Both the position numbers and the translations under genes were made by a program. This document shows positions 1 to 64,000 of a stretch of 64,000 bases of DNA, piece after piece (positions within the stretch are counted from its first letter, which is position 1; every line of letters starts with the position of its first letter). The stretch is from Candidatus Zhuqueibacterota bacterium (lineage in GTDB: Bacteria > Zhuqueibacterota > Zhuqueibacteria > Residuimicrobiales > Krinioviventaceae). The notes under the pieces are model-generated. The model worked only from the letters and a program-made list of their open reading frames with translations, did no database searches and was not told the origin of the DNA. The stretch spans positions 1-64,000 of the forward strand of contig JAFGSB010000097.1 in NCBI GenBank assembly GCA_016934825.1, read 5' to 3'.

Positions 1-26
1 TAATTTAGAAACCGTATTTCATCCGG

Positions 27-56
27 ACCGGTTCGCGAGTATATGCCGGTTTTTTT
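27..56 (+). terminator. Possible weak intrinsic terminator
   Basis: A 5-bp stem (ACCGG at 27-31 with CCGGT at 46-50) is followed by an unbroken T run to 56. The loop is long (14 nt), so the hairpin is weak. It could end a gene lying left of the window. Bases 57-239 hold no recognisable gene. Confidence 0.3.
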
Positions 57-239
57 CGTTAGAAACATGTAATGGATATATCCCGCCATTAGTTCAGAAC
101 ATTTTATCCACCGAAAAAATTAACATCACCATCGAAAGTTCCGGATAATCATTAAGATTCCCGGGCTGAATTTTTTAGCCGGTAAAAGTATTATATTTAC
201 GTTGAGATATAATAAAATAACATATTTGGAGTAAACAAG

Positions 240-1145
240 GTGTGGATTGTTTTAGGGATCAGTTCCGCTCTGTTCCTCGGATTTTATGATGTCGGACGAA
301 AACATGCCGTAAACGGAAACGCGGTGCTGCCGGTGCTATGGAGCGCGACGGTTTGCGGAGCGGTTCTGGTGATCCCGGTTATTGTCCTGTCCGGATTTTT
401 CCCGGATTTTATGATGAAAACCGGTTTGTATGTGCCGGTAATAGGTCCGCGGGCGCATCTGTTTTTATTTTTTAAGGCTGTCATTGTCGCCGCGTCATGG
501 ACTTTTGGGTTCTTTGCCCTCAAACATTTACCGATTTCCATATTTGCGCCGATACGTTCAATGTCCCCCTTTTGGACGCTGATCGGCGCCATATTTATTT
601 TTCATGAACAGCCGAACGCCACTCAATGGACCGGTTTGGTCGTTATTTTGTTTTCCTATTACGGCTTTATGCTGTTGAGTGACCGGGAAGGTATTTCGTT
701 TCATCGCAATAAATGGGTCTTTTTGTTGATACTGGAAACAATTATCGGCTCAATAAGCGGACTGTACGATAAACTGCTGATCCAGAAAATGGGATTTTCA
801 CCCATGGTTGTCCTGACCTGGTTCTCTTTTTATATTGTGGTCATATTGAGTGTATTGGCCCTGATTTTATGGTTTCCCGGCAGGGGGACAATATCCCCGT
901 TTCAATGGCGGTGGAGCATCCCGCTGGCCGGGATATTACTGGTTTTTTCGGATTTTTTGTATTTCCGGGCATTGAGTTACAGCGCCGCGCTTATCGCGTT
1001 GTTGATTGTCATCCGACGTTTGAATGTTGTGGTATCCTTTTTTGTCGGCGGGCATTTGTTCAGGGAAGTAAACAGGGGATTGAAATTTATTGCTTTAACA
1101 GGACTGCTTGCCGGTGTTTTTTTGATTTTGCTGACCGGTTGGTAA
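240..1145 (+). CDS. EamA/DMT-family inner-membrane transporter
   Basis: A 301-residue, almost entirely hydrophobic protein with about ten membrane segments arranged as two EamA-type halves (roughly residues 1-140 and 155-300). This is the usual size and layout of drug/metabolite transporter superfamily exporters. The substrate cannot be told from sequence. The GTG start at 240 is chosen because translation opens directly into the first membrane helix and a GGAG lies a few bases upstream. No partner genes are next to it: it is followed by an intrinsic terminator and the repeat cluster, so it is probably transcribed alone. Family assignment is firm, function is not. Confidence 0.85.
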   Translation: MWIVLGISSALFLGFYDVGRKHAVNGNAVLPVLWSATVCGAVLVIPVIVLSGFFPDFMMKTGLYVPVIGPRAHLFLFFKAVIVAASWTFGFFALKHLPISIFAPIRSMSPFWTLIGAIFIFHEQPNATQWTGLVVILFSYYGFMLLSDREGISFHRNKWVFLLILETIIGSISGLYDKLLIQKMGFSPMVVLTWFSFYIVVILSVLALILWFPGRGTISPFQWRWSIPLAGILLVFSDFLYFRALSYSAALIALLIVIRRLNVVVSFFVGGHLFREVNRGLKFIALTGLLAGVFLILLTGW

Positions 1146-1190
1146 TACACATTGATCGCAACAGTCCCAGGGTAGAGCCTGTTATTTTCT

Positions 1191-1210
1191 AACCTCCGTG
1201 AGGTTTTTTT
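1191..1210 (+). terminator. Intrinsic terminator of the EamA gene
   Basis: Stem AACCTC (1191-1196) pairs with GAGGTT (1200-1205) across a 3-nt loop and is followed by a T run. It lies 45 bp after the EamA stop codon. Confidence 0.75.
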
Positions 1211-1220
1211 CTTTCATTGC

Positions 1221-1248
1221 ACAACAAGGGGTTGCAACCCCTTGTTGT
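1221..1248. repeat. Perfect 28-bp palindrome
   Basis: The 14-base half ACAACAAGGGGTTG (1221-1234) is followed immediately by its exact reverse complement (1235-1248). There is no spacer and no T run on either side, so it is not a terminator. It looks like a short interspersed palindromic element. Confidence 0.8.
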
Positions 1249-1338
1249 AATAGCAGAGGGTATATACCCATACTGGCCATCACTTTCAGTACACCCTGAG
1301 CTTCCCTGTTGAAATCCATTAATCATTTTGCGCCAAAT

Positions 1339-1389
1339 GTCGTCTTGATACAGTCTGTCTCACTGCGCTCGCCACCCTTACTCGACGAC
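1339..1389 (-). repeat. Hairpin element copy R1 (BIME/REP-like), reverse orientation
   Basis: Outer stem GTCGTC (1339-1344) pairs with GACGAC (1384-1389). Inside it lies the asymmetric loop TTGATAC (1345-1351) opposite TACTC (1379-1383). Nearly the same sequence recurs at 1590-1640, and the reverse-complement architecture recurs at 1494-1551 and 1668-1718. Confidence 0.7.
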
Positions 1390-1416
1390 CGGTCCGGTCG
1401 ATGTGAAAGATATTTT

Positions 1417-1444
1417 GTAGTGGCAAGGCACGCCTCGCCCCTAC
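1417..1444. repeat. Imperfect 28-bp palindrome
   Basis: GTAGTGGCAAGGC (1417-1429) faces GCCTCGCCCCTAC (1432-1444) as an inverted repeat with two mismatches. It resembles short GC-rich palindromes dispersed between genes in many bacterial genomes. It sits inside the repeat cluster and does not overlap a gene. Confidence 0.65.
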
Positions 1445-1493
1445 GGGAGAAAATAATTTCTGATCTTACGGGCTGTTTATTTCCGACGCGCTG

Positions 1494-1551
1494 GTCACCG
1501 AGTAGTTCCTCCTGTCCCGCAAAACGGGATGGAGGAACGTATCGAGGTGAC
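1494..1551 (+). repeat. Hairpin element copy A (BIME/REP-like), forward orientation
   Basis: Outer stem GTCACC (1494-1499)/GGTGAC (1546-1551). Asymmetric internal loop GAGTA (1500-1504) opposite GTATCGA (1539-1545). Inner stem GTTCCTCC (1505-1512)/GGAGGAAC (1531-1538), capped by a TCCCG/CGGGA stem (1515-1519/1525-1529). The stems differ from copy B but still pair, while the internal loop is identical. Confidence 0.75.
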
Positions 1552-1589
1552 ATTTTCATTTTAATCCCGTTGATAGTCTTTCGCCGAAT

Positions 1590-1640
1590 GTCGTCTTGAT
1601 ACAGTCTGTCTCGCTGCGCTTGGCAACCCTACTCGACGAC
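1590..1640 (-). repeat. Hairpin element copy R2 (BIME/REP-like), reverse orientation
   Basis: A close copy of R1: outer stem GTCGTC (1590-1595)/GACGAC (1635-1640), with TTGATAC (1596-1602) opposite TACTC (1630-1634). The shared sequence begins before the stem (CGCCRAATGTCGTC) and runs past it into a small CCGGG-ATA-CCCGG palindrome at 1640-1652. Confidence 0.7.
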
Positions 1641-1667
1641 CGGGATACCCGGTAATACGTCGCTACG

Positions 1668-1718
1668 ATTCCCGAGTAGAGACAGCGAGCGAAGGGAGAT
1701 GTCTCGTATCGAGGGAAT
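1668..1718 (+). repeat. Hairpin element copy B (BIME/REP-like), forward orientation
   Basis: Outer stem ATTCCC (1668-1673)/GGGAAT (1713-1718). Internal loop GAGTA (1674-1678) opposite GTATCGA (1706-1712), identical to copy A. Inner stem GAGACA (1679-1684)/TGTCTC (1700-1705). Both stems are rewritten relative to copy A with pairing kept. Confidence 0.75.
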
Positions 1719-1755
1719 GTATTTTGTAAAATTCCCGAATCGTTTCGCGCCGAAC

Positions 1756-1809
1756 ATCGTCTCGGTATCCCGCCGAAAGGGACTGTGCTTGACAGTCTTA
1801 ACCGACGAC
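1756..1809 (-). repeat. Degenerate hairpin element copy R3
   Basis: A diverged copy of R1/R2: ATCGTC near 1756-1761 and GACGAC at 1804-1809 keep the outer stem, and TCGGTATC replaces TTGATAC. The flanking CGCCGAA and GACGACCGGGAT are kept. Confidence 0.5.
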
Positions 1810-1854
1810 CGGGATGAACACGTTATTTCACAAAATTTTTGTTTTAACTTTTAG

Positions 1855-1889
1855 CAAAAAAGAGTATAGAGGCCTTTTTTGTTTACTCT
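1855..1889 (-). terminator. Possible terminator of the minus-strand aldolase operon
   Basis: Read on the minus strand, AGAGTA (1889-1884) pairs with TACTCT (1866-1861) and is followed by a T run (1860-1856). The loop is 17 nt, so the structure is weak. It lies just downstream of the TGA of the aldolase-like gene. Confidence 0.4.
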
Positions 1890-1897
1890 ATTTAAAC

Positions 1898-3067
1898 TCA
1901 GGATTTGAGCTTTCCCCGGTTATAGGCCAGTTTTTCCGCCTGGGTCATTTTGCGAAAATCAACGGCGGGGCTGGCGACAACTGTTTTGTTCACTTTTCTG
2001 TCCGGTGGCACATCCGCCGATACGGACACGGTTCCGCCCGTACCGCCGTAGGAAACCGCAGAGTTGGTGATCTTTAGATCGTCTTCCAGCGTACGGTAGG
2101 GGGTAATGCCCAGTTTCTGCAGCACGCCGTGATAGGCCCGTACCGCTTCTTCCGGATCGATTTCTCCGTCCGCGATCAACCGTAAGAACGAAATGAACGC
2201 GAGCTGGTGCTCGCTGTTATTGATCTTGCGTCCGTACAGCGCGATTTTTGCGCCGTATTTTTTCGCGTCCGCCAGCATTTTGAACGCGTCAAATGTCGTG
2301 CCGGAGGAGCCGCCCAGAATGCCGGGTATGAGGGTAGGATCGTATGTCGCTAACTGCTCCATGAATTTCGGTCCCTGGTAAACGACTTTCAGGAACAGCG
2401 GCCGACCCGCTTTGGTCACACCGGCAAGGTCGCGCACGATCCGGTCGTTAATAAACTGGCCGAGCTTGTCCGGTTCAACCGCCTCGGGTATGTTGGGATT
2501 GAATACTTCAAGAAAATAATGGAATCCTTTTTTCTCCGCCTCGATGCGGAATGCCTTGAACGCTTCAAGGGTGATCAGATCCAGTTCCGTATCATTGTTA
2601 TAGGTGACGGAATACAGGCCCAGGTTCGCGCCTATTTTTCTTTCTTCTGTGGAACAGGTATATTTCCCGCACTGGATATGATCGATGGTGGCGGTGCGGA
2701 ACGGTTTCGCCGGCTGGTAAATATACTGGCCGCCGGTCGCGACATGTATATCGGTGGTATCGTTGGCTCTGGCCGCCGGGGTAATGGGACTGTTGTCGAA
2801 CAGCCTTTCCTCAATCGTCAGTATCTCGTTGGTGCTGGCCGACATGAGCACGATGTCCACCTTGGCCTGCCGAATCACCTGGCGTATCTGATCGCGATAT
2901 TCGGCCAGGGTGCGGAACCTGCCTTCCTGCGCATGCTGTTCCGGACTTTTCCCCGGCGCGGCAATGCCGTACGCCATGTCGGCGTCTTTGGCGTCAGCCA
3001 GCATAAAATCATTGCAGTTGCTGTCCGCTAAAATTCGTTTGATTTTTTGGTCAAGAGATTTTTCCAT
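1898..3067 (-). CDS. Putative class I (DeoC/LacD-like) aldolase, TIM barrel
   Basis: A soluble 389-residue protein. The central part (about residues 110-330) alternates short beta strands and helices as in a TIM barrel, and has lysines at strand ends (the FLKVV segment near 220, the GRKI segment near 275) that could serve as a Schiff-base residue. I read it as a member of the DeoC/LacD-type class I aldolase group, but I do not recognise a characterised relative and the substrate is unknown. The last 50 residues are polar and look disordered. It is the last gene of a minus-strand operon, 25 bp after a metal-dependent class II aldolase, so the two probably act in one sugar-phosphate pathway. 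Confidence 0.6.
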   Translation of the reverse strand: MEKSLDQKIKRILADSNCNDFMLADAKDADMAYGIAAPGKSPEQHAQEGRFRTLAEYRDQIRQVIRQAKVDIVLMSASTNEILTIEERLFDNSPITPAARANDTTDIHVATGGQYIYQPAKPFRTATIDHIQCGKYTCSTEERKIGANLGLYSVTYNNDTELDLITLEAFKAFRIEAEKKGFHYFLEVFNPNIPEAVEPDKLGQFINDRIVRDLAGVTKAGRPLFLKVVYQGPKFMEQLATYDPTLIPGILGGSSGTTFDAFKMLADAKKYGAKIALYGRKINNSEHQLAFISFLRLIADGEIDPEEAVRAYHGVLQKLGITPYRTLEDDLKITNSAVSYGGTGGTVSVSADVPPDRKVNKTVVASPAVDFRKMTQAEKLAYNRGKLKS

Positions 3068-3092
3068 AGCAGCTATTTTTCTTTATCCTGTT

Positions 3093-3947
3093 CTATGCCT
3101 TGCCGCAGCTTCCGAAGATCGTTATTTTTTCCCGTACGACCTCTTTGACCGCCAGTCTTACCTTGTAAAGAGAGGCAGGAAAGTCCGCCGGTTTTTCCTG
3201 TGCGTTGAGTAAGGTTTTCATCATCATGGACGCGGAAGCGCTCATTTCAGTATAAATATTTATTTTGTTAATTCCAAGCGAAACAGCTTTTTTAAAATCG
3301 GCAACGGCAATCCCGGAACCGCCATGCAGAACAAGCGGGACCGGTACTTTGTCGCGTATTTTTTTCAGCCTCTTAAAATCGAGTTTGGGTTCACCTTTAT
3401 AAAATCCATGCGCATTGCCTATAGCCACGGCGAGCCCGTCGATGCCGGTTTCGTTTACAAATTCCGCCGCCTTGTCCGGGTCCGTAAATAACAAATTCTG
3501 GTTGTCCTTTGTCAATTCCAGCCCTTCATCGTTCAGGGTCCCGAGTTCGGCTTCGACGGTTATGCCGATGGGTTTGCAAATTTCCACAATTTCCCTGGTT
3601 TTGGTTTTGTTTTCGGCATAGGGATATTGGGAACCGTCAAACATGACCGAAGGGAACCCATCCCGGATACCCTTTAAAATGATATCACGGTTTTTACCGT
3701 GGTCCAGGTTCAAACCAACAGGAATACGGGTTTTAGCGATTTGTGATTTCACATAAGACAAATATTCCGGTAAATCCGACAGATAAAAATGCACGGGATT
3801 GATTTGCATTATAACCGGTGATTTTTCCTCTTCCGCGACTTCAAGGATAGCCGGAAGAAATTCCAGGCCGAATATATTAAACGCGCCGACGGCATATTCA
3901 CCGTGCCGGGCGGCTTTCAGGAGTTCATTATAAGGAACCAGGGGCAT
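3093..3947 (-). CDS. Class II ketose-bisphosphate aldolase (Fba/GatY/KbaY family)
   Basis: A 284-residue zinc-dependent aldolase of the fructose-/tagatose-bisphosphate family, expected to cleave or form a ketose bisphosphate in the cytosol using dihydroxyacetone phosphate. The catalytic and metal residues are all visible at the family positions: Asp82-His83 (LDHGKN), His180 (GNAHG) and His208 (LHGGSG), followed by the phosphate-binding INIYTEM segment. Length matches GatY/KbaY. The specific sugar (fructose, tagatose or other) cannot be read from sequence. The gene sits between an ECF-type membrane protein (29 bp upstream) and a second aldolase (25 bp downstream), suggesting an uptake-plus-breakdown operon rather than core glycolysis. 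Confidence 0.9.
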   Translation of the reverse strand: MPLVPYNELLKAARHGEYAVGAFNIFGLEFLPAILEVAEEEKSPVIMQINPVHFYLSDLPEYLSYVKSQIAKTRIPVGLNLDHGKNRDIILKGIRDGFPSVMFDGSQYPYAENKTKTREIVEICKPIGITVEAELGTLNDEGLELTKDNQNLLFTDPDKAAEFVNETGIDGLAVAIGNAHGFYKGEPKLDFKRLKKIRDKVPVPLVLHGGSGIAVADFKKAVSLGINKINIYTEMSASASMMMKTLLNAQEKPADFPASLYKVRLAVKEVVREKITIFGSCGKA

Positions 3948-3976
3948 ATTATAACCTTAAAGTTTATGTAAATGTG

Positions 3977-4531
3977 TTATGGGGTCAAAATTCTTTTTAA
4001 CAAGCTTGCCATGAACAAGGCAAAAGCACCACCGGTTAAAGCGGTAACTAATTGGGGCGTCGTCATTAAGGCTATTGCTTCGCCCGGTAAATTTTTATGC
4101 AGCATTACAGGCAATATAATGGTCGCGGAAAAGTATAACCAGATAAACTTGATAAACGCGCCACATATCAAGCCCGTCCAGTCCGCAACGGAATAAAACG
4201 GATTCGTATGAGTCAGTTTTTGATATTTTAAAATATTTTTAAAAAAGCCAAAAGCCACAACAAGCAGCACATTGCCGATCACAACAAAAGGGACCATGGG
4301 CAGCAGGAATGGCGGCAGTTGTCCTCTAATTACCGCGGCCAGCGGAGTAATGCAGCCCATTATTACACCGCCCGTAATGTTGAGCAACAAAGAAGTTAAT
4401 ATCAACATCATATTCACCAATGGTCCGGTAACGGGCTGCGGCAACCCGATCATTTCAATGATCAATGTCAAAGATATAAGAATAACCAACCTGGTTATGT
4501 AATTTGTTCTGCTCAATTTAATCCGTATCAT
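3977..4531 (-). CDS. ECF-transporter S-component-like membrane protein
   Basis: A 184-residue protein with five to six hydrophobic segments. It has the layout of small substrate-binding (S) subunits of energy-coupling-factor transporters, including a glycine/proline-rich region (PVTGPLVN, then ITGGVIMG and RGQLPP) typical of one uncharacterised S-component group. Such proteins bind a vitamin, metal or small metabolite and normally need EcfT and an EcfA ATPase pair. None of those is in this window, so they would have to be encoded elsewhere. It is the first gene of the operon with the two aldolases. The substrate is unknown. Confidence 0.65.
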   Translation of the reverse strand: MIRIKLSRTNYITRLVILISLTLIIEMIGLPQPVTGPLVNMMLILTSLLLNITGGVIMGCITPLAAVIRGQLPPFLLPMVPFVVIGNVLLVVAFGFFKNILKYQKLTHTNPFYSVADWTGLICGAFIKFIWLYFSATIILPVMLHKNLPGEAIALMTTPQLVTALTGGAFALFMASLLKRILTP

Positions 4532-4701
4532 AATAAATTAAAATTATATTATAAGAAATCAAAAACATAAAATCAAATATATTTTTTAATTTGTCTGGAA
4601 ACTGATATTTACGGAGATGTGTTTTTTAAATTTTTGCATTGATTAAATTGGAATAATAATTAACTTATAGAAAAAAAGTAATAAACAATTTTATTGCATA
4701 A

Positions 4702-5718
4702 ATGGCTGAAATACAGGACATTTCCACAGCACAGCAAAAAAGACGGGCCAGTCTTTTAAAAAGGGCCAATGTTATCGGGCTCGGTATCGGGTACAAGGAA
4801 ACGGCCGGAAAAAGTACTGATGAATTGTCGCTAATGGTGCTTGTCCGTGAGAAGGAGGAATTAAAGGCTTTATCCAAAAAAGATATTGTCCCCGGAACCA
4901 TTGACGGCGTGCAGACAGATGTTCTCAAAGTCGGCAAGGTTGTCGCTTATCATTCGACAAGAGAACGTCACCGGCCCGCGTTTCCGGGGGTATCCATCGG
5001 ACATTTTGCAGCATATGCCGGTACGTTCGGTATGGTCGTCCGGGACGCGGTAACAAAGGAACGGCTGATTTTGTCCAATAATCATATCCTGGCAAATTGT
5101 AACAATGCTCAGGCAGGCGATCTTATTCTACAGCCGGCTCCTGCCGACGGCGGTAAACCCGGTTTCGACGACTTTGCCCGATTGGTTCGGTTTATCAAAC
5201 TGAAATACGACGGGGCTGAACCGGATAAGGAGAGCGAAAAAAAGTGTTTAATTTCAGAGATACTATCCGCTTTATTGAACATCGTCCCTGCTCTGTTCGG
5301 CTCCGGCACGCGCTTTGTTGCCGTTAAAAAGCAACCGATGAACGATCTGGACGCAGCTCTGGGCAGACCCCTGAACGAGAACGACATATCCGAAGATATT
5401 ATGGATATCGGCAGTGTGACCGGAATTACTGAAGCCTCTGCCGGGATGCAGGTCAAAAAAAGCGGCCGCACGACCGGATTGACCAGTGGTACGGTTAAAG
5501 TCATAAACGGTGAAATGCCAATCGATTATGCGGGCGATCGAAAGGCATATTTTCAACATCAAATATTAACCGGCGACATGACCGAACCGGGAGATTCCGG
5601 TTCGATATTGCTGGATCAGCACAATCGCGCTGTGGGATTGTTATGCGGCGGTTCCCAGTATGTCTCAGTTTTTAATCCGATCACCGTTGTAAAACAATAT
5701 TTAAATTTTGAAATCTAA
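4702..5718 (+). CDS. Trypsin-like (chymotrypsin-fold) serine protease
   Basis: A 338-residue protein with the catalytic triad of a chymotrypsin-fold peptidase: His128 (SNNHIL), Asp217 (DLDAAL) and Ser299 (EPGDSGS). There is no signal peptide, so it is probably cytosolic or leaves by another route. The N-terminal 90 residues (GLGIGYKETAGK, then LVREKEE) match the lead-in found in Nal1-like bacterial trypsin-like proteins. The insert between His and Asp (about 165-205) carries a hydrophobic stretch. Only 5 bp separate it from the kinase gene, so protease, kinase and regulator probably form one transcript. A role in processing a regulator is possible but unproven. Confidence 0.8.
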   Translation: MAEIQDISTAQQKRRASLLKRANVIGLGIGYKETAGKSTDELSLMVLVREKEELKALSKKDIVPGTIDGVQTDVLKVGKVVAYHSTRERHRPAFPGVSIGHFAAYAGTFGMVVRDAVTKERLILSNNHILANCNNAQAGDLILQPAPADGGKPGFDDFARLVRFIKLKYDGAEPDKESEKKCLISEILSALLNIVPALFGSGTRFVAVKKQPMNDLDAALGRPLNENDISEDIMDIGSVTGITEASAGMQVKKSGRTTGLTSGTVKVINGEMPIDYAGDRKAYFQHQILTGDMTEPGDSGSILLDQHNRAVGLLCGGSQYVSVFNPITVVKQYLNFEI

Positions 5719-5723
5719 CAACT

Positions 5724-7853
5724 ATGCCTTTATTCAGTTTAATAAATTTATTGGGTTTTGGATTCGGGACTGCGCTGGCAATCATTATATTCAGTTTAAC
5801 TTTAAAAAAGTCACCCAAGGAATATGATGATTATACTCTTGTCATATTATTAATCGCCTGCGCCTTTTGGTTTGGCGGCAATTTTTTTTCCCTGCTCCTG
5901 CATTTCCTTTTCGGTAATGTGTTATTGATTGAAAAGAACATTTTATTTTTTTCATACATTGGGATGGCCGTCATCCCATCCGCTCTTTTACACGCTCTTG
6001 CCGCGTTCTTTCATCGGGCGAAAATAAAGTCACGGTCTTTGTTACTTCATGCATTATTTATTGGATTAATTTATTTACCGTTTGTCGTTTTTTTATATGC
6101 GGGTATGAGTTATAATATCCGGCTTAATTCTCTTCATATTGTTATCACCGAATCATTTAAACTGGCTTTTTATATATGGATGCTGCTGGCAATCGGGTTT
6201 TCCATTATTATATCTGAAAATCTGGCCCGTACACATGAAATTGAGGCGGACCGCCACTTTTACCGGGATATTAGCATTTCTCTTGCCATTATCTGGATGG
6301 GTATCATTATTATTTATATTATCCCTTCCTATAAATTATCCTATGTCGGCAGATATTTAAATTTGTTCATGCTGTTGTCCCCGGTTTTTCCACTGGGAAT
6401 TTTAGCTTATTATGTATACAGATATAATTTTTACCGGCTTGTTGTCAAACCAAGTCTTGTATATTCCGTTATTTACGGCACGCTAATGGCCGTATATCTG
6501 TTAGGGATCAGAAGACTGGGTGAATATTTGAAACAATTTCCGGATGTCAATTCAACGCTTATTGAGGGAATTCTGCTCATTGCGCTGGTTTTTGCTTTTC
6601 AGCCGTTTCGCGAAGCTTTTCAGACCCGACTGGACAAGATATTTTTCAGAGATCGATATTTCTATCAGCAGATATTACGAGAGCTGTCTGATACAATTAT
6701 CGGAACGGTTGATCTTGAAAAATTATTGAATACAATCAGCGAAGCTTTGACATCCGCGTTTAAAGTCAAGTCACTAACAATGGTTGTGTTTCAATTAAAT
6801 GCCAAAAAACCTGAAATCTATAGAACCGTCGGTCACCCGGAGTTTAAAGATTTTTTGTCGCTGATAAACGCTTTTTCCGCGACCCGTAAACTGCGGTTAC
6901 GTCAGCAAATAAAAAATCATCGGGTCATCGCGGCCCTCGCACAAAATAATCTCGAATTGGCCGTACCGATTTTTTACCGGAACAAAATGATGGGCCTGGT
7001 CTGCCTTTCAGAAAAACAAACCGGCAATGCTTATTCCGAAGATGAAATCGATATGCTGCAAACATTTTCCAACCAGATCGCGCTTGCAGTTGAAAATGCC
7101 CGCCTCGTACAGGAAAGATTGAATCTTGAAGCCCGTGTATACCAGTCGGAAAAATTAAATTCGCTGGGGCAAATGGCAACTACAATGTCACACGAGATCA
7201 AGAATCCTCTTTCGTCGATAAAAAGTATTATCCAGGTTTTGCGTGAAAAAGCGGCCGGCGAGGTAGCTAATGACCTGGATGTCGTTATTGTTGAAATTAA
7301 TCGATTAAATTCGATACTTGAAAAGTTGTTAAGTTTTGCCCGGCCTTCGGAAGGTAGGATCGAATCCGTATCGATCCCGGAAATTATAAAAGACGTCATC
7401 GGGTTATTAAAATATCAGGCAAATAAATCGCAGATCAAGATAAATTATTCCGAACCCGGCATCAATGCGGTCATCAAAGCAAAGAAGCAATCCGTCCGCG
7501 AGATCATTTTCAATCTCGTTCTTAATGCCCTGCAATCCATAACAAATCACGGTGAAATAAATATATCCCTTGAAAATCAAAAGACCCCGGGCAAACTAAA
7601 AATGACGTCAAGGCGTATTGATTTCTACAGGGTAAAAAACTGGTATATTCTGACTGTAAAGGATAACGGACCGGGAATATCCGCTGAGAATCTGAATTAT
7701 ATATTTGATCCTTTCTTTACAACCAAAACGGTCGGAACCGGTTTGGGATTGTCAATTGTCAAACAGAATGTAGAAGAAGCCGGCGGCTTTATAAATATAA
7801 AAAGTGAGTTGAACAAGGGCACGGAATTTTCCGTTTACTTTCCAAATTATTGA
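5724..7853 (+). CDS. Membrane histidine kinase, 7-8 TM + GAF + HisKA/HATPase (PrsK-like layout)
   Basis: A 709-residue sensor kinase. Residues 1 to about 295 hold seven or eight membrane helices. About 315-460 is a GAF domain, then comes a HisKA dimerisation helix with phospho-acceptor His490 (SHEIKNP), and an NtrB-type ATPase with N box (NLVLNALQS), G1 (DNGPGI), F (FDPFFTTK) and G2 (GTGLGLSIV). All motifs look intact. It presumably senses a membrane or cytosolic signal and phosphorylates the response regulator encoded 10 bp downstream. The size and multi-TM/GAF arrangement resemble PrsK, the kinase tied to XrtA/EPS loci, but that is architectural similarity only. Confidence 0.9.
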   Translation: MPLFSLINLLGFGFGTALAIIIFSLTLKKSPKEYDDYTLVILLIACAFWFGGNFFSLLLHFLFGNVLLIEKNILFFSYIGMAVIPSALLHALAAFFHRAKIKSRSLLLHALFIGLIYLPFVVFLYAGMSYNIRLNSLHIVITESFKLAFYIWMLLAIGFSIIISENLARTHEIEADRHFYRDISISLAIIWMGIIIIYIIPSYKLSYVGRYLNLFMLLSPVFPLGILAYYVYRYNFYRLVVKPSLVYSVIYGTLMAVYLLGIRRLGEYLKQFPDVNSTLIEGILLIALVFAFQPFREAFQTRLDKIFFRDRYFYQQILRELSDTIIGTVDLEKLLNTISEALTSAFKVKSLTMVVFQLNAKKPEIYRTVGHPEFKDFLSLINAFSATRKLRLRQQIKNHRVIAALAQNNLELAVPIFYRNKMMGLVCLSEKQTGNAYSEDEIDMLQTFSNQIALAVENARLVQERLNLEARVYQSEKLNSLGQMATTMSHEIKNPLSSIKSIIQVLREKAAGEVANDLDVVIVEINRLNSILEKLLSFARPSEGRIESVSIPEIIKDVIGLLKYQANKSQIKINYSEPGINAVIKAKKQSVREIIFNLVLNALQSITNHGEINISLENQKTPGKLKMTSRRIDFYRVKNWYILTVKDNGPGISAENLNYIFDPFFTTKTVGTGLGLSIVKQNVEEAGGFINIKSELNKGTEFSVYFPNY

Positions 7854-7863
7854 ATAATCAGGT

Positions 7864-9279
7864 ATGAAAAACGAATCCAAAGCAAAAATATTAATCGTTG
7901 ATGATGAAAAAGCCGCCCGTTACGGCATAAAAAAAGCATTGTCAAAATCCAGGTATGTAATTGAAGAAGCGGAAAACGGGCGGATCGCGCTGGAAAAGAT
8001 TGGGAAGTTTAATCCAGATGTGATTCTCTGTGATATATATATGCCGGAAATGGACGGCCTGGAACTGGTTCGACATTTACAGAATACGGACAAGGAGAAA
8101 GCACTTTTACCACTGGTTATTGTGCTGACCGCTTTCGGCTCCGAAAAGATAGCCGTGGAAGCCATGAAAGCCGGCGCCTATGATTATTTGTCCAAACCCT
8201 TTGATATTGATGAGCTTCGTTTAATGGTCAACAAGGCCCTTGAAAAGATCAAACTGGGCCGGGAAAATATCCTGCTGCGGCAGCAATTGGGAGAACAAAC
8301 CAGGGGTGAAATCATCGGTAACAGCCCCCAAATAAACCAGGTAGTCAAAATGATTGAAAAAGTGGCCCGGGCGGATGTTACATTACTGTTAACGGGAGAA
8401 AGCGGAACAGGTAAGGAACTCGTCGCGAGAACGGTACATACAAATAGTCCCAGGGCGTCCGGCCCGTTTATTACGATGAATTGTGCCGCGATTCCCAAAG
8501 ACCTGGTTGAAAGCGAATTGTTTGGTCATGAAAAAGGCGCTTTTACCGGCGCCGTGCAGCAAAGGCAGGGTAAGTTTGAAGTTGCAAACAGCGGGACACT
8601 TTTCTTGGACGAGATCGCCGATATGAGTCTTGAGACTCAGGCTAAAATATTGAGAATTCTTGAAGAAAAATCTTTCACCAGGCTGGGCGGTAAGGAGTTG
8701 ATCAGCACCGATGTAAGGTTAATCAGCGCGACGAATAAAGACCTGAAATCGGAAATCGAACAGGGACGATTCAGAGAGGACCTGTATTACCGGATCAAAG
8801 TCGTTGAAATTCATCTTCCCGCTCTCAGGGAACGAAAGTCGGACATCATGTTGTTGGCAGTGCATTTTTTACAAAAGTACGCGGACAAACATGATAAAAA
8901 TGTAAAAAATATTGAGACTGCGGCATTGCAGGCCCTTTACAACCATGATTGGCCGGGTAACGTCAGGCAGCTTATGCATGTTATTGAACAAAGTGTCGTA
9001 CTGACAGATAAAAACGTCATTACTGTGGAATCACTGCCGCATGAAATTACATTAGGATCAAATCCTCAAAATTTTGCAGAGCTGACCGGCGAAATGTCCT
9101 TTTCGGCTGCAAAAGACAAAGCCGTAAAAGAATTTGAAAACAATATTATAGATCAGGCTTTGAAATCGACAGGGGGGAATATCAGCAAAGCGGCACGCAA
9201 GTTGAAAATGAAAAGACAGTTTTTACAGCAAAAAATTAAAAACCTGGGACTGGATATCAATAAATATAAAACATCCTGA
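7864..9279 (+). CDS. NtrC-family sigma54-dependent response regulator
   Basis: A 471-residue regulator with three domains. The receiver (1-125) has phospho-acceptor Asp57 (CDIYMPEMDG) and the DD pair at 13-14. The AAA+ activator domain (about 145-380) has Walker A GESGTGKE (178-185), the sigma54-contacting GAFTGA loop and Walker B LFLDEIADM. The C-terminal Fis-type helix-turn-helix (about 430-468) follows. With GAFTGA intact it should drive transcription from sigma54 promoters after phosphorylation by the upstream kinase. Two strong sigma54-type promoters are present at 39228 and 55809 in the EPS region, which makes EPS genes plausible targets. The gene ends at a shared bidirectional terminator. 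Confidence 0.95.
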   Translation: MKNESKAKILIVDDEKAARYGIKKALSKSRYVIEEAENGRIALEKIGKFNPDVILCDIYMPEMDGLELVRHLQNTDKEKALLPLVIVLTAFGSEKIAVEAMKAGAYDYLSKPFDIDELRLMVNKALEKIKLGRENILLRQQLGEQTRGEIIGNSPQINQVVKMIEKVARADVTLLLTGESGTGKELVARTVHTNSPRASGPFITMNCAAIPKDLVESELFGHEKGAFTGAVQQRQGKFEVANSGTLFLDEIADMSLETQAKILRILEEKSFTRLGGKELISTDVRLISATNKDLKSEIEQGRFREDLYYRIKVVEIHLPALRERKSDIMLLAVHFLQKYADKHDKNVKNIETAALQALYNHDWPGNVRQLMHVIEQSVVLTDKNVITVESLPHEITLGSNPQNFAELTGEMSFSAAKDKAVKEFENNIIDQALKSTGGNISKAARKLKMKRQFLQQKIKNLGLDINKYKTS

Positions 9280-9310
9280 CTGACCGGATGATAATATATA
9301 TAAATCAACA

Positions 9311-9344
9311 AAAAAAGCCCGCTGTATGCAGCGGGCTTTTTTTT
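9311..9344. terminator. Bidirectional intrinsic terminator
   Basis: An A run (9311-9316), the stem GCCCGCTG (9317-9324)/CAGCGGGC (9329-9336) and a T run (9337-9344) form a strong hairpin with a tetraloop. It works in both directions between the convergent regulator gene (+) and AgmX-like gene (-). The stop codon of the latter lies in the T run. Confidence 0.9.
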
Positions 9345-10725
9345 AACTCATTCTATTAAATACAAACGGCAGGTTTACCTGTATTGATCCCTGTTGAATG
9401 GGAGTGAATTTTAACCTGCGAAGAATATTAATAATGTCACGAATAAAATTTTGATTTTCAATATCAGATTCAACAACTTTGACATTCGAAACGTTTCCGT
9501 CGGCTTCGATGGTTACATCGACACTGATTTTGCCCCGTAAATTCGGATCTTCGCGCAGGTATTTATTATAGGTATACATGATCCGGCCCTGCTGGGAATT
9601 GATCACGGCCATAACGGATTCAGATGTCCGTTCCGCCCTGGCCTCCTGTGAGCCGCGCATCTGTTGAGGTTGTTGAATATTTACATTTCCCTTTTTCTGG
9701 AGTGATACTTTTTCCACACCTTCAACATCCGATAATAAATCATCAATTCCGCCGGACATACCAAAGGCAAGCAGGTCATCAAGACCGTTCCCCGCGCCCG
9801 ATCCGATACCGTTCCCGGAGCCGGTCCCGTTTTTACCGGTGCCCTTGGTTTTTATCAATTTTTGATTGCCGATCAACTCGTCTATTTCTTTTACAAGCCC
9901 CTGCTCTATTAAAAAGTCCGCTGTCGCACTTGCATTTTCCGAACTGCCGGTTCCGCCGATCAATCCGAGTAATCCTTTCGCGACAACCGGAGTTTCAGAG
10001 TCCCCGTCACCGGAACCGCCGACAGATGGTTTTGGTTTATTGGTTTTTGTCGTTCCTTCCGAAGATTCTTCTTCAGTACCGGCAGTACCTGTACCGGTAT
10101 TTGACACAAGATCGGAAGGCGGGGGAGGGGTGGGCTTTTTAATTAAAAATTTAGCGAACCGTTCCGGTACTTTTTCGATATCGGGTGGTTCGATGGGGGG
10201 CAGCTCAATTCCTTTCAACACAAAGCCCAGAACGATTTCCAAAGAAAAAAAGACTAGAAATAAAAATTTGAATAATAAATCCCTGGTAAATGATTTGGAA
10301 TAGGATTTGTTCCATTTATAACTTGGTAATCCTTTAAGGGGTTGTGGTTTGATACCGTCATAATCAAAATATATATCCGCATCGGCAACCCGAATGGAAC
10401 CGGACCGGCCATGGGTAAAATGTAAATTGTAAAAGCTGCCTTTTTTAGGTAAAAGATCATGTACAAATAAATCCCTGAAATTAAGATGCGAATCATTATA
10501 CTTAATTTCACCACCCATTTTGGGAGAAATGTTCAGCGTACAGGAATGTTTTTTACATTCAATAAGGGTATGTTTTTTGGGATAGGCGTCATCATATACA
10601 ACGATATCGTTATCAGGGCTTCTGCCAATTGTCAATTTTTCATTTGGCTTTATTATGATTTCATATACTTTACCGCCCTGTACAATTTTTGTTGTAAGTA
10701 ATGTTTGTTTATGTAAATTTGCCAT
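9343..10725 (-). CDS. FHA - transmembrane - AgmX/PglI (TonB-like) protein, GltG/NfsG-like
   Basis: A 460-residue bitopic inner-membrane protein. Residues 18-120 look like a cytosolic FHA phosphothreonine-binding domain (GRSPDND at 34-40, conserved His52 after the strand). One membrane helix lies at about 150-171, followed by a Pro-rich and then Gly/Ser-rich periplasmic linker. Residues 365-460 are an AgmX/PglI-type TonB-like domain (GRIMYTYNKYL to the VNLPFVFN end). This FHA-TM-linker-TonB order is the one described for GltG/NfsG of the Myxococcus gliding/sporulation machineries, where the TolQR-type motor drives such proteins. It is the last gene of the cluster, 51 bp after the TolR genes. 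Confidence 0.85.
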   Translation of the reverse strand: MANLHKQTLLTTKIVQGGKVYEIIIKPNEKLTIGRSPDNDIVVYDDAYPKKHTLIECKKHSCTLNISPKMGGEIKYNDSHLNFRDLFVHDLLPKKGSFYNLHFTHGRSGSIRVADADIYFDYDGIKPQPLKGLPSYKWNKSYSKSFTRDLLFKFLFLVFFSLEIVLGFVLKGIELPPIEPPDIEKVPERFAKFLIKKPTPPPPSDLVSNTGTGTAGTEEESSEGTTKTNKPKPSVGGSGDGDSETPVVAKGLLGLIGGTGSSENASATADFLIEQGLVKEIDELIGNQKLIKTKGTGKNGTGSGNGIGSGAGNGLDDLLAFGMSGGIDDLLSDVEGVEKVSLQKKGNVNIQQPQQMRGSQEARAERTSESVMAVINSQQGRIMYTYNKYLREDPNLRGKISVDVTIEADGNVSNVKVVESDIENQNFIRDIINILRRLKFTPIQQGSIQVNLPFVFNRMS

Positions 10726-10776
10726 TTATCATTTCAATCAAGTTAATTATTCAGCGTCATCGGTGGTTATTGCGAA

Positions 10777-11304
10777 TTATTCAATTTGAGAAACCGCTAA
10801 AAGCATATTATTATAACCGGTACTTCCGCAAGTCAGCATGATCTTTTTTAACAGATCAAAAGTAATATCCCTGTTGCCCTGAATGGTAATATTACCCTGA
10901 AAACCCTGCATATCATCAGATAATTCACCAATGCCTTCAGATATACTTCTGATTTTTCGTAATTCATTTTCGAGTGAATTGATGAGTAAATTTTCACTTG
11001 CCATTATATTTTCAATTTTGTCAATGGGCCTGCCATCAACTAAAATCCATTCCTGGGTGATAGCAATAATCGAAGTGACCTTGGGCTGCATTTGCGAAGT
11101 TGATTCCGGTAATTTAAGGTCTTTTGTAATCGTCATAATCTGGCCTTCGGCGCTGTAACTTTTTAATAAAAAGACCAGTAATATGGTAAACATGTCAATC
11201 ATTGATGTCAGTTTCAGACTAAAGGTACCCCGTTTTGTTCGTTTGGTACCCGTAGAATATGCTATTAATGTTTCATGATTTTCAATTTTCATAAGAGATC
11301 TCAT
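10777..11304 (-). CDS. ExbD/TolR-family motor subunit (canonical Asp)
   Basis: A 175-residue protein with a short basic cytosolic N-terminus, one membrane helix and a periplasmic domain. The helix carries the proton-carrying aspartate of the family: Asp37 in SMIDMFTILLVFLL. With the ExbB/TolQ protein of the same operon it should form a proton-driven motor. The start codon at 11304 directly follows the stop codon of the preceding TolR gene without any gap, which indicates coupled translation. The cluster has one TolQ and two TolR-type genes, as in the AglRQS motor of Myxococcus. The periplasmic part (about 60-175) has little recognisable similarity beyond the family. Confidence 0.88.
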   Translation of the reverse strand: MRSLMKIENHETLIAYSTGTKRTKRGTFSLKLTSMIDMFTILLVFLLKSYSAEGQIMTITKDLKLPESTSQMQPKVTSIIAITQEWILVDGRPIDKIENIMASENLLINSLENELRKIRSISEGIGELSDDMQGFQGNITIQGNRDITFDLLKKIMLTCGSTGYNNMLLAVSQIE

Positions 11305-11769
11305 TTATCCTGAAATTGATATATTGGGAAAACCGGATTCACGACATCTGTCCATAACACTAATTATAGTATGATATTTGATTGTACTAACCGGGGAAAT
11401 GATTATATCCTCGGATTCGGGATATTTTTCTTTTATTGTCGTGAGTTGATTTTTTAATCCGTTCCAGTCGTAATCATTTTGTTTGTCGAGTTTTGATAAT
11501 TTAATATCAGGACTTTTTAACTCAAAGCCTGTTTCATTAATGACTAAAATATTAATTACAGTACTTTTTTGTTTTTGAGCCTGAGCGGTTCTGCCGGCGC
11601 TGTCCAGGCTCGGCAGCGACAATTCCAGTACGGCAATGCGGACAAAAACAGCGGTGAGTAAAAGAAATGGGATCAGAATTAAAAAAATATTCATAACGGC
11701 CGTGAGATTCAATTCCGTCTCTTCGGCATGCCCCTTTAATCTCCGTCCCATTGATTGTTTAATATTCAT
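11305..11769 (-). CDS. ExbD/TolR-family motor subunit with Asn replacing the helix Asp
   Basis: A 154-residue protein with the ExbD/TolR topology: basic N-terminus, one membrane helix (about 21-42) and a periplasmic domain ending in an IIISPVSTIKYH-type segment common to ExbD. Aligning the helix (LTAVMNIFLILIPFLLL) with its neighbour and with ExbD/TolR puts Asn27 where the proton-channel aspartate normally sits. Such a subunit would be unable to carry protons itself and may be structural or set the stoichiometry in a mixed TolR pair. It lies 3 bp after the TolQ gene and directly abuts the second TolR gene. Confidence 0.85.
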   Translation of the reverse strand: MNIKQSMGRRLKGHAEETELNLTAVMNIFLILIPFLLLTAVFVRIAVLELSLPSLDSAGRTAQAQKQKSTVINILVINETGFELKSPDIKLSKLDKQNDYDWNGLKNQLTTIKEKYPESEDIIISPVSTIKYHTIISVMDRCRESGFPNISISG

Positions 11770-11772
11770 TCA

Positions 11773-12393
11773 TTACCTCGCAGCGGTCATATGTCTGTAA
11801 AGACGGGCCACATTTTCATTGATCTCATCAATAAGTTCATTGGTTTTTTCAGTAATGTATGTAAAACCCACAAGACAGGGAATCGCCACAATAATTCCGA
11901 ACGCAGTTGTATTCATAGCAATTGAAATACCTGACGTTAACAATGTCGCTTTTTCGGCGGCATCGGCATGGGCAACCGCGGCAAAAGATGAAATCAAACC
12001 AAAAATTGTTCCCAGCAATCCCAATAATGTGGCAACGTTGGCTATCATTGCCAGATAGTGGGTTCTTTTTTCCAGTTTGGGAATTTCTTTCATTGCGGTC
12101 AATTCCATAGCATTTTGAATACTTGCCGGGGAATTGCTTATTTCCTGTAAACCGGCTTTTGCGATGTTCGGCAGGGCGGCGTCTGAAATATTACAATAAT
12201 CGATAGCTCTGTTTATATTTCCGCTTCTTATCAGTTCGGCGATTTTATTTACAAATAATTCCGAATCAATCCTGTTTTTGAATTGAATGTATATAACTCT
12301 TTCAATAATTGTAACAATTCCGAGTATCAGGGCGAATAGAATGACAAACATGACCGGTCCGCCAGTTACAAAAAATCTGATAATACTATCCAA
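11773..12393 (-). CDS. MotA/TolQ/ExbB-family proton channel protein (AglR-like)
   Basis: A 206-residue protein with the TolQ/ExbB arrangement: one N-terminal membrane helix (about 10-32), a cytosolic segment, and two closely spaced helices (about 112-135 and 150-175) with family motifs (ATLLGLLGTIFGLISSF, then GISIAMNTTAFGIIVAIP). Length is normal for the family. It should form the channel pentamer around the two TolR-type subunits encoded directly downstream and use proton flow to drive the AgmX/TonB-like protein. A Shine-Dalgarno-like GGAGG (minus strand, near 12400) precedes the ATG. Confidence 0.92.
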   Translation of the reverse strand: MDSIIRFFVTGGPVMFVILFALILGIVTIIERVIYIQFKNRIDSELFVNKIAELIRSGNINRAIDYCNISDAALPNIAKAGLQEISNSPASIQNAMELTAMKEIPKLEKRTHYLAMIANVATLLGLLGTIFGLISSFAAVAHADAAEKATLLTSGISIAMNTTAFGIIVAIPCLVGFTYITEKTNELIDEINENVARLYRHMTAAR

Positions 12394-12473
12394 GGAAACC
12401 TCCTTAATCTGTTATAAATAAATTAACTGTAGTAAAGTTACAAAAAGTAGAAAAATTGTCACCATTACAAAGC

Positions 12474-12875
12474 TTACCACGGAATGTAATCTTTACGTTC
12501 TTTGTTGGCGGGCTCTGTAGAGGTATTTGTTTGGATTCGACCACGTTTTTCGACGGGACGGAAAATTTCGGTGAAAAAAGAATGCTCGATATGAATATCA
12601 TCAATATCGGGCGTTGACCCGGGCAGGAAAAATAAAGCCTGTGGTTTTTCTAACTGACCGTTGACTTCAATTTTATCAACAAAAAGTTTCACATCGGTGT
12701 CTTCCAATTCAGGTGATTCCTGTGTTTCTTTTTCCTGATTTTCTGTCTGAACCGTTTGTTCATCCTCAATTTTTTTATCTTGTTCGCCGGTCTCCTGGGA
12801 AAAAAGAGAGACGGTTATAAAAAAGAATATTATTATTAAACAAAAAATTACATATTTGTAATTACGAATAACCAT
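12474..12875 (-). CDS. Small exported acidic protein of the motor cluster, unknown function
   Basis: A 133-residue protein with an N-terminal hydrophobic signal or anchor (about 7-26), then about 40 residues rich in Glu, Gln and Thr that are surely disordered, then a more ordered C-terminal part (LFVDKIEVNGQL, FLPGSTPDIDD, ending KDYIPW). There is no Cys for lipidation. I do not recognise the family. Its position between the TPR giant (17 bp upstream) and the TolQ gene (80 bp downstream) suggests a periplasmic component of the same complex. It could be an adaptor whose C-terminal motif binds the TPR proteins or the TonB-like domain; this is inference only. Confidence 0.7.
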   Translation of the reverse strand: MVIRNYKYVIFCLIIIFFFITVSLFSQETGEQDKKIEDEQTVQTENQEKETQESPELEDTDVKLFVDKIEVNGQLEKPQALFFLPGSTPDIDDIHIEHSFFTEIFRPVEKRGRIQTNTSTEPANKERKDYIPW

Positions 12876-12892
12876 TTTGAATTACCTCAATT

Positions 12893-15799
12893 TTATCCTT
12901 TCGTTTCCTGAACAACATTGACTTTTTCAGTGTTGTTGGTATCAACTTTATTTATATTTTCTTCCGGGGTAAGGGCCTGAATTCTTTTTTTACTTTCATC
13001 TACCCAGGAATTTTCAATATTATTCGTGTTGGCCTGCTCAATATTGAGTTTGTATGTTTCCAATGCCTGTTCCTTGTAAGGCTGTGCTTTTTCTTTTAAT
13101 GCATTGACATATAAATTTAGTTGCTCTCCCTCCAGTTCATCCGGCGGGGGAGACTCGATAAATGCTCTAAAAAACTCTTCAAAAGCCATGCCAATCTTGT
13201 GAGTCGAGGCTGTACTCCAATCCGCAACCTGATAAACAAGGGCATTTTTGTATGCATTGAGAACTTTTTGAAAATTCGATACTTTTAGTTTCAGGTTAGT
13301 TTCGAGCGGTGGAACCAGTTCAATTTGCCGGTAATAATCGAAATAAATTTCACCCAGCATAAACTGAGCCTGAGCAACAAAATAAGTATCGAACATTTGT
13401 GATTCACTTAAAGCCTTATATTTTGCTATCATATTATCAAATGCGGTTGCCGAATTAATAAAGTCGTTCAGTTTGTAATACATATCCCCAATCTTGTACA
13501 TACATTCTAATAGTTCATCTCCGGCGTCCGGATACGTATCAACATATCTGCTATAGATGGATTTTGCGGTGCGCCAATCTTTGAGATTTTCATAACATAC
13601 GGCAGCGTTTCTCATGGCGTATCGTGCCTGATCCGAGTTCGGATAATTGTCCGCCAAATTTAAGAAATTGTTAGCGGCCAGGGTCCATTCACCGTTATTT
13701 TCCCGAAGTTCGGCCGCTTTATATAACGCCTCATCCGCATGTCCGGATTGGGGATTTATTTGATACAGTTTTTCCAGTGCCTGAGCGGCTTTAGTCGTTT
13801 CTTCTGCCTGCTGGTATTGTGTTGCGGATTCAAACAGCGCTCTTTCCTGTATTTGCGGATCAACAGAATTATTGACTATTGAGTTTAAAAGTTCGGCTGC
13901 CTCTAACGATTTTTCTTCCTGACTGAGCTGTTCTGCAATTTTGAATTTTGAAGAAGAGGAAAGCATTTGCGCCTTTTTAATAAAACGTGAAGAGTCTGGA
14001 TAACTTTTCACGATTTTGCTAAACCATATATCCGCTTCATGAAAGAGTTCGGCATCAAAATAACATTGACCGGCATTCATAGCTGCCAGCAAATGATAGG
14101 GCCTGTCCAATCCCAGATCGATCACCAGTTTATATACCTCTACAGCCGGTAAAAAAAATTTCAATTCATGAAGAACTTCTCCATATTTCAAATATACCTG
14201 GTCAAGCCATTTACTTTTGGGAAATGTCAGAGAAAAATCATTACATGCAATCAGAAAATTGTATTGGGCAGGATGTTGTACTTTGATTGTCAGAGTATCA
14301 CCCGTACCCAGAAAATTGGGAATCTCGTAGGCGTCTTCAAGCAGCAGTTCCGGATTATTGAGTAACTGGTAATTACATAATACACGGTTATACGCCGCTT
14401 CTTCCCGGTATTCAGATTTGGATAAGGAATCTTTTTTAACAACATTATAATAAGTTTCCGCGGCTTTTTCAAAGTCTTCTATATCATAATAACATTCAGC
14501 AAGATAATACAAAATTTTTATTGATTCATCCGTATCCGGGAATTTTTTTAGATAGTCCTGATATCGGCCGATAGCCTTTTGGTAGTCTTCCTTGTTTGCT
14601 GACTGTTGAGCTTCAGCCTGGTAAAAAGTGCCGAGATAAACAAGCGATTTTTTGGAAATATCAATTCCGGCATCCTTGACTTCCGCGTCCATATTTTTTG
14701 ATAACCATTCACTGCCGGGACCAAGTTTATTCACCAGTTCGTCACGAATCTTATTTGCGCCTTCCAAATCTTCACTTAATTCATAATTATCAATGATTTT
14801 TTGATAAATATCAGGAGCATTTTTATAATACGGGTATATATCCAGAATGACTTTATAGGTGTTTATGGCTTCCGTAAAATAATCCCTTTTTTTGTATAGC
14901 TCACACATGGAAAGAAGTATGGGAAGAGTATAATCTTTTTCCTTGTATTGTAACAGAAATTCCTTTGCTTTGTCCGGTCCGCCATATTCGGTAAAACAAC
15001 TGGCGATGTATTGAATTGATTCGGAACGAAGATCTGCTTTGGTTCTGCTCAGAACCTGGGTTTTAACTTTATCAAGTAATGATATGTCTTCTATTAAATA
15101 AAGAAAGGTACTGATGGCGTTGCTATAGTTGCTCATATTATAATAAGACCAACCCAGCTTGTACAGCGACATATCAAAATATGGATTATCCCAGTTACCC
15201 AGTAATTTTTCGTAATGAAGGATGGCATTTTGATTATCGCGTTTTTCAAAATAATATTCTCCGATACGGAAGTGAGATTCAAGTACAATACTTGATTCGG
15301 GGAAATTATTCACGATGCTTTCAAAATAATTTTTAGCCTTTAGCTTGTCTCCGGTTTGCAGATAAGAAATACCGATTTTATACAATATTTTATCTTTGAA
15401 TTTTGAATTTGGAAATTCAACCAGTAATTTATTACAATAGTTGAGAGTATTACTCACATCAATTTTCGGCAATACCGGTTCGACAGCGAGTACACCTTCA
15501 TCATATTTTTTAATATTTTCTTCATAAAGCCGCATATCCTGCTGATAAACAAGATTGGACCGCTGCGCGTATAATTCCGCCAGTTGGAACATTATGGTTG
15601 ATGCAAAGGGTCCTTTCGGATATTTTTGCAGGAGAGCTTTATGTTCATTAATAATGGTATCTAATTTATTTAAATCTTCCCCGGTCTCATTTATTACTGC
15701 GGTAACAAAGGCGCTTTCCTGTGCATTAATTCCTGAAATCAGCCCGACAAATAAAAGTACGAAAATAATAATAATTTTATTTTTAAATTGAATATTCAT
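12893..15799 (-). CDS. Large exported TPR-repeat protein (968 aa), GltD/CpoB-like
   Basis: A 968-residue protein with a signal peptide (about 1-26, ending INAQES) followed almost to the end by tetratricopeptide/BamD-type helical repeats. Recurrent cores such as LYKLGWSYY, LYYLAECYYD and ALYKAAELREN are visible. The last 40 residues are polar. It is expected in the periplasm or on the inner face of the outer membrane as a scaffold. In the Glt machinery a giant periplasmic TPR protein (GltD/AgmU) and a smaller one (GltE) play this role, and here too a smaller TPR gene lies 10 bp upstream. Homology to those exact proteins cannot be shown by eye because TPR repeats are promiscuous. Confidence 0.85.
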   Translation of the reverse strand: MNIQFKNKIIIIFVLLFVGLISGINAQESAFVTAVINETGEDLNKLDTIINEHKALLQKYPKGPFASTIMFQLAELYAQRSNLVYQQDMRLYEENIKKYDEGVLAVEPVLPKIDVSNTLNYCNKLLVEFPNSKFKDKILYKIGISYLQTGDKLKAKNYFESIVNNFPESSIVLESHFRIGEYYFEKRDNQNAILHYEKLLGNWDNPYFDMSLYKLGWSYYNMSNYSNAISTFLYLIEDISLLDKVKTQVLSRTKADLRSESIQYIASCFTEYGGPDKAKEFLLQYKEKDYTLPILLSMCELYKKRDYFTEAINTYKVILDIYPYYKNAPDIYQKIIDNYELSEDLEGANKIRDELVNKLGPGSEWLSKNMDAEVKDAGIDISKKSLVYLGTFYQAEAQQSANKEDYQKAIGRYQDYLKKFPDTDESIKILYYLAECYYDIEDFEKAAETYYNVVKKDSLSKSEYREEAAYNRVLCNYQLLNNPELLLEDAYEIPNFLGTGDTLTIKVQHPAQYNFLIACNDFSLTFPKSKWLDQVYLKYGEVLHELKFFLPAVEVYKLVIDLGLDRPYHLLAAMNAGQCYFDAELFHEADIWFSKIVKSYPDSSRFIKKAQMLSSSSKFKIAEQLSQEEKSLEAAELLNSIVNNSVDPQIQERALFESATQYQQAEETTKAAQALEKLYQINPQSGHADEALYKAAELRENNGEWTLAANNFLNLADNYPNSDQARYAMRNAAVCYENLKDWRTAKSIYSRYVDTYPDAGDELLECMYKIGDMYYKLNDFINSATAFDNMIAKYKALSESQMFDTYFVAQAQFMLGEIYFDYYRQIELVPPLETNLKLKVSNFQKVLNAYKNALVYQVADWSTASTHKIGMAFEEFFRAFIESPPPDELEGEQLNLYVNALKEKAQPYKEQALETYKLNIEQANTNNIENSWVDESKKRIQALTPEENINKVDTNNTEKVNVVQETKG

Positions 15800-15809
15800 A
15801 AAACAAAAA

Positions 15810-17225
15810 TTATCTGTTTGATGCAGTTCTCTTTAGAAACAGAGCTCTTGATTTCCCGTATTCCGCGAATGCCCGCCAATCCTGTCTGTTTTCCTTGGTT
15901 TGTATGGCCTGTTTCATATCATTCATATCAGCCAATAAATTTTGAAAAGTCTGGCGTTCCTGCTGAATTTGGGTTAAAAGATTGTTTCGCAGGAGATTAA
16001 TTTCCTGTTTCTCCTGTTGTAAATAGTCGGGCGTATCTATATTCGGGCTTAATTGAATCAGGTTTAACAGTTTTGTTTCTAAAACCAGTAAATCCAGTTT
16101 GATTTTTTCAATTCTCTTTTCCTGAACGGCAATGCTTTTTTCTACTTCTTCAACAATTAACGGCACAAGTTCTTTTTTAGGCAGCACGTTAACCAGATAC
16201 TCGTAAACCTTTAAAGCGTCATCGTATAAACCAAGTTTTAAATAGCAGCGTCCAAGCAGGAAAAATCCTTCCTGGGTATTATCGTCTTCATTGGGAAGAC
16301 TGACCAAATCGGTCAACGGAATAATCGCTCTTTCATAATCTTCAATTTTTGTGGCAGCCCACCCGGCCGATAAAAGCGCATCCTTGTAATTAACATGATT
16401 GGAAGATACGGATGTGAACTGACGGAGACCATGATCGTAGTAACCCAACTCATAATAGATATAACCCAGTGTGAGATGGGTTTCATCAACAATGTTGCGA
16501 ATTTCATCGTTTACTACAGGAACACGCAGAATTCCGTTTAATGTGTCCACAGCCTGCTGGACTTTTTTTAATCGCAAGTATGACATTGCGCATGTATACT
16601 GTCCGTATGCCCAGTATGGATTGGATTTATTGATTTTTGATAGAATCTCGATTGCCTTGTTATAATCATTGAGCTTATAATAACTCAAACCGGCGTAATA
16701 TTGTGAACAATCCAGTATTTCATCCCGAGGATTACCTCGTTCTATCACTTTATAATAATCAATACATTTTATGATATTTCCGTTATTATATTCTATCCGT
16801 TGTAATCCCAATATAGCGCGAGGTAATTGTGGACTGGAAATAAATTTTTTTACCAGATATTTAAATATTTTTTTTGAACCCTCATTCAGTCCAATTTCAT
16901 ATAGACAGTCGCCAAGCGTAAAAATGACTTCATCAATTTTCGAGTACTGAGGATTAAAGTCGAGCAAAATAATCAAGTTTCTGGCAGATTCCCAATAATT
17001 ACCATTATTAAATAATTTGTTCGCTTCAGCAAAAAGTTTTGAGGACGCTTTTTCAAGTTCTTCCAGTTGGATCAGATTTTTATTGTCGTTTCCCGAGTAA
17101 GATGATGTAGGTGTGTTTGCTAATAATTGGGAGGGGAAAATATATAACATCAATAATATCAGTGTTAAATATTTTCGAATAATTTTCAAAATTGTTTCAT
17201 TTACATATGTAAACATATCACTCAT
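15810..17225 (-). CDS. Exported TPR-repeat protein with C-terminal coiled coil (471 aa)
   Basis: A 471-residue protein with a hydrophobic segment at about 17-37 acting as signal sequence or anchor (ending LLANTPTSS). TPR-type repeats fill about 50-345 (for example YAGLSYYKLNDYNKAIEIL and GFFLLGRCYLKLGLYDDAL), and a long charged coiled coil follows (about 355-450). The ATG at 17225 is preceded by only weak ribosome-binding signal, as for most genes here. It is the first of the two TPR genes (10-bp spacing) and likely part of the same envelope complex as the TolQR and AgmX-like proteins. Confidence 0.83.
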   Translation of the reverse strand: MSDMFTYVNETILKIIRKYLTLILLMLYIFPSQLLANTPTSSYSGNDNKNLIQLEELEKASSKLFAEANKLFNNGNYWESARNLIILLDFNPQYSKIDEVIFTLGDCLYEIGLNEGSKKIFKYLVKKFISSPQLPRAILGLQRIEYNNGNIIKCIDYYKVIERGNPRDEILDCSQYYAGLSYYKLNDYNKAIEILSKINKSNPYWAYGQYTCAMSYLRLKKVQQAVDTLNGILRVPVVNDEIRNIVDETHLTLGYIYYELGYYDHGLRQFTSVSSNHVNYKDALLSAGWAATKIEDYERAIIPLTDLVSLPNEDDNTQEGFFLLGRCYLKLGLYDDALKVYEYLVNVLPKKELVPLIVEEVEKSIAVQEKRIEKIKLDLLVLETKLLNLIQLSPNIDTPDYLQQEKQEINLLRNNLLTQIQQERQTFQNLLADMNDMKQAIQTKENRQDWRAFAEYGKSRALFLKRTASNR

Positions 17226-17358
17226 CCCGGCTGTAAAAACAACAATTAATTTAAATTGGAAACTGCAATTATAATTAACAGCAACAGATGTTAAATTAAT
17301 TTATTATATGACTTTATACTACCTGCAGTATAGTAAAATCACGTAAAAATACTTTATC

Positions 17359-18381
17359 TTAATCAGCCGTTGGCTTTTTTTCCTGTTCCAATTGTTTTCT
17401 TAAATCTTCTAAATCTTTGACAACTTTTTTTCTTTTTTCCTGGATTGTATCCAGATCTTTTTGTTCATCCAGTTTTCGTTTTTCTAATTCTCTCTCTTGT
17501 TTGGTTTTACCGGGAAATAAAGTTGTCCTGTATGATACACCAAATATAATTTTCCAATTCGCGTAATCCTTAATAAATTCTTTATTTACAGCAGTTAACG
17601 CGTTTTCGTCATAATTACTCAATTCTATATCACCGCATATGTCGCAAATTAAGTGCCATGGACCCACAAAACGGAATCCCTGAGTAAATCTAATATAGTT
17701 TTGGCTTAATTTGACATTTTCAAAATTATTAAAAAATACCTCACCTGTAACCTCGGAATACAACAGGTTTGATCGTACCGGGAATTTGAATCCCAGTCCG
17801 CCGAGCAGTTGATCTTTCGGATCGGTAAAAAAAGGATCGTTCCAGTTAATATCACGATAGCCCAAATTAAGTGACAGTTTTAGCGGCAGTGTACCGAAAA
17901 TATTTTTTAAATCAAATGTTGCCAGCCCCAGTAAACCCCAGCCAATCGCATCATCACTGTACGGTTCGAAAGCAACATTATGGTTTACAGCTGTTGGGAA
18001 ACTGAGGAATCCGACAAACCCGAATTGGGAAATTGCTCCGTAATTTGGGATGTGGTATTTAACGCTTAATCTCGTGTCTCCAATGGGACCCCATGTGTGT
18101 TTCTGATCATCCTGATATGGAACAAGATGTGTAAAAATTTCTAATTGTTCCGACAAACTCAGTGTTAAACCCAAATTAAGAGTATGGTCCTCATTAAAAT
18201 CGAAATTATCGCCGGCAGCGTATCCTGTATAAACCGGATTGATAGCCAAATATCCGGGATGTATTGTTTCGGCCTCAAGGATTCGAAACAGACCTTTGCT
18301 GCCATATAAGGATACTTGGGAAAAAGTAATTACTGGTATAAAGATAATTAAAACAACCAATATTGAATAATATTTTTTCAA
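17359..18381 (-). CDS. Outer-membrane beta-barrel-like protein with C-terminal coiled coil
   Basis: A 340-residue protein with a clear signal peptide (about 1-21, ending ITFSQ). About 260 residues of alternating amphipathic strands follow, rich in aromatic and Gly residues (for example LNLGLTLSLSEQLEIFTHL and LKLSLNLGYRDINW), as in outer-membrane barrels. The end is an unusual highly charged helical tail (about 290-340, Lys/Glu-rich) that would sit on the periplasmic side. Barrel proteins (GltA/B/H) are the outer-membrane part of the Glt complex. This gene lies upstream of the TPR genes with a 133-bp gap that could hold a separate promoter. Confidence 0.7.
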   Translation of the reverse strand: MKKYYSILVVLIIFIPVITFSQVSLYGSKGLFRILEAETIHPGYLAINPVYTGYAAGDNFDFNEDHTLNLGLTLSLSEQLEIFTHLVPYQDDQKHTWGPIGDTRLSVKYHIPNYGAISQFGFVGFLSFPTAVNHNVAFEPYSDDAIGWGLLGLATFDLKNIFGTLPLKLSLNLGYRDINWNDPFFTDPKDQLLGGLGFKFPVRSNLLYSEVTGEVFFNNFENVKLSQNYIRFTQGFRFVGPWHLICDICGDIELSNYDENALTAVNKEFIKDYANWKIIFGVSYRTTLFPGKTKQERELEKRKLDEQKDLDTIQEKRKKVVKDLEDLRKQLEQEKKPTAD

Positions 18382-18577
18382 ACTATTCCTTTCTTAAGAA
18401 CTGAATAAAGGTCAATCATTCTTTTAAAAGCGTTTTATCATATTTGAGAAAATAATCGAATTAGTTTAAAATTTAAAACTTGTGCCTTAAAATAGCAACA
18501 TTTATTTTTTTTTAATTTTGGAACCCATTTTGGTTCCATCCAGGATAAATAAAATAGGATGTTCAAATTTCATAATT

Positions 18578-20752
18578 CTATAGCATACCTTTCTTCTTCC
18601 GCAAAAACCATTCCAATGTTAGAGAAAAAATAACGCAAAATAAAATAATTCGGTTATTCCAGAACTCTACACTATTCGACATGTATGTTTCCCGCGGGTT
18701 TCCGCTTAACGTGTTTTCCAGAATAAACAGGGAATCTGAATCAATATATTTACCGCCGGTCGTTGAGGCTAATCCTTCCAATAACGCCTTTTGTAACCGA
18801 GTATTACTCAATTCCGAACTGTATTCACCTATACTAAAAAGTGTTTTATTTACTTCATCTGTATATAATGTTGTTTTTTCATTATTTAGATAAAGCTCAA
18901 AATCCCCGGATCGGTCCAGATAAATAATTTTTTCGTAACGATTTTCACCTGCTTTATTAACGATAATATTTTCTGTAACATGATTATGTTTGAGTGATAA
19001 AACAATTTCATTCCGGTTGTTCGGCAGGAAGGATTCATTTAATATTTCCACGCTGATTTTAACCGGCTCACCAAAATTATATTGCTGTTTATCGGTTTTA
19101 ATTTGTACAGGTTTGATTTCTTGTTTCGTTTCTAACCATCTTAACAGGTTATTTACAAAATTGTAATACACATCTTCATCATTATTTACGCCCCACATTA
19201 ACAGGTCCCATCTCCATATTCCATATGCGAAAACGGCCGCAGATTCTTGTTTCCCGGTGTTTCTTGTGACTATCAGCGGATTATTGTCTGTTAGCCCCTT
19301 TTGCGTAACAGCTGTTTTATAAAATGCCAGGACTTTAGTATTCGGCCATAATTGATTGATTTGGTGAGTGATATATACGGGAGGTAATTTTGACCATGCG
19401 GAAAGGGCTGTGTTATTTTGTGAAGATATATGCATCACCTGGTCATTTTTTCCCTCTTCTGATAATACAGGGAAAACAAGAATTTCTTTAATTTTATCAA
19501 TATTGGCTTTAAAGGGTAGATACTCATTAAACAAAGATAATTTTGGGGGGTGAACATTTTTCCCTAAAATGATAAATAACGGTATGGATTGGGTTTTCAC
19601 TTTATCCAGTAATCTATTCAATATCGATGGGGAGGTATGAACAGTGGGAAAGTTTAGTAATATAAACATATCTGCATTATCAATTTCATTTTCATTTTTC
19701 TGATAAAAACCGTTCCCGGATTTTTCTATGAATGTATTTACAATATAACGATCCGAGGACCCGATGTGTCGTTTTAAAAATGAAATATCAGGTGACAATC
19801 CGCCGGAAAATAATAACACATTAAGCTTGGCCTTAAAAACATCGATATAAATTGTTCTGAAATTATTTTTTATCGACAACTCATCCGCTTGTGACGGAAA
19901 GCTCAACACAAGTTTATTGTTGCCGGGTATTTCGGGCAGATAATCTATTGTCTCTTTAATCTCGGAAGGGGAAGGCGGCAAATTTATCATCTTGGTTAAT
20001 TTCTTCTCGCCATTAACGGTTAGCGTCAGTGGAAGATTAATGTTACGGTAGCCCATATTCCGTATGGTGACATGAACAGGTGTGGATTCATTTATATAGG
20101 CATAAGGATTATATTCGATACCCGCTATGGCAATATCCGGTACAGGTTCAGGGGAGCCAATTCCTATCGGATAAACCGGCACTCCCAATTCTTCCGCAAA
20201 CCGGATCGGATTGCCGCCTTTATTATAATTTCCATCAGATAATAAAATGATACCGGCTAAATTTTTTTCTGCCAGGTCATTTTTAATATATTGCAGACTG
20301 TTCGTAATATTTGTAACATCACCGGTGAATGATAATGAATCGTCTATATTTGCCGGGTTGACATTGTTGGCAAATGTATAGTATTTAAAAACGAATTGAT
20401 TTTGCAGGGTGAAAAAAACCGGGTCGTTGATTACTGCGGATAGCACCTGCGGTCTGTTTCCCGCTTTATCTTTTACGGCCATACTTGCCGAATGATCAAT
20501 ACCTACAGCGATATGAGGCGGTGTTTTAAAGCTGCTGATAAAATTGAAGGTCAATTCGAATAAAATAAACAGCATTAGAATAAGGACCAGTGAACGGAGA
20601 ACGATTAATATTTTTTTCAGAAAGGAGGGTATAAGCGGAATTGTTTTTCGATAAATAAAAACTGTAAACAGAAAAAATACAATTCCGACAAGAATCAGAA
20701 ATAATAAATTATACTTATGTGTAATATTGAATTGTGAAATAAGAAGCATCAT
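18578..20752 (-). CDS. Membrane protein with von Willebrand factor A domain (724 aa)
   Basis: A 724-residue protein. It has two N-terminal membrane helices (about 14-34 and 46-66), a VWA domain (about 80-205) with a complete metal-binding MIDAS start (DHSAS at 85-89, later LLSDGN), a long periplasmic part with immunoglobulin-like and amidotransferase-like segments, and one C-terminal membrane helix followed by RKKKGML. This layout matches large uncharacterised VWA membrane proteins of FCB bacteria. It lies 26 bp after tsaD, so it may be co-transcribed with it, and precedes the barrel/TPR/TolQR genes. Whether it belongs to that machine is open. Confidence 0.8.
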   Translation of the reverse strand: MMLLISQFNITHKYNLLFLILVGIVFFLFTVFIYRKTIPLIPSFLKKILIVLRSLVLILMLFILFELTFNFISSFKTPPHIAVGIDHSASMAVKDKAGNRPQVLSAVINDPVFFTLQNQFVFKYYTFANNVNPANIDDSLSFTGDVTNITNSLQYIKNDLAEKNLAGIILLSDGNYNKGGNPIRFAEELGVPVYPIGIGSPEPVPDIAIAGIEYNPYAYINESTPVHVTIRNMGYRNINLPLTLTVNGEKKLTKMINLPPSPSEIKETIDYLPEIPGNNKLVLSFPSQADELSIKNNFRTIYIDVFKAKLNVLLFSGGLSPDISFLKRHIGSSDRYIVNTFIEKSGNGFYQKNENEIDNADMFILLNFPTVHTSPSILNRLLDKVKTQSIPLFIILGKNVHPPKLSLFNEYLPFKANIDKIKEILVFPVLSEEGKNDQVMHISSQNNTALSAWSKLPPVYITHQINQLWPNTKVLAFYKTAVTQKGLTDNNPLIVTRNTGKQESAAVFAYGIWRWDLLMWGVNNDEDVYYNFVNNLLRWLETKQEIKPVQIKTDKQQYNFGEPVKISVEILNESFLPNNRNEIVLSLKHNHVTENIIVNKAGENRYEKIIYLDRSGDFELYLNNEKTTLYTDEVNKTLFSIGEYSSELSNTRLQKALLEGLASTTGGKYIDSDSLFILENTLSGNPRETYMSNSVEFWNNRIILFCVIFSLTLEWFLRKKKGML

Positions 20753-20778
20753 TTTGTGATAAAATTTAAATAATTAAT

Positions 20779-21786
20779 TTAAAAAGAATCAGATAATGAA
20801 AGATTGGGCACAACATCTAGTGAGAAATCCGAATATTCGCCTTTCTGTAATCTGATATGCCCGGCTTTAGCAATCATGGCAGCGTTGTCGGTGCATAATT
20901 CCGGCGCCGGAACAAAAAAGTTTTTTTGATATTTTTCGCATTGTTTCTCAAAGCATTCTCTCAACGTTGAATTGCGTGCAACTCCCCCCGCAAGGATGAG
21001 AGTATTACATTTGAATTCCTGCAGGGCGCGTATACTTTTTTCAACAAGAACGTCACTCACCGCTTTTTGAAAACTTGCGCAAATATCGGGAATTACGATT
21101 TCTCTGTTGTTTTTTTTCAGTGATTCAACATAATAAAGGACAGATGTTTTTAAGCCGCTAAAACTGAAATTAAAGTTATCATTATCCATTAATGCCCGGG
21201 GAAAAGCGATTGCTTTTTCATTTCCCGTTTTTGCGTTTTTTTCAATGGCAGGTCCGCCGGGATAACCGAGGCCCAGAATTTTAGCTGTTTTATCAAATGC
21301 TTCCCCGGCTGCGTCATCAATTGTCCTGCCGATGATTTTATATTTTGTTGGTTCTTTAATGTATATCAGAAGGGTATGACCGCCTGAAACAACAAGGCAT
21401 ATGGCGGGGTATTCGACAGGCAGTCCCTGAGCGTTTACGGCAAGGATATGCCCTTCAATATGATTGATCCCGATAAACGGTTTTTTCAAACTTGCTGCCA
21501 GACCCTTACAAAAGCACATACCTACCAACAGGGACCCGGCTAAACCGGGACCGCAGGTTACGGCAAGACCATCAATGTCTTTAAACGTTAATTGTGCTTC
21601 CCTAAACGCTTCACGAACGATAGGAAGTAATTGTGTCATATGCGCTCTGGATGCAAATTCCGGTACGACACCTCCATATTGTTCGTGTATTTTTTGGGTG
21701 GAAATAATATTTGAAATAATTTTAAGATCATTTACAAGAGCTACGCTTGTTTCATCACAGGATGTTTCAATACCAAGAATTATCAT
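20779..21786 (-). CDS. tsaD: tRNA N6-threonylcarbamoyladenosine synthase subunit TsaD
   Basis: A 335-residue ASKHA-fold protein that, with TsaB and TsaE, transfers the threonylcarbamoyl group to A37 of ANN-decoding tRNAs. Visible hallmarks are the N-terminal GIETSCDETSVAL, the metal-binding HIEGH in INHIEGHILA, the VSGGHT phosphate loop and the C-terminal PAPELCTDNAAMIA. Length is typical. It is followed by the VWA gene and preceded by the YbbR-domain gene with 36 bp between them. Confidence 0.97.
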   Translation of the reverse strand: MIILGIETSCDETSVALVNDLKIISNIISTQKIHEQYGGVVPEFASRAHMTQLLPIVREAFREAQLTFKDIDGLAVTCGPGLAGSLLVGMCFCKGLAASLKKPFIGINHIEGHILAVNAQGLPVEYPAICLVVSGGHTLLIYIKEPTKYKIIGRTIDDAAGEAFDKTAKILGLGYPGGPAIEKNAKTGNEKAIAFPRALMDNDNFNFSFSGLKTSVLYYVESLKKNNREIVIPDICASFQKAVSDVLVEKSIRALQEFKCNTLILAGGVARNSTLRECFEKQCEKYQKNFFVPAPELCTDNAAMIAKAGHIRLQKGEYSDFSLDVVPNLSLSDSF

Positions 21787-21822
21787 AAGGTCTTACTTTA
21801 TTCAATAGATTTAGAATTCTCA

Positions 21823-22788
21823 TTAGTCTCGTTCCAGAATAATTTTGAATCTTTTCGGTTCAATATCACGAAAACGAATTCCGGGAATGGGTTTAATATA
21901 CGCAGGATAATCCTGTCTGTCCGGATTGCGGTGTTTTTTATAATCAATATATGCTTCGATATCTTTTTCATTAATCGGAAAAACAACGTTCACCCCGCCC
22001 TGAATGACAAGGGAAAAATGAGCTGGAATGACCAGCGCCGAAACATTAGGCGGTAGATTGATGACACCGACAGGTATATTGCTAATTTTTTTCTCCATCA
22101 GTTTTTGAATATCTGCGGATAATGTAGCTTTTTGGTTAAGCAAAGACAGATTCTCAATATTCGGGGAGATTAAATTTATTTGTTTATGTACCGGATATTT
22201 CAGATTTTCAAGTACTAAATTATCTGTTGAAATTGTTTTAAAAGTGTCAATTACGGATTTGGGTCCTTTAATTAATGCCAGATCCGGTTCAATTTTAATA
22301 TCGTCAACCAGTGTATAACCGGCCTGTGGTAATACTTGTATATTGTTCTGTATGGGTAACTCTTTAACAATCAGTCTTTCTATTTGTAATTCAATCGAAT
22401 CGGGTTCGATCAATTTTAAAATCTGAAGTTTTTGAGCATTTCCGGTCAATATAATGTTTTTTTCCGTTGGGTATTCTACTTTTTTCCCCGTTGCCCAATC
22501 AGGTTCCAAAACAAGTCGCCCTTCATGAAAGATCATATAGATTAATAAATGTATACCCTGACCTCTTAACATGACCCGACCCTTTTTGGGTAATTCATTT
22601 ATTAAAATATAATTTTGATCGTTATTCGGGCAGCTTATCGGTATGGAAACAGTATAATCAAAGGTACCGCCGGAAACAATGAGAAACCAAATAAACAAGG
22701 CGATGAGTGTTGACGTTATTTTGACTTTATGCTTTACCCAAACATTTTTTTCCCGGGAAAAAAGAATATTTTTTTTAATAATGTTCAA
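21823..22788 (-). CDS. YbbR-domain membrane-anchored protein (CdaR-like)
   Basis: A 321-residue protein with one N-terminal membrane helix (about 25-43) and a large extracytoplasmic part. That part has the repeating beta-rich YbbR pattern, for example VLPQAGYTLVDDIKIEPDLALIKGP in pieces and later IPVGVINLP. YbbR proteins such as CdaR regulate the diadenylate cyclase CdaA, usually encoded next door. Here the upstream neighbour is instead a small zinc ribbon and no cyclase is present in the window. Function is therefore only inferred from the family. Confidence 0.75.
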   Translation of the reverse strand: MNIIKKNILFSREKNVWVKHKVKITSTLIALFIWFLIVSGGTFDYTVSIPISCPNNDQNYILINELPKKGRVMLRGQGIHLLIYMIFHEGRLVLEPDWATGKKVEYPTEKNIILTGNAQKLQILKLIEPDSIELQIERLIVKELPIQNNIQVLPQAGYTLVDDIKIEPDLALIKGPKSVIDTFKTISTDNLVLENLKYPVHKQINLISPNIENLSLLNQKATLSADIQKLMEKKISNIPVGVINLPPNVSALVIPAHFSLVIQGGVNVVFPINEKDIEAYIDYKKHRNPDRQDYPAYIKPIPGIRFRDIEPKRFKIILERD

Positions 22789-22851
22789 AATACTTTGGCC
22801 GATTAATTTGGAAAGCAGTTATTGGTACTACAAATTTAACAAATTATACCT

Positions 22852-23043
22852 TTACTTTGTGGATTCTCTAATTTCTTTCCCTAAACTGACCTCACCGTTG
22901 TCGATACGGATATTAAATCCACAGCCGGGATTTGTACATACCCAGGCCTTGTATTTAATTGTTGCTCCTTCTCTGCCATAATCGGATAATGGTACAAGAA
23001 TACCAACATTGCACTTTAAACATGTAGGAAATGTCTTTGCCAC
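22852..23043 (-). CDS. Small zinc-ribbon protein (63 aa)
   Basis: A 63-residue protein with four cysteines in zinc-ribbon spacing: Cys8-x2-Cys11 and Cys36-x4-Cys41. The sequence between is short and beta-rich (YKAWVC). It may bind nucleic acid or act as an adaptor; no closer family is recognised. The start is GTG at 23043, supported by an AAGAAGGA ribosome-binding site a few bases upstream. It stands apart from the ribosomal operon by a 286-bp gap in which I see no gene. Confidence 0.75.
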   Translation of the reverse strand: MAKTFPTCLKCNVGILVPLSDYGREGATIKYKAWVCTNPGCGFNIRIDNGEVSLGKEIRESTK

Positions 23044-23329
23044 ATTTAATTCCTTCTTTATTTTAAATTTATTAAACTGGGTAAAGATATATTATTTATT
23101 GTATTAAAATAAATCATATGATTATTAAAATCAACTCTTTTCACAATATTCAATGAAAGAATTAAAGGATTTTTAATTATAACAAAAACAAGAATAAAGG
23201 ACAAAATACGCTGCAGGGGAATAACAGGTGCAATAATGTTCCTCGAAAAGACTCCCCCATTTATTATTTAAAAATAATCAAAAAACAATTGAAATTTTTA
23301 TATAAAATAATCATTTAAATCTTTTGGAA

Positions 23330-23773
23330 CTAATCTCTTACAACCCATACTTTAACTTTGACTTCAACTTTATGATGTAATTTGACAGGTATTTCATAAA
23401 CGCCCAATGCTTTTAACGGTTCTTCCAAATGGATTTTTTTCCTGTCAATTTCGAAGCCATTCTCTTTTAAAAGATCGGCAATATTCTGACTGGTAATAGA
23501 ACCAAAAACTTTATCCTCTTCTCCAACCTGAACAGTAGCAGTTAAAGATACTTTTTCTAATTTTTCAGCCAAAACTTCGGCCTCTTTTTGTCCCTTCAGT
23601 TCCCGTCGTTCAGATAATTTTTGTTCTTCCTGGTAAGATTTTAAATTAGACGATGTAGCTTTAATTGCGCTGTTTGATGGAATGAGATAATTCCTGGCAT
23701 ATCCCGGTTTTACCTCAACAATTTCACCGGCTTTTCCCAATGAATCCATATCTTTTTTCAAAATTACTTTCAT
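23330..23773 (-). CDS. rplI: 50S ribosomal protein L9
   Basis: A 147-residue protein matching bL9 along its whole length: N-terminal RNA-binding domain MKVILKKDMDSLGKAGEIV with GYARNYLIP, the long charged connecting helix (about 40-75) and the C-terminal domain (GSITSQNIADLL). It is the last gene of the rpsF-ssb-rpsR-rplI block, 21 bp after rpsR, a conserved bacterial order. Confidence 0.97.
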   Translation of the reverse strand: MKVILKKDMDSLGKAGEIVEVKPGYARNYLIPSNSAIKATSSNLKSYQEEQKLSERRELKGQKEAEVLAEKLEKVSLTATVQVGEEDKVFGSITSQNIADLLKENGFEIDRKKIHLEEPLKALGVYEIPVKLHHKVEVKVKVWVVRD

Positions 23774-23794
23774 TTTTTATTTTCCTGTATATTA

Positions 23795-24016
23795 TTACTT
23801 TGTCAAATCAGCTACATAAGGGATAAGTGCAATTTCTCTTGCCAATTTTATTGCTTTTACTAACTGGCGTTGATGTTTTGCACAGGTTCCGGACGTTCTT
23901 CTCGGTATAATTTTACCCTGTTCTGTTGTAAATCTTTGTAATTTTTTTTCGTCTTTATAATCGATATAAAGAATTTTTTCTTCACAAAACCTACAAATTC
24001 TTTTCTTTTTGAGCAT
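23795..24016 (-). CDS. rpsR: 30S ribosomal protein S18
   Basis: A 73-residue bS18. The N-terminus holds a Cys pair ([17 protein letters not shown]), followed by [20 protein letters not shown] in adjoining parts and the helix [20 protein letters not shown]. The CxxC...CxxH cysteine pattern resembles a zinc-binding (C+) form. It lies between ssb and rplI, 21 bp from each. Confidence 0.97.
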
Positions 24017-24037
24017 TGTTACTCCTTAAAGTGATTT

Positions 24038-24556
24038 TTAAAGATTTAAATTTTTATAACCGAAATCAAAATCTGTCGGTTCTACCTTGATATCTTTTTT
24101 TGTTTCTTTAGAATCTTCTTCAGATTGCTGAGGCTTTTCTTCTAATTCTATTGATTCATTAGCCCTGGAATCCGGCTGTGATGCTGTTATCTCCTCAACT
24201 TCTATTGTGGTTGTTTTATCAAGAAATTGAATTCTTCTGGCCCTGATTTCCACAACATTTCTTGTTGTTCCGTCTTCATTACGCCAATTTCTACTTTGTA
24301 ACTCACCGTCAATAAGTACGGAAAATCCTTTTTTTAATACTTCATAGCATGTTTCCGCTAATTTATGCCAAGCAACAATTCCCACATAACATACATTTTC
24401 CCGCCATATTCCGGAATTATCTCTATATTTTCTATTTGAGGCAATGAAAAAATTCGTTACAGATGTTCCATTACTGGTTTTTCTGAAAATCGGATCTCCC
24501 GTCAAATTGCCAGCAATAAGTACATTATTAATATCAGGCATCTTCAATTCTGACAT
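24038..24556 (-). CDS. ssb: Single-stranded DNA-binding protein
   Basis: A 172-residue SSB. Residues 1-110 form the OB fold (NNVLIAGNLTGDPIFRKT, VAWHKLAETCYEVLKKG, DGELQSRNW). The rest is a Glu/Ser-rich linker. The family usually ends in an acidic-hydrophobic tip (DDDIPF type) that recruits partner proteins. Here the chain ends DFDFGYKNLNL, so the acidic-aromatic DFDF lies seven residues from the end. It sits between rpsF and rpsR, the conserved location of the housekeeping copy. Confidence 0.96.
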   Translation of the reverse strand: MSELKMPDINNVLIAGNLTGDPIFRKTSNGTSVTNFFIASNRKYRDNSGIWRENVCYVGIVAWHKLAETCYEVLKKGFSVLIDGELQSRNWRNEDGTTRNVVEIRARRIQFLDKTTTIEVEEITASQPDSRANESIELEEKPQQSEEDSKETKKDIKVEPTDFDFGYKNLNL

Positions 24557-24644
24557 ATACCTACTCCTCTGGCCATAAATTCATATTGTTATAAAATATT
24601 TTATATCAATATTTAATAAAGTGAATAAATTTTTTTCACAACAG

Positions 24645-25133
24645 TTAATTCTCTTTTTGAGTTTCTTCATTTGCGATATTTTCGTTTTCACTCTCCATAT
24701 CATCAACAACATCATCATTTGAATAGTCGTCCGATGATACATCGTCACTTTCGGCTTTATCGGCTTCTTCAATTTCTACAACTTTGGTATCATCATCGGA
24801 TGCTACTTTTGGACTCGCCGCGCGTTGTGATAACACCTTTAAAGCCATTGTTGAAAGTTTTATCGTTTTATATCTGAGAATTGATTCATTTAAACGATAT
24901 TCTCGTTCAAGGGATTTGATCATTGAAGGTAATCCCTCGAAAAGGATGAGAACATAATAACCATATTGCCTTTTTTTAATTTCGAACGCTAATCTCTTTT
25001 TACCCCAGCGATCAATAAGTTCTATTTTACCCCCGTTAGCAGATATAAATTTTTCATACTTTGTAATTATATTTTCAATTTCATCTGTTTTCAAAAGGGA
25101 GTCAATTACAAATATGGTCTCATATTTAGCCAA
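24645..25133 (-). CDS. rpsF: 30S ribosomal protein S6 with long acidic tail
   Basis: A 162-residue bS6. Residues 1-98 are the conserved domain (YETIFVIDSLLKTDE, WGKKRLAFEIKKRQYGYYVL, LNESILRYKTIKL). The last 60 residues are an Asp/Glu/Ser-rich tail that is clearly longer than the 95-135 residues usual for S6. E. coli S6 also carries a (short) acidic C-terminus extended by RimK, so an encoded acidic tail is not without precedent. First gene of the rpsF-ssb-rpsR-rplI block, 23 bp after pth. Confidence 0.96.
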   Translation of the reverse strand: MAKYETIFVIDSLLKTDEIENIITKYEKFISANGGKIELIDRWGKKRLAFEIKKRQYGYYVLILFEGLPSMIKSLEREYRLNESILRYKTIKLSTMALKVLSQRAASPKVASDDDTKVVEIEEADKAESDDVSSDDYSNDDVVDDMESENENIANEETQKEN

Positions 25134-25156
25134 GTTTATTCCTCCTGATAGGATTG

Positions 25157-25735
25157 TTAAATTTTTTTAGTATTAAATAAATTCATTGTTTTATCCAAAC
25201 CATCAACAATAAAACTGGTTACGGCATTTTTTGAATTTTCTAACAAGTTATTTAAATCGTTTTGTTCTTTACGTGAAAAACCGCCGAGAACAAATTTGGT
25301 CATGTTTTTTTTCGCTTTTTCTGATCCAATTCCGATCCGCAATCGCGGAATATGAGTCGTATCCAGATGTTGAATAATCGACTCTAGACCGTTATGACCG
25401 CCTGAACTGCCTTTGCCTTTAATTTTTATTCTTCCAAAAAGAAGGTCAACATCGTCATAAATAACCAGGCACCTGTTCAGGTTAATTTTAAAATGACAAA
25501 CAAATTCATAAACCGCAAGCCCGCTGTTGTTCATAAAGGTTCGGGGTTTTGCTATAATAACCGGATTATTGTCAATATCGATTGTGCAATATTCCGAATA
25601 GAAATCGTTTTTTATCAAAGAACTGTTAAAGGCTGTGAGTAACCTGTCAACAACCATGTAACCTATATTATGTCTTGTTTTTCTATACTTACGACCGGGA
25701 TTGCCGAGCCCAACTATAAGGTATGTGTCGAGCAT
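25157..25735 (-). CDS. pth: Peptidyl-tRNA hydrolase
   Basis: A 192-residue Pth that recycles peptidyl-tRNA. Signature residues are present: VGLGNPGRKYRKTRHNIGY with the catalytic His, the PRTFMNNSG asparagine segment and DDVDLLFGRIKIKGKGSSGG in adjoining parts. Length is typical. It follows rplY (34-bp gap), an order common in many bacteria (rplY/ctc-pth). Confidence 0.97.
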   Translation of the reverse strand: MLDTYLIVGLGNPGRKYRKTRHNIGYMVVDRLLTAFNSSLIKNDFYSEYCTIDIDNNPVIIAKPRTFMNNSGLAVYEFVCHFKINLNRCLVIYDDVDLLFGRIKIKGKGSSGGHNGLESIIQHLDTTHIPRLRIGIGSEKAKKNMTKFVLGGFSRKEQNDLNNLLENSKNAVTSFIVDGLDKTMNLFNTKKI

Positions 25736-25769
25736 CTGATCAAGTTATTTATCATGAATAGAAATGAGG

Positions 25770-26396
25770 TTATTCTTCATCTTCTTCTTCGCCTTTGGAG
25801 ATCACTTCCGGTTCGGCAGTAACTTCTTCAGTAACAACTTCTTCTGCAATTCTTGGCGCGCCAACGGTTGCAATAACCATTTCGTCTTCACCTAAAATTT
25901 CTACTTTATCCAGTTTGATTTCTGATATATGTGCTGAATCGCCAATATCCAGGTTGGTAACATCAACCTCTATATGTTGAGGAATATCGGCCGGTAAACA
26001 CTGTATCTCTATTTCCCGGATTATATGTTGTAAAATTCCACCTGAGTTTTTTACGCCTACGGGCGTTCCTATAAGGTGTACTGGCACGGCAACAGTGACT
26101 TTTTCAGTCAGCAATATACCCATCAAATCAACATGAATGGGTTTGGCATTGATCGGATCAAATTGTATTTCTCTAATGATACATTTTTTTTCCTCTTTGC
26201 CATCCACATTGACGGTGATTAAACCGGATTCGTGTCCGGCAAGTGATTGAACCTGTTTTTGTTCAACAATAAACGGGATATTTTCCTTCCCGCGAAAATA
26301 ATAAACGCCCGGTATTTTCCCTTCTCTTATTAATTTTTTAGTATATTGTTTGCCTTTTTCTTTCCGCGTTTTAATATCCAAAGCAATTTCTAACAT
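25770..26396 (-). CDS. rplY: 50S ribosomal protein L25, general stress (CTC) form
   Basis: A 208-residue bL25 of the long CTC type: an N-terminal 5S-rRNA-binding domain (about 1-92, KLIREGKIPGVYYFRG) plus the C-terminal TL5/CTC domain (about 95-185, HIEVDVTNLDIGDSAHISEI), ending in a Glu-rich tail. It lies between prs and pth, as in many genomes. Confidence 0.95.
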   Translation of the reverse strand: MLEIALDIKTRKEKGKQYTKKLIREGKIPGVYYFRGKENIPFIVEQKQVQSLAGHESGLITVNVDGKEEKKCIIREIQFDPINAKPIHVDLMGILLTEKVTVAVPVHLIGTPVGVKNSGGILQHIIREIEIQCLPADIPQHIEVDVTNLDIGDSAHISEIKLDKVEILGEDEMVIATVGAPRIAEEVVTEEVTAEPEVISKGEEEDEE

Positions 26397-26439
26397 TTCA
26401 TATCTCCATAAATTTGTTTGCTAAATAATATTTTTGTGA

Positions 26440-27381
26440 TCAAGGCAACGGTCCTTTCTGTGGAAACAGATCAGAAATAGAACGTTCTTCATGTATTCTT
26501 TCTATAGCTTCAGCTAATAGTTTGGATAAACAGAGAATTTGCATATTGTCAGTTTTTTTCGCTTCCGGCAGGTTTATAGAGTTGCTCATAAATATTTTTG
26601 TTATATTGGCCTCTTTCAGGAGTTCTACCGCATTACCTGATAATACCGCATGGGTGCAGGCGACATATATATTTTGAGCCCCTTTATCCTTCAGCACTTT
26701 AATTCCATTTACCAGAGTGCCGGCCGTGTCGATAATGTCATCTACAATAAGAACATTTTTGCCTTTCACATCACCTATCAGTTCCGTAATATTACACACA
26801 TTGTGCCCAATCCTTCTTTTGTTCAGCATGGCAAGTTCCGATGATAAACGGCTTGCATATGCGCGCGCCAGATGTATACCGCCAATATCCGGGGAGGCGA
26901 CAACCAGGTCGGGCAACCGTAAATTATTGATATAATCAATAAATATAGACGCGGCATACAAGTGATCCATAGGAATATCGAAAAAACCCTGAATTTGCGG
27001 AGCATGCAGATCCAAAGTTAATATCCGACTTGCTCCGGCTTTGGTAATCAGATTGGCCACCAGTTTGGAACTGATTGCAACCCGGGGTTGATCTTTTCTG
27101 TCTTGTCTGGCATAACCGAAATATGGAATGACAGCGGTAATCCGGGATGCGGATGCCCTGCGGGCCGCATCAATCATGATCAGCAATTCCAGCAAGTTTT
27201 CCGCCGGTGCATGTGTTGACTGGATGATAAATACATCGGTACCGCGAATATTTTCTTTATATTTCACCCATAGTTCGCCGTCAGAAAAATTTTTGATTTC
27301 CACCTGCCCCAGCGGTTTTTTTAACACTGCGACAATTTTTTCCGCCAGGTTCGGATTTGAACGACCTGAAAATATTTTAAT
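26440..27381 (-). CDS. prs: Ribose-phosphate pyrophosphokinase (PRPP synthase), non-AUG or frameshifted start
   Basis: Makes PRPP from ribose 5-phosphate and ATP for nucleotide synthesis. Motifs are intact: FGYARQDRKDQPR, the DLHAPQIQGFF metal/ATP site, and the PRPP loop LIVDDIIDTAGTL. The first usual start (GTG, 27327) would remove the conserved opening IFSGRSNPNLAEKI, which is present in frame upstream. That frame is open back to a TAA at 27411-27409 but has no ATG/GTG/TTG. ATT at 27381, or ATA at 27393, gives a 313- or 317-residue protein of normal family length. An ATG at 27407 is one base out of frame, next to a GGG run, so a missing base in the sequence is an alternative. I give the ATT start. 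Confidence 0.88.
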   Translation of the reverse strand: MKIFSGRSNPNLAEKIVAVLKKPLGQVEIKNFSDGELWVKYKENIRGTDVFIIQSTHAPAENLLELLIMIDAARRASASRITAVIPYFGYARQDRKDQPRVAISSKLVANLITKAGASRILTLDLHAPQIQGFFDIPMDHLYAASIFIDYINNLRLPDLVVASPDIGGIHLARAYASRLSSELAMLNKRRIGHNVCNITELIGDVKGKNVLIVDDIIDTAGTLVNGIKVLKDKGAQNIYVACTHAVLSGNAVELLKEANITKIFMSNSINLPEAKKTDNMQILCLSKLLAEAIERIHEERSISDLFPQKGPLP

Positions 27382-27538
27382 TTCGGGGTCTATAGATGTA
27401 TTCCCATTTTAAATATTAATTTTAAAATTTCTTATTACCATCGGTCTGCTGTGACGCACACATACATAAAATTAATCAATAATACAAAATGAAAATGACG
27501 AAAGCATAATTGAATTTCGTCATTTTGAATGAGTAAAG

Positions 27539-27610
27539 CTGGGGCGGGAGGATTCGAACCTCCGAATGCGGGCTCCAAAAACCCGTGTCTTGCCGCTTGA
27601 CGACGCCCCA
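27539..27610 (-). tRNA. tRNA-Gln (anticodon TTG)
   Basis: On the minus strand a complete cloverleaf can be drawn. The acceptor stem TGGGGCG (from 27610) pairs with CGCCCCA (ending 27540) and the discriminator is G. The anticodon stem CGGGT/GCCCG encloses loop TTTTGGA with anticodon TTG, and the T arm contains GGTTCGAATCC. The 3' CCA is not encoded and must be added. It lies between ispE and prs on the same strand. Confidence 0.95.
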
Positions 27611-27622
27611 ATTAAATTTGCG

Positions 27623-28516
27623 CTATTCTAAATCGGTTTTTGTGACTCCCATGTTATGGTAAACAGGTTGAAATACAAAAGTTTGAAAAGACTTTTGAAA
27701 ATAATTCTGAGCTGTTTGCGCCATTTCTCTTTTTTCAAAAAGTCCGAATAATGTAGAGCCACTACCTGACATACGCGCGTAAAACGCACCGTTTTGATTT
27801 AGATCGTTTAATATTGTACGTAACTCCGGATATGAGTTAAATACAATATTTTCAAAGTCGTTTACAAGAAGAGAATTCCATATTTCAAATTCCGGAAAAT
27901 TTCTTGTTAAGACACTAAATTTACTTCTTTTAAATGATTTTGTCAAGTTAAAATTGAATTGTTGATATGCCCATTTGCTTAAAATTTGCAGGTTTGGGCA
28001 AACCAATACCCCCCAATAATCAGGAGCGCTGTTTATTTGTGTTAATTTCTCCCCCCTGCCGTTGCCCAATGCGATTCCGCCGTACAAAAAAAAAGGCACA
28101 TCGGAACCTAATTGAGAGGCCAAATTTTTCAGTTCTTTTATTGTTAATCCGGTGTTCCAAATTTTATTCAAAGCTACCAGCGTTGTTGCCGCGTTACTGC
28201 TGCCGCCGCCTAATCCCGCACCAACCGGTATTTTTTTTTTAAGAATTATGTGACAACCTTTTGATGTATTTGTGTGTTTTTTTAACAGAGTTGCCGCTTT
28301 AAAAACCAGATTGGTTTGACCAGATGGACAAAAAGACGAGTCGCTTGTTAATTTTAATTCGTTATCAACAGGACAAAATTCAATTTCATCTTTAAGATTT
28401 ATTGTTTGAAAAACAGTTTCGATTTCATGGAAACCATCGTTACGTTTCCCAAGTATTCTTAATCCTAAATTTATTTTGGCAAAAGAAAATTGCCTAAAAC
28501 ATGTACCCGAATACAT
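27623..28516 (-). CDS. ispE: 4-diphosphocytidyl-2-C-methyl-D-erythritol kinase
   Basis: A 297-residue GHMP-family kinase of the MEP isoprenoid pathway. Visible are the N-terminal FAKINLGLRILGKRNDGFHE (Lys and His substrate contacts), the ATP loop PVGAGLGGGSSNAA, and the C-terminal ARMSGSGSTLFGLF. The length is typical. The gene is followed after 12 bp by the tRNA-Gln gene. It shows that the organism makes isoprenoids by the non-mevalonate route. Confidence 0.96.
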   Translation of the reverse strand: MYSGTCFRQFSFAKINLGLRILGKRNDGFHEIETVFQTINLKDEIEFCPVDNELKLTSDSSFCPSGQTNLVFKAATLLKKHTNTSKGCHIILKKKIPVGAGLGGGSSNAATTLVALNKIWNTGLTIKELKNLASQLGSDVPFFLYGGIALGNGRGEKLTQINSAPDYWGVLVCPNLQILSKWAYQQFNFNLTKSFKRSKFSVLTRNFPEFEIWNSLLVNDFENIVFNSYPELRTILNDLNQNGAFYARMSGSGSTLFGLFEKREMAQTAQNYFQKSFQTFVFQPVYHNMGVTKTDLE

Positions 28517-28638
28517 TATGAATAATACTGATAAATATTAACTGTATATATTAATTATTATGAATTTTTATGGAAACGAATGTTGTCCTCAAAGATAGTT
28601 ATAAAATTTCCAAGAATGAAAAGTGCGGAAATTAAAAC

Positions 28639-28923
28639 TTATTTTGCCGCGACTTTAATTTTGGGTAAAATAAGTTCAACATCACTATGAGGGCGGGGAA
28701 TAACATGAACGGAAACAAGTTCGCCAACTTTTTCAGCTGCCGCTGCGCCGGCATCTGTTGCGGCTTTAACTGCGCCAACATCACCACGCACAATTACAGT
28801 TACCAGTCCGCTGCCAATTCTTTCGGTTCCAAGAAATTTTACATTTGCCGCTTTTACCATTGCATCTGCCGCTTCAATTGCCGGTATAAAGCCACGGGTT
28901 TCAACAAGTCCTAAAGCTTCCAT
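28639..28923 (-). CDS. Bacterial microcompartment hexameric shell protein (BMC-H)
   Basis: A 94-residue single BMC-domain protein of the PduA/EutM/CsoS1 type, the tile forming hexamers in microcompartment facets. Start ([19 protein letters not shown]), the [19 protein letters not shown] pore-loop region and the VHVIPRP end are all canonical, and the length is complete. A strong AAAGGAGG ribosome-binding site and a good sigma70-type promoter precede it, so it looks well expressed. No other shell protein or encapsulated enzyme is in the neighbourhood, so it is an isolated satellite gene whose partners must lie elsewhere. Confidence 0.96.
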
Positions 28924-28978
28924 CTCTTTTATGCCTCCTTTGTTAATCTGTATTTTTTTGTAAAATACAAGTTTTGAA

Positions 28979-29007
28979 AAATTAATAAACTTTTAACTCT
29001 TTGTCAA
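28979..29007 (-). promoter_or_regulatory. Sigma70-type promoter of the BMC shell gene
   Basis: On the minus strand TTGACA (29007-29002) and TAATTT (28984-28979) are separated by exactly 17 bp. The start point would be near 28972, giving an untranslated leader of about 50 nt. That leader contains a small inverted repeat (GTATTTT/AAAATAC at 28950-28968) and the strong ribosome-binding site. Confidence 0.65.
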
Positions 29008-29205
29008 CTCTTTTTCATATAGAAATAAATTAACCAAAGCCCCTTTTCTTATATGCGCAATTATTAAGAACTATTATTAATGGTTACATTAATATATTTA
29101 ATTTCCGAGCATGAAACCATCACCGGATATCTGACGAATGAATCTGTTCTTGCTTTTAAATTCATGTTTGGTTAACTTGTTTTATTTAATGAATGTGTGA
29201 ATAAT

Positions 29206-30006
29206 ATGAAAAAAATTTTTTTTATTTCTGATGCTCATTTCGGCGCCCAAAGTACGGAGAAGGAAGAGGAGAAAGCGCTTCAATTTTATTCTTTTTTAGA
29301 ATATTTTGAGTCGCAGGATGCCGTATTGATTATAGTCGGTGATCTGTTTGATTTCTGGTTCGAGTACCGATATGCTGTGCCGCGTCGACATTTTCGTATT
29401 ATTTCATTGTTGACACATCTTTGTTATCAGGGGAAAGAAATTCATTACATGGCCGGGAATCATGATTTCTGGCTTGGATCTTTTATGAAAAAACAAGTGG
29501 GTCTGAAATTACATCCAGATGAATATATTATGAGCCATGATAATAAAAATATCTATATTAAACATGGTGATGGTTTATTGAGAAATGATTACTCTTATCG
29601 ATTGTTGAAACGTGTACTGCGAAATCCCGTCAATATATTTTTATACCGGCTGTTGCATCCTGATTTTGGAATTCCGCTGGCTTTGTTTTTTTCACATCTG
29701 AGCAGGGAGGCATCCAAAGACCGTTCGAATTATTCTGATAGTGACTACAGAAAATTTGCCTATTCCAAAATTTCAGAGGGCTTTGATATTGTGGTTTTGG
29801 GCCATACTCATTGGCCGGCTCTTGAAAAATATCAAAACGGTTGGTATATAAATCCCGGCAACTGGATGGATGATTTTACATACGCCGTTATTCATAATGG
29901 CGTACCCCGTGTGTTCAAGTGGCAAAAAGATAAAGGAGTGGAATTTGATATCCTGATGCCGCCCGGTAATGAATTAAGTGGTGAAAGCCAAAAAGGTGCC
30001 GTATAA
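29206..30006 (+). CDS. lpxH: UDP-2,3-diacylglucosamine hydrolase (lipid A synthesis)
   Basis: A calcineurin-like phosphoesterase that hydrolyses UDP-2,3-diacylglucosamine to lipid X. The five metal-binding motifs are visible in order: SDAHFG, GDLFDFWFEY, GNHDFW, KHGD and GHTHWP. The ATG at 29206 (266 aa) is preferred; an in-frame GTG nine bases earlier is possible. The 3' end overlaps mreC by 29 bp. Its presence implies an outer membrane with lipid A-type lipopolysaccharide. Confidence 0.9.
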   Translation: MKKIFFISDAHFGAQSTEKEEEKALQFYSFLEYFESQDAVLIIVGDLFDFWFEYRYAVPRRHFRIISLLTHLCYQGKEIHYMAGNHDFWLGSFMKKQVGLKLHPDEYIMSHDNKNIYIKHGDGLLRNDYSYRLLKRVLRNPVNIFLYRLLHPDFGIPLALFFSHLSREASKDRSNYSDSDYRKFAYSKISEGFDIVVLGHTHWPALEKYQNGWYINPGNWMDDFTYAVIHNGVPRVFKWQKDKGVEFDILMPPGNELSGESQKGAV

Positions 30007-30799
30007 AAAAACAAAAATAAAATGGGGGGATGTGATCATTCTGGTTATGACGGTTATCGCCTCATTTAGTCTGATTTTATTTGCCAATAAAGATGGGCGG
30101 AAGAGCGCCCTGCATACATGGACCCTGGATTTGGCCGGGAGACTTGTTTCTCCTGTTAATCGCTTTCATGAATTGCTCGATATACGCGATGAAAACAGCA
30201 GGCTAAAATTTCAGAATATAAAATTACAATTAGAAAATTCGATACTCAACGAAACAGATCAAGAGAACAAAAGATTACTTGCGTTGCTGGAGATAAGTGA
30301 ATCTTTAACGTATGAGAACATTGCGGCCCGGGTTGTTGGATTCGACGGAATGGACGGCGTAAAGTCCGTTATTCTGGATATCGGCAACAATCATGATCAT
30401 GATATTGTCGAGAATATGCCTTTTGTTGCTGAAAATGGTCTGGCCGGGAAAATTGGCAGGGTTTCGGGCAGCAAAGCGGTCGGGCAGGTTTTAACGGACA
30501 AAAATTTCCGTGTGGCGGCGCGTCTGCAAAACAGCCGTTATACGGGTCTTTTTGAAGGAACCGGAAAAGAGACCGGAATTATGTGGGGAGTTCCTCTGAA
30601 GGCAAAGATAACCATCGGTGAAGAGATTTTGACCTCGGGTATGAATTCTCTGTTCCCTGCCGGTTTGAAAATCGGACGTGTTGTGGATTTCAAAGATGAT
30701 CCCAATAGTTTGTTTCAGCTTTTAATTATTGAACCCGATGTGGAATATACAAGGCTGGAAGAAGTTTTAATTATTAAAAGTAAAGCGGCTGAAAAATGA
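29978..30799 (+). CDS. mreC: Rod shape-determining protein MreC
   Basis: A 273-residue bitopic protein with one membrane helix (about 19-36), a coiled coil (about 65-105, DENSRLKFQNIKLQ) and the beta-rich periplasmic domain (VVGFDGMDGVKSVILD, ENGLAGKIGRVS, LTSGMNSLFPAGLKIG). It organises the cell-wall elongation complex with MreD, PBP2 and RodA, all encoded next. The GTG start lies inside the end of lpxH. The usual upstream partner mreB is not here. Confidence 0.93.
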   Translation: MVKAKKVPYKKTKIKWGDVIILVMTVIASFSLILFANKDGRKSALHTWTLDLAGRLVSPVNRFHELLDIRDENSRLKFQNIKLQLENSILNETDQENKRLLALLEISESLTYENIAARVVGFDGMDGVKSVILDIGNNHDHDIVENMPFVAENGLAGKIGRVSGSKAVGQVLTDKNFRVAARLQNSRYTGLFEGTGKETGIMWGVPLKAKITIGEEILTSGMNSLFPAGLKIGRVVDFKDDPNSLFQLLIIEPDVEYTRLEEVLIIKSKAAEK

Positions 30800-31290
30800 A
30801 ACTTTTAATTTATTCAATATTATTGTTTATTTCGGTCTTACTTCAGGTATCGTTGATGAATTATATTGCCATCGGTGGTGTATCGCCGGATTTGAGTATT
30901 ATAATGATAGGATTTACGGCATTGGGTTTGGGACGGAATTATTCGACACTGCTGGGATTTTTAACCGGGTTTTTACGCGATTCTTTCGGATATAGTATTA
31001 TCGGTATGGGATCGCTTATATTTTCCATTTGCGGTTTTGCTGCCGGTACATTCATTCAGAAACGGTCTTTTTATAAATGGTACGAATTAGCAACCGTTTT
31101 TGCAATTTTAATATTCGTTTATTTTTTTTTAGATTACTTTCTGGTTAATTTTTCAGCGGAGACTTTTTGGAAAACAATTTTTGCAAATATTATTCCGCAA
31201 TTTTTATATACACTGTTTATTTTAATAGTTATGTTATTTGTTTTACCCAAAAAGATCTGGATCGGGAAAAAGGATAATATATTTGATTAA
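30796..31290 (+). CDS. mreD: Rod shape-determining protein MreD
   Basis: A 164-residue, strongly hydrophobic protein with five or six membrane helices and the MreD features YIAIGGVSPDLSII and FLTGFLRDSFGYSIIG. Its ATG overlaps the mreC stop codon (ATGA), a sign of translational coupling. It belongs to the elongasome. Confidence 0.9.
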   Translation: MKLLIYSILLFISVLLQVSLMNYIAIGGVSPDLSIIMIGFTALGLGRNYSTLLGFLTGFLRDSFGYSIIGMGSLIFSICGFAAGTFIQKRSFYKWYELATVFAILIFVYFFLDYFLVNFSAETFWKTIFANIIPQFLYTLFILIVMLFVLPKKIWIGKKDNIFD

Positions 31291-31328
31291 CAATATTTTT
31301 TCGGTATCATCAAAAACTTAATTGAACA

Positions 31329-33104
31329 ATGCCGACGTTTCAAGATAAAAAAATAGTGTTTTCGACTATAATACTTTTATTTGTTTTTATACTTCTTGTC
31401 AAGTTATTTCAACTGCAAATATACGAAAGGAAAAAATACAGATATTTTTCCGATATGAATCGAATACGCCGGGTACGTCTGTTGCCAACCCGGGGGAATA
31501 TATATGACAGGAACGGCAATATTCTTGTTGAAAACCAACCGTCATATTCCCTGTTTGCTGTCCCCTTTGAGAGTAAAAAAGAGAAAATTATAAACTTGCT
31601 TACAAACATACTGAATGATTCAACATCGCTGGTCCGCAAGAAACTGACAGAAGCCAGGAATCCTTTCACACCGATAAAAATCTGGCCCAACCTTGAATTT
31701 GAAAGGCTGGTGCAAATAGAGGAACGGAAACTTGAATTGCCGGGAGTATACTTTAAAGTCGAGCCGAAAAGAAATTACCCGGATACGGTGAACTCTGCAC
31801 ATTTATTGGGTTACCTGGCGGAGGTGTCCAAAAATGAACTGGAAGCTTTGAAGGGTGAGGATATTCTGCAAGGCGATATTATCGGTAAAAAGGGAATTGA
31901 AAAAGCTTATGATAAGGAATTACGCGGATCAGCCGGGTATAATTTTATAGAGGTAAACGCTTTCGGACAGGAAATAGAAGATAAAGAATTCAAGGGTGAA
32001 GGATTGCCTCAACCCGGACGGCATTTGTATTTAACGCTCGATCTGGAGTTACAAAAACTGGCCGAGAATTTGTTTGCGGATAAAAATGGAGGGGCTGTAT
32101 TTCTGGATGTCCGTAACGGTGATGTTCTGGTGCTATGCAGTAAACCCGATTTTGATTTAAATTATTTTTCCGGAAATATCCCGCAAAATATCTGGAACGG
32201 GTTGATTAACGATCCGTCAAAACCCCTGTTTGATCGAATGATTCAGGGAGAGTTTCCCCCCGGTTCCACTTTTAAACTTGTGATGCTTGCCGCTGCCCTG
32301 GAAGAAAAAACTGTGAACGCGCAAACCACTTTCACCTGCAACGGTTATTATAGATTTGGTGCCAGAGTATTCGATTGCTGGAAAAAGTCGGGTCATGGAA
32401 CGGTTGATTTAACGGATGCGATCAAGATGTCCTGTAATGTGTACATGTATAATGTCAGTTTGAATATGGATGTTGATGTGTGGGCCCGTTATGCGAAACA
32501 ATTGGGTTTTGGAAAGTCTACCGGTATTGACTTGCCGGGTGAACGCAGTGGAAATGTACCGGATAAAAAATATCTTGATACTGTTTACAAAAAAACGGGC
32601 TGGACAAAGGGAATGTTATTGAATTTAGGCATTGGCCAGGGTGATTTACTGACCACGCCAATTCAAATGGCGCAATTGGCAATGATTTTTGCCAACAGTG
32701 GAATTTATTATAAACCGCATGTCGTGCAAAGAATTGTGGATTCCCAAAGTTATGAATTTTTCCTGCACACAGCAACTGCCCAACAAGCAGAGGGCATTTC
32801 CGAACAAACATTTTCCGTGCTTAGAAATGGAATGAAACTCGTCGTCAACGGGGCAAACGGAACCGGCAGGGCATGTTATTTGCCCAATGTTGTCGTAGCG
32901 GGGAAAACAGGTACAGCTCAAAATCCTCATGGTGACGATCACGCCTGGTTCATCGGTTTTGCGCCGTATGAGAATCCACAAATTGCTTTTTGTGTATTTA
33001 TTGAAAACGGCGGCGGCGGCGGCGCACAGGCGGCCCCCATAGCAAGAGAATTATTAAAAAAGTATTTTGAACAGCAGCAGTTGTTTACAAATAAAATTGA
33101 ATAA
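31329..33104 (+). CDS. mrdA: Penicillin-binding protein 2 (elongation transpeptidase)
   Basis: A 591-residue class B PBP that cross-links peptidoglycan during elongation. It has one N-terminal membrane helix (about 8-28), a pedestal/dimerisation domain (RGNIYDRNGNILVENQ) and a transpeptidase domain with catalytic Ser313 in STFK, SCN (MSCNVY) and Lys526-Thr-Gly (KTGTAQ). All active-site motifs are intact. It lies between mreD and rodA, the standard elongasome order. Confidence 0.96.
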   Translation: MPTFQDKKIVFSTIILLFVFILLVKLFQLQIYERKKYRYFSDMNRIRRVRLLPTRGNIYDRNGNILVENQPSYSLFAVPFESKKEKIINLLTNILNDSTSLVRKKLTEARNPFTPIKIWPNLEFERLVQIEERKLELPGVYFKVEPKRNYPDTVNSAHLLGYLAEVSKNELEALKGEDILQGDIIGKKGIEKAYDKELRGSAGYNFIEVNAFGQEIEDKEFKGEGLPQPGRHLYLTLDLELQKLAENLFADKNGGAVFLDVRNGDVLVLCSKPDFDLNYFSGNIPQNIWNGLINDPSKPLFDRMIQGEFPPGSTFKLVMLAAALEEKTVNAQTTFTCNGYYRFGARVFDCWKKSGHGTVDLTDAIKMSCNVYMYNVSLNMDVDVWARYAKQLGFGKSTGIDLPGERSGNVPDKKYLDTVYKKTGWTKGMLLNLGIGQGDLLTTPIQMAQLAMIFANSGIYYKPHVVQRIVDSQSYEFFLHTATAQQAEGISEQTFSVLRNGMKLVVNGANGTGRACYLPNVVVAGKTGTAQNPHGDDHAWFIGFAPYENPQIAFCVFIENGGGGGAQAAPIARELLKKYFEQQQLFTNKIE

Positions 33105-33145
33105 CTGTATTCTATGAAAACCCATAAATTGTGTTGTTTTATATT

Positions 33146-34363
33146 ATGCCAGCGGTGAATAAAATTAAAATAGACTGGGTTATTGTTATTTGTGTATTTT
33201 TGCTTACTTTGTATGGGCTGATAGCGATCTATAGCGCGACATATACCAGCGGCCCTCAGACTGGCACAAATTATTTCGCAAAACAAATACTCTGGATATT
33301 GATCGGCTTTTGTTTAATGTTTGGTATTCTGTTCATACCCCCGGGCTGGCTTCGGGTTTCGGCGTATGTTTTATATGGTATTAATCTTTGTTTGTTAATT
33401 TATTTAATAATTTTACCCAATTCCGGTGGACCCAGTCGCTGGATCGGTTTCGGCAGCATACAATTGCAGCCATCGGAATTTATGAAGCCCGTTTTGGTCA
33501 TCACACTGGCCGCCTTTCTCAGCTCAAATAAGTGCTCGTTAAGAAATGTGAAAGATTTATTGACCGCATTTGTTTTGACGCTGCTCCCGTTTGCCCTGGT
33601 ATTAAAACAGCCGGATTTGGGTACTGCATTAACATTTCTTGTTTTACTGATCCCGATGCTCTACTGGAAAGGATTAAGACTGTTTGTGATTTTTGTTATA
33701 TGTTCACCCATAATTACTTTTTTATCGTCTTTTAATTTTTGGACTTTTTTTTTCATAATTATATTAATTTGTGGTATATTATTGTTGTCAAGGCAGCGGG
33801 CCGTTGTTTTTTGGTCCGTGTTTTTGCTTAATATTATTGTTGGTATTGTCGCACCTTATTTCTGGAACCATTTACATGTTTATCAACAGCAAAGAATTCT
33901 CAACTTTTTGGGAATTATTTCGGATCCGAAAGGTGCGGGATACCAGATCATTCAATCCAAAGTTGCCATTGGTTCGGGAGGATTAATCGGTAAAGGATTT
34001 TTACACGGTACCCAAACGCAGTTGAGTTTTTTACCGGCCCAGCATACCGACTTTATTTTTTCTGTATTAGCGGAAGAATGGGGTTTTCTGGGTGCGTTTG
34101 TTATTCTTGTTACTTTTTTGATTTTATTAATCAGAGGAATATCCATAGCCTCCGGCGCCAAGACGAGTTTCTCCGGTTTACTGACTGCCGGCCTGGTTAC
34201 AATTTTTGCTTTCCAGGTGGTTGTGAATATAGGGATGACTTTGGGAATTATGCCGGTGACAGGTATGCCCTTGCCGTTTATCAGCTATGGCGGCTCATCC
34301 ATGTTATCCGGTATGATAATGACCGGTTTAATTTTGAACACATCATTACAACGGTATAAATAA
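33146..34363 (+). CDS. rodA: Peptidoglycan glycosyltransferase RodA (SEDS)
   Basis: A SEDS-family polymerase with about ten membrane helices that polymerises glycan strands together with PBP2. Family motifs include LYGLIAIYSATY at the N-terminus, the WIGFGSIQLQPSEFMK segment, KQPDLGTAL, and the C-terminal MGIMPVTGMPLPFISYGGSS in adjoining pieces. ATG at 33146 (405 aa) is preferred; an in-frame GTG at 33131 would add five residues. Confidence 0.95.
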   Translation: MPAVNKIKIDWVIVICVFLLTLYGLIAIYSATYTSGPQTGTNYFAKQILWILIGFCLMFGILFIPPGWLRVSAYVLYGINLCLLIYLIILPNSGGPSRWIGFGSIQLQPSEFMKPVLVITLAAFLSSNKCSLRNVKDLLTAFVLTLLPFALVLKQPDLGTALTFLVLLIPMLYWKGLRLFVIFVICSPIITFLSSFNFWTFFFIIILICGILLLSRQRAVVFWSVFLLNIIVGIVAPYFWNHLHVYQQQRILNFLGIISDPKGAGYQIIQSKVAIGSGGLIGKGFLHGTQTQLSFLPAQHTDFIFSVLAEEWGFLGAFVILVTFLILLIRGISIASGAKTSFSGLLTAGLVTIFAFQVVVNIGMTLGIMPVTGMPLPFISYGGSSMLSGMIMTGLILNTSLQRYK

Positions 34364-34379
34364 AGATCAGGAGGAAAAT

Positions 34380-35198
34380 TTGCATCCAATATTGTTCAAG
34401 ATCGGCGCTTTCGAAGTAAGGTCATATGGTGTTATGCTTGCTATATCGTTCTTATTTGGAATTCTTTTGGCGGTAAAACGAGCCAAAAAAAAGGGAGTGG
34501 ACCCCAATCATATTATGGATCTCTCCGTGATATTAATAATCAGTGCAATTGTCGGTTCAAGATTGTTATATGTTTTATATCATCCTGAGGAATTCAGCGG
34601 CCATTGGCTCGACGCCATAAGTCCATTTCAAAGTGACGGCACGATAGGGCTTGGCGGCCTTACATTGCTTGGTGGAGTGATATTATGTTTTATCTCTGCA
34701 ATAATTTTTTTAAGAATAAAAAAATTACCTTTTTTGGTGTTTGCGGATATTATCATCCCTTCCGTAGGACTGGGTATCTTTTTAACTAGAATAGGTTGTT
34801 ATTTAAATGGCTGCTGTTTCGGACTTGAATGTCACGGACATAGTCCCTTTTGTGTTGTATTTCCACCGGATAGCGCGGCGGGCGCGATGTTTCCCGGTAA
34901 ACAATTAATTCCGACCCAATTGTATTCATCTTTTTACGGATTATTAATTTTTGGAATTTTGTTATATGTTGAGAGATGGAAAAAATTTGACGGTTTTCTG
35001 CTGTACATATTTTTCATAGTATACGGTATATCACGTTTTGTCATCGATTTTTTCAGATATTATGAATCGAGCATGGTCATATTTTACATTGGAACAAAAG
35101 GTCTGAGTTTGAATCAGGGGATAAGTATGATATTTATTTTGCTCGGTGTAGTGTTACTCATTACGGGATATATTAAAAATAAAAACGGGACTGTGTAA
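34380..35198 (+). CDS. lgt: Prolipoprotein diacylglyceryl transferase
   Basis: A 272-residue membrane enzyme that transfers diacylglycerol to the lipobox cysteine of prolipoproteins. It has seven membrane helices and Lgt features: IGAFEVRSYGVMLA, the GGLTLLGG segment and the signature RIGCYLNGCCFG. The last is the Cys-containing variant rather than the RIGNFINGE of proteobacteria. The start is TTG at 34380, decided by a strong CAGGAGG ribosome-binding site just upstream (one of the few clear ones here). It is the end of the elongasome operon. Confidence 0.93.
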   Translation: MHPILFKIGAFEVRSYGVMLAISFLFGILLAVKRAKKKGVDPNHIMDLSVILIISAIVGSRLLYVLYHPEEFSGHWLDAISPFQSDGTIGLGGLTLLGGVILCFISAIIFLRIKKLPFLVFADIIIPSVGLGIFLTRIGCYLNGCCFGLECHGHSPFCVVFPPDSAAGAMFPGKQLIPTQLYSSFYGLLIFGILLYVERWKKFDGFLLYIFFIVYGISRFVIDFFRYYESSMVIFYIGTKGLSLNQGISMIFILLGVVLLITGYIKNKNGTV

Positions 35199-35219
35199 TT
35201 TATTTATACTAAAATTATC

Positions 35220-35248
35220 TTGACTTTTTAAGATAACTTAAATAAATT
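35220..35248 (+). promoter_or_regulatory. Possible sigma70-type promoter of the barrel gene
   Basis: TTGACT (35220-35225) and TAAATT (35243-35248) with 17 bp between them lie 25 bp before the GTG start. The surrounding bases are very AT-rich, so a chance match is possible. Confidence 0.45.
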
Positions 35249-35272
35249 TAATAAAATAACCTAACAAGTCAG

Positions 35273-36460
35273 GTGTGGAATCAATTGATAAAAAAATATT
35301 TTATCCTCATTTTTTTCCTGATTCTTTTTTTTAATGCAGTTGCAGCCCGTGCTTTGGATGACAAGTTCGGCATCGGTTTAAAGTTAGGTGCAACCAGGCT
35401 CGAAGGGGATTGGGAAAAACCGACATTCTCCCCCAATATGGCTGTTTATTTTTCATATAGCCCGATTCCTTATTTTTCAGTCGGGGGGCAGGTCGATTAT
35501 ACTTCACTTCGAACCAAAAGTTTTAAAGATGTTTCCGGGATTCATCCCGATAATCTTGATCCTTTTAGTTTAAAAGCGGACAAGCTGAAAACCACGGCCA
35601 TACCATTTGAATTTGAGTTTCAATTGAACCTGATGCCTTTTAATCGAATTAAACCTTTCGCATTAATCGGTGCTGGCGGTTTGTGGTATCAGACCACTTA
35701 TGATAAAAACCTGGTTAGTATAGACGGTTTTGAGCAAAAAATGCTTGATTCAATTATCAAGGTCGGCGCCGGGTTGGAATATACATTTGAGAATAATATC
35801 GGAGTATCAATAGGAACCGATATCCGCTTTTCTTTAACTGATCGGTTGGACCAGATAAAAAGCGGCGATGAAAATGACGGTATTATCTCAATTTGGACCG
35901 GCGTGAATTATTATATCCACAATGTGGACAAAAAGGATCTTGATCATGATTTTATCCCGGTTGAATTAGACCTTGATCCGGTTTTAGCGGAAGATAATAA
36001 CGGGTACCTTGATCATGATGGAAAACCGGAAGGCGGTGTCCCACTGGACTTTGATTATAAAAAGCCGTTAATAAAACATTTTCCGGTATTCCGTGCGGAA
36101 GAAGGCCGCGATTTTAAAGTTACTGCTCAGATTTTTGCCACAACACCATTGAAAACGTCGGCCGTATTATATCGAACAATGGGTACGAAAAAGTGGAATG
36201 TACAAAAACTTGAACCGAAAAAAGATAATAATTATATTGCCGTCATAGATAAATCAAATATAGATCCCCGGGGCCTGGAATATTTTATCGTGGCGGTTTC
36301 GCAGGACTTGAAGGGGATTGGAAATTCGGGATTGCCGAAAAGACCCATCCAGGTAAAAGTGATTAAGGATGCCCTTATTTGGAGAATCGCATCGGCAACG
36401 GTTACTACCATTGGATGGGGATTAGCGACTTTTTTTGTTCTTAGAAAACAAAGTAATTAG
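35273..36460 (+). CDS. Outer-membrane barrel-like protein with Asp-rich linker and C-terminal TM helix
   Basis: A 395-residue protein. A signal peptide (about 1-26) precedes an eight-strand-like beta-barrel domain (about 30-220, starting FGIGLKLGATRLEGDW, containing FALIGAGGLWY). An Asp-rich segment (about 222-262, DLDHDF, DLDPVL, DNNGYLDHDGK) resembles calcium-binding thrombospondin-3/EF-hand-like loops. A beta-rich domain (about 275-365) follows, then one hydrophobic helix with a basic end (ATVTTIGWGLATFFVLRK). The barrel plus C-terminal helix is an odd combination. GTG at 35273 or TTG at 35285 could start it. It is followed after 9 bp by the YbgF-like lipoprotein. Confidence 0.75.
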   Translation: MWNQLIKKYFILIFFLILFFNAVAARALDDKFGIGLKLGATRLEGDWEKPTFSPNMAVYFSYSPIPYFSVGGQVDYTSLRTKSFKDVSGIHPDNLDPFSLKADKLKTTAIPFEFEFQLNLMPFNRIKPFALIGAGGLWYQTTYDKNLVSIDGFEQKMLDSIIKVGAGLEYTFENNIGVSIGTDIRFSLTDRLDQIKSGDENDGIISIWTGVNYYIHNVDKKDLDHDFIPVELDLDPVLAEDNNGYLDHDGKPEGGVPLDFDYKKPLIKHFPVFRAEEGRDFKVTAQIFATTPLKTSAVLYRTMGTKKWNVQKLEPKKDNNYIAVIDKSNIDPRGLEYFIVAVSQDLKGIGNSGLPKRPIQVKVIKDALIWRIASATVTTIGWGLATFFVLRKQSN

Positions 36461-36469
36461 GAGTAAAAA

Positions 36470-37288
36470 ATGAGAAATAAAAAATTTTCACATTTGATCG
36501 TATTATTTTTGAGTATATTTGTTATCCTGTTCCTTTTGAGTTCCTGCGCGGGGATAAGAGATGAATCTCAGGGTTTTGATGATACTTTTGGCGGTGAGAA
36601 TCTTGATGACATTGACGATCAGGTTCTGAGTGATTTGGATGCTTCATCCGATGAAGCCGAAGTCCTCCGATTGTTGGGTATTACCGAAGAAGATTCCCAG
36701 ACTATGGCGCAATCGGAAGCTTCTGAAAGCACTACAAATGTACCGACAAGAGAGACAGATATTTCTTCACAGGTGGAAAATCTGGAAGAGGAAGCAAAAA
36801 ATAAAGACGTAGAATTATCAAATTTAAAAGCGGAACTTGCTGAACGTGACCGGCGTATTCAGGAGTTACAAAATGAATTATCAAATCCCCGGACATCATT
36901 AAGTTCCGGCGCCCCGCCCGGATCATTCCAGGCAAAGTATGAAGATGCGTTAACAACCTATCGTAATAGAAGTTATAAACAAGCAATTCAAAAATTTGAG
37001 GACCTGTTGGCGGTAAATGCAAACAATTCTCTTGTTGATAATTGTCAGTACTGGAAAGGCGAATGTTATTACGCTCTCGGTGATTATAATCAGGCTATTT
37101 TAGAATTTCAGAAAGTTTTCACTTTTAGTAATTCCAATAAACTGGATTCCGCGCAATTAAAGTTAGGTCTTTGTTATTTGAGGTTAGGAAACAGAGAACG
37201 AGCAAGAAGCGAGTTTGAAAAATTGGTGTCGAATTATCCTGATAGCGAGTACATATCACGTGCGCAGACTTATTTATCCCGGCTATGA
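36470..37288 (+). CDS. YbgF/CpoB-like lipoprotein with coiled coil and TPR domain
   Basis: A 272-residue protein. The signal peptide ends in a lipobox (LLSSCAG, Cys at about 26), so it is a lipoprotein, matching the Lgt enzyme encoded upstream. An acidic disordered part is followed by a coiled coil (about 100-140) and three TPR repeats (about 155-270), starting from the typical YbgF opening YEDALTTYRNRSYKQAIQKF. YbgF/CpoB coordinates peptidoglycan synthesis with Tol-Pal; no tolA/tolB/pal lies nearby. It ends at a strong terminator. Confidence 0.82.
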   Translation: MRNKKFSHLIVLFLSIFVILFLLSSCAGIRDESQGFDDTFGGENLDDIDDQVLSDLDASSDEAEVLRLLGITEEDSQTMAQSEASESTTNVPTRETDISSQVENLEEEAKNKDVELSNLKAELAERDRRIQELQNELSNPRTSLSSGAPPGSFQAKYEDALTTYRNRSYKQAIQKFEDLLAVNANNSLVDNCQYWKGECYYALGDYNQAILEFQKVFTFSNSNKLDSAQLKLGLCYLRLGNRERARSEFEKLVSNYPDSEYISRAQTYLSRL

Positions 37289-37316
37289 TTTTTATATCAA
37301 ATATTCAAAATGATTG

Positions 37317-37342
37317 AAGGGTAACTTGTGTTACCCTTTTTT
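37317..37342 (+). terminator. Intrinsic terminator after the YbgF-like gene
   Basis: Stem AAGGGTAAC (37317-37325) pairs with GTTACCCTT (37330-37338) across a TTGT loop, and T residues follow to 37342. It closes the lpxH-to-YbgF-like gene series. Confidence 0.88.
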
Positions 37343-37463
37343 ATTTGATTTTGTGATAATTTTTTTTTAAATTTATAGATAATGAATTGATTATAGGTTT
37401 TTAGACGAACAATAAAATCAATATTGAGCAGTACTCGCTGTCATTTTTATTTAAGGTAAAAAT

Positions 37464-38957
37464 ATGAAAAACCGGCTGAGAATTTTGTTTTTGTCATCAG
37501 AGATAGCACCATTTGCAAAGACAGGCGGATTAGCAGATGTTTCCAGTGCACTCCCAAAAGCATTTCACGATATGGGACATGATGTTCGTATAATGATGCC
37601 CAAATACGGATCAATTAATGACCGTAAATATATTTTACGTGAAGTCATTCGGTTGAAAAAGATAAAAGTAAAAATGGGCGCGGTGGATCATTATGCCTGC
37701 GCCAAATCGGCGTTTATTCCGGATTCCAAAGTCCAGGTATATTTTCTTGAATACAAACCTTTTTTTGATCGTCCTGAATTATATGTCGATCCGAATACCG
37801 GTACAGAATTTCCTGATAACGCGGAAAGATTTGCATTATTCTGCAAAGCTGCTCTTGAAACGATAAAATTATTACACTGGGAACCGCAAATTATTCATTG
37901 TAATGATTGGCAAGCGGCGTTAATATCATGGTATTTAAAATATGAATATAATAAGGAACCGTTTTTTTCGAATTGTTCCACAGTTTTGTCTATACATAAT
38001 ATGGCTTACCAGGGTCATTTTCAGTATGATAATCTCAAGCAACTCGGTATACCGGAGAATTTAAAAGAGGGTATAAATGATTTAAAGCATGGAGATGGTA
38101 TTAATTTTTTAAAGGGCGGTATTCTTACCGCAGATAAAATTACAACGGTAAGCCAGGCTTATGCGAATGAAGTTCTCAATGACTCTGAAATCGGTGCAGG
38201 TATGGGGGATTATCTGCAGCAGCGGAAAAATGATTTTGAGGGCATATTGAATGGAGTCGATTATTCGATATGGGATCCCGAGACGGATAAATTACTTGAG
38301 GAAAATTATTCGCTCGCAAAACCGGAAGGCAAAGCGGCCAATAAAAAACTATTACTTGAAAAATGTAATTTCCCGCCGGACGAGTCAAAACCTGTAATTG
38401 GAATTATTTCCAGATTAGCCGAGCAAAAGGGTTTTGATTTGATTATAGACGCGATTAAAGATATCGTTTCCCTTGACGCCAGAATGGTCATCCTGGGTAC
38501 TGGAGATCCCAAATATCATGAAAGCCTGGAAAAATTGAGTAAAACTTATTCCAAAAATATCGCTTTGTTTTTACGGTTTGATAATGAACTTGCCCATCTG
38601 ATAGAGGCCGGTTCCGATATCTTTTTAATGCCGTCCAGATATGAGCCGTGCGGTTTGAATCAATTGTACAGTCTGAAATACGGGACAGTTCCGGTTGTGC
38701 GCAAAACAGGCGGGCTGGCGGATACAATTGTCGACTATATATCCGATTCCGAAAACGGTAATGGATTCGTATTTGAAGATTATAATGGTAAAGCAATGGT
38801 TACGGCTATCAAGCATGCCGTGGAAACTTTTAAAGATCAAAAAACCTGGCAAAAGTTAATGAAGCGCGGTATGCGGGCGGATTATTCCTGGCAGGTGGCC
38901 GCTGAAAAGTATTTAAAAATATTTATGTTTTTGGTCAATTCCAGAAAACATAAATAA
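37464..38957 (+). CDS. glgA: Glycogen synthase (ADP-glucose type, GT5)
   Basis: A 497-residue GT-B glycosyltransferase that extends alpha-1,4-glucan from ADP-glucose. The N-terminus has the ADP-glucose loop KTGGLADV (Lys19) typical of GlgA. Further hallmarks are CNDWQAALI, TVSQAYANEV, GIISRLAEQKGFDL and the C-terminal SRYEPCGLNQLYSLKYG with the retaining-GT glutamate region. Length is normal. It stands alone between two intergenic regions and indicates glycogen storage. Confidence 0.95.
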   Translation: MKNRLRILFLSSEIAPFAKTGGLADVSSALPKAFHDMGHDVRIMMPKYGSINDRKYILREVIRLKKIKVKMGAVDHYACAKSAFIPDSKVQVYFLEYKPFFDRPELYVDPNTGTEFPDNAERFALFCKAALETIKLLHWEPQIIHCNDWQAALISWYLKYEYNKEPFFSNCSTVLSIHNMAYQGHFQYDNLKQLGIPENLKEGINDLKHGDGINFLKGGILTADKITTVSQAYANEVLNDSEIGAGMGDYLQQRKNDFEGILNGVDYSIWDPETDKLLEENYSLAKPEGKAANKKLLLEKCNFPPDESKPVIGIISRLAEQKGFDLIIDAIKDIVSLDARMVILGTGDPKYHESLEKLSKTYSKNIALFLRFDNELAHLIEAGSDIFLMPSRYEPCGLNQLYSLKYGTVPVVRKTGGLADTIVDYISDSENGNGFVFEDYNGKAMVTAIKHAVETFKDQKTWQKLMKRGMRADYSWQVAAEKYLKIFMFLVNSRKHK

Positions 38958-39299
38958 TATTTTATAAAACATGTGCCGTTCTTAACAAGACGTACTCAAA
39001 ACGTCCAGCTTTCGTTGTTCTACCCTGGGACATGATTGTTTCGAGCTATAACAATGATAGTGTACAAGAACGGTATTTTTATGCCTCATTGCATTTTTGT
39101 TTTGTACACCTGTAATTTGTATCAGTTTATATGTTATTAAGTTCAATAAAAATAGAAATCAATTGGTTAAAATAACCCTTGGTGATATATATAATTCATC
39201 GGAAAAATAAGCAGGGATTTGTATTAATGGCATCAACTTTGCAAATTCAAAAAAGATAATAATGTATATAACACATTATACACAATTTCAGGGAATTGC
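38958..39299. other. 342-bp gap upstream of the EPS operon
   Basis: No credible gene. It holds a sigma54-type promoter near its right end (listed separately). Two widely spaced inverted repeats may be upstream activator sites or chance: CCGTTCTT (38976-38983) with AAGAACGG (39066-39073), and GTGTACAA (39060-39067) with TTGTACAC (39102-39109). Confidence 0.5.
39228..39243 (+). promoter_or_regulatory. Sigma54 (RpoN)-type -24/-12 promoter before the EPS operon
   Basis: TGGCATCAACTTTGCA matches the sigma54 consensus TGGCAC-N5-TTGCW with correct spacing: GG at 39229-39230 and GC at 39241-39242, ten bases between. The start point would be near 39254, about 45 nt before the STAS gene. A sigma54 activator is encoded at 7864-9279. 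Confidence 0.7.
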
Positions 39300-40025
39300 A
39301 TGGAAGGTATTGATAAAAGTATACACAAAATAGGCGTTTTAAAAGATATCACATTATTGCGGGTAAGCGGGTATATTGACACAACAACATCTCCTGAATT
39401 ACAAAAGGTAATCGCCGAGGAAATTAACAACGGCAGCAATCAGTTTATTATTGATTTGGGAGGTGTCCATTATGTGAGCAGCGCCGGATGGGGAATATTT
39501 GTGGGAGAAATTCGCGGCTTGCGGGAAAAAGGCGGTGACCTGAAAATTGCTCAAATGACTCCCGACGTTTTTGAAGTATTCGAAATGTTAGAGTTTAATC
39601 GAATTTTAACCTGTTATGACGCAATTGAGGAAGCTATCGATGATTTTGATTTTTGCCGCGGTTTACAGATAAATTCGCCTCGTAACGGGTCGCTGGCTGA
39701 TATTTTGGAAAATGAAACAAATGTAAGAAAGTTCGAGCACGACAGCGCGACTCCAAGACGTATGGAAAAGGGATCAGCGGCTCCCAAATCAACATCATTC
39801 GCAAAAAGAAAACAAAATATTGATGTCGCGGACCTTCCCGTCACTGAAAAAATAAAGAAAATAGTTGTCGAAAATCCAATGCTGAACATTTGGAGCATAA
39901 AAAAAATACTGTACTCCGAAAGATTCGGATTTACGAAAATTGGATTTTTCAAGTTGCGCACAAATTTAAAAAAAATGGGTTTAGATACGAAAGCGAAAAG
40001 ATATCGTTATTATCGTTCCCGGTAA
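39300..40025 (+). CDS. STAS-domain regulator fused to a C-terminal basic (winged-helix-like) domain
   Basis: A 241-residue protein. Residues 1-115 are a STAS domain of the anti-sigma-factor-antagonist type. The segment YVSSAGWGIF places Ser61 where SpoIIAA-like proteins are phosphorylated. A charged linker (about 120-175) leads to a basic C-terminal domain (about 178-241) with a helix pattern like a small winged helix (LPVTEKIKKIV, SIKKILYSERFGF, FFKLRTNLKKMGL). I do not recognise this fusion from a named family. As the first gene of the EPS operon it probably controls its expression or activity by partner switching. Confidence 0.8.
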   Translation: MEGIDKSIHKIGVLKDITLLRVSGYIDTTTSPELQKVIAEEINNGSNQFIIDLGGVHYVSSAGWGIFVGEIRGLREKGGDLKIAQMTPDVFEVFEMLEFNRILTCYDAIEEAIDDFDFCRGLQINSPRNGSLADILENETNVRKFEHDSATPRRMEKGSAAPKSTSFAKRKQNIDVADLPVTEKIKKIVVENPMLNIWSIKKILYSERFGFTKIGFFKLRTNLKKMGLDTKAKRYRYYRSR

Positions 40026-40063
40026 ATATTGTGTATTAATGAATATTATTTTTGGTGTAAATT

Positions 40064-40756
40064 ATGAGATTTTATTCAAAAAAATTTTGGCAAAGCATTT
40101 ATATACTTGGTTTATTCACTATTATTAGCAGTGCCTCTTTCGCACAGGATGAAAGGTTAAATGAAATCATACTGGGACCGGGTGATGCCATTCATCTCAG
40201 TGTGTATGACGGCGCATTTGCACCGGTGGAAGGTAAATTTATTTCAATTTTTCATGACAAGATATTTATTATCAACGGATTCGGACAGATAGACATGTTT
40301 ACCCTCGGCGAGATAAAAATTGCCGGTTTAACCACCGAAGAAATAAGGGTTCTTTTAACCGAGAAACTAAAACCTTATGCCAAAGAACCGATGATCATTG
40401 TCCGGCCGCTAATTCGCATAACGTTAAGAGGAGAATTCGGTCAACCGGGAATGTACCGGTTCGGTCTTGATACGTCTTTCTGGGATATGATTCAACAAGC
40501 CGGCGGATTGGTCGGCGGGCTTGACGGTATATCTGCCCTGGAAGATATGTTTATAATGAGAAAAGAACAAATAATATATAAAGATTTTGTTGAAGCCATT
40601 CATAGCGCTACTTCAATTTATGAGCTGGGCATTGAATCGGGTGATGAAGTTGTGGTTCCACGGGCCAACCGGCCTACTTTTAGAAGTATGATGAGGTATT
40701 TTCAATTTGGAATGTCTTTGATAATTTTATATTTAACCCTGTTAAATCAATCATAA
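40064..40756 (+). CDS. Polysaccharide export protein (Wza/SLBB family)
   Basis: A 230-residue exported protein. A signal peptide (about 1-28, ending SASFAQD) without a lipobox Cys is followed by the Poly_export domain (ILGPGDAIHLSVYDGAF), an SLBB-type domain (RGEFGQPGMYRFGLDTSFWDM in parts) and a C-terminal hydrophobic helix (FGMSLIILYLTLL) that could cross the outer membrane like the Wza helix barrel. It forms the exit channel for the EPS, working with the co-polymerase encoded 15 bp downstream. Confidence 0.88.
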   Translation: MRFYSKKFWQSIYILGLFTIISSASFAQDERLNEIILGPGDAIHLSVYDGAFAPVEGKFISIFHDKIFIINGFGQIDMFTLGEIKIAGLTTEEIRVLLTEKLKPYAKEPMIIVRPLIRITLRGEFGQPGMYRFGLDTSFWDMIQQAGGLVGGLDGISALEDMFIMRKEQIIYKDFVEAIHSATSIYELGIESGDEVVVPRANRPTFRSMMRYFQFGMSLIILYLTLLNQS

Positions 40757-40771
40757 TAAGATAGTTATAAT

Positions 40772-43090
40772 ATGGAAGAATTTGATAACATACAAACTTC
40801 CGCGGAGCAGAGTAATGTTTCGCAAATAGATTTTCAAAAATATATTCGGGGAGTTTGGAAACGAAAAATACTGGTCATATTTTGCGCGATAGTTGTTGCG
40901 GTGCCGTTTTATTTAAAGGCCAGGAATCAGGTGCCGATATATAGAGCCTATGTAAATCTGAAAATCCGTTCTATCGATAAGGATGCCGGGGAATTTTGGA
41001 ATAATGAACGAAAAGGTGAAATACGAAGCCGTACTTTTATAAACCGGGTTACCGCACGTCTCGGTTTGGCCATTGTTTTAAGAGACACTTCAATAAAAAG
41101 TGCTGATGATGTTTTCTTTAAACATTATACCAGCGAAGAACCGGTTACCGGCAACTATAAAATTAGAATAGATGAAGCCGGTAATTATTTTTTCGTATTT
41201 ATGGACAGCACCAGCGGCACCATTCTGGACAGCGCTAACGTATGGGATGCCGTAGCGTCGGAAAGATCCGGAAACGGGATCACATTTCAACTTCAACCGA
41301 ATGTGGTTGAATTCCCCAAGGAAATTAGATTTAGAGTTATACCGATCGACAAAGCGGCCAATGAGATTAATAAAGAATTAAAGGTTAATTTTTTCGGCAA
41401 CAGTTCATATATGATACTGCAAATGAACGGCACCGATCCTGATCTATTGCCCAAAAAATTGAACAGGATCGCCGAGGTATATGTCGATGAAAGTTTAAAT
41501 CTCAAATCCCGGGATACCAATTTAAAAAGAGATATTATTGCCAAACAGTTGCGAACTGCGGAAGTTAAAGTGAACCAGGTGGAAGCGGACCTGCGAAATT
41601 TTTATTCCCGCTACCCGTTGACTCTTGACGGTGAAAAACAGCGATTACTGGACAGGTTAAAGGATTATGATAAAGCATTACGGGAGTTGCCGCGGCAGCG
41701 GAATCAATTAACTGAGTATCTTGACCGCCTGGAACAGGCGGATAACGAACCGGATCCCGATCAGTACCGCAGTTTTATTATAAACGAAATCGTAAACAAC
41801 CCCATGTTTGCCAATGAAACTAAAATGGCAATTTTACGGCAGCAGTTGTTACAGTTGGAAAAAGAATATAACAGACTGTTTGAAGAGTTCTCACCGGATC
41901 ATCCTGAATTGGTAGAGGTGAACGAGAGTAAAAAACAGACCCATGCTGAAATAATAAATTTTGCTTCGAATTTCAGGAATACACTGGCAAAACGGGAATC
42001 GGAATACCGGTCGGATCTGGATAAAATTCAGTCCCAGCTTAATAGTTTACCGCAGGATCAGTATCGTTTTATGGAGTTGGAAAGAAAAAAGAAAATAAAT
42101 GAAGATATATATTCTTACCTGTTTCAGGAAATGCAGAAAATGGAGCTATCCGATGCCATTGAAGAGAACGAGATCGCGATTCTTGACAGGGCGATAAGAC
42201 CGACAACGCCAATAAATCCAAGTAAAATGTCAAGAGTTATGCTTGGCGGCGGTTTGGGTTTTTTAATAGGTGTGGTTTTATCCATTTTGCTTGAAATATC
42301 CGATAAAAAGATACGATCTTTTACAGATGTTGAACGGCAATTGAAATTGCCTGTTTTGGGAGCGATCCCGGTCGTTAAATTTACTAATATTAAGGAATAC
42401 CAGGATTTTGAAAAGGCAAAACAAATAGACAGGCAATTGGTTACACACGATTATTCACCGACGCCTATAGGGGAATCCTACCGGGCGTTGCGAACACATT
42501 TGATGTTTTCGAAAAATACCGGAAGAATTCATACTCTTTTAATTACCAGCATCAGCCCGGAAGAAGGGAAATCGTTCACGGCAAGTAACCTGTCCATCAT
42601 ACTGGCGCAACAGAGAACGAATACATTGCTGGTTGACGCGGATTTGCGCAGAGGCGTTCTGCATAACACATTTGGTATGAAAAAAGAACCGGGCTTTACC
42701 AATTATTTGAATAATCGGGTAACGTTATCCAGTGTTGTACAGCAGACACATGTACCAAATTTATCGATCATCAGTTGCGGCTCTATGATCCCCAATCCAT
42801 CCGAATTACTGGGTTCAAACCAGATGAAACGGTTCATTGATGAAGCGAGAAGAAAATTTGATTTTATTTTGTTTGACGCGCCGCCGCTTGAAGCGGCAAC
42901 AGACGGGGTTGTTATAGGGACCCAGGTTGATGCCGTGGCGTGCGTAGTAAAATCGGGTCAGACTAATCGTAAAATCGCCCAGGAAAAGCTGGAAATATTA
43001 AGCAATGTGAATGTCAATCTTATCGGTGTTATATTGAACGGCACCGAAACCGCGCTTCTGAATGATACATACAGTTATTATCATTATTAA
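40772..43090 (+). CDS. Polysaccharide co-polymerase / BY-type tyrosine autokinase (Wzc-like)
   Basis: A 772-residue inner-membrane protein controlling chain length and export. A Wzz domain with two membrane helices (about 32-50 and near 490-508) surrounds a long periplasmic coiled coil. The cytosolic C-terminal half is a BY-kinase with Walker A (SPEEGKSFTASN), Walker A' (LLVDADLRRG), Walker B (FDFILFDAPP) and a short C-terminal tyrosine cluster (DTYSYYHY) that would be autophosphorylated. The Walker A has Glu-Glu-Gly instead of the usual Gly-Glu-Gly. Fused Wzc organisation is typical of Gram-negative Wzx/Wzy systems. Confidence 0.93.
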   Translation: MEEFDNIQTSAEQSNVSQIDFQKYIRGVWKRKILVIFCAIVVAVPFYLKARNQVPIYRAYVNLKIRSIDKDAGEFWNNERKGEIRSRTFINRVTARLGLAIVLRDTSIKSADDVFFKHYTSEEPVTGNYKIRIDEAGNYFFVFMDSTSGTILDSANVWDAVASERSGNGITFQLQPNVVEFPKEIRFRVIPIDKAANEINKELKVNFFGNSSYMILQMNGTDPDLLPKKLNRIAEVYVDESLNLKSRDTNLKRDIIAKQLRTAEVKVNQVEADLRNFYSRYPLTLDGEKQRLLDRLKDYDKALRELPRQRNQLTEYLDRLEQADNEPDPDQYRSFIINEIVNNPMFANETKMAILRQQLLQLEKEYNRLFEEFSPDHPELVEVNESKKQTHAEIINFASNFRNTLAKRESEYRSDLDKIQSQLNSLPQDQYRFMELERKKKINEDIYSYLFQEMQKMELSDAIEENEIAILDRAIRPTTPINPSKMSRVMLGGGLGFLIGVVLSILLEISDKKIRSFTDVERQLKLPVLGAIPVVKFTNIKEYQDFEKAKQIDRQLVTHDYSPTPIGESYRALRTHLMFSKNTGRIHTLLITSISPEEGKSFTASNLSIILAQQRTNTLLVDADLRRGVLHNTFGMKKEPGFTNYLNNRVTLSSVVQQTHVPNLSIISCGSMIPNPSELLGSNQMKRFIDEARRKFDFILFDAPPLEAATDGVVIGTQVDAVACVVKSGQTNRKIAQEKLEILSNVNVNLIGVILNGTETALLNDTYSYYHY

Positions 43091-43117
43091 TAATATATGA
43101 TTTATGATTAAGGGTAC

Positions 43118-44071
43118 ATGATGAAATTATTGGTCACAGGGGGAGCAGGATTTATTGGATCACATCTTGTCGAAAAGTTGTTGTTTGAGGGGCATAAAAT
43201 AGTATGTCTTGATAATTTTAATGATTATTACGATCCGTCAATTAAGCGAAAAAATATTCAAAATGTTTCCGGCAAAAAAGAATATGAATTGATCGAAGGG
43301 GATATCCTGGATATCTCTCTGTTGCAGAAAATATTTTCACAACATCAATTTGATGTTGTTGTACATCTGGCAGCACGGGCCGGCGTTCGGCCGTCTATCA
43401 GTGAACCCTTACTGTATGAAAAAGTAAATGTACAGGGTACCATGCACCTGTTGGAGCAATGCAGGGAACACGGCGTTGATAAATTTGTTTTTGCTTCATC
43501 TTCTTCCGTATACGGGGCAAATAAAAAGGTCCCTTTTTCCGAAAATGATTCGGTAGATAATCCTGTTTCTCCCTATGCCGCAACAAAAAAATCCGGTGAA
43601 TTGATTTGTTTCACCTATCACAAATTGTATAATATTTCTGTAAATTGTTTGCGTTTTTTTACGGTATATGGACCGCGACAACGCCCCGATATGGCGATCC
43701 ATAAATTCGCCCGGTTAATTGATAACTCGTCGCCGATACCCGTTTTTGGATCAGGAAAAAGCCGTCGTGATTATACCTTTATTGATGATATTTTACAGGG
43801 AATCCGCGGCGCGATTGAATTTTGTAACGGCTATCATATATATAATCTGGGGGAATCCAAAACGATTGAATTACATTATTTGATAGATTTATTACAACAA
43901 AAACTCGGACGCAAAGCGGTGATAAATTATTTACCGGATCAACCGGGGGATGTTCCGATAACTTTTGCCGATATCAGCCTGGCCAAAAAGGAATTGAAAT
44001 ATAATCCGCGGGTTGGTATTGAAGAGGGTATTGATAAATTTGTAGACTGGTTTAAACATATAAAACAATAA
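43118..44071 (+). CDS. NAD-dependent UDP-sugar epimerase (UDP-glucuronate 4-epimerase-like)
   Basis: A 317-residue extended SDR. NAD-binding GGAGFIGSHL, catalytic SSSVYG Ser and YAATK (Tyr-x3-Lys), FFTVYGPRQRPDMAI substrate segment and RRDYTFIDD. The sequence character is that of the UDP-glucuronate/UDP-galacturonate 4-epimerase group (CapI-like), but the exact substrate is not provable by eye. It supplies an activated sugar to the EPS pathway and lies between the co-polymerase and the initiating transferase. Confidence 0.88.
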   Translation: MMKLLVTGGAGFIGSHLVEKLLFEGHKIVCLDNFNDYYDPSIKRKNIQNVSGKKEYELIEGDILDISLLQKIFSQHQFDVVVHLAARAGVRPSISEPLLYEKVNVQGTMHLLEQCREHGVDKFVFASSSSVYGANKKVPFSENDSVDNPVSPYAATKKSGELICFTYHKLYNISVNCLRFFTVYGPRQRPDMAIHKFARLIDNSSPIPVFGSGKSRRDYTFIDDILQGIRGAIEFCNGYHIYNLGESKTIELHYLIDLLQQKLGRKAVINYLPDQPGDVPITFADISLAKKELKYNPRVGIEEGIDKFVDWFKHIKQ

Positions 44072-44112
44072 AGAGAGTAAATTGAAAGTCGATCCATTAA
44101 TGGTACGATTAT

Positions 44113-45570
44113 ATGGTTTCTGAAAAGGAAAAATTTTTAGCTAATATATTAAAAGGTTTTGACTTTTTTTCTCTTTTATTAGCATTCCCGATTGCATATT
44201 TTCTGGACGAATATATCCGGGATATTGCGCAGTTAAATATAAAAGCCTATGCGACCAGCGCCACATTTTCGGGTTTTTTACATTATGCTTCTAATTATTG
44301 GACCCTGTTTATCGGTTTCCCGATAATCTGGGTGACCATCTTCGTCATCTATGGGATTTATGAAGGGTATCGAACCCGCCCGTTCAGAAGAACAATATGG
44401 CTGATTATTGTCTCCGGTTTATGGGCTACCTTGGCCTCCGGTAACTTTGTGTTTTTACTGAAACTTGAAATGACGAGCCGTTTGTTTTTTGCCGTATACG
44501 CAGCGACCGCATATATTTTGATTTTTTTGGAAAAATGGGTGATTTTTAGATTTCTGGATAATGCCCATGCAAAAGGTTATAACCAGGAAAATTTACTCAT
44601 TGTCGGTACCGGTCAAAGAGCGCTTGAATTTATAGAGGCTGTGAAACAACATAGTAACTGGGGTTTAAGAATTGTCGGTTTAATAGACGACGATCACGAT
44701 CTATACGGCAAAAAAATATCCGGTTACCGGGTGGTCGGACGTATCAAGGACATCCCTTTTATCATAAATCAGATTGTGATCGACAGGGTTATATTTGTCG
44801 TGCCGCGGCATTGGCTCCCGCTTATTGAGGAGGCAATTTTGGCCTGTGAAGAGGTTGGTATTAATACCGCCCTGTCGCTTGATTTTTATAATTTAACTCT
44901 CGCGCAAACCAAACAAACCGATTTTAACGGTTTCCCGTTACTGGAATTTAAAACGTTTCGCGCCCAGGAGTGGCAGTTATTCATCAAGCGTGTCCTGGAT
45001 ATCGTTATCTCGGCAATCTCATTGATTTTATTATCACCGCTGATGCTGGTTACAGCATTTTTAATAAAAGTGACTTCCAAAGGCCCCGTATTATTTAAAC
45101 AAACCCGTTGCGGATTAAAAGGACGAAAATTCACCCTTTATAAATTCCGTTCTATGGTTGTGGATGCTGAGAATATGAAGGATAGTTTAAAAGAAGAAAA
45201 TGAGATGGACGGCCCCGTATTTAAAATGAAACGGGACCCGAGGATCACGTCTGTCGGCGCTTTTATTCGTAAAACCAGTATCGATGAATATCCTCAATTA
45301 ATTAATGTATTAAAGGGGGATATGAGCATTGTCGGTCCCAGGCCGCCGATTGTGAATGAGGTTGAGAATTATGAAATATGGCAGCGCAGGAGATTGAGCT
45401 TAAAACCCGGAATTACATGTATTTGGCAGGTAAGCGGCAGAAACAAGTTGACTTTTGACCAGTGGATGAAAATGGATATGGAATATATCGATAACTGGTC
45501 ATTATTTTTGGATATCAAGATTATGTTAAAAACATTTTTTGTGGTTCTGGCCGGGTACGGCGCCGAATAG
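44113..45570 (+). CDS. Polyprenyl-phosphate sugar phosphotransferase (WbaP/WcaJ family)
   Basis: A 485-residue enzyme that starts EPS repeat-unit assembly by placing a sugar phosphate on undecaprenyl phosphate. It has four to five N-terminal membrane helices, a CoA-binding-like domain (about 160-280), then the catalytic domain from the re-entrant helix KRVLDIVISAISLILLSPL, through GPVLFKQTRCG, FTLYKFRSM and SIDEYPQLINVLKGDMSIVG, to the GITCIWQVSGRN end. Length and order fit the long form of the family. Confidence 0.94.
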   Translation: MVSEKEKFLANILKGFDFFSLLLAFPIAYFLDEYIRDIAQLNIKAYATSATFSGFLHYASNYWTLFIGFPIIWVTIFVIYGIYEGYRTRPFRRTIWLIIVSGLWATLASGNFVFLLKLEMTSRLFFAVYAATAYILIFLEKWVIFRFLDNAHAKGYNQENLLIVGTGQRALEFIEAVKQHSNWGLRIVGLIDDDHDLYGKKISGYRVVGRIKDIPFIINQIVIDRVIFVVPRHWLPLIEEAILACEEVGINTALSLDFYNLTLAQTKQTDFNGFPLLEFKTFRAQEWQLFIKRVLDIVISAISLILLSPLMLVTAFLIKVTSKGPVLFKQTRCGLKGRKFTLYKFRSMVVDAENMKDSLKEENEMDGPVFKMKRDPRITSVGAFIRKTSIDEYPQLINVLKGDMSIVGPRPPIVNEVENYEIWQRRRLSLKPGITCIWQVSGRNKLTFDQWMKMDMEYIDNWSLFLDIKIMLKTFFVVLAGYGAE

Positions 45571-45612
45571 GTAACGCATTTATAATATATATTTAGCAGA
45601 TGAATTTATAAA

Positions 45613-46833
45613 ATGAAAAAACTGGCAAATGATACGGGAGATATGAAAAAACTGCGTATTCTGATGCTGGCTCCGCAACCCTGGTTCCAGCCACGGGGAA
45701 CTCCTTTTAGTGTTTTACATCGAATAAAAGCTTTCTCTTTACTTGGTCACCATATCGACCTGGCCACCTATCATATCGGTCAGGATATTCCCCTTGAGCA
45801 TTTATCAATTTATCGTTCGAGAAATCTACCATTTATTAAAAAAGTCAAGGTGGGTCCGTCCAAAACCAAACTTTTCCTGGATTTTTTTCTTATCGCTTTG
45901 ACTCTGAAATTATTAAAAAATAATAAATATGACCTGATTCATACCCATGAAGAAGCGAGCTTTTGGGGCGCCTTTCTCGCGCGGGTACTGAAAATTCCGC
46001 ACCTGTATGATATGCATTCTTCGCTGCCCCAGCAGTTGATAAATTTTAAATTCACCAAATTGAAACCGTTGTTAAAGTTATTTGATGAACTTGAAAAATT
46101 TACCATAAAAAATGCCAGTGCGGTTATTACAATATGTCCCGAATTGCAGTATTATGTTGAACAGCATTTCCCGGACAAAAAAAGCATGCTCATTGAAAAT
46201 GTGGCGGATAACAGTATTATTTTCAAACCCGATCCGGGCGTTGAAAATCATTTGAGAAAAACATATGGTCTGGAAGGCAAAAAAATAATTTTATATTACG
46301 GTACGTTTGAGCCGTACCAGGGTCTGGATTTGCTGATAGACAGCGCCACATTTGTTTTAAACGGAAAAAGTGGTGATATCGTATTTTTACTTGTCGGCGG
46401 TAATGAGAAACAACAATTGCAGTATAAGGATAAAGTGCGCGGGCTGAATTTAGAAAAGAATTTTGTTTTTACGGGTTTTGCACAACCGGAAGTGATTCCG
46501 GCTTATGTAAATATGGCCGATGTTCTGGTTTCGCCGCGTTTAAAAGGAAATAATTCACCGTTAAAAATATATTCATATCTGCGCTCGGGAAAACCGATAG
46601 TGGCAACCCGGCATATTACGCATACACAGATACTGGATGAAACGGTTGCCGTACTGACAAAACCCGAACCGCGGGATTTTGCTTTCGGCATCAATTCCGT
46701 GCTGGAGGATAAAAACCGGAGTAATGAACTGGTGAAGGCTGCCCAAAAACTGGCCGCTGATAAGTACAGTTACGATGAATATTTACATAAAACCCGAAAA
46801 GTACTCGAGATGATTGCGGGAAATATCGATTAA
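45613..46833 (+). CDS. Glycosyltransferase family 4
   Basis: A 406-residue GT-B enzyme transferring a sugar from a nucleotide donor. Visible are the acceptor-side opening LRILMLAPQPWFQPRGTPFS, the hinge LYYGTFEPYQGLDLL, and the C-terminal donor site SPLKIYSYLRSGKPIVAT. The ATG at 45613 adds ten residues before a second Met that begins the conserved fold, so the start could be 30 bp later. It is part of the EPS assembly series, 42 bp after the initiating transferase. Confidence 0.88.
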   Translation: MKKLANDTGDMKKLRILMLAPQPWFQPRGTPFSVLHRIKAFSLLGHHIDLATYHIGQDIPLEHLSIYRSRNLPFIKKVKVGPSKTKLFLDFFLIALTLKLLKNNKYDLIHTHEEASFWGAFLARVLKIPHLYDMHSSLPQQLINFKFTKLKPLLKLFDELEKFTIKNASAVITICPELQYYVEQHFPDKKSMLIENVADNSIIFKPDPGVENHLRKTYGLEGKKIILYYGTFEPYQGLDLLIDSATFVLNGKSGDIVFLLVGGNEKQQLQYKDKVRGLNLEKNFVFTGFAQPEVIPAYVNMADVLVSPRLKGNNSPLKIYSYLRSGKPIVATRHITHTQILDETVAVLTKPEPRDFAFGINSVLEDKNRSNELVKAAQKLAADKYSYDEYLHKTRKVLEMIAGNID

Positions 46834-46851
46834 CACATTTTTGAGGTAATT

Positions 46852-47592
46852 TTGAGCGCCAATAAAAATCATTACAGTTATTCTCTGTATGCTGAAACAG
46901 AATTTGCCAGTGAATATGAGCGCGAACGATTCGGTACCGGATTTGGAACCTTTTTAAAAATCTATGAAGTTGATTTGTATGATAAATTGATACCTTCCTT
47001 TACCCGGATGCTGGACGTCGGCGCGGGTACGGGCAAATTATCGTGCCATTTTGCGAAAAGGGGATATGTTGTCGCTTCGGACGCTTCGTTACAAATGTTA
47101 TTGAACGCCCGTAAATTAGCCGCCAGGCAGAACATTAAATATGATGCGGTTGTCTGTGACGCCCATTTCCTTTGTTTTAAGGAAAATTCATTCGACGCCG
47201 TCGTATCGTCCAGGGTTCTCATGCACCTGGTGGATTGGAAAAAAGCTGTTAATGAATTCTGCCGGGTTTCCAGTCAGTCGGTGACGCTGGATTTTCCAAA
47301 TTACTGGAGTATCACTATATTCGAGCGGATTTTCAGAAAATTTATAAAAAATTTTTTTACCCGTGTACAAAGCTATCGCGGCTTTTTAGGGAAAACGGTA
47401 GTCAGGGAATTCGGATACAATAATTTTATTTTACGGGTAAAATTGAAAAGTTTTGTATTACCGGTTGCGGTATACCGGTTGTTGAATTCTCCGAAATTCG
47501 CATTAAAGTGTGAAAGTTTTTGGGGAAAGACCGGCTTAACCCGTCTGTTTGGAACACCCATAACAATAAATTTTGAAAGGCGGTCAAATTAG
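46852..47592 (+). CDS. Class I SAM-dependent methyltransferase
   Basis: A 246-residue cytosolic methyltransferase with SAM-binding motif I LDVGAGTGKLS, the acidic motif II (VVASDAS), and DAVVSSRVLMHLVDWKKA. TTG at 46852 is chosen because of a TGAGGTAA ribosome-binding site just upstream and because no ATG lies before the conserved core. In this position it probably methylates a sugar or lipid-linked glycan, but this is context inference. Confidence 0.83.
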   Translation: MSANKNHYSYSLYAETEFASEYERERFGTGFGTFLKIYEVDLYDKLIPSFTRMLDVGAGTGKLSCHFAKRGYVVASDASLQMLLNARKLAARQNIKYDAVVCDAHFLCFKENSFDAVVSSRVLMHLVDWKKAVNEFCRVSSQSVTLDFPNYWSITIFERIFRKFIKNFFTRVQSYRGFLGKTVVREFGYNNFILRVKLKSFVLPVAVYRLLNSPKFALKCESFWGKTGLTRLFGTPITINFERRSN

Positions 47593-47596
47593 GTTT

Positions 47597-49279
47597 ATGA
47601 AAAGGGATTTAGGACATATAACTGGAAAAGAGTATGATCTGTTGATCATTGGCGGCGGCATGTACGGCTCTACCCTGGTATGGGAAGCCGTTTCCAGGGG
47701 GCTATCCGTTGCGTTAATTGAAAAAGAGGATTTCGCATCGGCAACATCCGGGAACAGCCTGAAAATCATTCACGGCGGTCTGCGGTATTTGCAGTCTCTG
47801 GATTTTAAACGAATGCTGGAATCCATTCGCGAGCGTAAAATCCTGCTAAAAATTGCCCCGCATCTTGTTCATCCATTACCCTGTCTGATGCCGACTTTTG
47901 GCATGACCATGAAAAGCAAGCATGTAATGCTGGCCGGAATGATAATGAACGATCTGATCAGTTTTAACCGAAACAAAGGCAGTGATCCGCAAAAACGTAT
48001 TCCCAACGGCAGGGTCATCTCAAAGCAAGAGTGTGAAAAGCAATTACCGGTTTTGAAGGAGAATTTTTTTACCGGAGCGGCCCTGTGGAACGATGCCCAG
48101 GCTTATAATACGGAAAGACTTGTCCTGTCCTTTGTTATGTCGGCGGCGCAGAGGGGCGCGGATGTTTTCAATTACGTCGAGGTCACGGATTTTCTGAAAA
48201 ACGGATCAAAGGTGACCGGCGTAAAAGCAAAAGATAATCTGACCGGTCAGGAGTACGAAATTAAAGCCAAGATGATCGTGACCACGGCCGGTCCCTGGAC
48301 AAATAAATTAACCACTGTGTTGTCGGGTCATTCGGCTGATAACAAATTTATTCTATCAAAGGCCATCAACCTGATTTTAAAACGAAAAATTGCGCGGGAT
48401 TACGCTTTCGGGATTTCCAGCCCAATCGAGTTCCGAAACGGGAAAAAATATGACCGGCAGAAAAGGAGGCTGTTGTTTGTAACACCCTGGCGCGATTATA
48501 CGGTTGTTGGCACTTCTCATTTGCCTTACGACGGTGAAACGAATGATTTCAAAATCAGCGAAAACGATGTCCAGGATTTGTTAATGGAACTAAACGAGAT
48601 TATGCCGGAAATCAACCTGGAGAGAAAAGACGTTACTTTCGTTCATGGTGGAGTACTGCCTCTGTCCCGGCAGCCGGAAGAAGGAAAAGACGTACAACTA
48701 TTACCCCATTACCGGATTGTCGATTTTCACAAAGAAACAGGAATTGACGGCATCATCAGCGTGGTGGGTGTAAAATATACAACCGCCCGTGATGTTGCGG
48801 AAAAAACGATGGACCTGGTGACAAAAAGAACCGCCGCGGACTCTATGGCTTTTTCAACCCGCACGGAACCCATATATGGCGGAGCAATTGAAGATTTTCA
48901 ATCCTTTATAAACGGGGCAATCAATAACAACGATACGGGATTACCCGAACCGGTTTTCAGACAGCTTTTATATAATTACGGACAGGAATACAAAAAAATA
49001 ATCGATTTAATAAGGGAAAAACCGGAGCGAGCCGAACGGGTGGCCAAGACGACAAATGTTATAAAAGCGGAAATCATACACGCGGCCCGTAATGAATTCG
49101 CGCAAAAACTGTCGGATGTCGTATTGCGGCGGACGGAACTGGGCTCCGGCGAATGTCCGGGTGATGACGGTTTGAGATCCTGCGCCGATATTTTGGCAAG
49201 CGAGTTAGATTGGGATGAACATCGGATCCGGTCGGAGATTGAAGAGGTTAAAGCAAAGTACAGATACAGGCCCTTATGA
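47597..49279 (+). CDS. FAD-dependent glycerol-3-phosphate dehydrogenase/oxidase family protein
   Basis: A 560-residue flavoenzyme of the GlpD/GlpA type. It has an N-terminal FAD-binding IIGGGMYGS, the characteristic LKIIHGGLRYLQ, the GVKYTTARDVAE segment and a C-terminal helical domain. The family oxidises glycerol 3-phosphate to dihydroxyacetone phosphate at the membrane. Sitting inside an EPS cluster is unusual, so it may act on another substrate. The ATG at 47597 is preferred over an in-frame TTG at 47573 that would overlap the methyltransferase gene. Confidence 0.85.
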   Translation: MKRDLGHITGKEYDLLIIGGGMYGSTLVWEAVSRGLSVALIEKEDFASATSGNSLKIIHGGLRYLQSLDFKRMLESIRERKILLKIAPHLVHPLPCLMPTFGMTMKSKHVMLAGMIMNDLISFNRNKGSDPQKRIPNGRVISKQECEKQLPVLKENFFTGAALWNDAQAYNTERLVLSFVMSAAQRGADVFNYVEVTDFLKNGSKVTGVKAKDNLTGQEYEIKAKMIVTTAGPWTNKLTTVLSGHSADNKFILSKAINLILKRKIARDYAFGISSPIEFRNGKKYDRQKRRLLFVTPWRDYTVVGTSHLPYDGETNDFKISENDVQDLLMELNEIMPEINLERKDVTFVHGGVLPLSRQPEEGKDVQLLPHYRIVDFHKETGIDGIISVVGVKYTTARDVAEKTMDLVTKRTAADSMAFSTRTEPIYGGAIEDFQSFINGAINNNDTGLPEPVFRQLLYNYGQEYKKIIDLIREKPERAERVAKTTNVIKAEIIHAARNEFAQKLSDVVLRRTELGSGECPGDDGLRSCADILASELDWDEHRIRSEIEEVKAKYRYRPL

Positions 49280-49302
49280 AATTAAAAGCTACAGGATAAA
49301 AC

Positions 49303-50301
49303 ATGGCAAAAACAGCGCTGGTTACCGGGGCGTCCGGATTTACCGGCGGATATATGGTTAAAAATTTACTGGATCATGGATATCAGGTGCGGGCCTTTGT
49401 CCGTAAGACCAGTAATACGGCTGAATTGAAAAAATTACCGGTCGAACTGGCTTATGGTGACATATGCTCATTCGCGGATGTTGAACCGGCTTTGAAGGGT
49501 GTGGATATAGTTTTCCACATTGCGGCGCTTTACAGGGCCGCAAATCTTCCGGATAAAACATATTTTGATGTAAATGTGAACGGAACGGAAAATATACTCA
49601 GGGCCGCTCTGGAGCACAATGTAAAACGGGTGGTATATTGCAGTACGGTTGGGGTGCATGGTCATGTAGAGAATCCGCCGGCAAATGAAACAGCCCCGTT
49701 TCATCCCGGTGACATATACCAGGTCACCAAAGTGGAGGCGGAAAAACTGGTTATGGAATATTACCGGCTGAAAAAGTTGCCGGTCACCATAGTTCGCCCC
49801 TCGGGAATTTATGGCCCGGGCGACCTGCGCATGCTAAAGATGTATCGTATGGTGGAAAAGAAAAGATTCCTGATGCTGGGGAGAAACGACCCGTTTTACC
49901 ATTTAACATTTGTAACGGATATTGTTGAAGGTTTTCGGCTGGCAGGGGAAAATCCGGATGCGGCGGGACAGGCATATATTATTGCCGGCGATGGATATGG
50001 CACGTTAAAACAGTTCGCAAAGACGATCGCGGATGATCTGGGGATTAAATTTTATGTTATTAAACTGCCGTTATGGCCGGTTTATTATTTGGGTTTTTTA
50101 TGTGAAAAAATTTGTGTACCTTTAAGAATCCAGCCGCCCATATTCCGAAGAAGAGTGGATATTTATCTTAAAGACAGAGCGTTTGATATCAGTAAAGCCA
50201 AAAAAGAACTGGATTTTCAACCACTGGTCGATATCAGGGAAGGAATTCACCGGACAGCCGATTGGTATATAAAGGAAGGTTATTTAAAACCAAGAAATTG
50301 A
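49303..50301 (+). CDS. NAD(P)-dependent epimerase/dehydratase (HpnA-like extended SDR)
   Basis: A 332-residue extended SDR with TGASGFTGGYM, the VYCSTVGVHG Ser segment, and catalytic YQVTK. The general character is of the sugar-epimerase/dihydroflavonol-reductase-like group that includes HpnA. The substrate is not predictable. It lies 23 bp after the glycerol-phosphate-type dehydrogenase and 21 bp before an acyltransferase. A second SDR of the same kind is at 53532-54521. Confidence 0.82.
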   Translation: MAKTALVTGASGFTGGYMVKNLLDHGYQVRAFVRKTSNTAELKKLPVELAYGDICSFADVEPALKGVDIVFHIAALYRAANLPDKTYFDVNVNGTENILRAALEHNVKRVVYCSTVGVHGHVENPPANETAPFHPGDIYQVTKVEAEKLVMEYYRLKKLPVTIVRPSGIYGPGDLRMLKMYRMVEKKRFLMLGRNDPFYHLTFVTDIVEGFRLAGENPDAAGQAYIIAGDGYGTLKQFAKTIADDLGIKFYVIKLPLWPVYYLGFLCEKICVPLRIQPPIFRRRVDIYLKDRAFDISKAKKELDFQPLVDIREGIHRTADWYIKEGYLKPRN

Positions 50302-50322
50302 GGTTTTAATGAGGGATATATT

Positions 50323-51063
50323 ATGGCGAGCGATTCTCCTGTAGGGATCCAACATGATTTGCATGATCCGCAAGTCGGCAAGGTCGGCAAGTATCAGAAC
50401 CTGGTCGTGGGTAAAAAGGGGGTGTGGTCACTTTTAAAATATGAAATAATCGCGATGCTGTGCGCGAACATGCCCGGAGCGCTGGGTTTATTATTGCGCA
50501 GCAAGCTCTATCCGCGGCTGTTAGGCGCTTCCGGCAGAAACGTGAACTTCGGGATGAATGTTGTATTGCGCCATCCACATAAAATCAAGATCGGAGATAA
50601 TGTCGTCATAGATGATAACTGTCTGCTCGACGCCAAGGGTTCGGACAATAACGGGATTGTTTTAGGCTCCGGTACATTCATAGGACGAAATACCATATTG
50701 AGCTGTAAAAACGGCGATATCGAGATTGGTGAAAACGCGAATATCGGGTTTAATTGTGAAATTTTTTCGGCAAGTAAAGTCGTTTTGGGTAAAAATGCCC
50801 TGTTCGCGGCCTATTGTTATCTTATCGGCGGTGAACATACATTTGACCGCACCGATGTTTCAGTACTTGAACAGCAGCGCACATCCGCGGGCATTAAAGT
50901 GGGTGACAATGTCTGGCTGGGAGCGGGGGTGAAAGTCAATGACGGCGCTTCAATCGGCCGTGATTCCATTATCGGGACATCGGCAGTGGTGCGGGGAAAT
51001 ATCCCGGAATACAGCATAGCTGTTGGTATCCCCGCCAAGGTCATAAAGAGCCGGAAAAAATAA
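50323..51063 (+). CDS. Left-handed beta-helix acyltransferase (hexapeptide repeat)
   Basis: A 246-residue protein. A short N-terminal extension with a hydrophobic helix (about 40-65, IIAMLCANMPGALGLLL) is followed by hexapeptide repeats from about 75 to the end (IKIGDNVVIDDNC, IEIGENANIGFNC, IKVGDNVWLGAGVKV, IPAKVIK). Such enzymes O- or N-acylate sugars with acetyl-CoA. The LIGGEHTF loop holds a plausible catalytic His. It ends the first run of EPS genes; a 185-bp gap with small GC-rich hairpins (51091-51107, 51155-51168) follows. Confidence 0.85.
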   Translation: MASDSPVGIQHDLHDPQVGKVGKYQNLVVGKKGVWSLLKYEIIAMLCANMPGALGLLLRSKLYPRLLGASGRNVNFGMNVVLRHPHKIKIGDNVVIDDNCLLDAKGSDNNGIVLGSGTFIGRNTILSCKNGDIEIGENANIGFNCEIFSASKVVLGKNALFAAYCYLIGGEHTFDRTDVSVLEQQRTSAGIKVGDNVWLGAGVKVNDGASIGRDSIIGTSAVVRGNIPEYSIAVGIPAKVIKSRKK

Positions 51064-51248
51064 AAAACAATTGTTTTGTAATATTTATTGATCCCGTCTC
51101 CCGGGATGTAACCTTGTTATGTCATTTGATAAATCCGGAAACGTTTTAATGTCCCGGTTTGAAAACCGTTAATAGTACCGAATACGTGCATTTATGGCAT
51201 AATATATGTATACGTTCATAAAAATCAATTATTTCTGGAAAGAGAGCA

Positions 51249-52382
51249 TTGGACAATTCAAAATATAATATACTGCATGTTATTGATAAATACTCGATGG
51301 ACGGTATCAATCCCAGCAGCTGCGCCTATTTGATCCGTGACTGGTTTCGTTACTCGGATAAGAGCCGGTTTAACGTGATGACCTGCGGTCTCAAGAAGGA
51401 GGAGCCGGCCGGCGAGATATATAAACAGGAAGGCATGAGGGTATTTTTTTTAGGTAACGGCAAGTACTCTGTCGGTAATGTTACGGGTCTGATAAAACTT
51501 GTTGACCGGGAAAAGATTGATCTGCTGCATTTGCATGGCTATAGTTCCGCGAATTTTGGCAGAATAGCCGCACGGGAAAAAGGGATCCCGAATATTGTAC
51601 ACGAACATGCCATATTGAAAATTTTGCCGCATCAGTATCTTGCCGATTTTTTATTGCGGAAAATGACGGATTCCGCAATTGGCGTTTCCGGGGCGGTAAA
51701 GGAGTTTTTAAGTAAAGGGCGGCATGTCCCGGCCGAACTGATAAAAATTGTCTATAACGGCGTCAATCTGGAAAAGTTCCAAAAGTGCGGTCAGGAAACG
51801 CTGGCAAATTTACGCAGGGAATTTTCTTTACAAAAAGACAATATTATTATTGGCGCATTGACCAGACTGCGGGAAGAAAAAGGAAATGAATATTTAATTA
51901 GGGCTATGCCTGCTGTGATTGAAAAATATCCGGCCGTGAGATTATTGATCGCCGGTGACGGCCCCCTTAAAGAGAAGCTGGAAAGCCTGGTCAGGGAACT
52001 GGGTCTGGAAAAACACGTTTATCTTATCGGTTTTCGCACCGATGTTCTTGACCTGCTTACCTTGTTCGATATTGTTGTTATTCCTTCTTTAAACGAGGGC
52101 TTTGGTCTTGTTATGGTTGAGGCAATGGCAATGGAAAAACCAATCGTCGCGACAAAGGTCGGCGGTTTAATTGAAATAGCCGGTGGTACAGACAGTGCGG
52201 TATTTGTTCGACCCGGAAATTCCCGCGAACTGTCGGACGGCCTGATCAGCATGATAACGGATCCCGAAAAAGCAAAAAAAATGGCACAAATCGGATTGCA
52301 GGAAAGTGCACGATTCAGTATACAAAAGAATGTGGAAAAACTTGAAGAACTTTACGTACATATGCTTGGAAATGGGAAATAA
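51249..52382 (+). CDS. Glycosyltransferase family 4
   Basis: A 377-residue GT-B retaining glycosyltransferase: N-terminal ILHVIDKYSMDGINPSSC, middle IGALTRLREEKGNEYL, and the donor-site E-x7-E motif NEGFGLVMVEAMA followed by EKPIVATKVGG. The start is TTG at 51249, supported by the AAAGAGAG just upstream and the lack of an earlier ATG. It begins a second group of glycan genes after a 185-bp gap. Confidence 0.88.
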   Translation: MDNSKYNILHVIDKYSMDGINPSSCAYLIRDWFRYSDKSRFNVMTCGLKKEEPAGEIYKQEGMRVFFLGNGKYSVGNVTGLIKLVDREKIDLLHLHGYSSANFGRIAAREKGIPNIVHEHAILKILPHQYLADFLLRKMTDSAIGVSGAVKEFLSKGRHVPAELIKIVYNGVNLEKFQKCGQETLANLRREFSLQKDNIIIGALTRLREEKGNEYLIRAMPAVIEKYPAVRLLIAGDGPLKEKLESLVRELGLEKHVYLIGFRTDVLDLLTLFDIVVIPSLNEGFGLVMVEAMAMEKPIVATKVGGLIEIAGGTDSAVFVRPGNSRELSDGLISMITDPEKAKKMAQIGLQESARFSIQKNVEKLEELYVHMLGNGK

Positions 52383-52494
52383 ATTTTGTATAATAATGTA
52401 AACGATAAAAAAGTCCGGCCGCCAATTGATAATGATTTTTATTTAATAAATTGGAAAACCAGTTCAGGCAATTAAAAAATATGAGGTTTTATTG

Positions 52495-53520
52495 ATGAAA
52501 GCAGCAGTAGTCGGTTGCGGAAATATTTCCAGGTTTCATTTTAACAGTATTATTACAAATCCCCTGGCCGAATTGACGGCAATTTGTGATGTAAACGGTG
52601 GTTTGGCGGAAAGTAGAGCGAAACAATACGGATTAGAGAAATATTACACCAGTATTGATGAACTGTTGAAAAAAGAAAATATCGACGTTCTGCATGTTTT
52701 AACACCTCCGAAATATCATAGTGAAGTTGCGGTCAAAGCATTGAATAAAGGCATACATGTTCTGGTCGAAAAACCGATGGCAACAAATGTTAAGGAAGCG
52801 GACGATATGATAAAAGCCGCGGAGGCCAATAATGTCAAATTATGTGTGAATCATAACATGTTGTTCGACCCGACTTTTTTAAAAACCAGGGATATTGTCA
52901 ACAGTTTTGAGTTCGGCGATCTGTTACATGCGGACGCTTATTTTGCTTTTGATACGCGTCGCGTGATTGGCAACCGGGGACTTGAGGGCACATGGTTCAG
53001 GGAGTTGAAAGGACATTTTTTACAGGATTTGTTGCCCCATCCTGCCTGTATGTTATTGGAATTTATGCGCGATTTTGAAAAATCTTTCATTATCAGGAAG
53101 GAACTGGGCGGAAATGACAAACTAAAGCAAGAAGTCCGGGTTTTGCTTGATTCGAAAAAAACGACCGGTTCGATTACATTGTCGTTGTCCACACATCCCG
53201 ATATTTTTACGTTAAACCTGTACGGTACAAAAATGGTTTTAAAAATTGATTTGTCAAATATGAGCATAGTAAGGCAAAAACCCTATAATATTCCAAAAGC
53301 GATTGCGCGGGGAGTTGATAATTTATCCCAATCGTTTCAGATTATGGGTAATACGATAAAAATGACATGCGGCATTGTTTTAAAACGGACATCAGCTTCA
53401 GGCGGTATGGGGAATTTGATCAATGCATTTTACACCAGTCTGGATAAAGACTGGCCGGTTCCTGTAAGCGGCGAAGACGCAAAAAAAATTGTTGAATTAT
53501 CAGAAAAAATTTGGAAATAA
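52495..53520 (+). CDS. Gfo/Idh/MocA-family sugar oxidoreductase
   Basis: A 341-residue NAD(P)-dependent oxidoreductase with a Rossmann fold (AAVVGCGNISRFH), the family signature VLVEKPMATN and a C-terminal alpha/beta substrate domain. Enzymes of this family often oxidise UDP-sugars (WbpB-like) in EPS and O-antigen pathways. Here the acting substrate is unknown. ATG at 52495 is used; a TTG directly before it would add one residue. Followed after 11 bp by an SDR gene. Confidence 0.86.
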   Translation: MKAAVVGCGNISRFHFNSIITNPLAELTAICDVNGGLAESRAKQYGLEKYYTSIDELLKKENIDVLHVLTPPKYHSEVAVKALNKGIHVLVEKPMATNVKEADDMIKAAEANNVKLCVNHNMLFDPTFLKTRDIVNSFEFGDLLHADAYFAFDTRRVIGNRGLEGTWFRELKGHFLQDLLPHPACMLLEFMRDFEKSFIIRKELGGNDKLKQEVRVLLDSKKTTGSITLSLSTHPDIFTLNLYGTKMVLKIDLSNMSIVRQKPYNIPKAIARGVDNLSQSFQIMGNTIKMTCGIVLKRTSASGGMGNLINAFYTSLDKDWPVPVSGEDAKKIVELSEKIWK

Positions 53521-53531
53521 AGGAGCAAAGA

Positions 53532-54521
53532 ATGAAAGTTCTGGTAACCGGCGCCGCCGGTTTTTTAGGCAGCCGTCTTGTTGAAGTGCTGGTCGATAAA
53601 AAGTACCAGGTTAAAGCTCTTGTCAGACAGCAGAGTAATAAAACATTACTGGAAAAACTGCCGATTGAAATTTTTACCGGTGACCTGGCTGATAAAGAAT
53701 CCCTTAACGGAATAATGGAGGGCGTGGATACGGTGATCCACGCAGGCGCAACAACATTTGGAACTTTTGAGGAACAGAAACGCGGTACGATTGACGGGAC
53801 CCGTTATATGCTTGATCTGGCAATTGAAGCCGGCGTGAAAAAATTTATATACATCAGTTCTCTTGTAGTATATGATATGAACAGTATCCCAAAAAATTCG
53901 CTGATAAATGAAAGCTTTGAACTTGAACGCCACCCCGAGATGGCCGGCCCTTATGCCTATACGAAAACCAAAAGTGAACAGATTGTCCAGGAATATATAA
54001 AAAATACCGATATGCCTATCACCATTGTACGTCCGGGCCTGATATATGGCGCAAGGCGAAATATGTTCTTTCCGCATCTTGGGTTTTCCGCTCTTGGCGG
54101 CAGGATTATTCTTAAAATCGGTTGTGAGAAAAAACTGCTGCCCATGACTTATATCTATAATACCTGTGAAGTGATTATCCGGCTGTTGCACCATGACAAG
54201 GGGAATGGCAGGATATATAATATCATCGATCCCAAAACAATCACCTATTCTCAATATTTGAAATACTATTTACGAGCCGTGGGCTTGAAAAGCATTGTTA
54301 TTCCCATACCCTTTAGCATGCTAAAACTGGCCGGATTTGTTTTTGAACAGTTGAACAAGCTGCCCAAACTTCGCGGAAAATTCGGATTGACAAGATATCG
54401 GTTGAATACGAAATTCAAAAAAGTCCGGTATGACGGCTCGCTTGTTTTGAAAGAATTAAAATGGTACCCCGAATTGTCCATGGATGAATCATTGGAGCGG
54501 GCATTTCATGTCGATAAATAA
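53532..54521 (+). CDS. NAD(P)-dependent epimerase/dehydratase (extended SDR)
   Basis: A 329-residue SDR with VTGAAGFLGSRL, the IYISSLVVYD Ser segment and catalytic YAYTK. The ATG at 53532 is decided by the AGGAG ribosome-binding site at 53521-53525; the frame is open further upstream into the previous gene. It is similar in type to the SDR at 49303-50301 (both open with the same strand and a LPVEL/LPIEI segment), suggesting paralogy. Likely a nucleotide-sugar enzyme for the glycan made here. Confidence 0.84.
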   Translation: MKVLVTGAAGFLGSRLVEVLVDKKYQVKALVRQQSNKTLLEKLPIEIFTGDLADKESLNGIMEGVDTVIHAGATTFGTFEEQKRGTIDGTRYMLDLAIEAGVKKFIYISSLVVYDMNSIPKNSLINESFELERHPEMAGPYAYTKTKSEQIVQEYIKNTDMPITIVRPGLIYGARRNMFFPHLGFSALGGRIILKIGCEKKLLPMTYIYNTCEVIIRLLHHDKGNGRIYNIIDPKTITYSQYLKYYLRAVGLKSIVIPIPFSMLKLAGFVFEQLNKLPKLRGKFGLTRYRLNTKFKKVRYDGSLVLKELKWYPELSMDESLERAFHVDK

Positions 54522-54556
54522 TAATCGATACATTAAATTTTACCTTCCAAAACCTG

Positions 54557-55564
54557 ATGCCAAAAATAAATAACAGGGTGATAAAATTTTTCAGCAGAAT
54601 GGTCCTGAGCGGGGCTATCCTGCTTTATCTGCTCAGTAAAATTGATATTGAGGTTGCCAGGACAACCCTCGGCTCCCTCAAATATAAATATTTACTGCTG
54701 GCGTTGATTCCGATTTTGATCGAATTGATCCTGAAATCTTATAAATGGCAGATGCTGTTACAGGTCAAGTATATTAAGGTGCCGTTCTTTCAGATATTCA
54801 AGATATATTATATCAGCAGTTTTATCGGTATGTTTTTACCATCCAGTCTGGCTATAGATCTGCTGAGAACATACAGTTTGTCGCGGTACATCAAGAATAC
54901 ACATGATTCCGTATCCACAGTTTTTGTGGACCGGCTTTTGGGTGTTCTGTCTCTTGTCTTTGTTGTTTTGATAGGCATTTTAGCAGTCAAGACCAATTTT
55001 ATTAATAACACGGTTCAGCTTGTTATTACCATACTCGTGTCACTGTTTATATTGTTTAGCTGCATTATTTTGTCACGATATGTTATTGTTTTTTTTGAAT
55101 GGGTGTTGAAAAAATGCAAGTTTAGTCACTTAAAAATTGAAAAATATACAAACCTGCTGCATAGAATTTATCAATCCATAATTGATTTCAAGAACAATAA
55201 AATTGAAGTCTTTAAAGTATTCCTTATCTCAATTTTTTTCCAATTCAACCGTGTAGCCATTTCCTATGCGGTCGCGTTATCTTTTAATCTTAACATCAGT
55301 TTTAAATACTGGGTTATCATCGTACCGCTGGTAACATTGGCGACAATGCTGCCGCTGGCGATCGGCGGTATCGGTGTGAGAGAGGGCGCTTTTGTTTTCT
55401 TTTTAAGCCAACTGGGCGTTTCCATTTCCACTGCATTTTTATTATCCCTGACTACTTTTTTACTTGTTGTGATTACCTCATTACCCGGTTTCGGATTTTA
55501 TTTAATGTATGGTTTGTCCATAAAAAGGATCGAGGAAGACCAGTTTGAGAAGCTCCGTGAATGA
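54557..55564 (+). CDS. Lysylphosphatidylglycerol-synthase TM-region family membrane protein
   Basis: A 335-residue polytopic membrane protein with about eight helices and the family features GMFLPSSLAIDLLRTY, VFVDRLLGVLSLV and LPLAIGGIGVREGAFVFFL. This large family is often encoded with glycan or polyprenol enzymes and is thought to flip or shuttle lipid-linked molecules, although most members are uncharacterised. A paralogue lies at 61631-62659. It ends the second gene group, before a 345-bp gap. Confidence 0.85.
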   Translation: MPKINNRVIKFFSRMVLSGAILLYLLSKIDIEVARTTLGSLKYKYLLLALIPILIELILKSYKWQMLLQVKYIKVPFFQIFKIYYISSFIGMFLPSSLAIDLLRTYSLSRYIKNTHDSVSTVFVDRLLGVLSLVFVVLIGILAVKTNFINNTVQLVITILVSLFILFSCIILSRYVIVFFEWVLKKCKFSHLKIEKYTNLLHRIYQSIIDFKNNKIEVFKVFLISIFFQFNRVAISYAVALSFNLNISFKYWVIIVPLVTLATMLPLAIGGIGVREGAFVFFLSQLGVSISTAFLLSLTTFLLVVITSLPGFGFYLMYGLSIKRIEEDQFEKLRE

Positions 55565-55909
55565 CCATAATTATAATAATAACAATATTGAAATTGGGGA
55601 CATACATGACCCAAAATTGCAACATTTATGAAATTTATATGGGGCATTTGGGGGATAATTGAGAAATGAATATTTCTTTTTAATCGGGGCGTTATGAACA
55701 GGTATTTGTTAGTACGTTAAGTCCATTAAAAACAATATGTTGTTGTTTTGACGGGGTCCCATCTTTTTTTAAATTTATAATAAATTGTGTAATATACATT
55801 TTATAAAGTGGCATAGTGATTGCTAATTATAAGAACGTATAATCTTATATTTTTTAGACATGTATAGATAAAAATATTATTTTTCCCCACAATTAGATGG
55901 AGTTATTTC
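55565..55909. other. 345-bp gap with sigma54-type promoter
   Basis: No credible gene. AT-rich, with a sigma54-type promoter at 55809-55824 (listed separately). A GGGG-ACATACATGA-CCC segment near 55598-55614 could be an activator site or chance. I see no intrinsic terminator for the preceding gene. Confidence 0.5.
55809..55824 (+). promoter_or_regulatory. Sigma54 (RpoN)-type -24/-12 promoter before the secreted glycosidase-like gene
   Basis: TGGCATAGTGATTGCT fits the sigma54 consensus with GG at 55810-55811 and GC at 55822-55823, ten bases between, the same spacing and the same TGGCAT start as the promoter at 39228. The start point would be near 55835, about 75 nt before the ATG. Confidence 0.7.
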
Positions 55910-57520
55910 ATGGTATTTGAAAATTTCCGCACTTTGAAGAGTTATATAATATTATGTACCATTTCTTTTCTATTATTGTTTACGGTCACTCAAGATGCTC
56001 TTGCGCAATTGGAAGTATTCGACAAAAATCCAAATTATTTAACTTACAATGGGGAACCCATTTTACTGATGTGCTCGGTGCCAAATGGTCAGGATTTTCA
56101 TGTAATGGATTTTGATATCAATTTTATCACCCAGATGAAAAATTACGGAGGCAATCATATCTGGGTCATGATCGAAAATTTTACCGCGATAAAATGGAGT
56201 TATACAAAAAATACCCCTGACGCCTTTTATGACAAAATCGGCGCCATAGCCCGGGTCGCTTATGAAAATGATGTTATTTTTGGAATTTCATTGTTTGGAT
56301 ACGGTCTGGTGCGTTATCCCTGGAATTTTTCTTTCAATGCAGCGTGCAGTACTCATTGTGGTAACGATCCCGGTCCGCTCAAGGACCCCATGGATTTTTA
56401 TGATGCAACCTCTAACGATTCTGCCGTTGTCGCTGCCAGAGATGTGCAAAAGACAATCATGAGAAAAATAATTGAACGAACCTGGCAATACCCGAATGTG
56501 TATTATAGTCCCGGCTGGGAAATTAAGGTAATCTGGAATTATAAGGTTGCCGAATGGTTCAAGTGGGCAACCGATTATATGGAAGATCAGGGCCATATAA
56601 TCAATCCGAATATCGATCATTTGTTTGCAATTGAAAAAACTATGGACCCGATGGAAGCCTTTAAAGTCGGAGCTGATTTTGTCATTGATGAAGACGGCAA
56701 CGCATACAAAAGTGAAGGAATTCCATTTGTGTATTGGAGTATGGATGGAGTTTACCGGGGATTGGATTTCTGGAACCAGGATGAACTGGAGCCGACGCGC
56801 AACTGGGATTTTATGCGTGAGGAACTCATATCCGGCGCAGCAGGTTTGGCAACAATTTGGGGGGTTGATCCGGAGGAGGAGGATTATATGCAAAGCCTGG
56901 CAAACTTTGCAAGTACAGTTGAAAACTGGTGCGACGAACCGGGACAGGAAATTACCAATGCAACAGTCCCCCTGACTTATAATGTAGCCGGAACAGATCT
57001 ACCGGGCTCCAATGATTGTGAGGATATAACCGATTACAGCAGTTTTCAAATTTCAAATATTAACGTATCATCGGGCCGTGCTTATGTCCAGGATTTTAAT
57101 GTCAATATAAACCGGCCTTTTTATATTGACAGAACCTATACCGTCGCATATATTCCTCCTGATTACCGGGGATTAATATGGCTTAAAACGGCTAATGATG
57201 ATAAGAGAAATGAAGATGCAAACTTTATGTCTTATACTGTGAATCAGGATGTTACTGTCTACGTTGGATATGATACACGTATTGCAGTGAAACCCGGCTG
57301 GTTACAGTCCTGGACATCTACCCAGGATTATATTACCGATGATACCGGGGTGGAATTTGAATTGATGCAAAAAGATTTTACTAAAGGGACAATAACTCTC
57401 GGTTCGAATCAGGGCAGCAGCGGCAGTATGTATATAATTCTTCACATGCCCACAGGTGAAGTGGATTTGTCACCGCCGGCTCCGCCTCAGGGTATATATC
57501 TACGGACTTTGTTTGAATAA
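55910..57520 (+). CDS. Secreted glycoside-hydrolase-like protein with C-terminal beta domain
   Basis: A 536-residue protein with a signal peptide (about 1-33, ending DALAQ). Residues 35-350 look like a TIM-barrel glycosidase of the DUF4038/GH140-like kind (NYLTYNGEPILL, NHIWVMIENF, YYSPGWEIKVIW with a Glu in the WEI motif, IPFVYWSMDGVY). The second half (about 390-520) is a beta-rich module with FYIDRTYTVAYIP, TANDDKRNED and VYVGYDTRI, a pattern I know from other extracellular bacterial proteins. It may trim or bind the exopolysaccharide. The catalytic acid/base pair is not certain. Confidence 0.75.
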   Translation: MVFENFRTLKSYIILCTISFLLLFTVTQDALAQLEVFDKNPNYLTYNGEPILLMCSVPNGQDFHVMDFDINFITQMKNYGGNHIWVMIENFTAIKWSYTKNTPDAFYDKIGAIARVAYENDVIFGISLFGYGLVRYPWNFSFNAACSTHCGNDPGPLKDPMDFYDATSNDSAVVAARDVQKTIMRKIIERTWQYPNVYYSPGWEIKVIWNYKVAEWFKWATDYMEDQGHIINPNIDHLFAIEKTMDPMEAFKVGADFVIDEDGNAYKSEGIPFVYWSMDGVYRGLDFWNQDELEPTRNWDFMREELISGAAGLATIWGVDPEEEDYMQSLANFASTVENWCDEPGQEITNATVPLTYNVAGTDLPGSNDCEDITDYSSFQISNINVSSGRAYVQDFNVNINRPFYIDRTYTVAYIPPDYRGLIWLKTANDDKRNEDANFMSYTVNQDVTVYVGYDTRIAVKPGWLQSWTSTQDYITDDTGVEFELMQKDFTKGTITLGSNQGSSGSMYIILHMPTGEVDLSPPAPPQGIYLRTLFE

Positions 57521-57527
57521 AATGATT

Positions 57528-57552
57528 GCTTTCCGTCTTTTTGACGGAAAGC
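57528..57552 (+). terminator. Hairpin after the secreted protein gene (probable terminator)
   Basis: A perfect 10-bp stem GCTTTCCGTC (57528-57537)/GACGGAAAGC (57543-57552) with a TTTTT loop lies 8 bp after the stop codon. The following bases are AAAATGTTG before a T-rich stretch, so the T run is delayed. Confidence 0.6.
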
Positions 57553-57767
57553 AAAATGTTGTTTTTATTTTAGCAAAAATATCTTACCTTTTATCAAATC
57601 AACTTGATCCCCAATGATTGATTTTATCGCAAGGGAATTATATTCTGTTTCCAGATTCCGGAAACGGAATGTTCGATAATTCCGGCTTGCATTTTTACGT
57701 AAATTATATTTATTGTGTGTAATTTATATTTAATAATAAAACCAAATTATCATTTAATATAAATATA

Positions 57768-58676
57768 ATGAATTCATTATTTGTCGGCTTTCGAAATATA
57801 TGGGAAAAAAATATGCCGGAGGCTCATGCGGCGTTGACCGGGGGCTTTCCCTCTTTTGTATTTTCAAAAAATCCTCGGGAATTAAATTCCGGCATCCCCG
57901 TCTTTTGTTACCATGTTGTTAATGAACAATTATTTACAGAAGATTTGGAATTTTTAATCCGGAATGACTATATAACAATAGACGCCGATACCATGCTCCG
58001 GCATCTGCAAGGCAAAGAAAAGGCGCCGGAAAGAAGTATAGTCATCACATTTGATGACGGCGCGCAAAATTTATATCATGTCGCCTATCCGTTACTGAAA
58101 AAGTTTAATAAAAAAGCCGTCGTTTTTATTGCGCCGCGGTTTCATGACCCGGTCGGGGACTTTGATTATCATACATTAACTCCTTTGTCCTGGGAACAGA
58201 TAGGGGAAATGTATGAATCCGGTGTCTTTGATTTTCAGTCGCATACAATGGAGCACCGTTATATCCCGCGCTGGCCCGAATTTGTGGAACTGGCGGGTGC
58301 GGACCCTAAAGTAATCAGCGCTTTAATCGGACAACCGTTAAGTATGGAGGAAGATTTTCGCCTGTCCAGGGAAATTATTGAACAAAAATTAAAGAAAAAA
58401 GTATTTCACCTGGCGTTCCCAAAGTTTTTCGGCAATGATGAAGCCATAAAGATCGGGCGTCAGACGGGTTATGAGGGCTTTTGGTGGGGTGTTCTGCCGA
58501 AAAGACCGTGCAATGAATGGGGACAATCACCGACGCACATCGTCCGGCTTGAAGCGCAATTTATCCGCCGTTTACCGGGAGCAGGACGGGTATCGCTGGC
58601 TTCGATATTAACAAAACGTTATGCGGGAAGTGTTGTGCGCTACAGGAACAAATTGTTGAAAAAAGGGAGGGATTAG
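57768..58676 (+). CDS. Polysaccharide deacetylase (NodB/CE4 family)
   Basis: A 302-residue enzyme. The NodB domain starts at about residue 90: ITFDDG holds catalytic/metal Asp96-Asp97, and FQSHTMEHRY holds the H-x3-H metal pair. No signal peptide is seen (residues 1-40 are not hydrophobic enough), so it may act on the cytosolic side on lipid-linked units or be exported otherwise. It probably removes acetyl groups from the EPS or its precursor. It overlaps nothing but is directly followed (1 bp) by an acyltransferase gene, so the two are co-translated. Confidence 0.88.
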   Translation: MNSLFVGFRNIWEKNMPEAHAALTGGFPSFVFSKNPRELNSGIPVFCYHVVNEQLFTEDLEFLIRNDYITIDADTMLRHLQGKEKAPERSIVITFDDGAQNLYHVAYPLLKKFNKKAVVFIAPRFHDPVGDFDYHTLTPLSWEQIGEMYESGVFDFQSHTMEHRYIPRWPEFVELAGADPKVISALIGQPLSMEEDFRLSREIIEQKLKKKVFHLAFPKFFGNDEAIKIGRQTGYEGFWWGVLPKRPCNEWGQSPTHIVRLEAQFIRRLPGAGRVSLASILTKRYAGSVVRYRNKLLKKGRD

Positions 58677-58677
58677 G

Positions 58678-59148
58678 ATGACGTTCACTCAACAATGTAC
58701 GGAAATTTTAAGATGGATGGCTGTTTATTGTCCGCATCCGGCATTGCGTACCGCCCTGTTCAGAAAATGCGGCGTTCGGATCGGTCAAAAGGTCGTCATT
58801 AATTTCGGCGTCAATATAATTCTGCCCATGACGGAAAAGGGAGTTAAAAAGGGAAATATCGTAATCGGCGACCGGGTTGCCATTGCAACCGGTGCCGTAA
58901 TCGTCGGACAGTCGGACCCAAATTTTTCCGTTTTGTCATCCTTATATCCCGAGGATAATCGGCCGATTGAGATCTGTGACGATGTCTGGATCGGCGCCAA
59001 TGCCGTAATCTTGCCGGGTGTAACGATCGGCGAACAGGCCGTAATTGCCGCAGGCGCCGTTGTGAACAGGGATGTGCCCCCCTCAACCGTGTATGCCGGT
59101 GTTCCGGCCGTTAAAATTAAAGATATCCCCAAAATTGAAAAAGTTTAG
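58678..59148 (+). CDS. Hexapeptide-repeat O-acetyltransferase
   Basis: A 156-residue left-handed beta-helix enzyme of the maltose/serine acetyltransferase-like type: RIGQKVVINFGVNI, IVIGDRVAIATGAVI, WIGANAVILPGVTIG and the C-terminal VYAGVPAVKIKDIP. It should acetylate a sugar with acetyl-CoA. The ATG at 58678 follows the stop of the deacetylase gene after one base, behind a GGGAGG ribosome-binding site. A deacetylase and an acetyltransferase side by side suggest modification of the glycan's acetylation. Confidence 0.88.
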   Translation: MTFTQQCTEILRWMAVYCPHPALRTALFRKCGVRIGQKVVINFGVNIILPMTEKGVKKGNIVIGDRVAIATGAVIVGQSDPNFSVLSSLYPEDNRPIEICDDVWIGANAVILPGVTIGEQAVIAAGAVVNRDVPPSTVYAGVPAVKIKDIPKIEKV

Positions 59149-59172
59149 TATAATTTTAATATTTAAGGATTT

Positions 59173-60315
59173 ATGATTTTGACAGGGATGACTTTATCTG
59201 TAATCAATAATGAACAGGATTTTTTCAAACTTGAAAAAGAATGGGAAGAATTGGAGAAGCATGCAAACAATCTGACTGTTTTCCAGACATGGATATTTCA
59301 GTATTATACCTGGCGTATTTTTGCGGATAGAGTGAATTTACATATAATTCTGGTGCGGGACAAAGACGGGAGACTGGTGGGCTGCGCCCCTCTCGGGACC
59401 CGAATACAAAAGGCCGGTGCCGTAAAATTGAAAATTTTAAGTTTCTGTTGTATCAAATATTGTGATTTTCAAAATTTTATTGTTCATGCCGATTATGAAG
59501 AACAGGTTTTTTCGGCTTTGGCCGGTTGGTTCAAGGACAACAGGAGACAGTGGGACGTCATCGAGTTTAAGCTGCTCAGAGGGGACTTTACGATTATTGA
59601 TAAAAAATCCCATTTTATAGAAAAATTGCGGGACAGCATCAAAGTGGAAAACATCGGACAGGCCCCATATATCACTATACAGGATGACTGGAGAAATTTC
59701 CAGAACGCCCTGAGCAGTAAGCGTGCGAAATCGGTTCGTTATGAAGTTAAAAATTTATTCCGTCAGTTCGAAGGTGAGTATAAGGGATTTCACAAAGGAG
59801 ATGAATTGGAAAACGCCCTTATCCAAATGATGGACCTGCATCAAAAACGCATTCGGCAGAAACATCAGCTCGGCGCTTTTGCGACCGAACATGTCAGAAA
59901 GGGATTCCTCCGGCTTGTTCGGGAACTGGAAAAAAAAGGATATATCGCTATTCACACGATTGCTTCGGAAAAGAGGACTGTTGCCGCCATCGGTACCTTT
60001 ATACATAATAAAAAAGTTTTATATTTTCAGGGCGGATTTGATCCCGAATATTTCCGGCTCAGTCCCGGTAAAGTTGTTCTTGCCATGCGCATAACCGAGG
60101 CGATTGAAGATAACGCACAGGAATTCGATTTTCTGTTTGGCGACGAGGATTACAAGTTTGCCTGGTCCACGGGACAGCGGCAGATATTTCAGCTTGAAAT
60201 AACAACCGGTTCCCCGAAACGGTTAATTTATAAACTGAATCAGGGTATTCAAAACAGGCTGCTGCAGTCGGAACGAATTCGGGCGCTGTATTTCAGGTTG
60301 CGGCCGGGTTCATAA
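59173..60315 (+). CDS. GNAT/FemAB-like acyltransferase (BioF2-like, CelD type)
   Basis: A 380-residue protein with the tandem-GNAT layout of the BioF2-like/CelD acyltransferases often found in EPS and XrtA loci. It opens with SVINNEQDFFKLEKEWEELE and FQTWIFQYYTWRIF, and the C-terminal half has LYFQGGFDPEYFRLSPGKVVL and FDFLFGDEDYKFAWS. It probably transfers an acyl or aminoacyl group to a glycan or lipid. It lies 24 bp after the acetyltransferase gene. Substrate is unknown. Confidence 0.8.
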   Translation: MILTGMTLSVINNEQDFFKLEKEWEELEKHANNLTVFQTWIFQYYTWRIFADRVNLHIILVRDKDGRLVGCAPLGTRIQKAGAVKLKILSFCCIKYCDFQNFIVHADYEEQVFSALAGWFKDNRRQWDVIEFKLLRGDFTIIDKKSHFIEKLRDSIKVENIGQAPYITIQDDWRNFQNALSSKRAKSVRYEVKNLFRQFEGEYKGFHKGDELENALIQMMDLHQKRIRQKHQLGAFATEHVRKGFLRLVRELEKKGYIAIHTIASEKRTVAAIGTFIHNKKVLYFQGGFDPEYFRLSPGKVVLAMRITEAIEDNAQEFDFLFGDEDYKFAWSTGQRQIFQLEITTGSPKRLIYKLNQGIQNRLLQSERIRALYFRLRPGS

Positions 60316-60429
60316 TTTTTTACGTTTAATTAAAGAAGGCTTTACAATATCAATATGATAAAAGAGTTGATAATCTCTCTTTTTTATATTAATTTAGACT
60401 TAAAATAAAAGTTTTGTTATAAAACAGGA

Positions 60430-61404
60430 ATGAATCCAATGGATGTAGCCATATCAGTTATCATACCCGCATACAATGAAGAAGACGGAATTATTAATGT
60501 GATAGATGATTTAAATAAAGTGCTGAACGAGGCCAATATAGAGCATGAAATAATAATTATTGATGACGGTTCCAAAGACAAGACAATTGAAAAAGCGCGA
60601 ACGACCAATGCAATTGTTGTTCAGCATATGAAAAACCGTGGATACGGTGCTGCGCTCAAAACGGGAATCAATATAGCAAAAAACGAATTTATTGTTATCA
60701 CCGACGCGGATAATACTTATCCCGCCAGCCAGATCCCCAAAATGCTCGAGCATATTCAGGAAGCGGATATGGTTGTCGGTTCGCGGCAGGGCGAAAATGT
60801 CGCGATCCCGTTGATCAGAAGGCCGGCAAAATGGGTCTTGCGCAAGTTGGCCGAGTACGTCACCGGTGAAAAAATACCCGATTTGAATTCCGGTTTACGA
60901 ATATTCAGGCGCGAATTAATCATGCAATATCTGAATATTTTATCCGACAGATTTTCTTTTACGACAACCTCAACTGTTGCGTTTTTAAGCGATAATTATA
61001 AGGTCATGTACGTTCCCATCGATTATTATCAACGGGCGGGAAAGTCCAAAATTGTTCCCTGGAATTTCATTGAATTTATGAATCTGGTGATTCGTTTGTC
61101 CATGCTTTTTAATCCGTTGAAAATATTTATACCCGCCGCTCTGTTCACATTTATTTTGAGCGCTATCAAGTTTACTTTTGACGTCATTATGGCGGTAGAA
61201 GAAGCCGGGGGTATTACATTCACTTTCCTGACCAGTAAAGTCGTCTCTTCAAGTGTGTTGATTTTATGGTTTTCAGGGTTACAGATTCTGCTGATCGGAA
61301 TGATGGCCGACGGGATTAATAGAAAAATCGCCCAGTACAGTACACCCAAAGCAAAGTCTTATTCCAGACAATCAATCAGGGTATATAATCAGGAACAAAA
61401 ATAA
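60430..61404 (+). CDS. Glycosyltransferase family 2 with two C-terminal TM helices (DPM1/GtrB-like)
   Basis: A 324-residue GT-A enzyme: SVIIPAYNEEDGI, IIDDGSKDKT, the DxD-type ITDADNTYP, and RIFRRELIMQYL. Two C-terminal membrane helices follow (about 233-258 and 272-292). This is the arrangement of polyprenyl-phosphate sugar synthases such as GtrB/DPM1-like, which make lipid-phosphate sugars. It probably supplies a lipid-linked sugar donor. It is followed by a terminator, so the LPG-synthase-like gene has its own start. Confidence 0.88.
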   Translation: MNPMDVAISVIIPAYNEEDGIINVIDDLNKVLNEANIEHEIIIIDDGSKDKTIEKARTTNAIVVQHMKNRGYGAALKTGINIAKNEFIVITDADNTYPASQIPKMLEHIQEADMVVGSRQGENVAIPLIRRPAKWVLRKLAEYVTGEKIPDLNSGLRIFRRELIMQYLNILSDRFSFTTTSTVAFLSDNYKVMYVPIDYYQRAGKSKIVPWNFIEFMNLVIRLSMLFNPLKIFIPAALFTFILSAIKFTFDVIMAVEEAGGITFTFLTSKVVSSSVLILWFSGLQILLIGMMADGINRKIAQYSTPKAKSYSRQSIRVYNQEQK

Positions 61405-61451
61405 AATGATTTAAGCAGTTTTGGACTAAAATTTGCAATTCACCCGAAATT

Positions 61452-61481
61452 AAAAGCATGTCGAATTTTTGACATGCTTTT
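61452..61481 (+). terminator. Intrinsic terminator after the GT2 gene
   Basis: An 11-bp stem AAAAGCATGTC (61452-61462)/GACATGCTTTT (61471-61481) encloses an 8-nt loop. The A-rich start and T-rich end suggest it can work in both directions. Confidence 0.75.
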
Positions 61482-61630
61482 GTGTATAATTCTGTATTAT
61501 TTTTACTGTCCGAATTTAAAAGAATTGATCGAAATCATTTTACGCAAAAATCGGTATATGATTGTATCTTTAATGTTGTGTAAATAGTTATAAAATTATG
61601 ACTTATATTGTTTGATTGAAAATAAAAAAT

Positions 61631-62659
61631 ATGACTGAAAACAGAGTAAAAAGTAAAAAAACCTCAATATTGTGGCAAATTCTCAAGATTGTGGTAACGT
61701 TCAGTGCTATTTACTGGTTTTCCTCAACAGTTGAATGGCACAGTGTAATGGAAGGACTTGGCCAGGTAAATTTGACCATGTTGATGATTGCTTTTGTGGT
61801 TTTTGTTTTACGATTGGTGCCATGTTCGTTACGCTGGAAAAAAGTGGGGCAAACAAGCGGTTATTCCATAAATTTTCGCCAGTCGTTTTACGGATATATG
61901 GTCGGCGGTTTTTTTAATACATTTTTGCCCACCGGCCGGGGCGGTGATGCTGCCCGTGCGATTATTATTGCCAGGAAATGTAACCTGTCACTGGGCGGGA
62001 TTATGGGCACCATTTTTGTGGAGCGGTTTGTCGGCCTTCTTGTCACCGTATTGATTGCTCTTGGCGCCAGTTATATTGCATCAGCCGGAATCGAAGCGTT
62101 ACGGAATGCCCTGCCGTCGATTATTTTATTAACGTTGATATTGATTGCCCTTGGGGTTATATTTTTGTCCCCATGGTTTCAAAATTTATATCATAAAATA
62201 GCGAGGAAACTGCCGTTTCAAAAATTCTGGAAAAGTATAGCCGATATGCTTGACGTTTTTCATGTCTATCGAAAATCCCCCAAATCAATATCCTGGGTGG
62301 TTTTATATTCATTACTGAATCAGATAATTTTTATTTTTTCAGGATATTTGGTCGCCAAGGCCATTTTTGGTTTTAACGCGCCATGGACCAGCTTTCCGAT
62401 TGTCATACCATTGATATTTATCGCCGAATTATTACCATCGATTGGCGGATACGGGATACGTGAAGCCGGTTATGTTTTCTTTTTTAGCTGGTTTGGCGTA
62501 ACACCCGAAGCGGCGGTTGTTTTTGGTATTTTGCAATTAATATTTTTATGGATCTCCGCGTTGATCGGGTCGCTGTTTTTTATACTGGATTCTCCTGGAA
62601 AAAAACCGGTTATAAAGGAGATCCAAAACATAAGCGCCGATAAATTTATTATAAAATAG
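61631..62659 (+). CDS. Lysylphosphatidylglycerol-synthase TM-region family membrane protein (second copy)
   Basis: A 342-residue membrane protein with about eight helices, the same family as 54557-55564: GGFFNTFLPTGRGGDAARAIII, IFVERFVGLLVTVLIAL and LLPSIGGYGIREAGYVFFF line up with the corresponding stretches of the first copy. Both copies keep the Gly-Gly...Gly-hydrophobic-Arg-Glu (GIREAG/GVREGA) motif. It probably handles a lipid-linked molecule in the glycan pathway. ATG at 61631 is used; an in-frame TTG at 61616 would add five residues. Confidence 0.83.
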   Translation: MTENRVKSKKTSILWQILKIVVTFSAIYWFSSTVEWHSVMEGLGQVNLTMLMIAFVVFVLRLVPCSLRWKKVGQTSGYSINFRQSFYGYMVGGFFNTFLPTGRGGDAARAIIIARKCNLSLGGIMGTIFVERFVGLLVTVLIALGASYIASAGIEALRNALPSIILLTLILIALGVIFLSPWFQNLYHKIARKLPFQKFWKSIADMLDVFHVYRKSPKSISWVVLYSLLNQIIFIFSGYLVAKAIFGFNAPWTSFPIVIPLIFIAELLPSIGGYGIREAGYVFFFSWFGVTPEAAVVFGILQLIFLWISALIGSLFFILDSPGKKPVIKEIQNISADKFIIK

Positions 62660-62666
62660 CAGGATT

Positions 62667-64000
62667 ATGGAAAAGAAAAAACAAATTATCATTTTAGGAG
62701 CGGGGCCCGCCGGTCTGGCGCTGGCTTTAAAATTATTACGCCGGAACGAGCCTGAATGGGAAATAATCCTTATTGAACAAAAATCTTATGTCGGCGGAAT
62801 CGCCGCAAGTTTCGAGAAGGATGGTTTGTTTTTTGACTTTGGCAGTCACCGACTGCATCCTGCGACATCGGCAGAGATCCTGAATGATCTGAAAGAATTG
62901 CTGGGCGATGATCTGCTCAACCGCCCGAGAAACGGCCGCATCCGTTTATTGGGAAGATTTCTAAAATTCCCCCTGAACCCGGTCGATCTGATTTTACATA
63001 CACCTCCCGCATTTGTCCTGAGTTTTTTAACTGATATGTTGGCAAAACCATTTCAAAAAAAGCACAGACCGCAACGGTCATTTGCCGATGCTCTTATGGA
63101 CGGATTGGGGAAAACGATCTGTTCCGCTTTTTATTTTCCCTATGCGCGTAAATTGTGGGGAATAAATCCAGAAGACATTTCCGTCATCCAGGCGCAAAAA
63201 CGTGTATCGGCGAATAGTGTGTTTAAAATAATCAAAAAGGTTTTTTCTGTTTTACCGGGTATTAAACGCGAAAATACAGGCCGGTTTTTTTATCCCCAAA
63301 AAGGATACGGGCAAATTAGCCGGGTCCTCGCGAACGAGGTGGAAAAACTGGGCGGAAAAATTCTGCTTTCCTCTTCCGCTGAGGAGATTATCATAAAAGG
63401 AAACCGGCCTTCCGTTTTAAAACTCCGCAAGGAGAATAATGATTTTGTGGAATTTAATCATATCGATTGTGATTTTTTATTTTCCACAATTCCCATTTCA
63501 GTATTGGCCAGACTAATCAAGCCTTTACCCTCTCAGGATATAACAGACGCTTGTAAAAAGTTGAAATACCGGAGTATGATTCTGCATTACCTGTTGTTTG
63601 AAACCGACCAGTATACTCCGTATGACGCGCACTATATACCTGAAGATAACATCATAATATCACGCATATCGGAACCTAAAAATTACAGCGCATCCAAAGA
63701 ACCGGCAAACCTGACCGGAATTTGTCTGGAAATACCATGCAATTTGGGTGATGATATATGGAACATGACCGATGCAAGTCTGACTCAAAAATCACTCGAG
63801 GATTTGAAAAAGATCGGTCTGCCGGCAAATTTCCCTTTAAAGACATCATTTACAAAAAGACTGCCGTTTGTATACCCGATATATGACCAGAAATTTGACG
63901 AGCAGTTTGAGTTAATTGATGATTATATCAATCGGTTTACAGGACTTGTATCACTTGGTCGTCAGGGATTATTTGCTCATGACAATACACATCATACGAT
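62667..64000 (+). CDS. FAD-dependent amine-oxidase/UDP-galactopyranose-mutase-like oxidoreductase (partial, runs off the window)
   Basis: Open from ATG 62667 (AGGA site just upstream, 7 bp after the previous stop) to the window end, 444 codons without a stop. The N-terminus is an FAD-binding Rossmann fold (IIILGAGPAGLALALKLL, then YVGGIAASF and FFDFGSHRLH). Later pieces (FYFPYARKLWG, FYPQKGYGQIS, and the last GRQGLFAHDNTHHT) fit the NAD(P)/FAD protoporphyrinogen-oxidase-like family found in EPS and lipid-linked sugar clusters. The C-terminus is outside the window, and the substrate is unknown. Confidence 0.88.
   Translation, partial: MEKKKQIIILGAGPAGLALALKLLRRNEPEWEIILIEQKSYVGGIAASFEKDGLFFDFGSHRLHPATSAEILNDLKELLGDDLLNRPRNGRIRLLGRFLKFPLNPVDLILHTPPAFVLSFLTDMLAKPFQKKHRPQRSFADALMDGLGKTICSAFYFPYARKLWGINPEDISVIQAQKRVSANSVFKIIKKVFSVLPGIKRENTGRFFYPQKGYGQISRVLANEVEKLGGKILLSSSAEEIIIKGNRPSVLKLRKENNDFVEFNHIDCDFLFSTIPISVLARLIKPLPSQDITDACKKLKYRSMILHYLLFETDQYTPYDAHYIPEDNIIISRISEPKNYSASKEPANLTGICLEIPCNLGDDIWNMTDASLTQKSLEDLKKIGLPANFPLKTSFTKRLPFVYPIYDQKFDEQFELIDDYINRFTGLVSLGRQGLFAHDNTHHT

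Follow-up and report, generated by a model that had tools for sequence, protein, structure and literature searches.

The window analysed here is a stretch of 64,000 nucleotides (contig JAFGSB010000097.1) from a member of KSB1 (Zhuqueibacterota), an uncultured bacterial group. Its minus strand carries eight open reading frames between positions 9343 and 18381, in the tight one-strand order described in the original prediction, with gaps of 0-133 bp. Read from 18381 down to 9343, these encode an outer-membrane β-barrel (340 aa, 17359..18381), two exported TPR proteins (471 aa, 15810..17225, and 968 aa, 12893..15799), a small acidic exported protein (133 aa, 12474..12875), a TolQ/AglR-type motor subunit (206 aa, 11773..12393), two TolR proteins, here called TolR1 (154 aa, 11305..11769) and TolR2 (175 aa, 10777..11304), and a putative GltG-like force transducer (460 aa, 9343..10725). 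The unit is closed by an intrinsic terminator with a 15-pair stem and a T-tail (9310..9343, minus strand), directly after GltG, its last gene, and before a convergent response-regulator gene. A promoter scan was not informative (44 sites, against 35 in shuffled sequence). Domains were assigned by Pfam and NCBIfam profile searches.

The AlphaFold2 model of the 340-aa protein (pLDDT 80.8) has a signal-like N-terminus, 12 β-strands and a C-terminal helix of about 42 residues (H294-335), predicted to be periplasmic, and its PDB matches are outer-membrane barrels, for example FapF, porins and Tsx. Profile comparison with the myxobacterial barrels GltA and GltB, represented by only three reference sequences, gave a probability of 0.2%, and assignment to the GltA/B type was rejected. 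An ortholog of the barrel is present at full strength in most genomes of the class. It is worth adding that in one genome (G004; locus L050, 1-7967) it is absent upstream of the TPR gene, where there are unrelated genes, and that a genome-wide search there found only a weak match (2.8e-16).

In every locus that extends far enough, the 471-aa gene comes first among the TPR genes of the unit. Its protein, which has TPR hits in Pfam, matches the GltC profile at 2.6e-22; this is no better in kind than the 6.3e-18 of a control, for which a different TPR protein was used, and the GltC identity is accordingly given here as one of position rather than of profile. The 968-aa protein also has TPR hits, and it gave no match in a scan of viral contigs. 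An HMM built from its class members matches the protein at the GltD position of a glt cluster in Anaeromyxobacter at 8e-78, and, within that genome, a further large TPR protein at 7e-89. GltD identity was not accepted on HMM score alone, and since the score does not discriminate, the assignment as a GltD-like periplasmic scaffold is based on synteny. TPR proteins match one another easily, and both the GltC and the GltD assignments therefore rest partly on position. Outside the class, the relatives that match the 968-aa protein from end to end are located in core-complex operons. A second, orphan copy of this TPR protein is found in the KSB1 MAG Zod_Metabat.436 (L104, 4690-7647), on a contig that has no motor genes.

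The acidic 133-aa protein has a signal-like N-terminal segment and a C-terminal motif, VxGxxEKPQAxFxxPG...SFFxEIFRPVE, that is conserved in the class. Weak relatives are found at the equivalent place in Calditrichota, Nitrospirota and Anaeromyxobacter. Its similarity to proteins at the GltF position is weak (probability 39%), which is suggestive only, and the name GltF was not adopted.

For the 460-aa protein, Pfam identifies TonB_C and a borderline FHA domain (20.6 bits, against a cut-off of 20.7), and the NCBIfam model for the AgmX/PglI C-terminal domain (NF033768) matches at 79 bits, with a cut-off of 40. The predicted structure has an FHA-like sandwich (residues 9-123, 10357..10701), a single transmembrane helix (residues 150-171, 10213..10278), a disordered linker and a TonB-type C-terminal domain (residues 345-459, 9349..9693), all on the minus strand. 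The best PDB matches have E-values of only about 3e-3, the top ones being consistently FHA domains or TonB C-terminal domains. Taken together, NF033768, the structure prediction and the PDB matches bear out the earlier reading that FHA and AgmX/TonB domains are joined in one protein. The GltG equivalog model matches residues 28-458 (E 5.4e-24) with 84.7 bits; this is so far below the cut-off of 650 that the protein is a homologue of GltG and not an equivalog. The serine of the SxxH motif is the usual phospho-binding residue of FHA domains. In the FHA-like domain of GltG its place is taken by an invariant proline (residue 49), which makes it doubtful that this domain binds phospho-threonine.

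The three motor proteins have clear family matches, to MotA_ExbB for TolQ (7.6e-29) and to ExbD for TolR1 (2.1e-20) and TolR2 (2.5e-12). In a tree of TolQ proteins, the core complexes of KSB1, Calditrichota, Nitrospirota and Myxococcota form a single clade together with AglR (support 100/98), and the nine ordinary TolQ/ExbB proteins of KSB1 genomes included for comparison are placed apart. The reference for the glt genes was an Anaeromyxobacter cluster in which GltC and GltG exceed their NCBIfam cut-offs (713 and 782 bits); AglR, AglQ and AglS of Anaeromyxobacter are separate genes. The class model of TolQ matches Anaeromyxobacter AglR at 2e-67 and the KSB1 model of GltG matches its GltG at 3e-28; AglQ matches the TolR1 model only (5e-23), and AglS matches the TolR2 model best (2e-37). 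TolR1 is thus the counterpart of AglQ, and TolR2 that of AglS.

In TolR, ExbD and MotB proteins, a membrane aspartate carries the proton. TolR2 keeps this residue in 77 of 77 loci; in the window it is Asp37 (codon 11194..11196, minus strand), within the invariant motif LTSMIDMFTILL. At the equivalent place TolR1 has an asparagine, Asn27 (codon 11689..11691, minus strand), in a VMN motif that aligns with the Asp motif of AglQ and TolR. In the 57 class loci that have both genes, and in the 43 distinct sequences of the class, the residue is always asparagine; among core complexes from other phyla it is asparagine in 17 of 20. Both AglQ and AglS carry Asp in the one Anaeromyxobacter genome that was checked. 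Given the asparagine in TolR1 both across the class and in most of the core complexes from other phyla, the proton-binding Asp of AglQ would be a feature of the gliding-type AglRQS and not of the core complex at large. In Myxococcus, proton conductance is lost with the AglQ mutation D28N, which leaves the Glt and Nfs machines alike paralysed (PMC3858216). TolR1 naturally carries the residue that abolishes conductance in AglQ, and a TolR1 homodimer is therefore implausible as the axle of the motor. The Asp/Asn pattern suggests instead a heterodimeric TolR1/TolR2 axle with one proton site, with a TolR2 homodimer as axle, and TolR1 in another role, as an alternative that should be kept in mind. 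Whether AglQ and AglS form homodimers or a heterodimer is not known (PMC9389320), and the invariant asparagine in the KSB1 counterpart of AglQ turns this question into a direct experiment. More generally, a normal proton-binding part paired with one that has lost its proton-binding residue poses the question of how such motors work, which can be put to the test.

Among the relatives of the 968-aa protein, the best named ones are labelled candidate division KSB1, and some carry Calditrichota or other names. GltG was matched in all 60 class genomes searched, from 13 families, with an identity that falls with kinship (65% within the genus, about 30-40% over the class as a whole). None of the 53 distinct class loci is rearranged, and 33 have the complete eight-gene order; the others are mostly cut by contig ends, apart from four that have no motor genes and the one (G004) without the barrel ortholog. 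The relatives outside the class were fetched with the 968-aa protein alone, synteny not being required, and most of them are located in similar operons in Calditrichota, Nitrospirota and Myxococcota. In Calditrichota and Nitrospirota the order is TPR, TPR, small protein, TolQ, TolR, TolR, GltG, and Myxococcota add a third TPR gene. Conservation of gene order, proposed as a check in the original prediction, thus holds both across the class and in other phyla. Four MAGs titled Actinomycetota, Bacteroidetes and Caldisericaceae (L069, L099, L120 and L142) carry operons of KSB1 or Calditrichota type, and their titles therefore look misassigned.

The conserved flanks of the unit in relatives are tsaD (in part of KSB1), a vWA-like gene and a two-component system, and the Calditrichota copy lies between the atp (ATP synthase) operon and aspS. 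In the window, the gene upstream of the barrel (18578-20752, minus strand) encodes a 724-aa protein that was read as vWA-like from its sequence and has no significant Pfam hit; it has this position, beside tsaD, in the window's own order and in families f6 and f7, and was not seen there in f8-f13. On the other side, a sensor kinase and an NtrC-type regulator (5724-9279, plus strand) are convergent with the unit, and the same pair is found beside the unit in several relatives (L048, L050, L051, L053 and L054).

Several KSB1 genomes have a second core complex, of Calditrichota type (L196, 4397-11971; L201, 11-7427; L202, 4716-10978), no match to which was seen in the window's own genome. It contains a large TPR protein, TolQ, TolR1 with Asn, TolR2 with Asp and an AgmX protein that has no FHA domain, and its TolQ groups with Calditrichota in the tree. 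Another conserved KSB1 unit (L037, 7150-13774, minus strand; L197; L200) consists of a large TPR protein, a protein of 560-613 aa (with no Pfam hit in L037), TolQ, TolR and a TonB_C protein.

In the four distinct motorless loci (L044/L076, L045/L077 and L067/L071, all in family f2, and L096), the barrel, both TPR proteins, the acidic protein and GltG are all present, and there is no TolQ or TolR between the acidic protein and GltG. Searches of three whole genomes (G010, G014 and G018) found no match to TolR2, and in two more (G016 and G020) the only match lies in the second, Calditrichota-type unit. The GltG of the motorless loci has no FHA domain, and has a TonB-type membrane segment at its N-terminus; another f2 member (G021) has kept the FHA-type GltG. 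Over 60-100 residues, this N-terminus shares 39-56% identity (E down to 3e-20) with the f2 family's own TonB-type protein, which belongs to an ExbB-ExbD-ExbD-TonB cluster, and the window's own GltG has no such match to that protein. On these sequence comparisons, the simplest reading is that the machine of this subclade was rewired to an ordinary Ton motor, in other words that a motor swap took place, so that the motorless GltG and the TonB-type protein would share one motor. Such a swap is what a force transducer would allow, and it would amount to a naturally occurring domain exchange, in which the part that generates force is set apart from the outer-membrane half of the machine.

A relationship to the Agl-Glt and Nfs machines of Myxococcus was the central claim of the original prediction, and it stands, supported by a TolQ in the AglR clade, by the conserved gene order and by the FHA and AgmX/TonB domains of GltG. 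The same prediction set an ordinary TonB or Tol system with no FHA domain as the outcome that would speak against it. Such a system would explain the presence of TolQ, TolR and a TonB-type domain, and also the TonB-type membrane segment of the f2 transducer. However, the TolQ is in none of the branches of ordinary TolQ/ExbB proteins, Ton and Tol systems do not feature an FHA domain, the unit has no TolB, Pal or TonB-dependent receptor, and its barrel has 12 strands, where a TonB-dependent receptor is a 22-strand barrel with a plug. An ordinary TonB or Tol-Pal system is thus largely refuted, and we give it very little credence. Nor is the unit a strict replacement for Tol-Pal. TolB exceeds its equivalog cut-off in 17 of 59 genomes, which have it as well as the unit, and an either/or relationship was rejected; the corresponding figures are 2 of 22 in the window's own order and none in its own genome, where only partial propeller matches were found (best 97 bits, cut-off 343), all such absences being subject to genome completeness, MAG contamination and unequal sampling.

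The original prediction proposed surface motility or polysaccharide movement as the role of the unit, and favoured the second on account of an EPS region in the host. A gliding machine like Agl-Glt would account for the homologous motor and GltG, and yet nothing speaks for gliding specifically: the core complex is not sufficient by itself and is also present in bacteria for which no gliding is known (PMC3169522), the barrel has no match to GltA/B, presence throughout a class is odd for a motility trait, and a survey of KSB1 genomes that records flagella in two clades makes no mention of gliding (PMC9012183). We consider gliding improbable. A role like that of Nfs, in which the unit would work with the EPS export system to move or compact a polysaccharide at the surface, is somewhat less improbable, though still unlikely. 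It has a precedent in Agl-Nfs, by which the Exo polymer is transported at the surface of Myxococcus spores (PMC3858216), and EPS export (Poly_export) is found in 58 of 59 class genomes, so that nearly every carrier has a possible cargo; the one seeming exception that has the unit is 70% complete (G048). Export this close to universal does not discriminate, and its co-occurrence with the unit neither supports nor excludes a link to EPS. The proximity argument is weak: the EPS genes of the window are more than 20 kb away, on the other strand and beyond mreC-pbp2-rodA, the linkage is not conserved, the flanks that are conserved are those described above, and the barrel again has no match to the GltA/B type. 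The intervening genes (29978-34363, plus strand) are mreC, a PBP2-type transpeptidase and a rodA-type gene in a row, which make up a cell-shape cluster.

With the gene content and order, the predicted folds, the motor homology and the Asp/Asn pattern established, our preferred reading, to which we give a probability of about 0.6, is that the unit is a proton-driven trans-envelope force transducer, a KSB1 Agl/Glt core complex with a constitutive role in the envelope. The assembly of the complex, its stoichiometry, the direction of the force and the cellular role we infer as follows. A TolQ pentamer would surround a TolR axle and be driven by the proton-motive force, the axle being most likely a TolR1/TolR2 pair in which only TolR2 is able to bind a proton. 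The motor would act on the transmembrane helix of GltG, whose flexible linker and AgmX/TonB domain would span the periplasm and exert a pull on the exported complex formed by the two TPR proteins, the small acidic protein and the 12-strand outer-membrane barrel. The role would most likely be one of constitutive envelope upkeep, in which the outer membrane or a surface component is moved or held against the wall. Presence throughout the class, housekeeping neighbourhoods and occurrence with or without Tol-Pal make such a role likelier than gliding; a unit present in all MAGs of one class could also serve any other core trait, for example one linked to EPS export, and no surface adhesin or cargo was identified for it. 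A bolder proposal, which we hold tentatively and at slightly less than even odds, is that an obligate TolR1/TolR2 heterodimer with a single proton site (a "half-site" 5:2 motor) is the common state of the core complex, that gliding myxobacteria, whose AglRQS has two Asp residues, are exceptional in this, and that the machine can exchange its private motor for another: in one KSB1 family, a swap of the transducer's membrane segment would have rewired it to the ordinary Ton motor.

The original prediction also took the system to be undescribed. This was not the case, because the core complex is already known outside Myxococcota: Luciano et al. (2011) described gltD, gltE, gltG, gltC and aglRQS in one cluster and reported it from Geobacter, Beta- and Gammaproteobacteria and Fibrobacter (PMC3169522). 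Their argument was that the complex alone would be unlikely to power motility. An interaction between AglR and GltG has been shown in Myxococcus (PMC3169522, PMC3858216). The sequence evidence identifies the unit as the KSB1 form of this Agl/Glt core complex. What is new here is its conservation throughout a class, the TolR1 asparagine pattern, and the motor loss and apparent swap in a subclade. The 2011 work left the core complex without a function outside gliders, and no later answer was found in the literature searched. That the complex is close to universal in KSB1 suggests an older role, a general one in the envelope, from which gliding was derived.

Compared with known systems, the unit is closest to that core complex, sharing one TolQ with two TolRs of AglR/Q/S type, an FHA-TM-TonB GltG, large exported TPR proteins and the grouping of all these genes in a single cluster. 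It differs in having no third TPR gene, which myxobacterial core complexes do have: the small acidic protein follows GltD where a GltE-like TPR protein would be. It also holds a 12-strand barrel of its own, has Asn for the membrane Asp in TolR1 and an FHA domain that lacks the SxxH serine, and in one subclade has no motor genes. With the gliding machine of Myxococcus it shares the homologous motor, GltG and a GltD-like scaffold, but no barrels of GltA/B type were detected in the unit. The Nfs proteins of the Myxococcus spore-coat machine are paralogs of Glt powered by the same motor; unlike that machine, the KSB1 unit has no spore-coat or EPS locus linked to it on the chromosome, and it contains no barrel of NfsA/B type. 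The TolQ-TolR-TolR-TPR-vWA units of the PVC group (PMC12204202) similarly have one TolQ-like protein, paired unlike TolRs and a TPR gene, but there the transducer has a vWA domain, whereas the KSB1 transducer has FHA and AgmX/TonB domains and the vWA-like gene is only a neighbour. Finally, the unit resembles Tol-Pal in combining a PMF-driven TolQR with a TonB/TolA-type transducer acting on the outer membrane, and differs from it in having no TolB or Pal, in belonging to a different TolQ clade, and in being present with or without Tol-Pal.

Follow-up and report, generated by a model that had tools for sequence, protein, structure and literature searches.

The probable second promoter of the EPS locus and its gene

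The window, by which we mean the whole 64-kb stretch of DNA analysed, comes from an uncultured bacterium related to candidate division KSB1 and contains an EPS locus whose first gene encodes a STAS-domain (anti-sigma-antagonist-like) protein (39300..40025, + strand). Further along the same strand, a 345-nt gap at 55565-55909 (gap 2) separates a flippase-like (LPG_synthase_TM) gene (54557..55564, + strand) from a gene for a 536-aa protein with a signal-peptide-like N-terminus (55910..57520, + strand). The initial annotation described gap 2 as the only other long gap of the region beside the one in front of the STAS gene (gap 1, 38958-39299, 342 nt). These two are indeed the longest, but the gaps 57521-57767 (247 nt) and 61405-61615 (211 nt) are also of considerable length.

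The 16-mer at 55809..55824 on the + strand, TGGCATAGTGATTGCT, matches TGGCAYN5TTGCW, the sigma54 core consensus, exactly. Its GG and GC lie ten bases apart in the arrangement TGGCAY-N5-TTGCW, and the site is intergenic and directed towards a gene, the start codon of which is preceded by GGAG. Across both strands of the window there are only two exact matches, this one and TGGCATCAACTTTGCA at 39228..39243 (+ strand), both intergenic and oriented towards a same-strand gene, with 85 and 56 nt, respectively, between site and start codon. As initially annotated, the two have in common the TGGCAT start and the GG-N10-GC spacing. Matches with up to two mismatches numbered 53 in the window against 55 expected, so that only the exact ones are informative. 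With dinucleotides preserved, 5 of 20000 shuffles of gap 2 and 15 of 20000 of gap 1 contained an exact + strand site. Two further sequences were left unclaimed: TGGCATAATATATGTA at 51195, in the gap 51064-51248, is devoid of the GC, and TGGACTAAAATTTGCA at 61422 keeps GG and GC and departs from the consensus elsewhere.

The genome to which the window belongs (5.39 Mb in 179 contigs, 95% complete) encodes the machinery to read such sites. Lack of rpoN had been named as what would speak against a sigma54 promoter; the gene is present, with one Sigma54_DBD match (E 9e-61), and the domain was found in 58 of the 60 relatives searched, own genome included. Sigma54_activat matches number 35, of which 28 have E values below 1e-20. 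Exact TGGCAYN5TTGCW sites occur 23 times genome-wide, compared with 5 for the reversed control pattern, and TGGTAYN5TTGCW sites 15 times, compared with 7. By a simple ORF rule, 30 of the 38 TGGYAYN5TTGCW sites are intergenic.

A terminator-like hairpin of 12 pairs (57526..57554, + strand; it also reads as a - strand terminator) follows the 55910-57520 gene directly past its stop codon at 57520, and the gene therefore probably makes a one-gene transcript. Its product had been called a secreted glycosidase-like protein. The signal-peptide-like N-terminus agrees with the first part of this description, but the protein matches no curated family: searches of Pfam, NCBIfam and PDB sequences gave no match, and a PDB profile search returned two matches at chance level only. 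An AlphaFold model built on a two-row alignment gave no usable fold (mean pLDDT 40.9). Residues of about 390-530 recur class-wide, with matches in 47 of 60 genomes that mostly cover this part, and three genomes (G031, G039 and G019) have proteins that align with the N-terminal domain. The distant relative in G019 matches Apiosidase PF13204 weakly (E 0.003, below the cut-off), and two Glu of the barrel-like region (E204 and E242 in the window protein) are invariant in a five-row alignment. We infer that the N-terminal domain is distantly like apiosidase-type TIM-barrel proteins; 'glycosidase-like' would then be a reasonable guess, but not more than that.

Conservation of the second promoter was followed through its gene. 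Full-length matches to the 536-aa protein were found in 2 of 63 genomes of the class, own genome included; three more were weak and partial. The only other full-length carrier, G013, is a member of the same order but of a different family, and its protein is about 48-50% identical over the alignment. Seven genes upstream of it match the window genes 47573 to 55564 in order, with 51-71% identity, so that the flippase-like gene is the upstream neighbour there as well. The G013 gap holds an exact sigma54 core, TGGCATAAATATTGCA (14 of 20000 shuffles of that gap), 300 nt before the predicted start codon and with a short ORF in between. Outside the core the two gaps were not found alike, and G013 is not in the top eight local matches of gap 2. 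Conservation of the 55809 site is thus read from one pair, the own genome and G013; locus L115 (contig JAFGEC010000232.1) is the same DNA as G013/L056 and was counted once. The stretch from G001, a genome of the same genus, consists of N at 25,001 of 40,000 bases and was unusable for gap 2.

Scanning 13 other EPS loci over 7 to 40 kb, with the masked bases of G001 limiting the scan there, revealed no second exact sigma54 site. The site upstream of the STAS gene was exact in 10 of these loci, had one mismatch in 2 and was missing from G004; a single TGGTAT site, upstream of a 924-aa protein, was found in the EPS locus of G020. Since no second exact site occurs in these 13 loci, the second predicted promoter travels with its gene and not with the EPS locus.

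The predicted first promoter and its tandem palindromes

The core at 39228 forms the first predicted -24/-12 promoter of the EPS locus, as indicated by the exact match, the shuffles and the orthologue loci. We fetched 30 STAS loci, out of 60 genomes with a match. The best upstream site was exact in 19 of them, had one mismatch in 10 and two mismatches in 1; GG and GC were both kept in 26 of the 30, and the spacer was partly kept in many (TGGCAYYAACTTTGCW). A motif search upstream of the STAS genes revealed two tandem palindromes with the consensus TGTTTCA-N3-TGAAACA after symmetrising. In the window these palindromic, activator-like sites are TGTTCTACCCTGGGACA (39016..39032, + strand) and TGTTTCGAGCTATAACA (39037..39053, + strand), in gap 1 only.

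A promoter was located in 29 loci, and dropping L088, with 93 nt upstream only, left 28 with at least 200 nt upstream. The palindrome score was at least 13 in all 28 and the tandem was present in 27, figures that are descriptive and not an independent test, as the 17-nt model was trained on the scored STAS gaps and scores within the set are circular. A score of 6 was reached by 68 of 580 shuffles. L093, which lies outside the 29 loci because its gene start was mislocated, carries a sigma54 site with one mismatch.

The exact tandem pattern was found in 12 of 63 genomes, once in the own genome, at 39016. It lies close upstream of the STAS gene in 9 of the 12, and in three genomes of family f12 it stands ahead of partner-switch-type regulatory genes. 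This arrangement hints at a common regulator for a partner-switch module and the EPS STAS gene. At L133, L134 and L135 (genomes G052, G034 and G046) the tandem precedes a GAF/phosphatase-like gene or an anti-sigma-kinase-like and STAS pair, and no exact sigma54 core was found between tandem and gene at these three loci.

The STAS protein itself has a C-terminal extension of more than 100 aa that ends in a conserved basic segment. Extension and STAS part occur together in 60 of 60 relatives searched, in nearly all of which the best match runs from residue 1 or 2 to 241. Some 30 kb ahead of the EPS locus, the region 4702-9279 encodes a sensor kinase (5724-7853) and an NtrC-type activator (7864-9279), and in G001 and G015 a relative of this activator shares the contig with the STAS gene at a similar distance. 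A role of this activator as reader of the palindromes is not supported, because the palindrome is also present in genomes that have no close relative of it, such as G010, G014, G016 and G018 of family f2. Close relatives (E below 1e-130) were found in 11 of 25 genomes, a count that may miss divergent copies.

Features shared and not shared by the two gaps

The initial annotation proposed one sigma54 regulon covering EPS assembly and the secreted enzyme, and suggested looking for an upstream activator site present in both gaps. Sigma54 promoters are expected to have such a site, usually a dyad, 80-250 nt upstream. The tandem palindromes of gap 1 score 19.0 and 12.8, whereas the best scores are -1.1 in gap 2, a value that 71% of shuffles reach, and -0.2 in the G013 gap; the pair is thus absent from both, and on these model scores the gap 1 palindrome was rejected as an activator site of gap 2. 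In the 1.5 kb upstream of 55809 the best match (7.5, at 54475) is intragenic and unremarkable. The inverted repeats listed for gap 2 include no convincing dyad.

What the two gaps do have in common is an A-rich element of the pattern TTAAGTYCAWTAAAAAYA. In gap 2 it reads TTAAGTCCATTAAAAACA (55717..55734, + strand), the first base lying 92 nt 5' of the 55809 core, and in gap 1 TTAAGTTCAATAAAAATA (39137..39154, + strand), 91 nt 5' of the 39228 core. It is conceivable, though we doubt it, that one enhancer-binding protein drives both promoters via this element, with EPS assembly and the secreted enzyme increasing in step. The two copies are identical at 15 of 18 positions, a similarity equalled at nearly the same offset by 1 of 200 shuffles, but by 3 of 40 once any offset is allowed. 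They are the only exact matches in the 5.39-Mb genome, albeit to a pattern that was written from them, and with up to two mismatches there is no genome-wide excess (26 matches against 27 for the reversed control). The 73-74 nt from the end of the element to the core fall inside the 32-92 nt described for PEP-CTERM genes (PMC1569441), yet the element is not a dyad. The gap 1 copy recurs at -79 in G001 (one mismatch) and at -73 in G011 (two mismatches), but the G013 gap is without it (best match with 6 mismatches). Of the 26 matches, six are no more than about 100 nt away from exact sigma54 sites: the two defining copies, and four more distributed over L005 (twice), L007 and L018 (before grpE), three sigma54-like sites at which distances and orientations differ; 20,669 intergenic positions elsewhere gave a single match with up to two mismatches. 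This association test has few cases and is in part post hoc. Since three more sigma54-like sites have the element too, it may belong to sigma54 promoters in this genome generally, as an accessory, rather than mark a regulon. The single-regulon claim is only partly supported, its most specific test, a common tandem activator site, being negative. In a genome with 23 exact sites and dozens of activators, a pair of sigma54 sites in the same locus is not enough by itself to make one regulon.

For the second site itself, the core and its position, the presence of rpoN and of activators in the genome and the conservation in G013 together with the gene order make a sigma54 promoter ahead of the signal-peptide-like gene the best reading, as had been annotated from the start. 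It would be an ordinary-looking promoter, well supported by comparison, and we consider it likely that 55809-55824 is the -24/-12 promoter from which one gene inside the EPS locus is transcribed by itself. We infer the use of the site, its start site, its activator and the enzymatic function of the product as follows. At 55809-55824, sigma54 RNA polymerase would form a closed complex that awaits an enhancer-binding ATPase. The RNA would begin some 12 nt beyond the GC of the core, cover the gene for the secreted enzyme-like protein and end at the hairpin behind it. The activator would probably differ from the reader of the tandem palindromes at the first EPS promoter, and the A-rich element at -92 would serve sigma54 promoters of this genome in general as an accessory element, perhaps by bending DNA.

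We regard it as improbable that the core is a chance match and that the 55910 gene depends on a sigma70-type promoter or on transcription running through from the EPS operon. Gap 2 does contain sigma70-like matches, such as TTGACG-16-TAAATT at 55748-55775 (9 of 12), in a region with 15 such matches against 9.9 in shuffles, which is a weak excess. Read-through would be helped by the absence of any listed hairpin between 55564 and 55809 and by the common direction of all genes from 39300 to 62659. However, an exact core is rare in shuffles of gap 2, and the G013 gap has kept one together with the gene. Intragenic and orphan sigma54 sites can act as silent or repressive sites elsewhere. A site at 55809 that binds sigma54 polymerase and is mainly silent or repressive would suit the lack of a recognisable activator site within the 244 nt upstream, but it is a very improbable reading given the ordinary promoter geometry, with the start codon 85 nt away behind a GGAG and a single gene that ends in a hairpin. 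With the 55809 site read as a promoter, it can be predicted from sequence, and put to the test, how a polysaccharide locus and a secreted enzyme are turned on in an uncultured group of phylum rank. It also separates what the two gaps share, namely sigma54 cores and an A-rich element at equal distance, from what they do not, the conserved tandem activator site.

Comparison with known sigma54-linked EPS systems

Sigma54 promoters before EPS-linked genes are already known from PEP-CTERM genes and from the syp locus. As Haft et al. 2006 describe them, PEP-CTERM genes are EPS-linked and mostly form single-gene operons behind long non-coding gaps, in which a 17-nt motif and a 32-92 nt spacer precede a -24/-12 motif (PMC1569441). 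The 55910 gene resembles them in being EPS-linked, in its single-gene arrangement and in the long gap with an upstream element and a -24/-12 core (PMC1569441). However, its product ends in ...LRTLFE and has no Pro-Glu-Pro sorting tail, and the A-rich element is unlike the PEP-CTERM motif described there, the 3' end of which is TTTACA (PMC1569441). Scanning the activator and the kinase of the window for PrsR and PrsK placed both below the cut-offs, the nearest activator scoring 417 against a PrsR cut-off of 502.6 bits.

In the published account of the syp locus of Vibrio fischeri, the STAS gene sypA stands at the head, several sigma54 promoters are present, and all four operons carry binding sites for the NtrC-type activator SypG, which is encoded in the locus (PMC4517449, PMC10804989). 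The EPS locus described here is likewise headed by a STAS gene and contains more than one predicted sigma54-type promoter, and an NtrC-type activator is a further point in common (PMC4517449, PMC10804989). Unlike in syp, tandem palindromes are found at the first promoter only, and the EPS locus includes no activator gene, the sole Sigma54_activat match on the contig lying at 8311-8814.

The pepA gene of Aquincola tertiaricarbonis is described as an RpoN-dependent secreted-protein gene linked to EPS and flocs, with a TGGCAC -24 box and a mapped start site (PMC9850573). The likeness consists in a -24 box of the same type before a secreted-protein gene tied to EPS. PepA, however, is a PEP-CTERM protein of a proteobacterium with experimental support (PMC9850573), whereas the 55809 promoter is predicted from sequence and comparison. 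Among the literature matches listed there was no paper naming KSB1 or Zhuqueibacterota together with sigma54, RpoN or exopolysaccharide.

On a wider scale, Francke et al. 2011 present sigma54 as a controller of the bacterial exterior, a statistical theme across phyla (PMC3162934). EPS and envelope genes tied to sigma54 promoters are in line with it, although our data come from a single genome of an uncultured group and a crude signal-peptide rule (PMC3162934). In this genome, 30 genes start no more than 330 nt downstream of a sigma54-like site, and 20 of them encode a signal- or membrane-like N-terminus, compared with 30 of 133 control ORFs, by a home-made, crude hydrophobicity rule (Fisher p about 1e-5). 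This secreted or membrane bias fits the published theme. We would go further only speculatively, to a scheme that we regard as unlikely: sigma54 would be the main surface and secretome switch of this uncultured class, and a group-specific A-rich TTAAGTYCAWTAAAAAYA about 40-90 nt upstream, read by a DNA-binding or DNA-bending protein, would couple the EPS operon and the enzyme gene despite different dedicated activators.

Elsewhere in the same genome, a secreted glycosidase-like gene (GHL10, PF02638) lies behind an exact sigma54 core on contig C86 (L010). On contig C128, exact sigma54 cores lie 59-71 nt upstream of the start codons of both a dnaK-like and a grpE-like gene (L017 and L018), an arrangement that is unusual for heat-shock genes.
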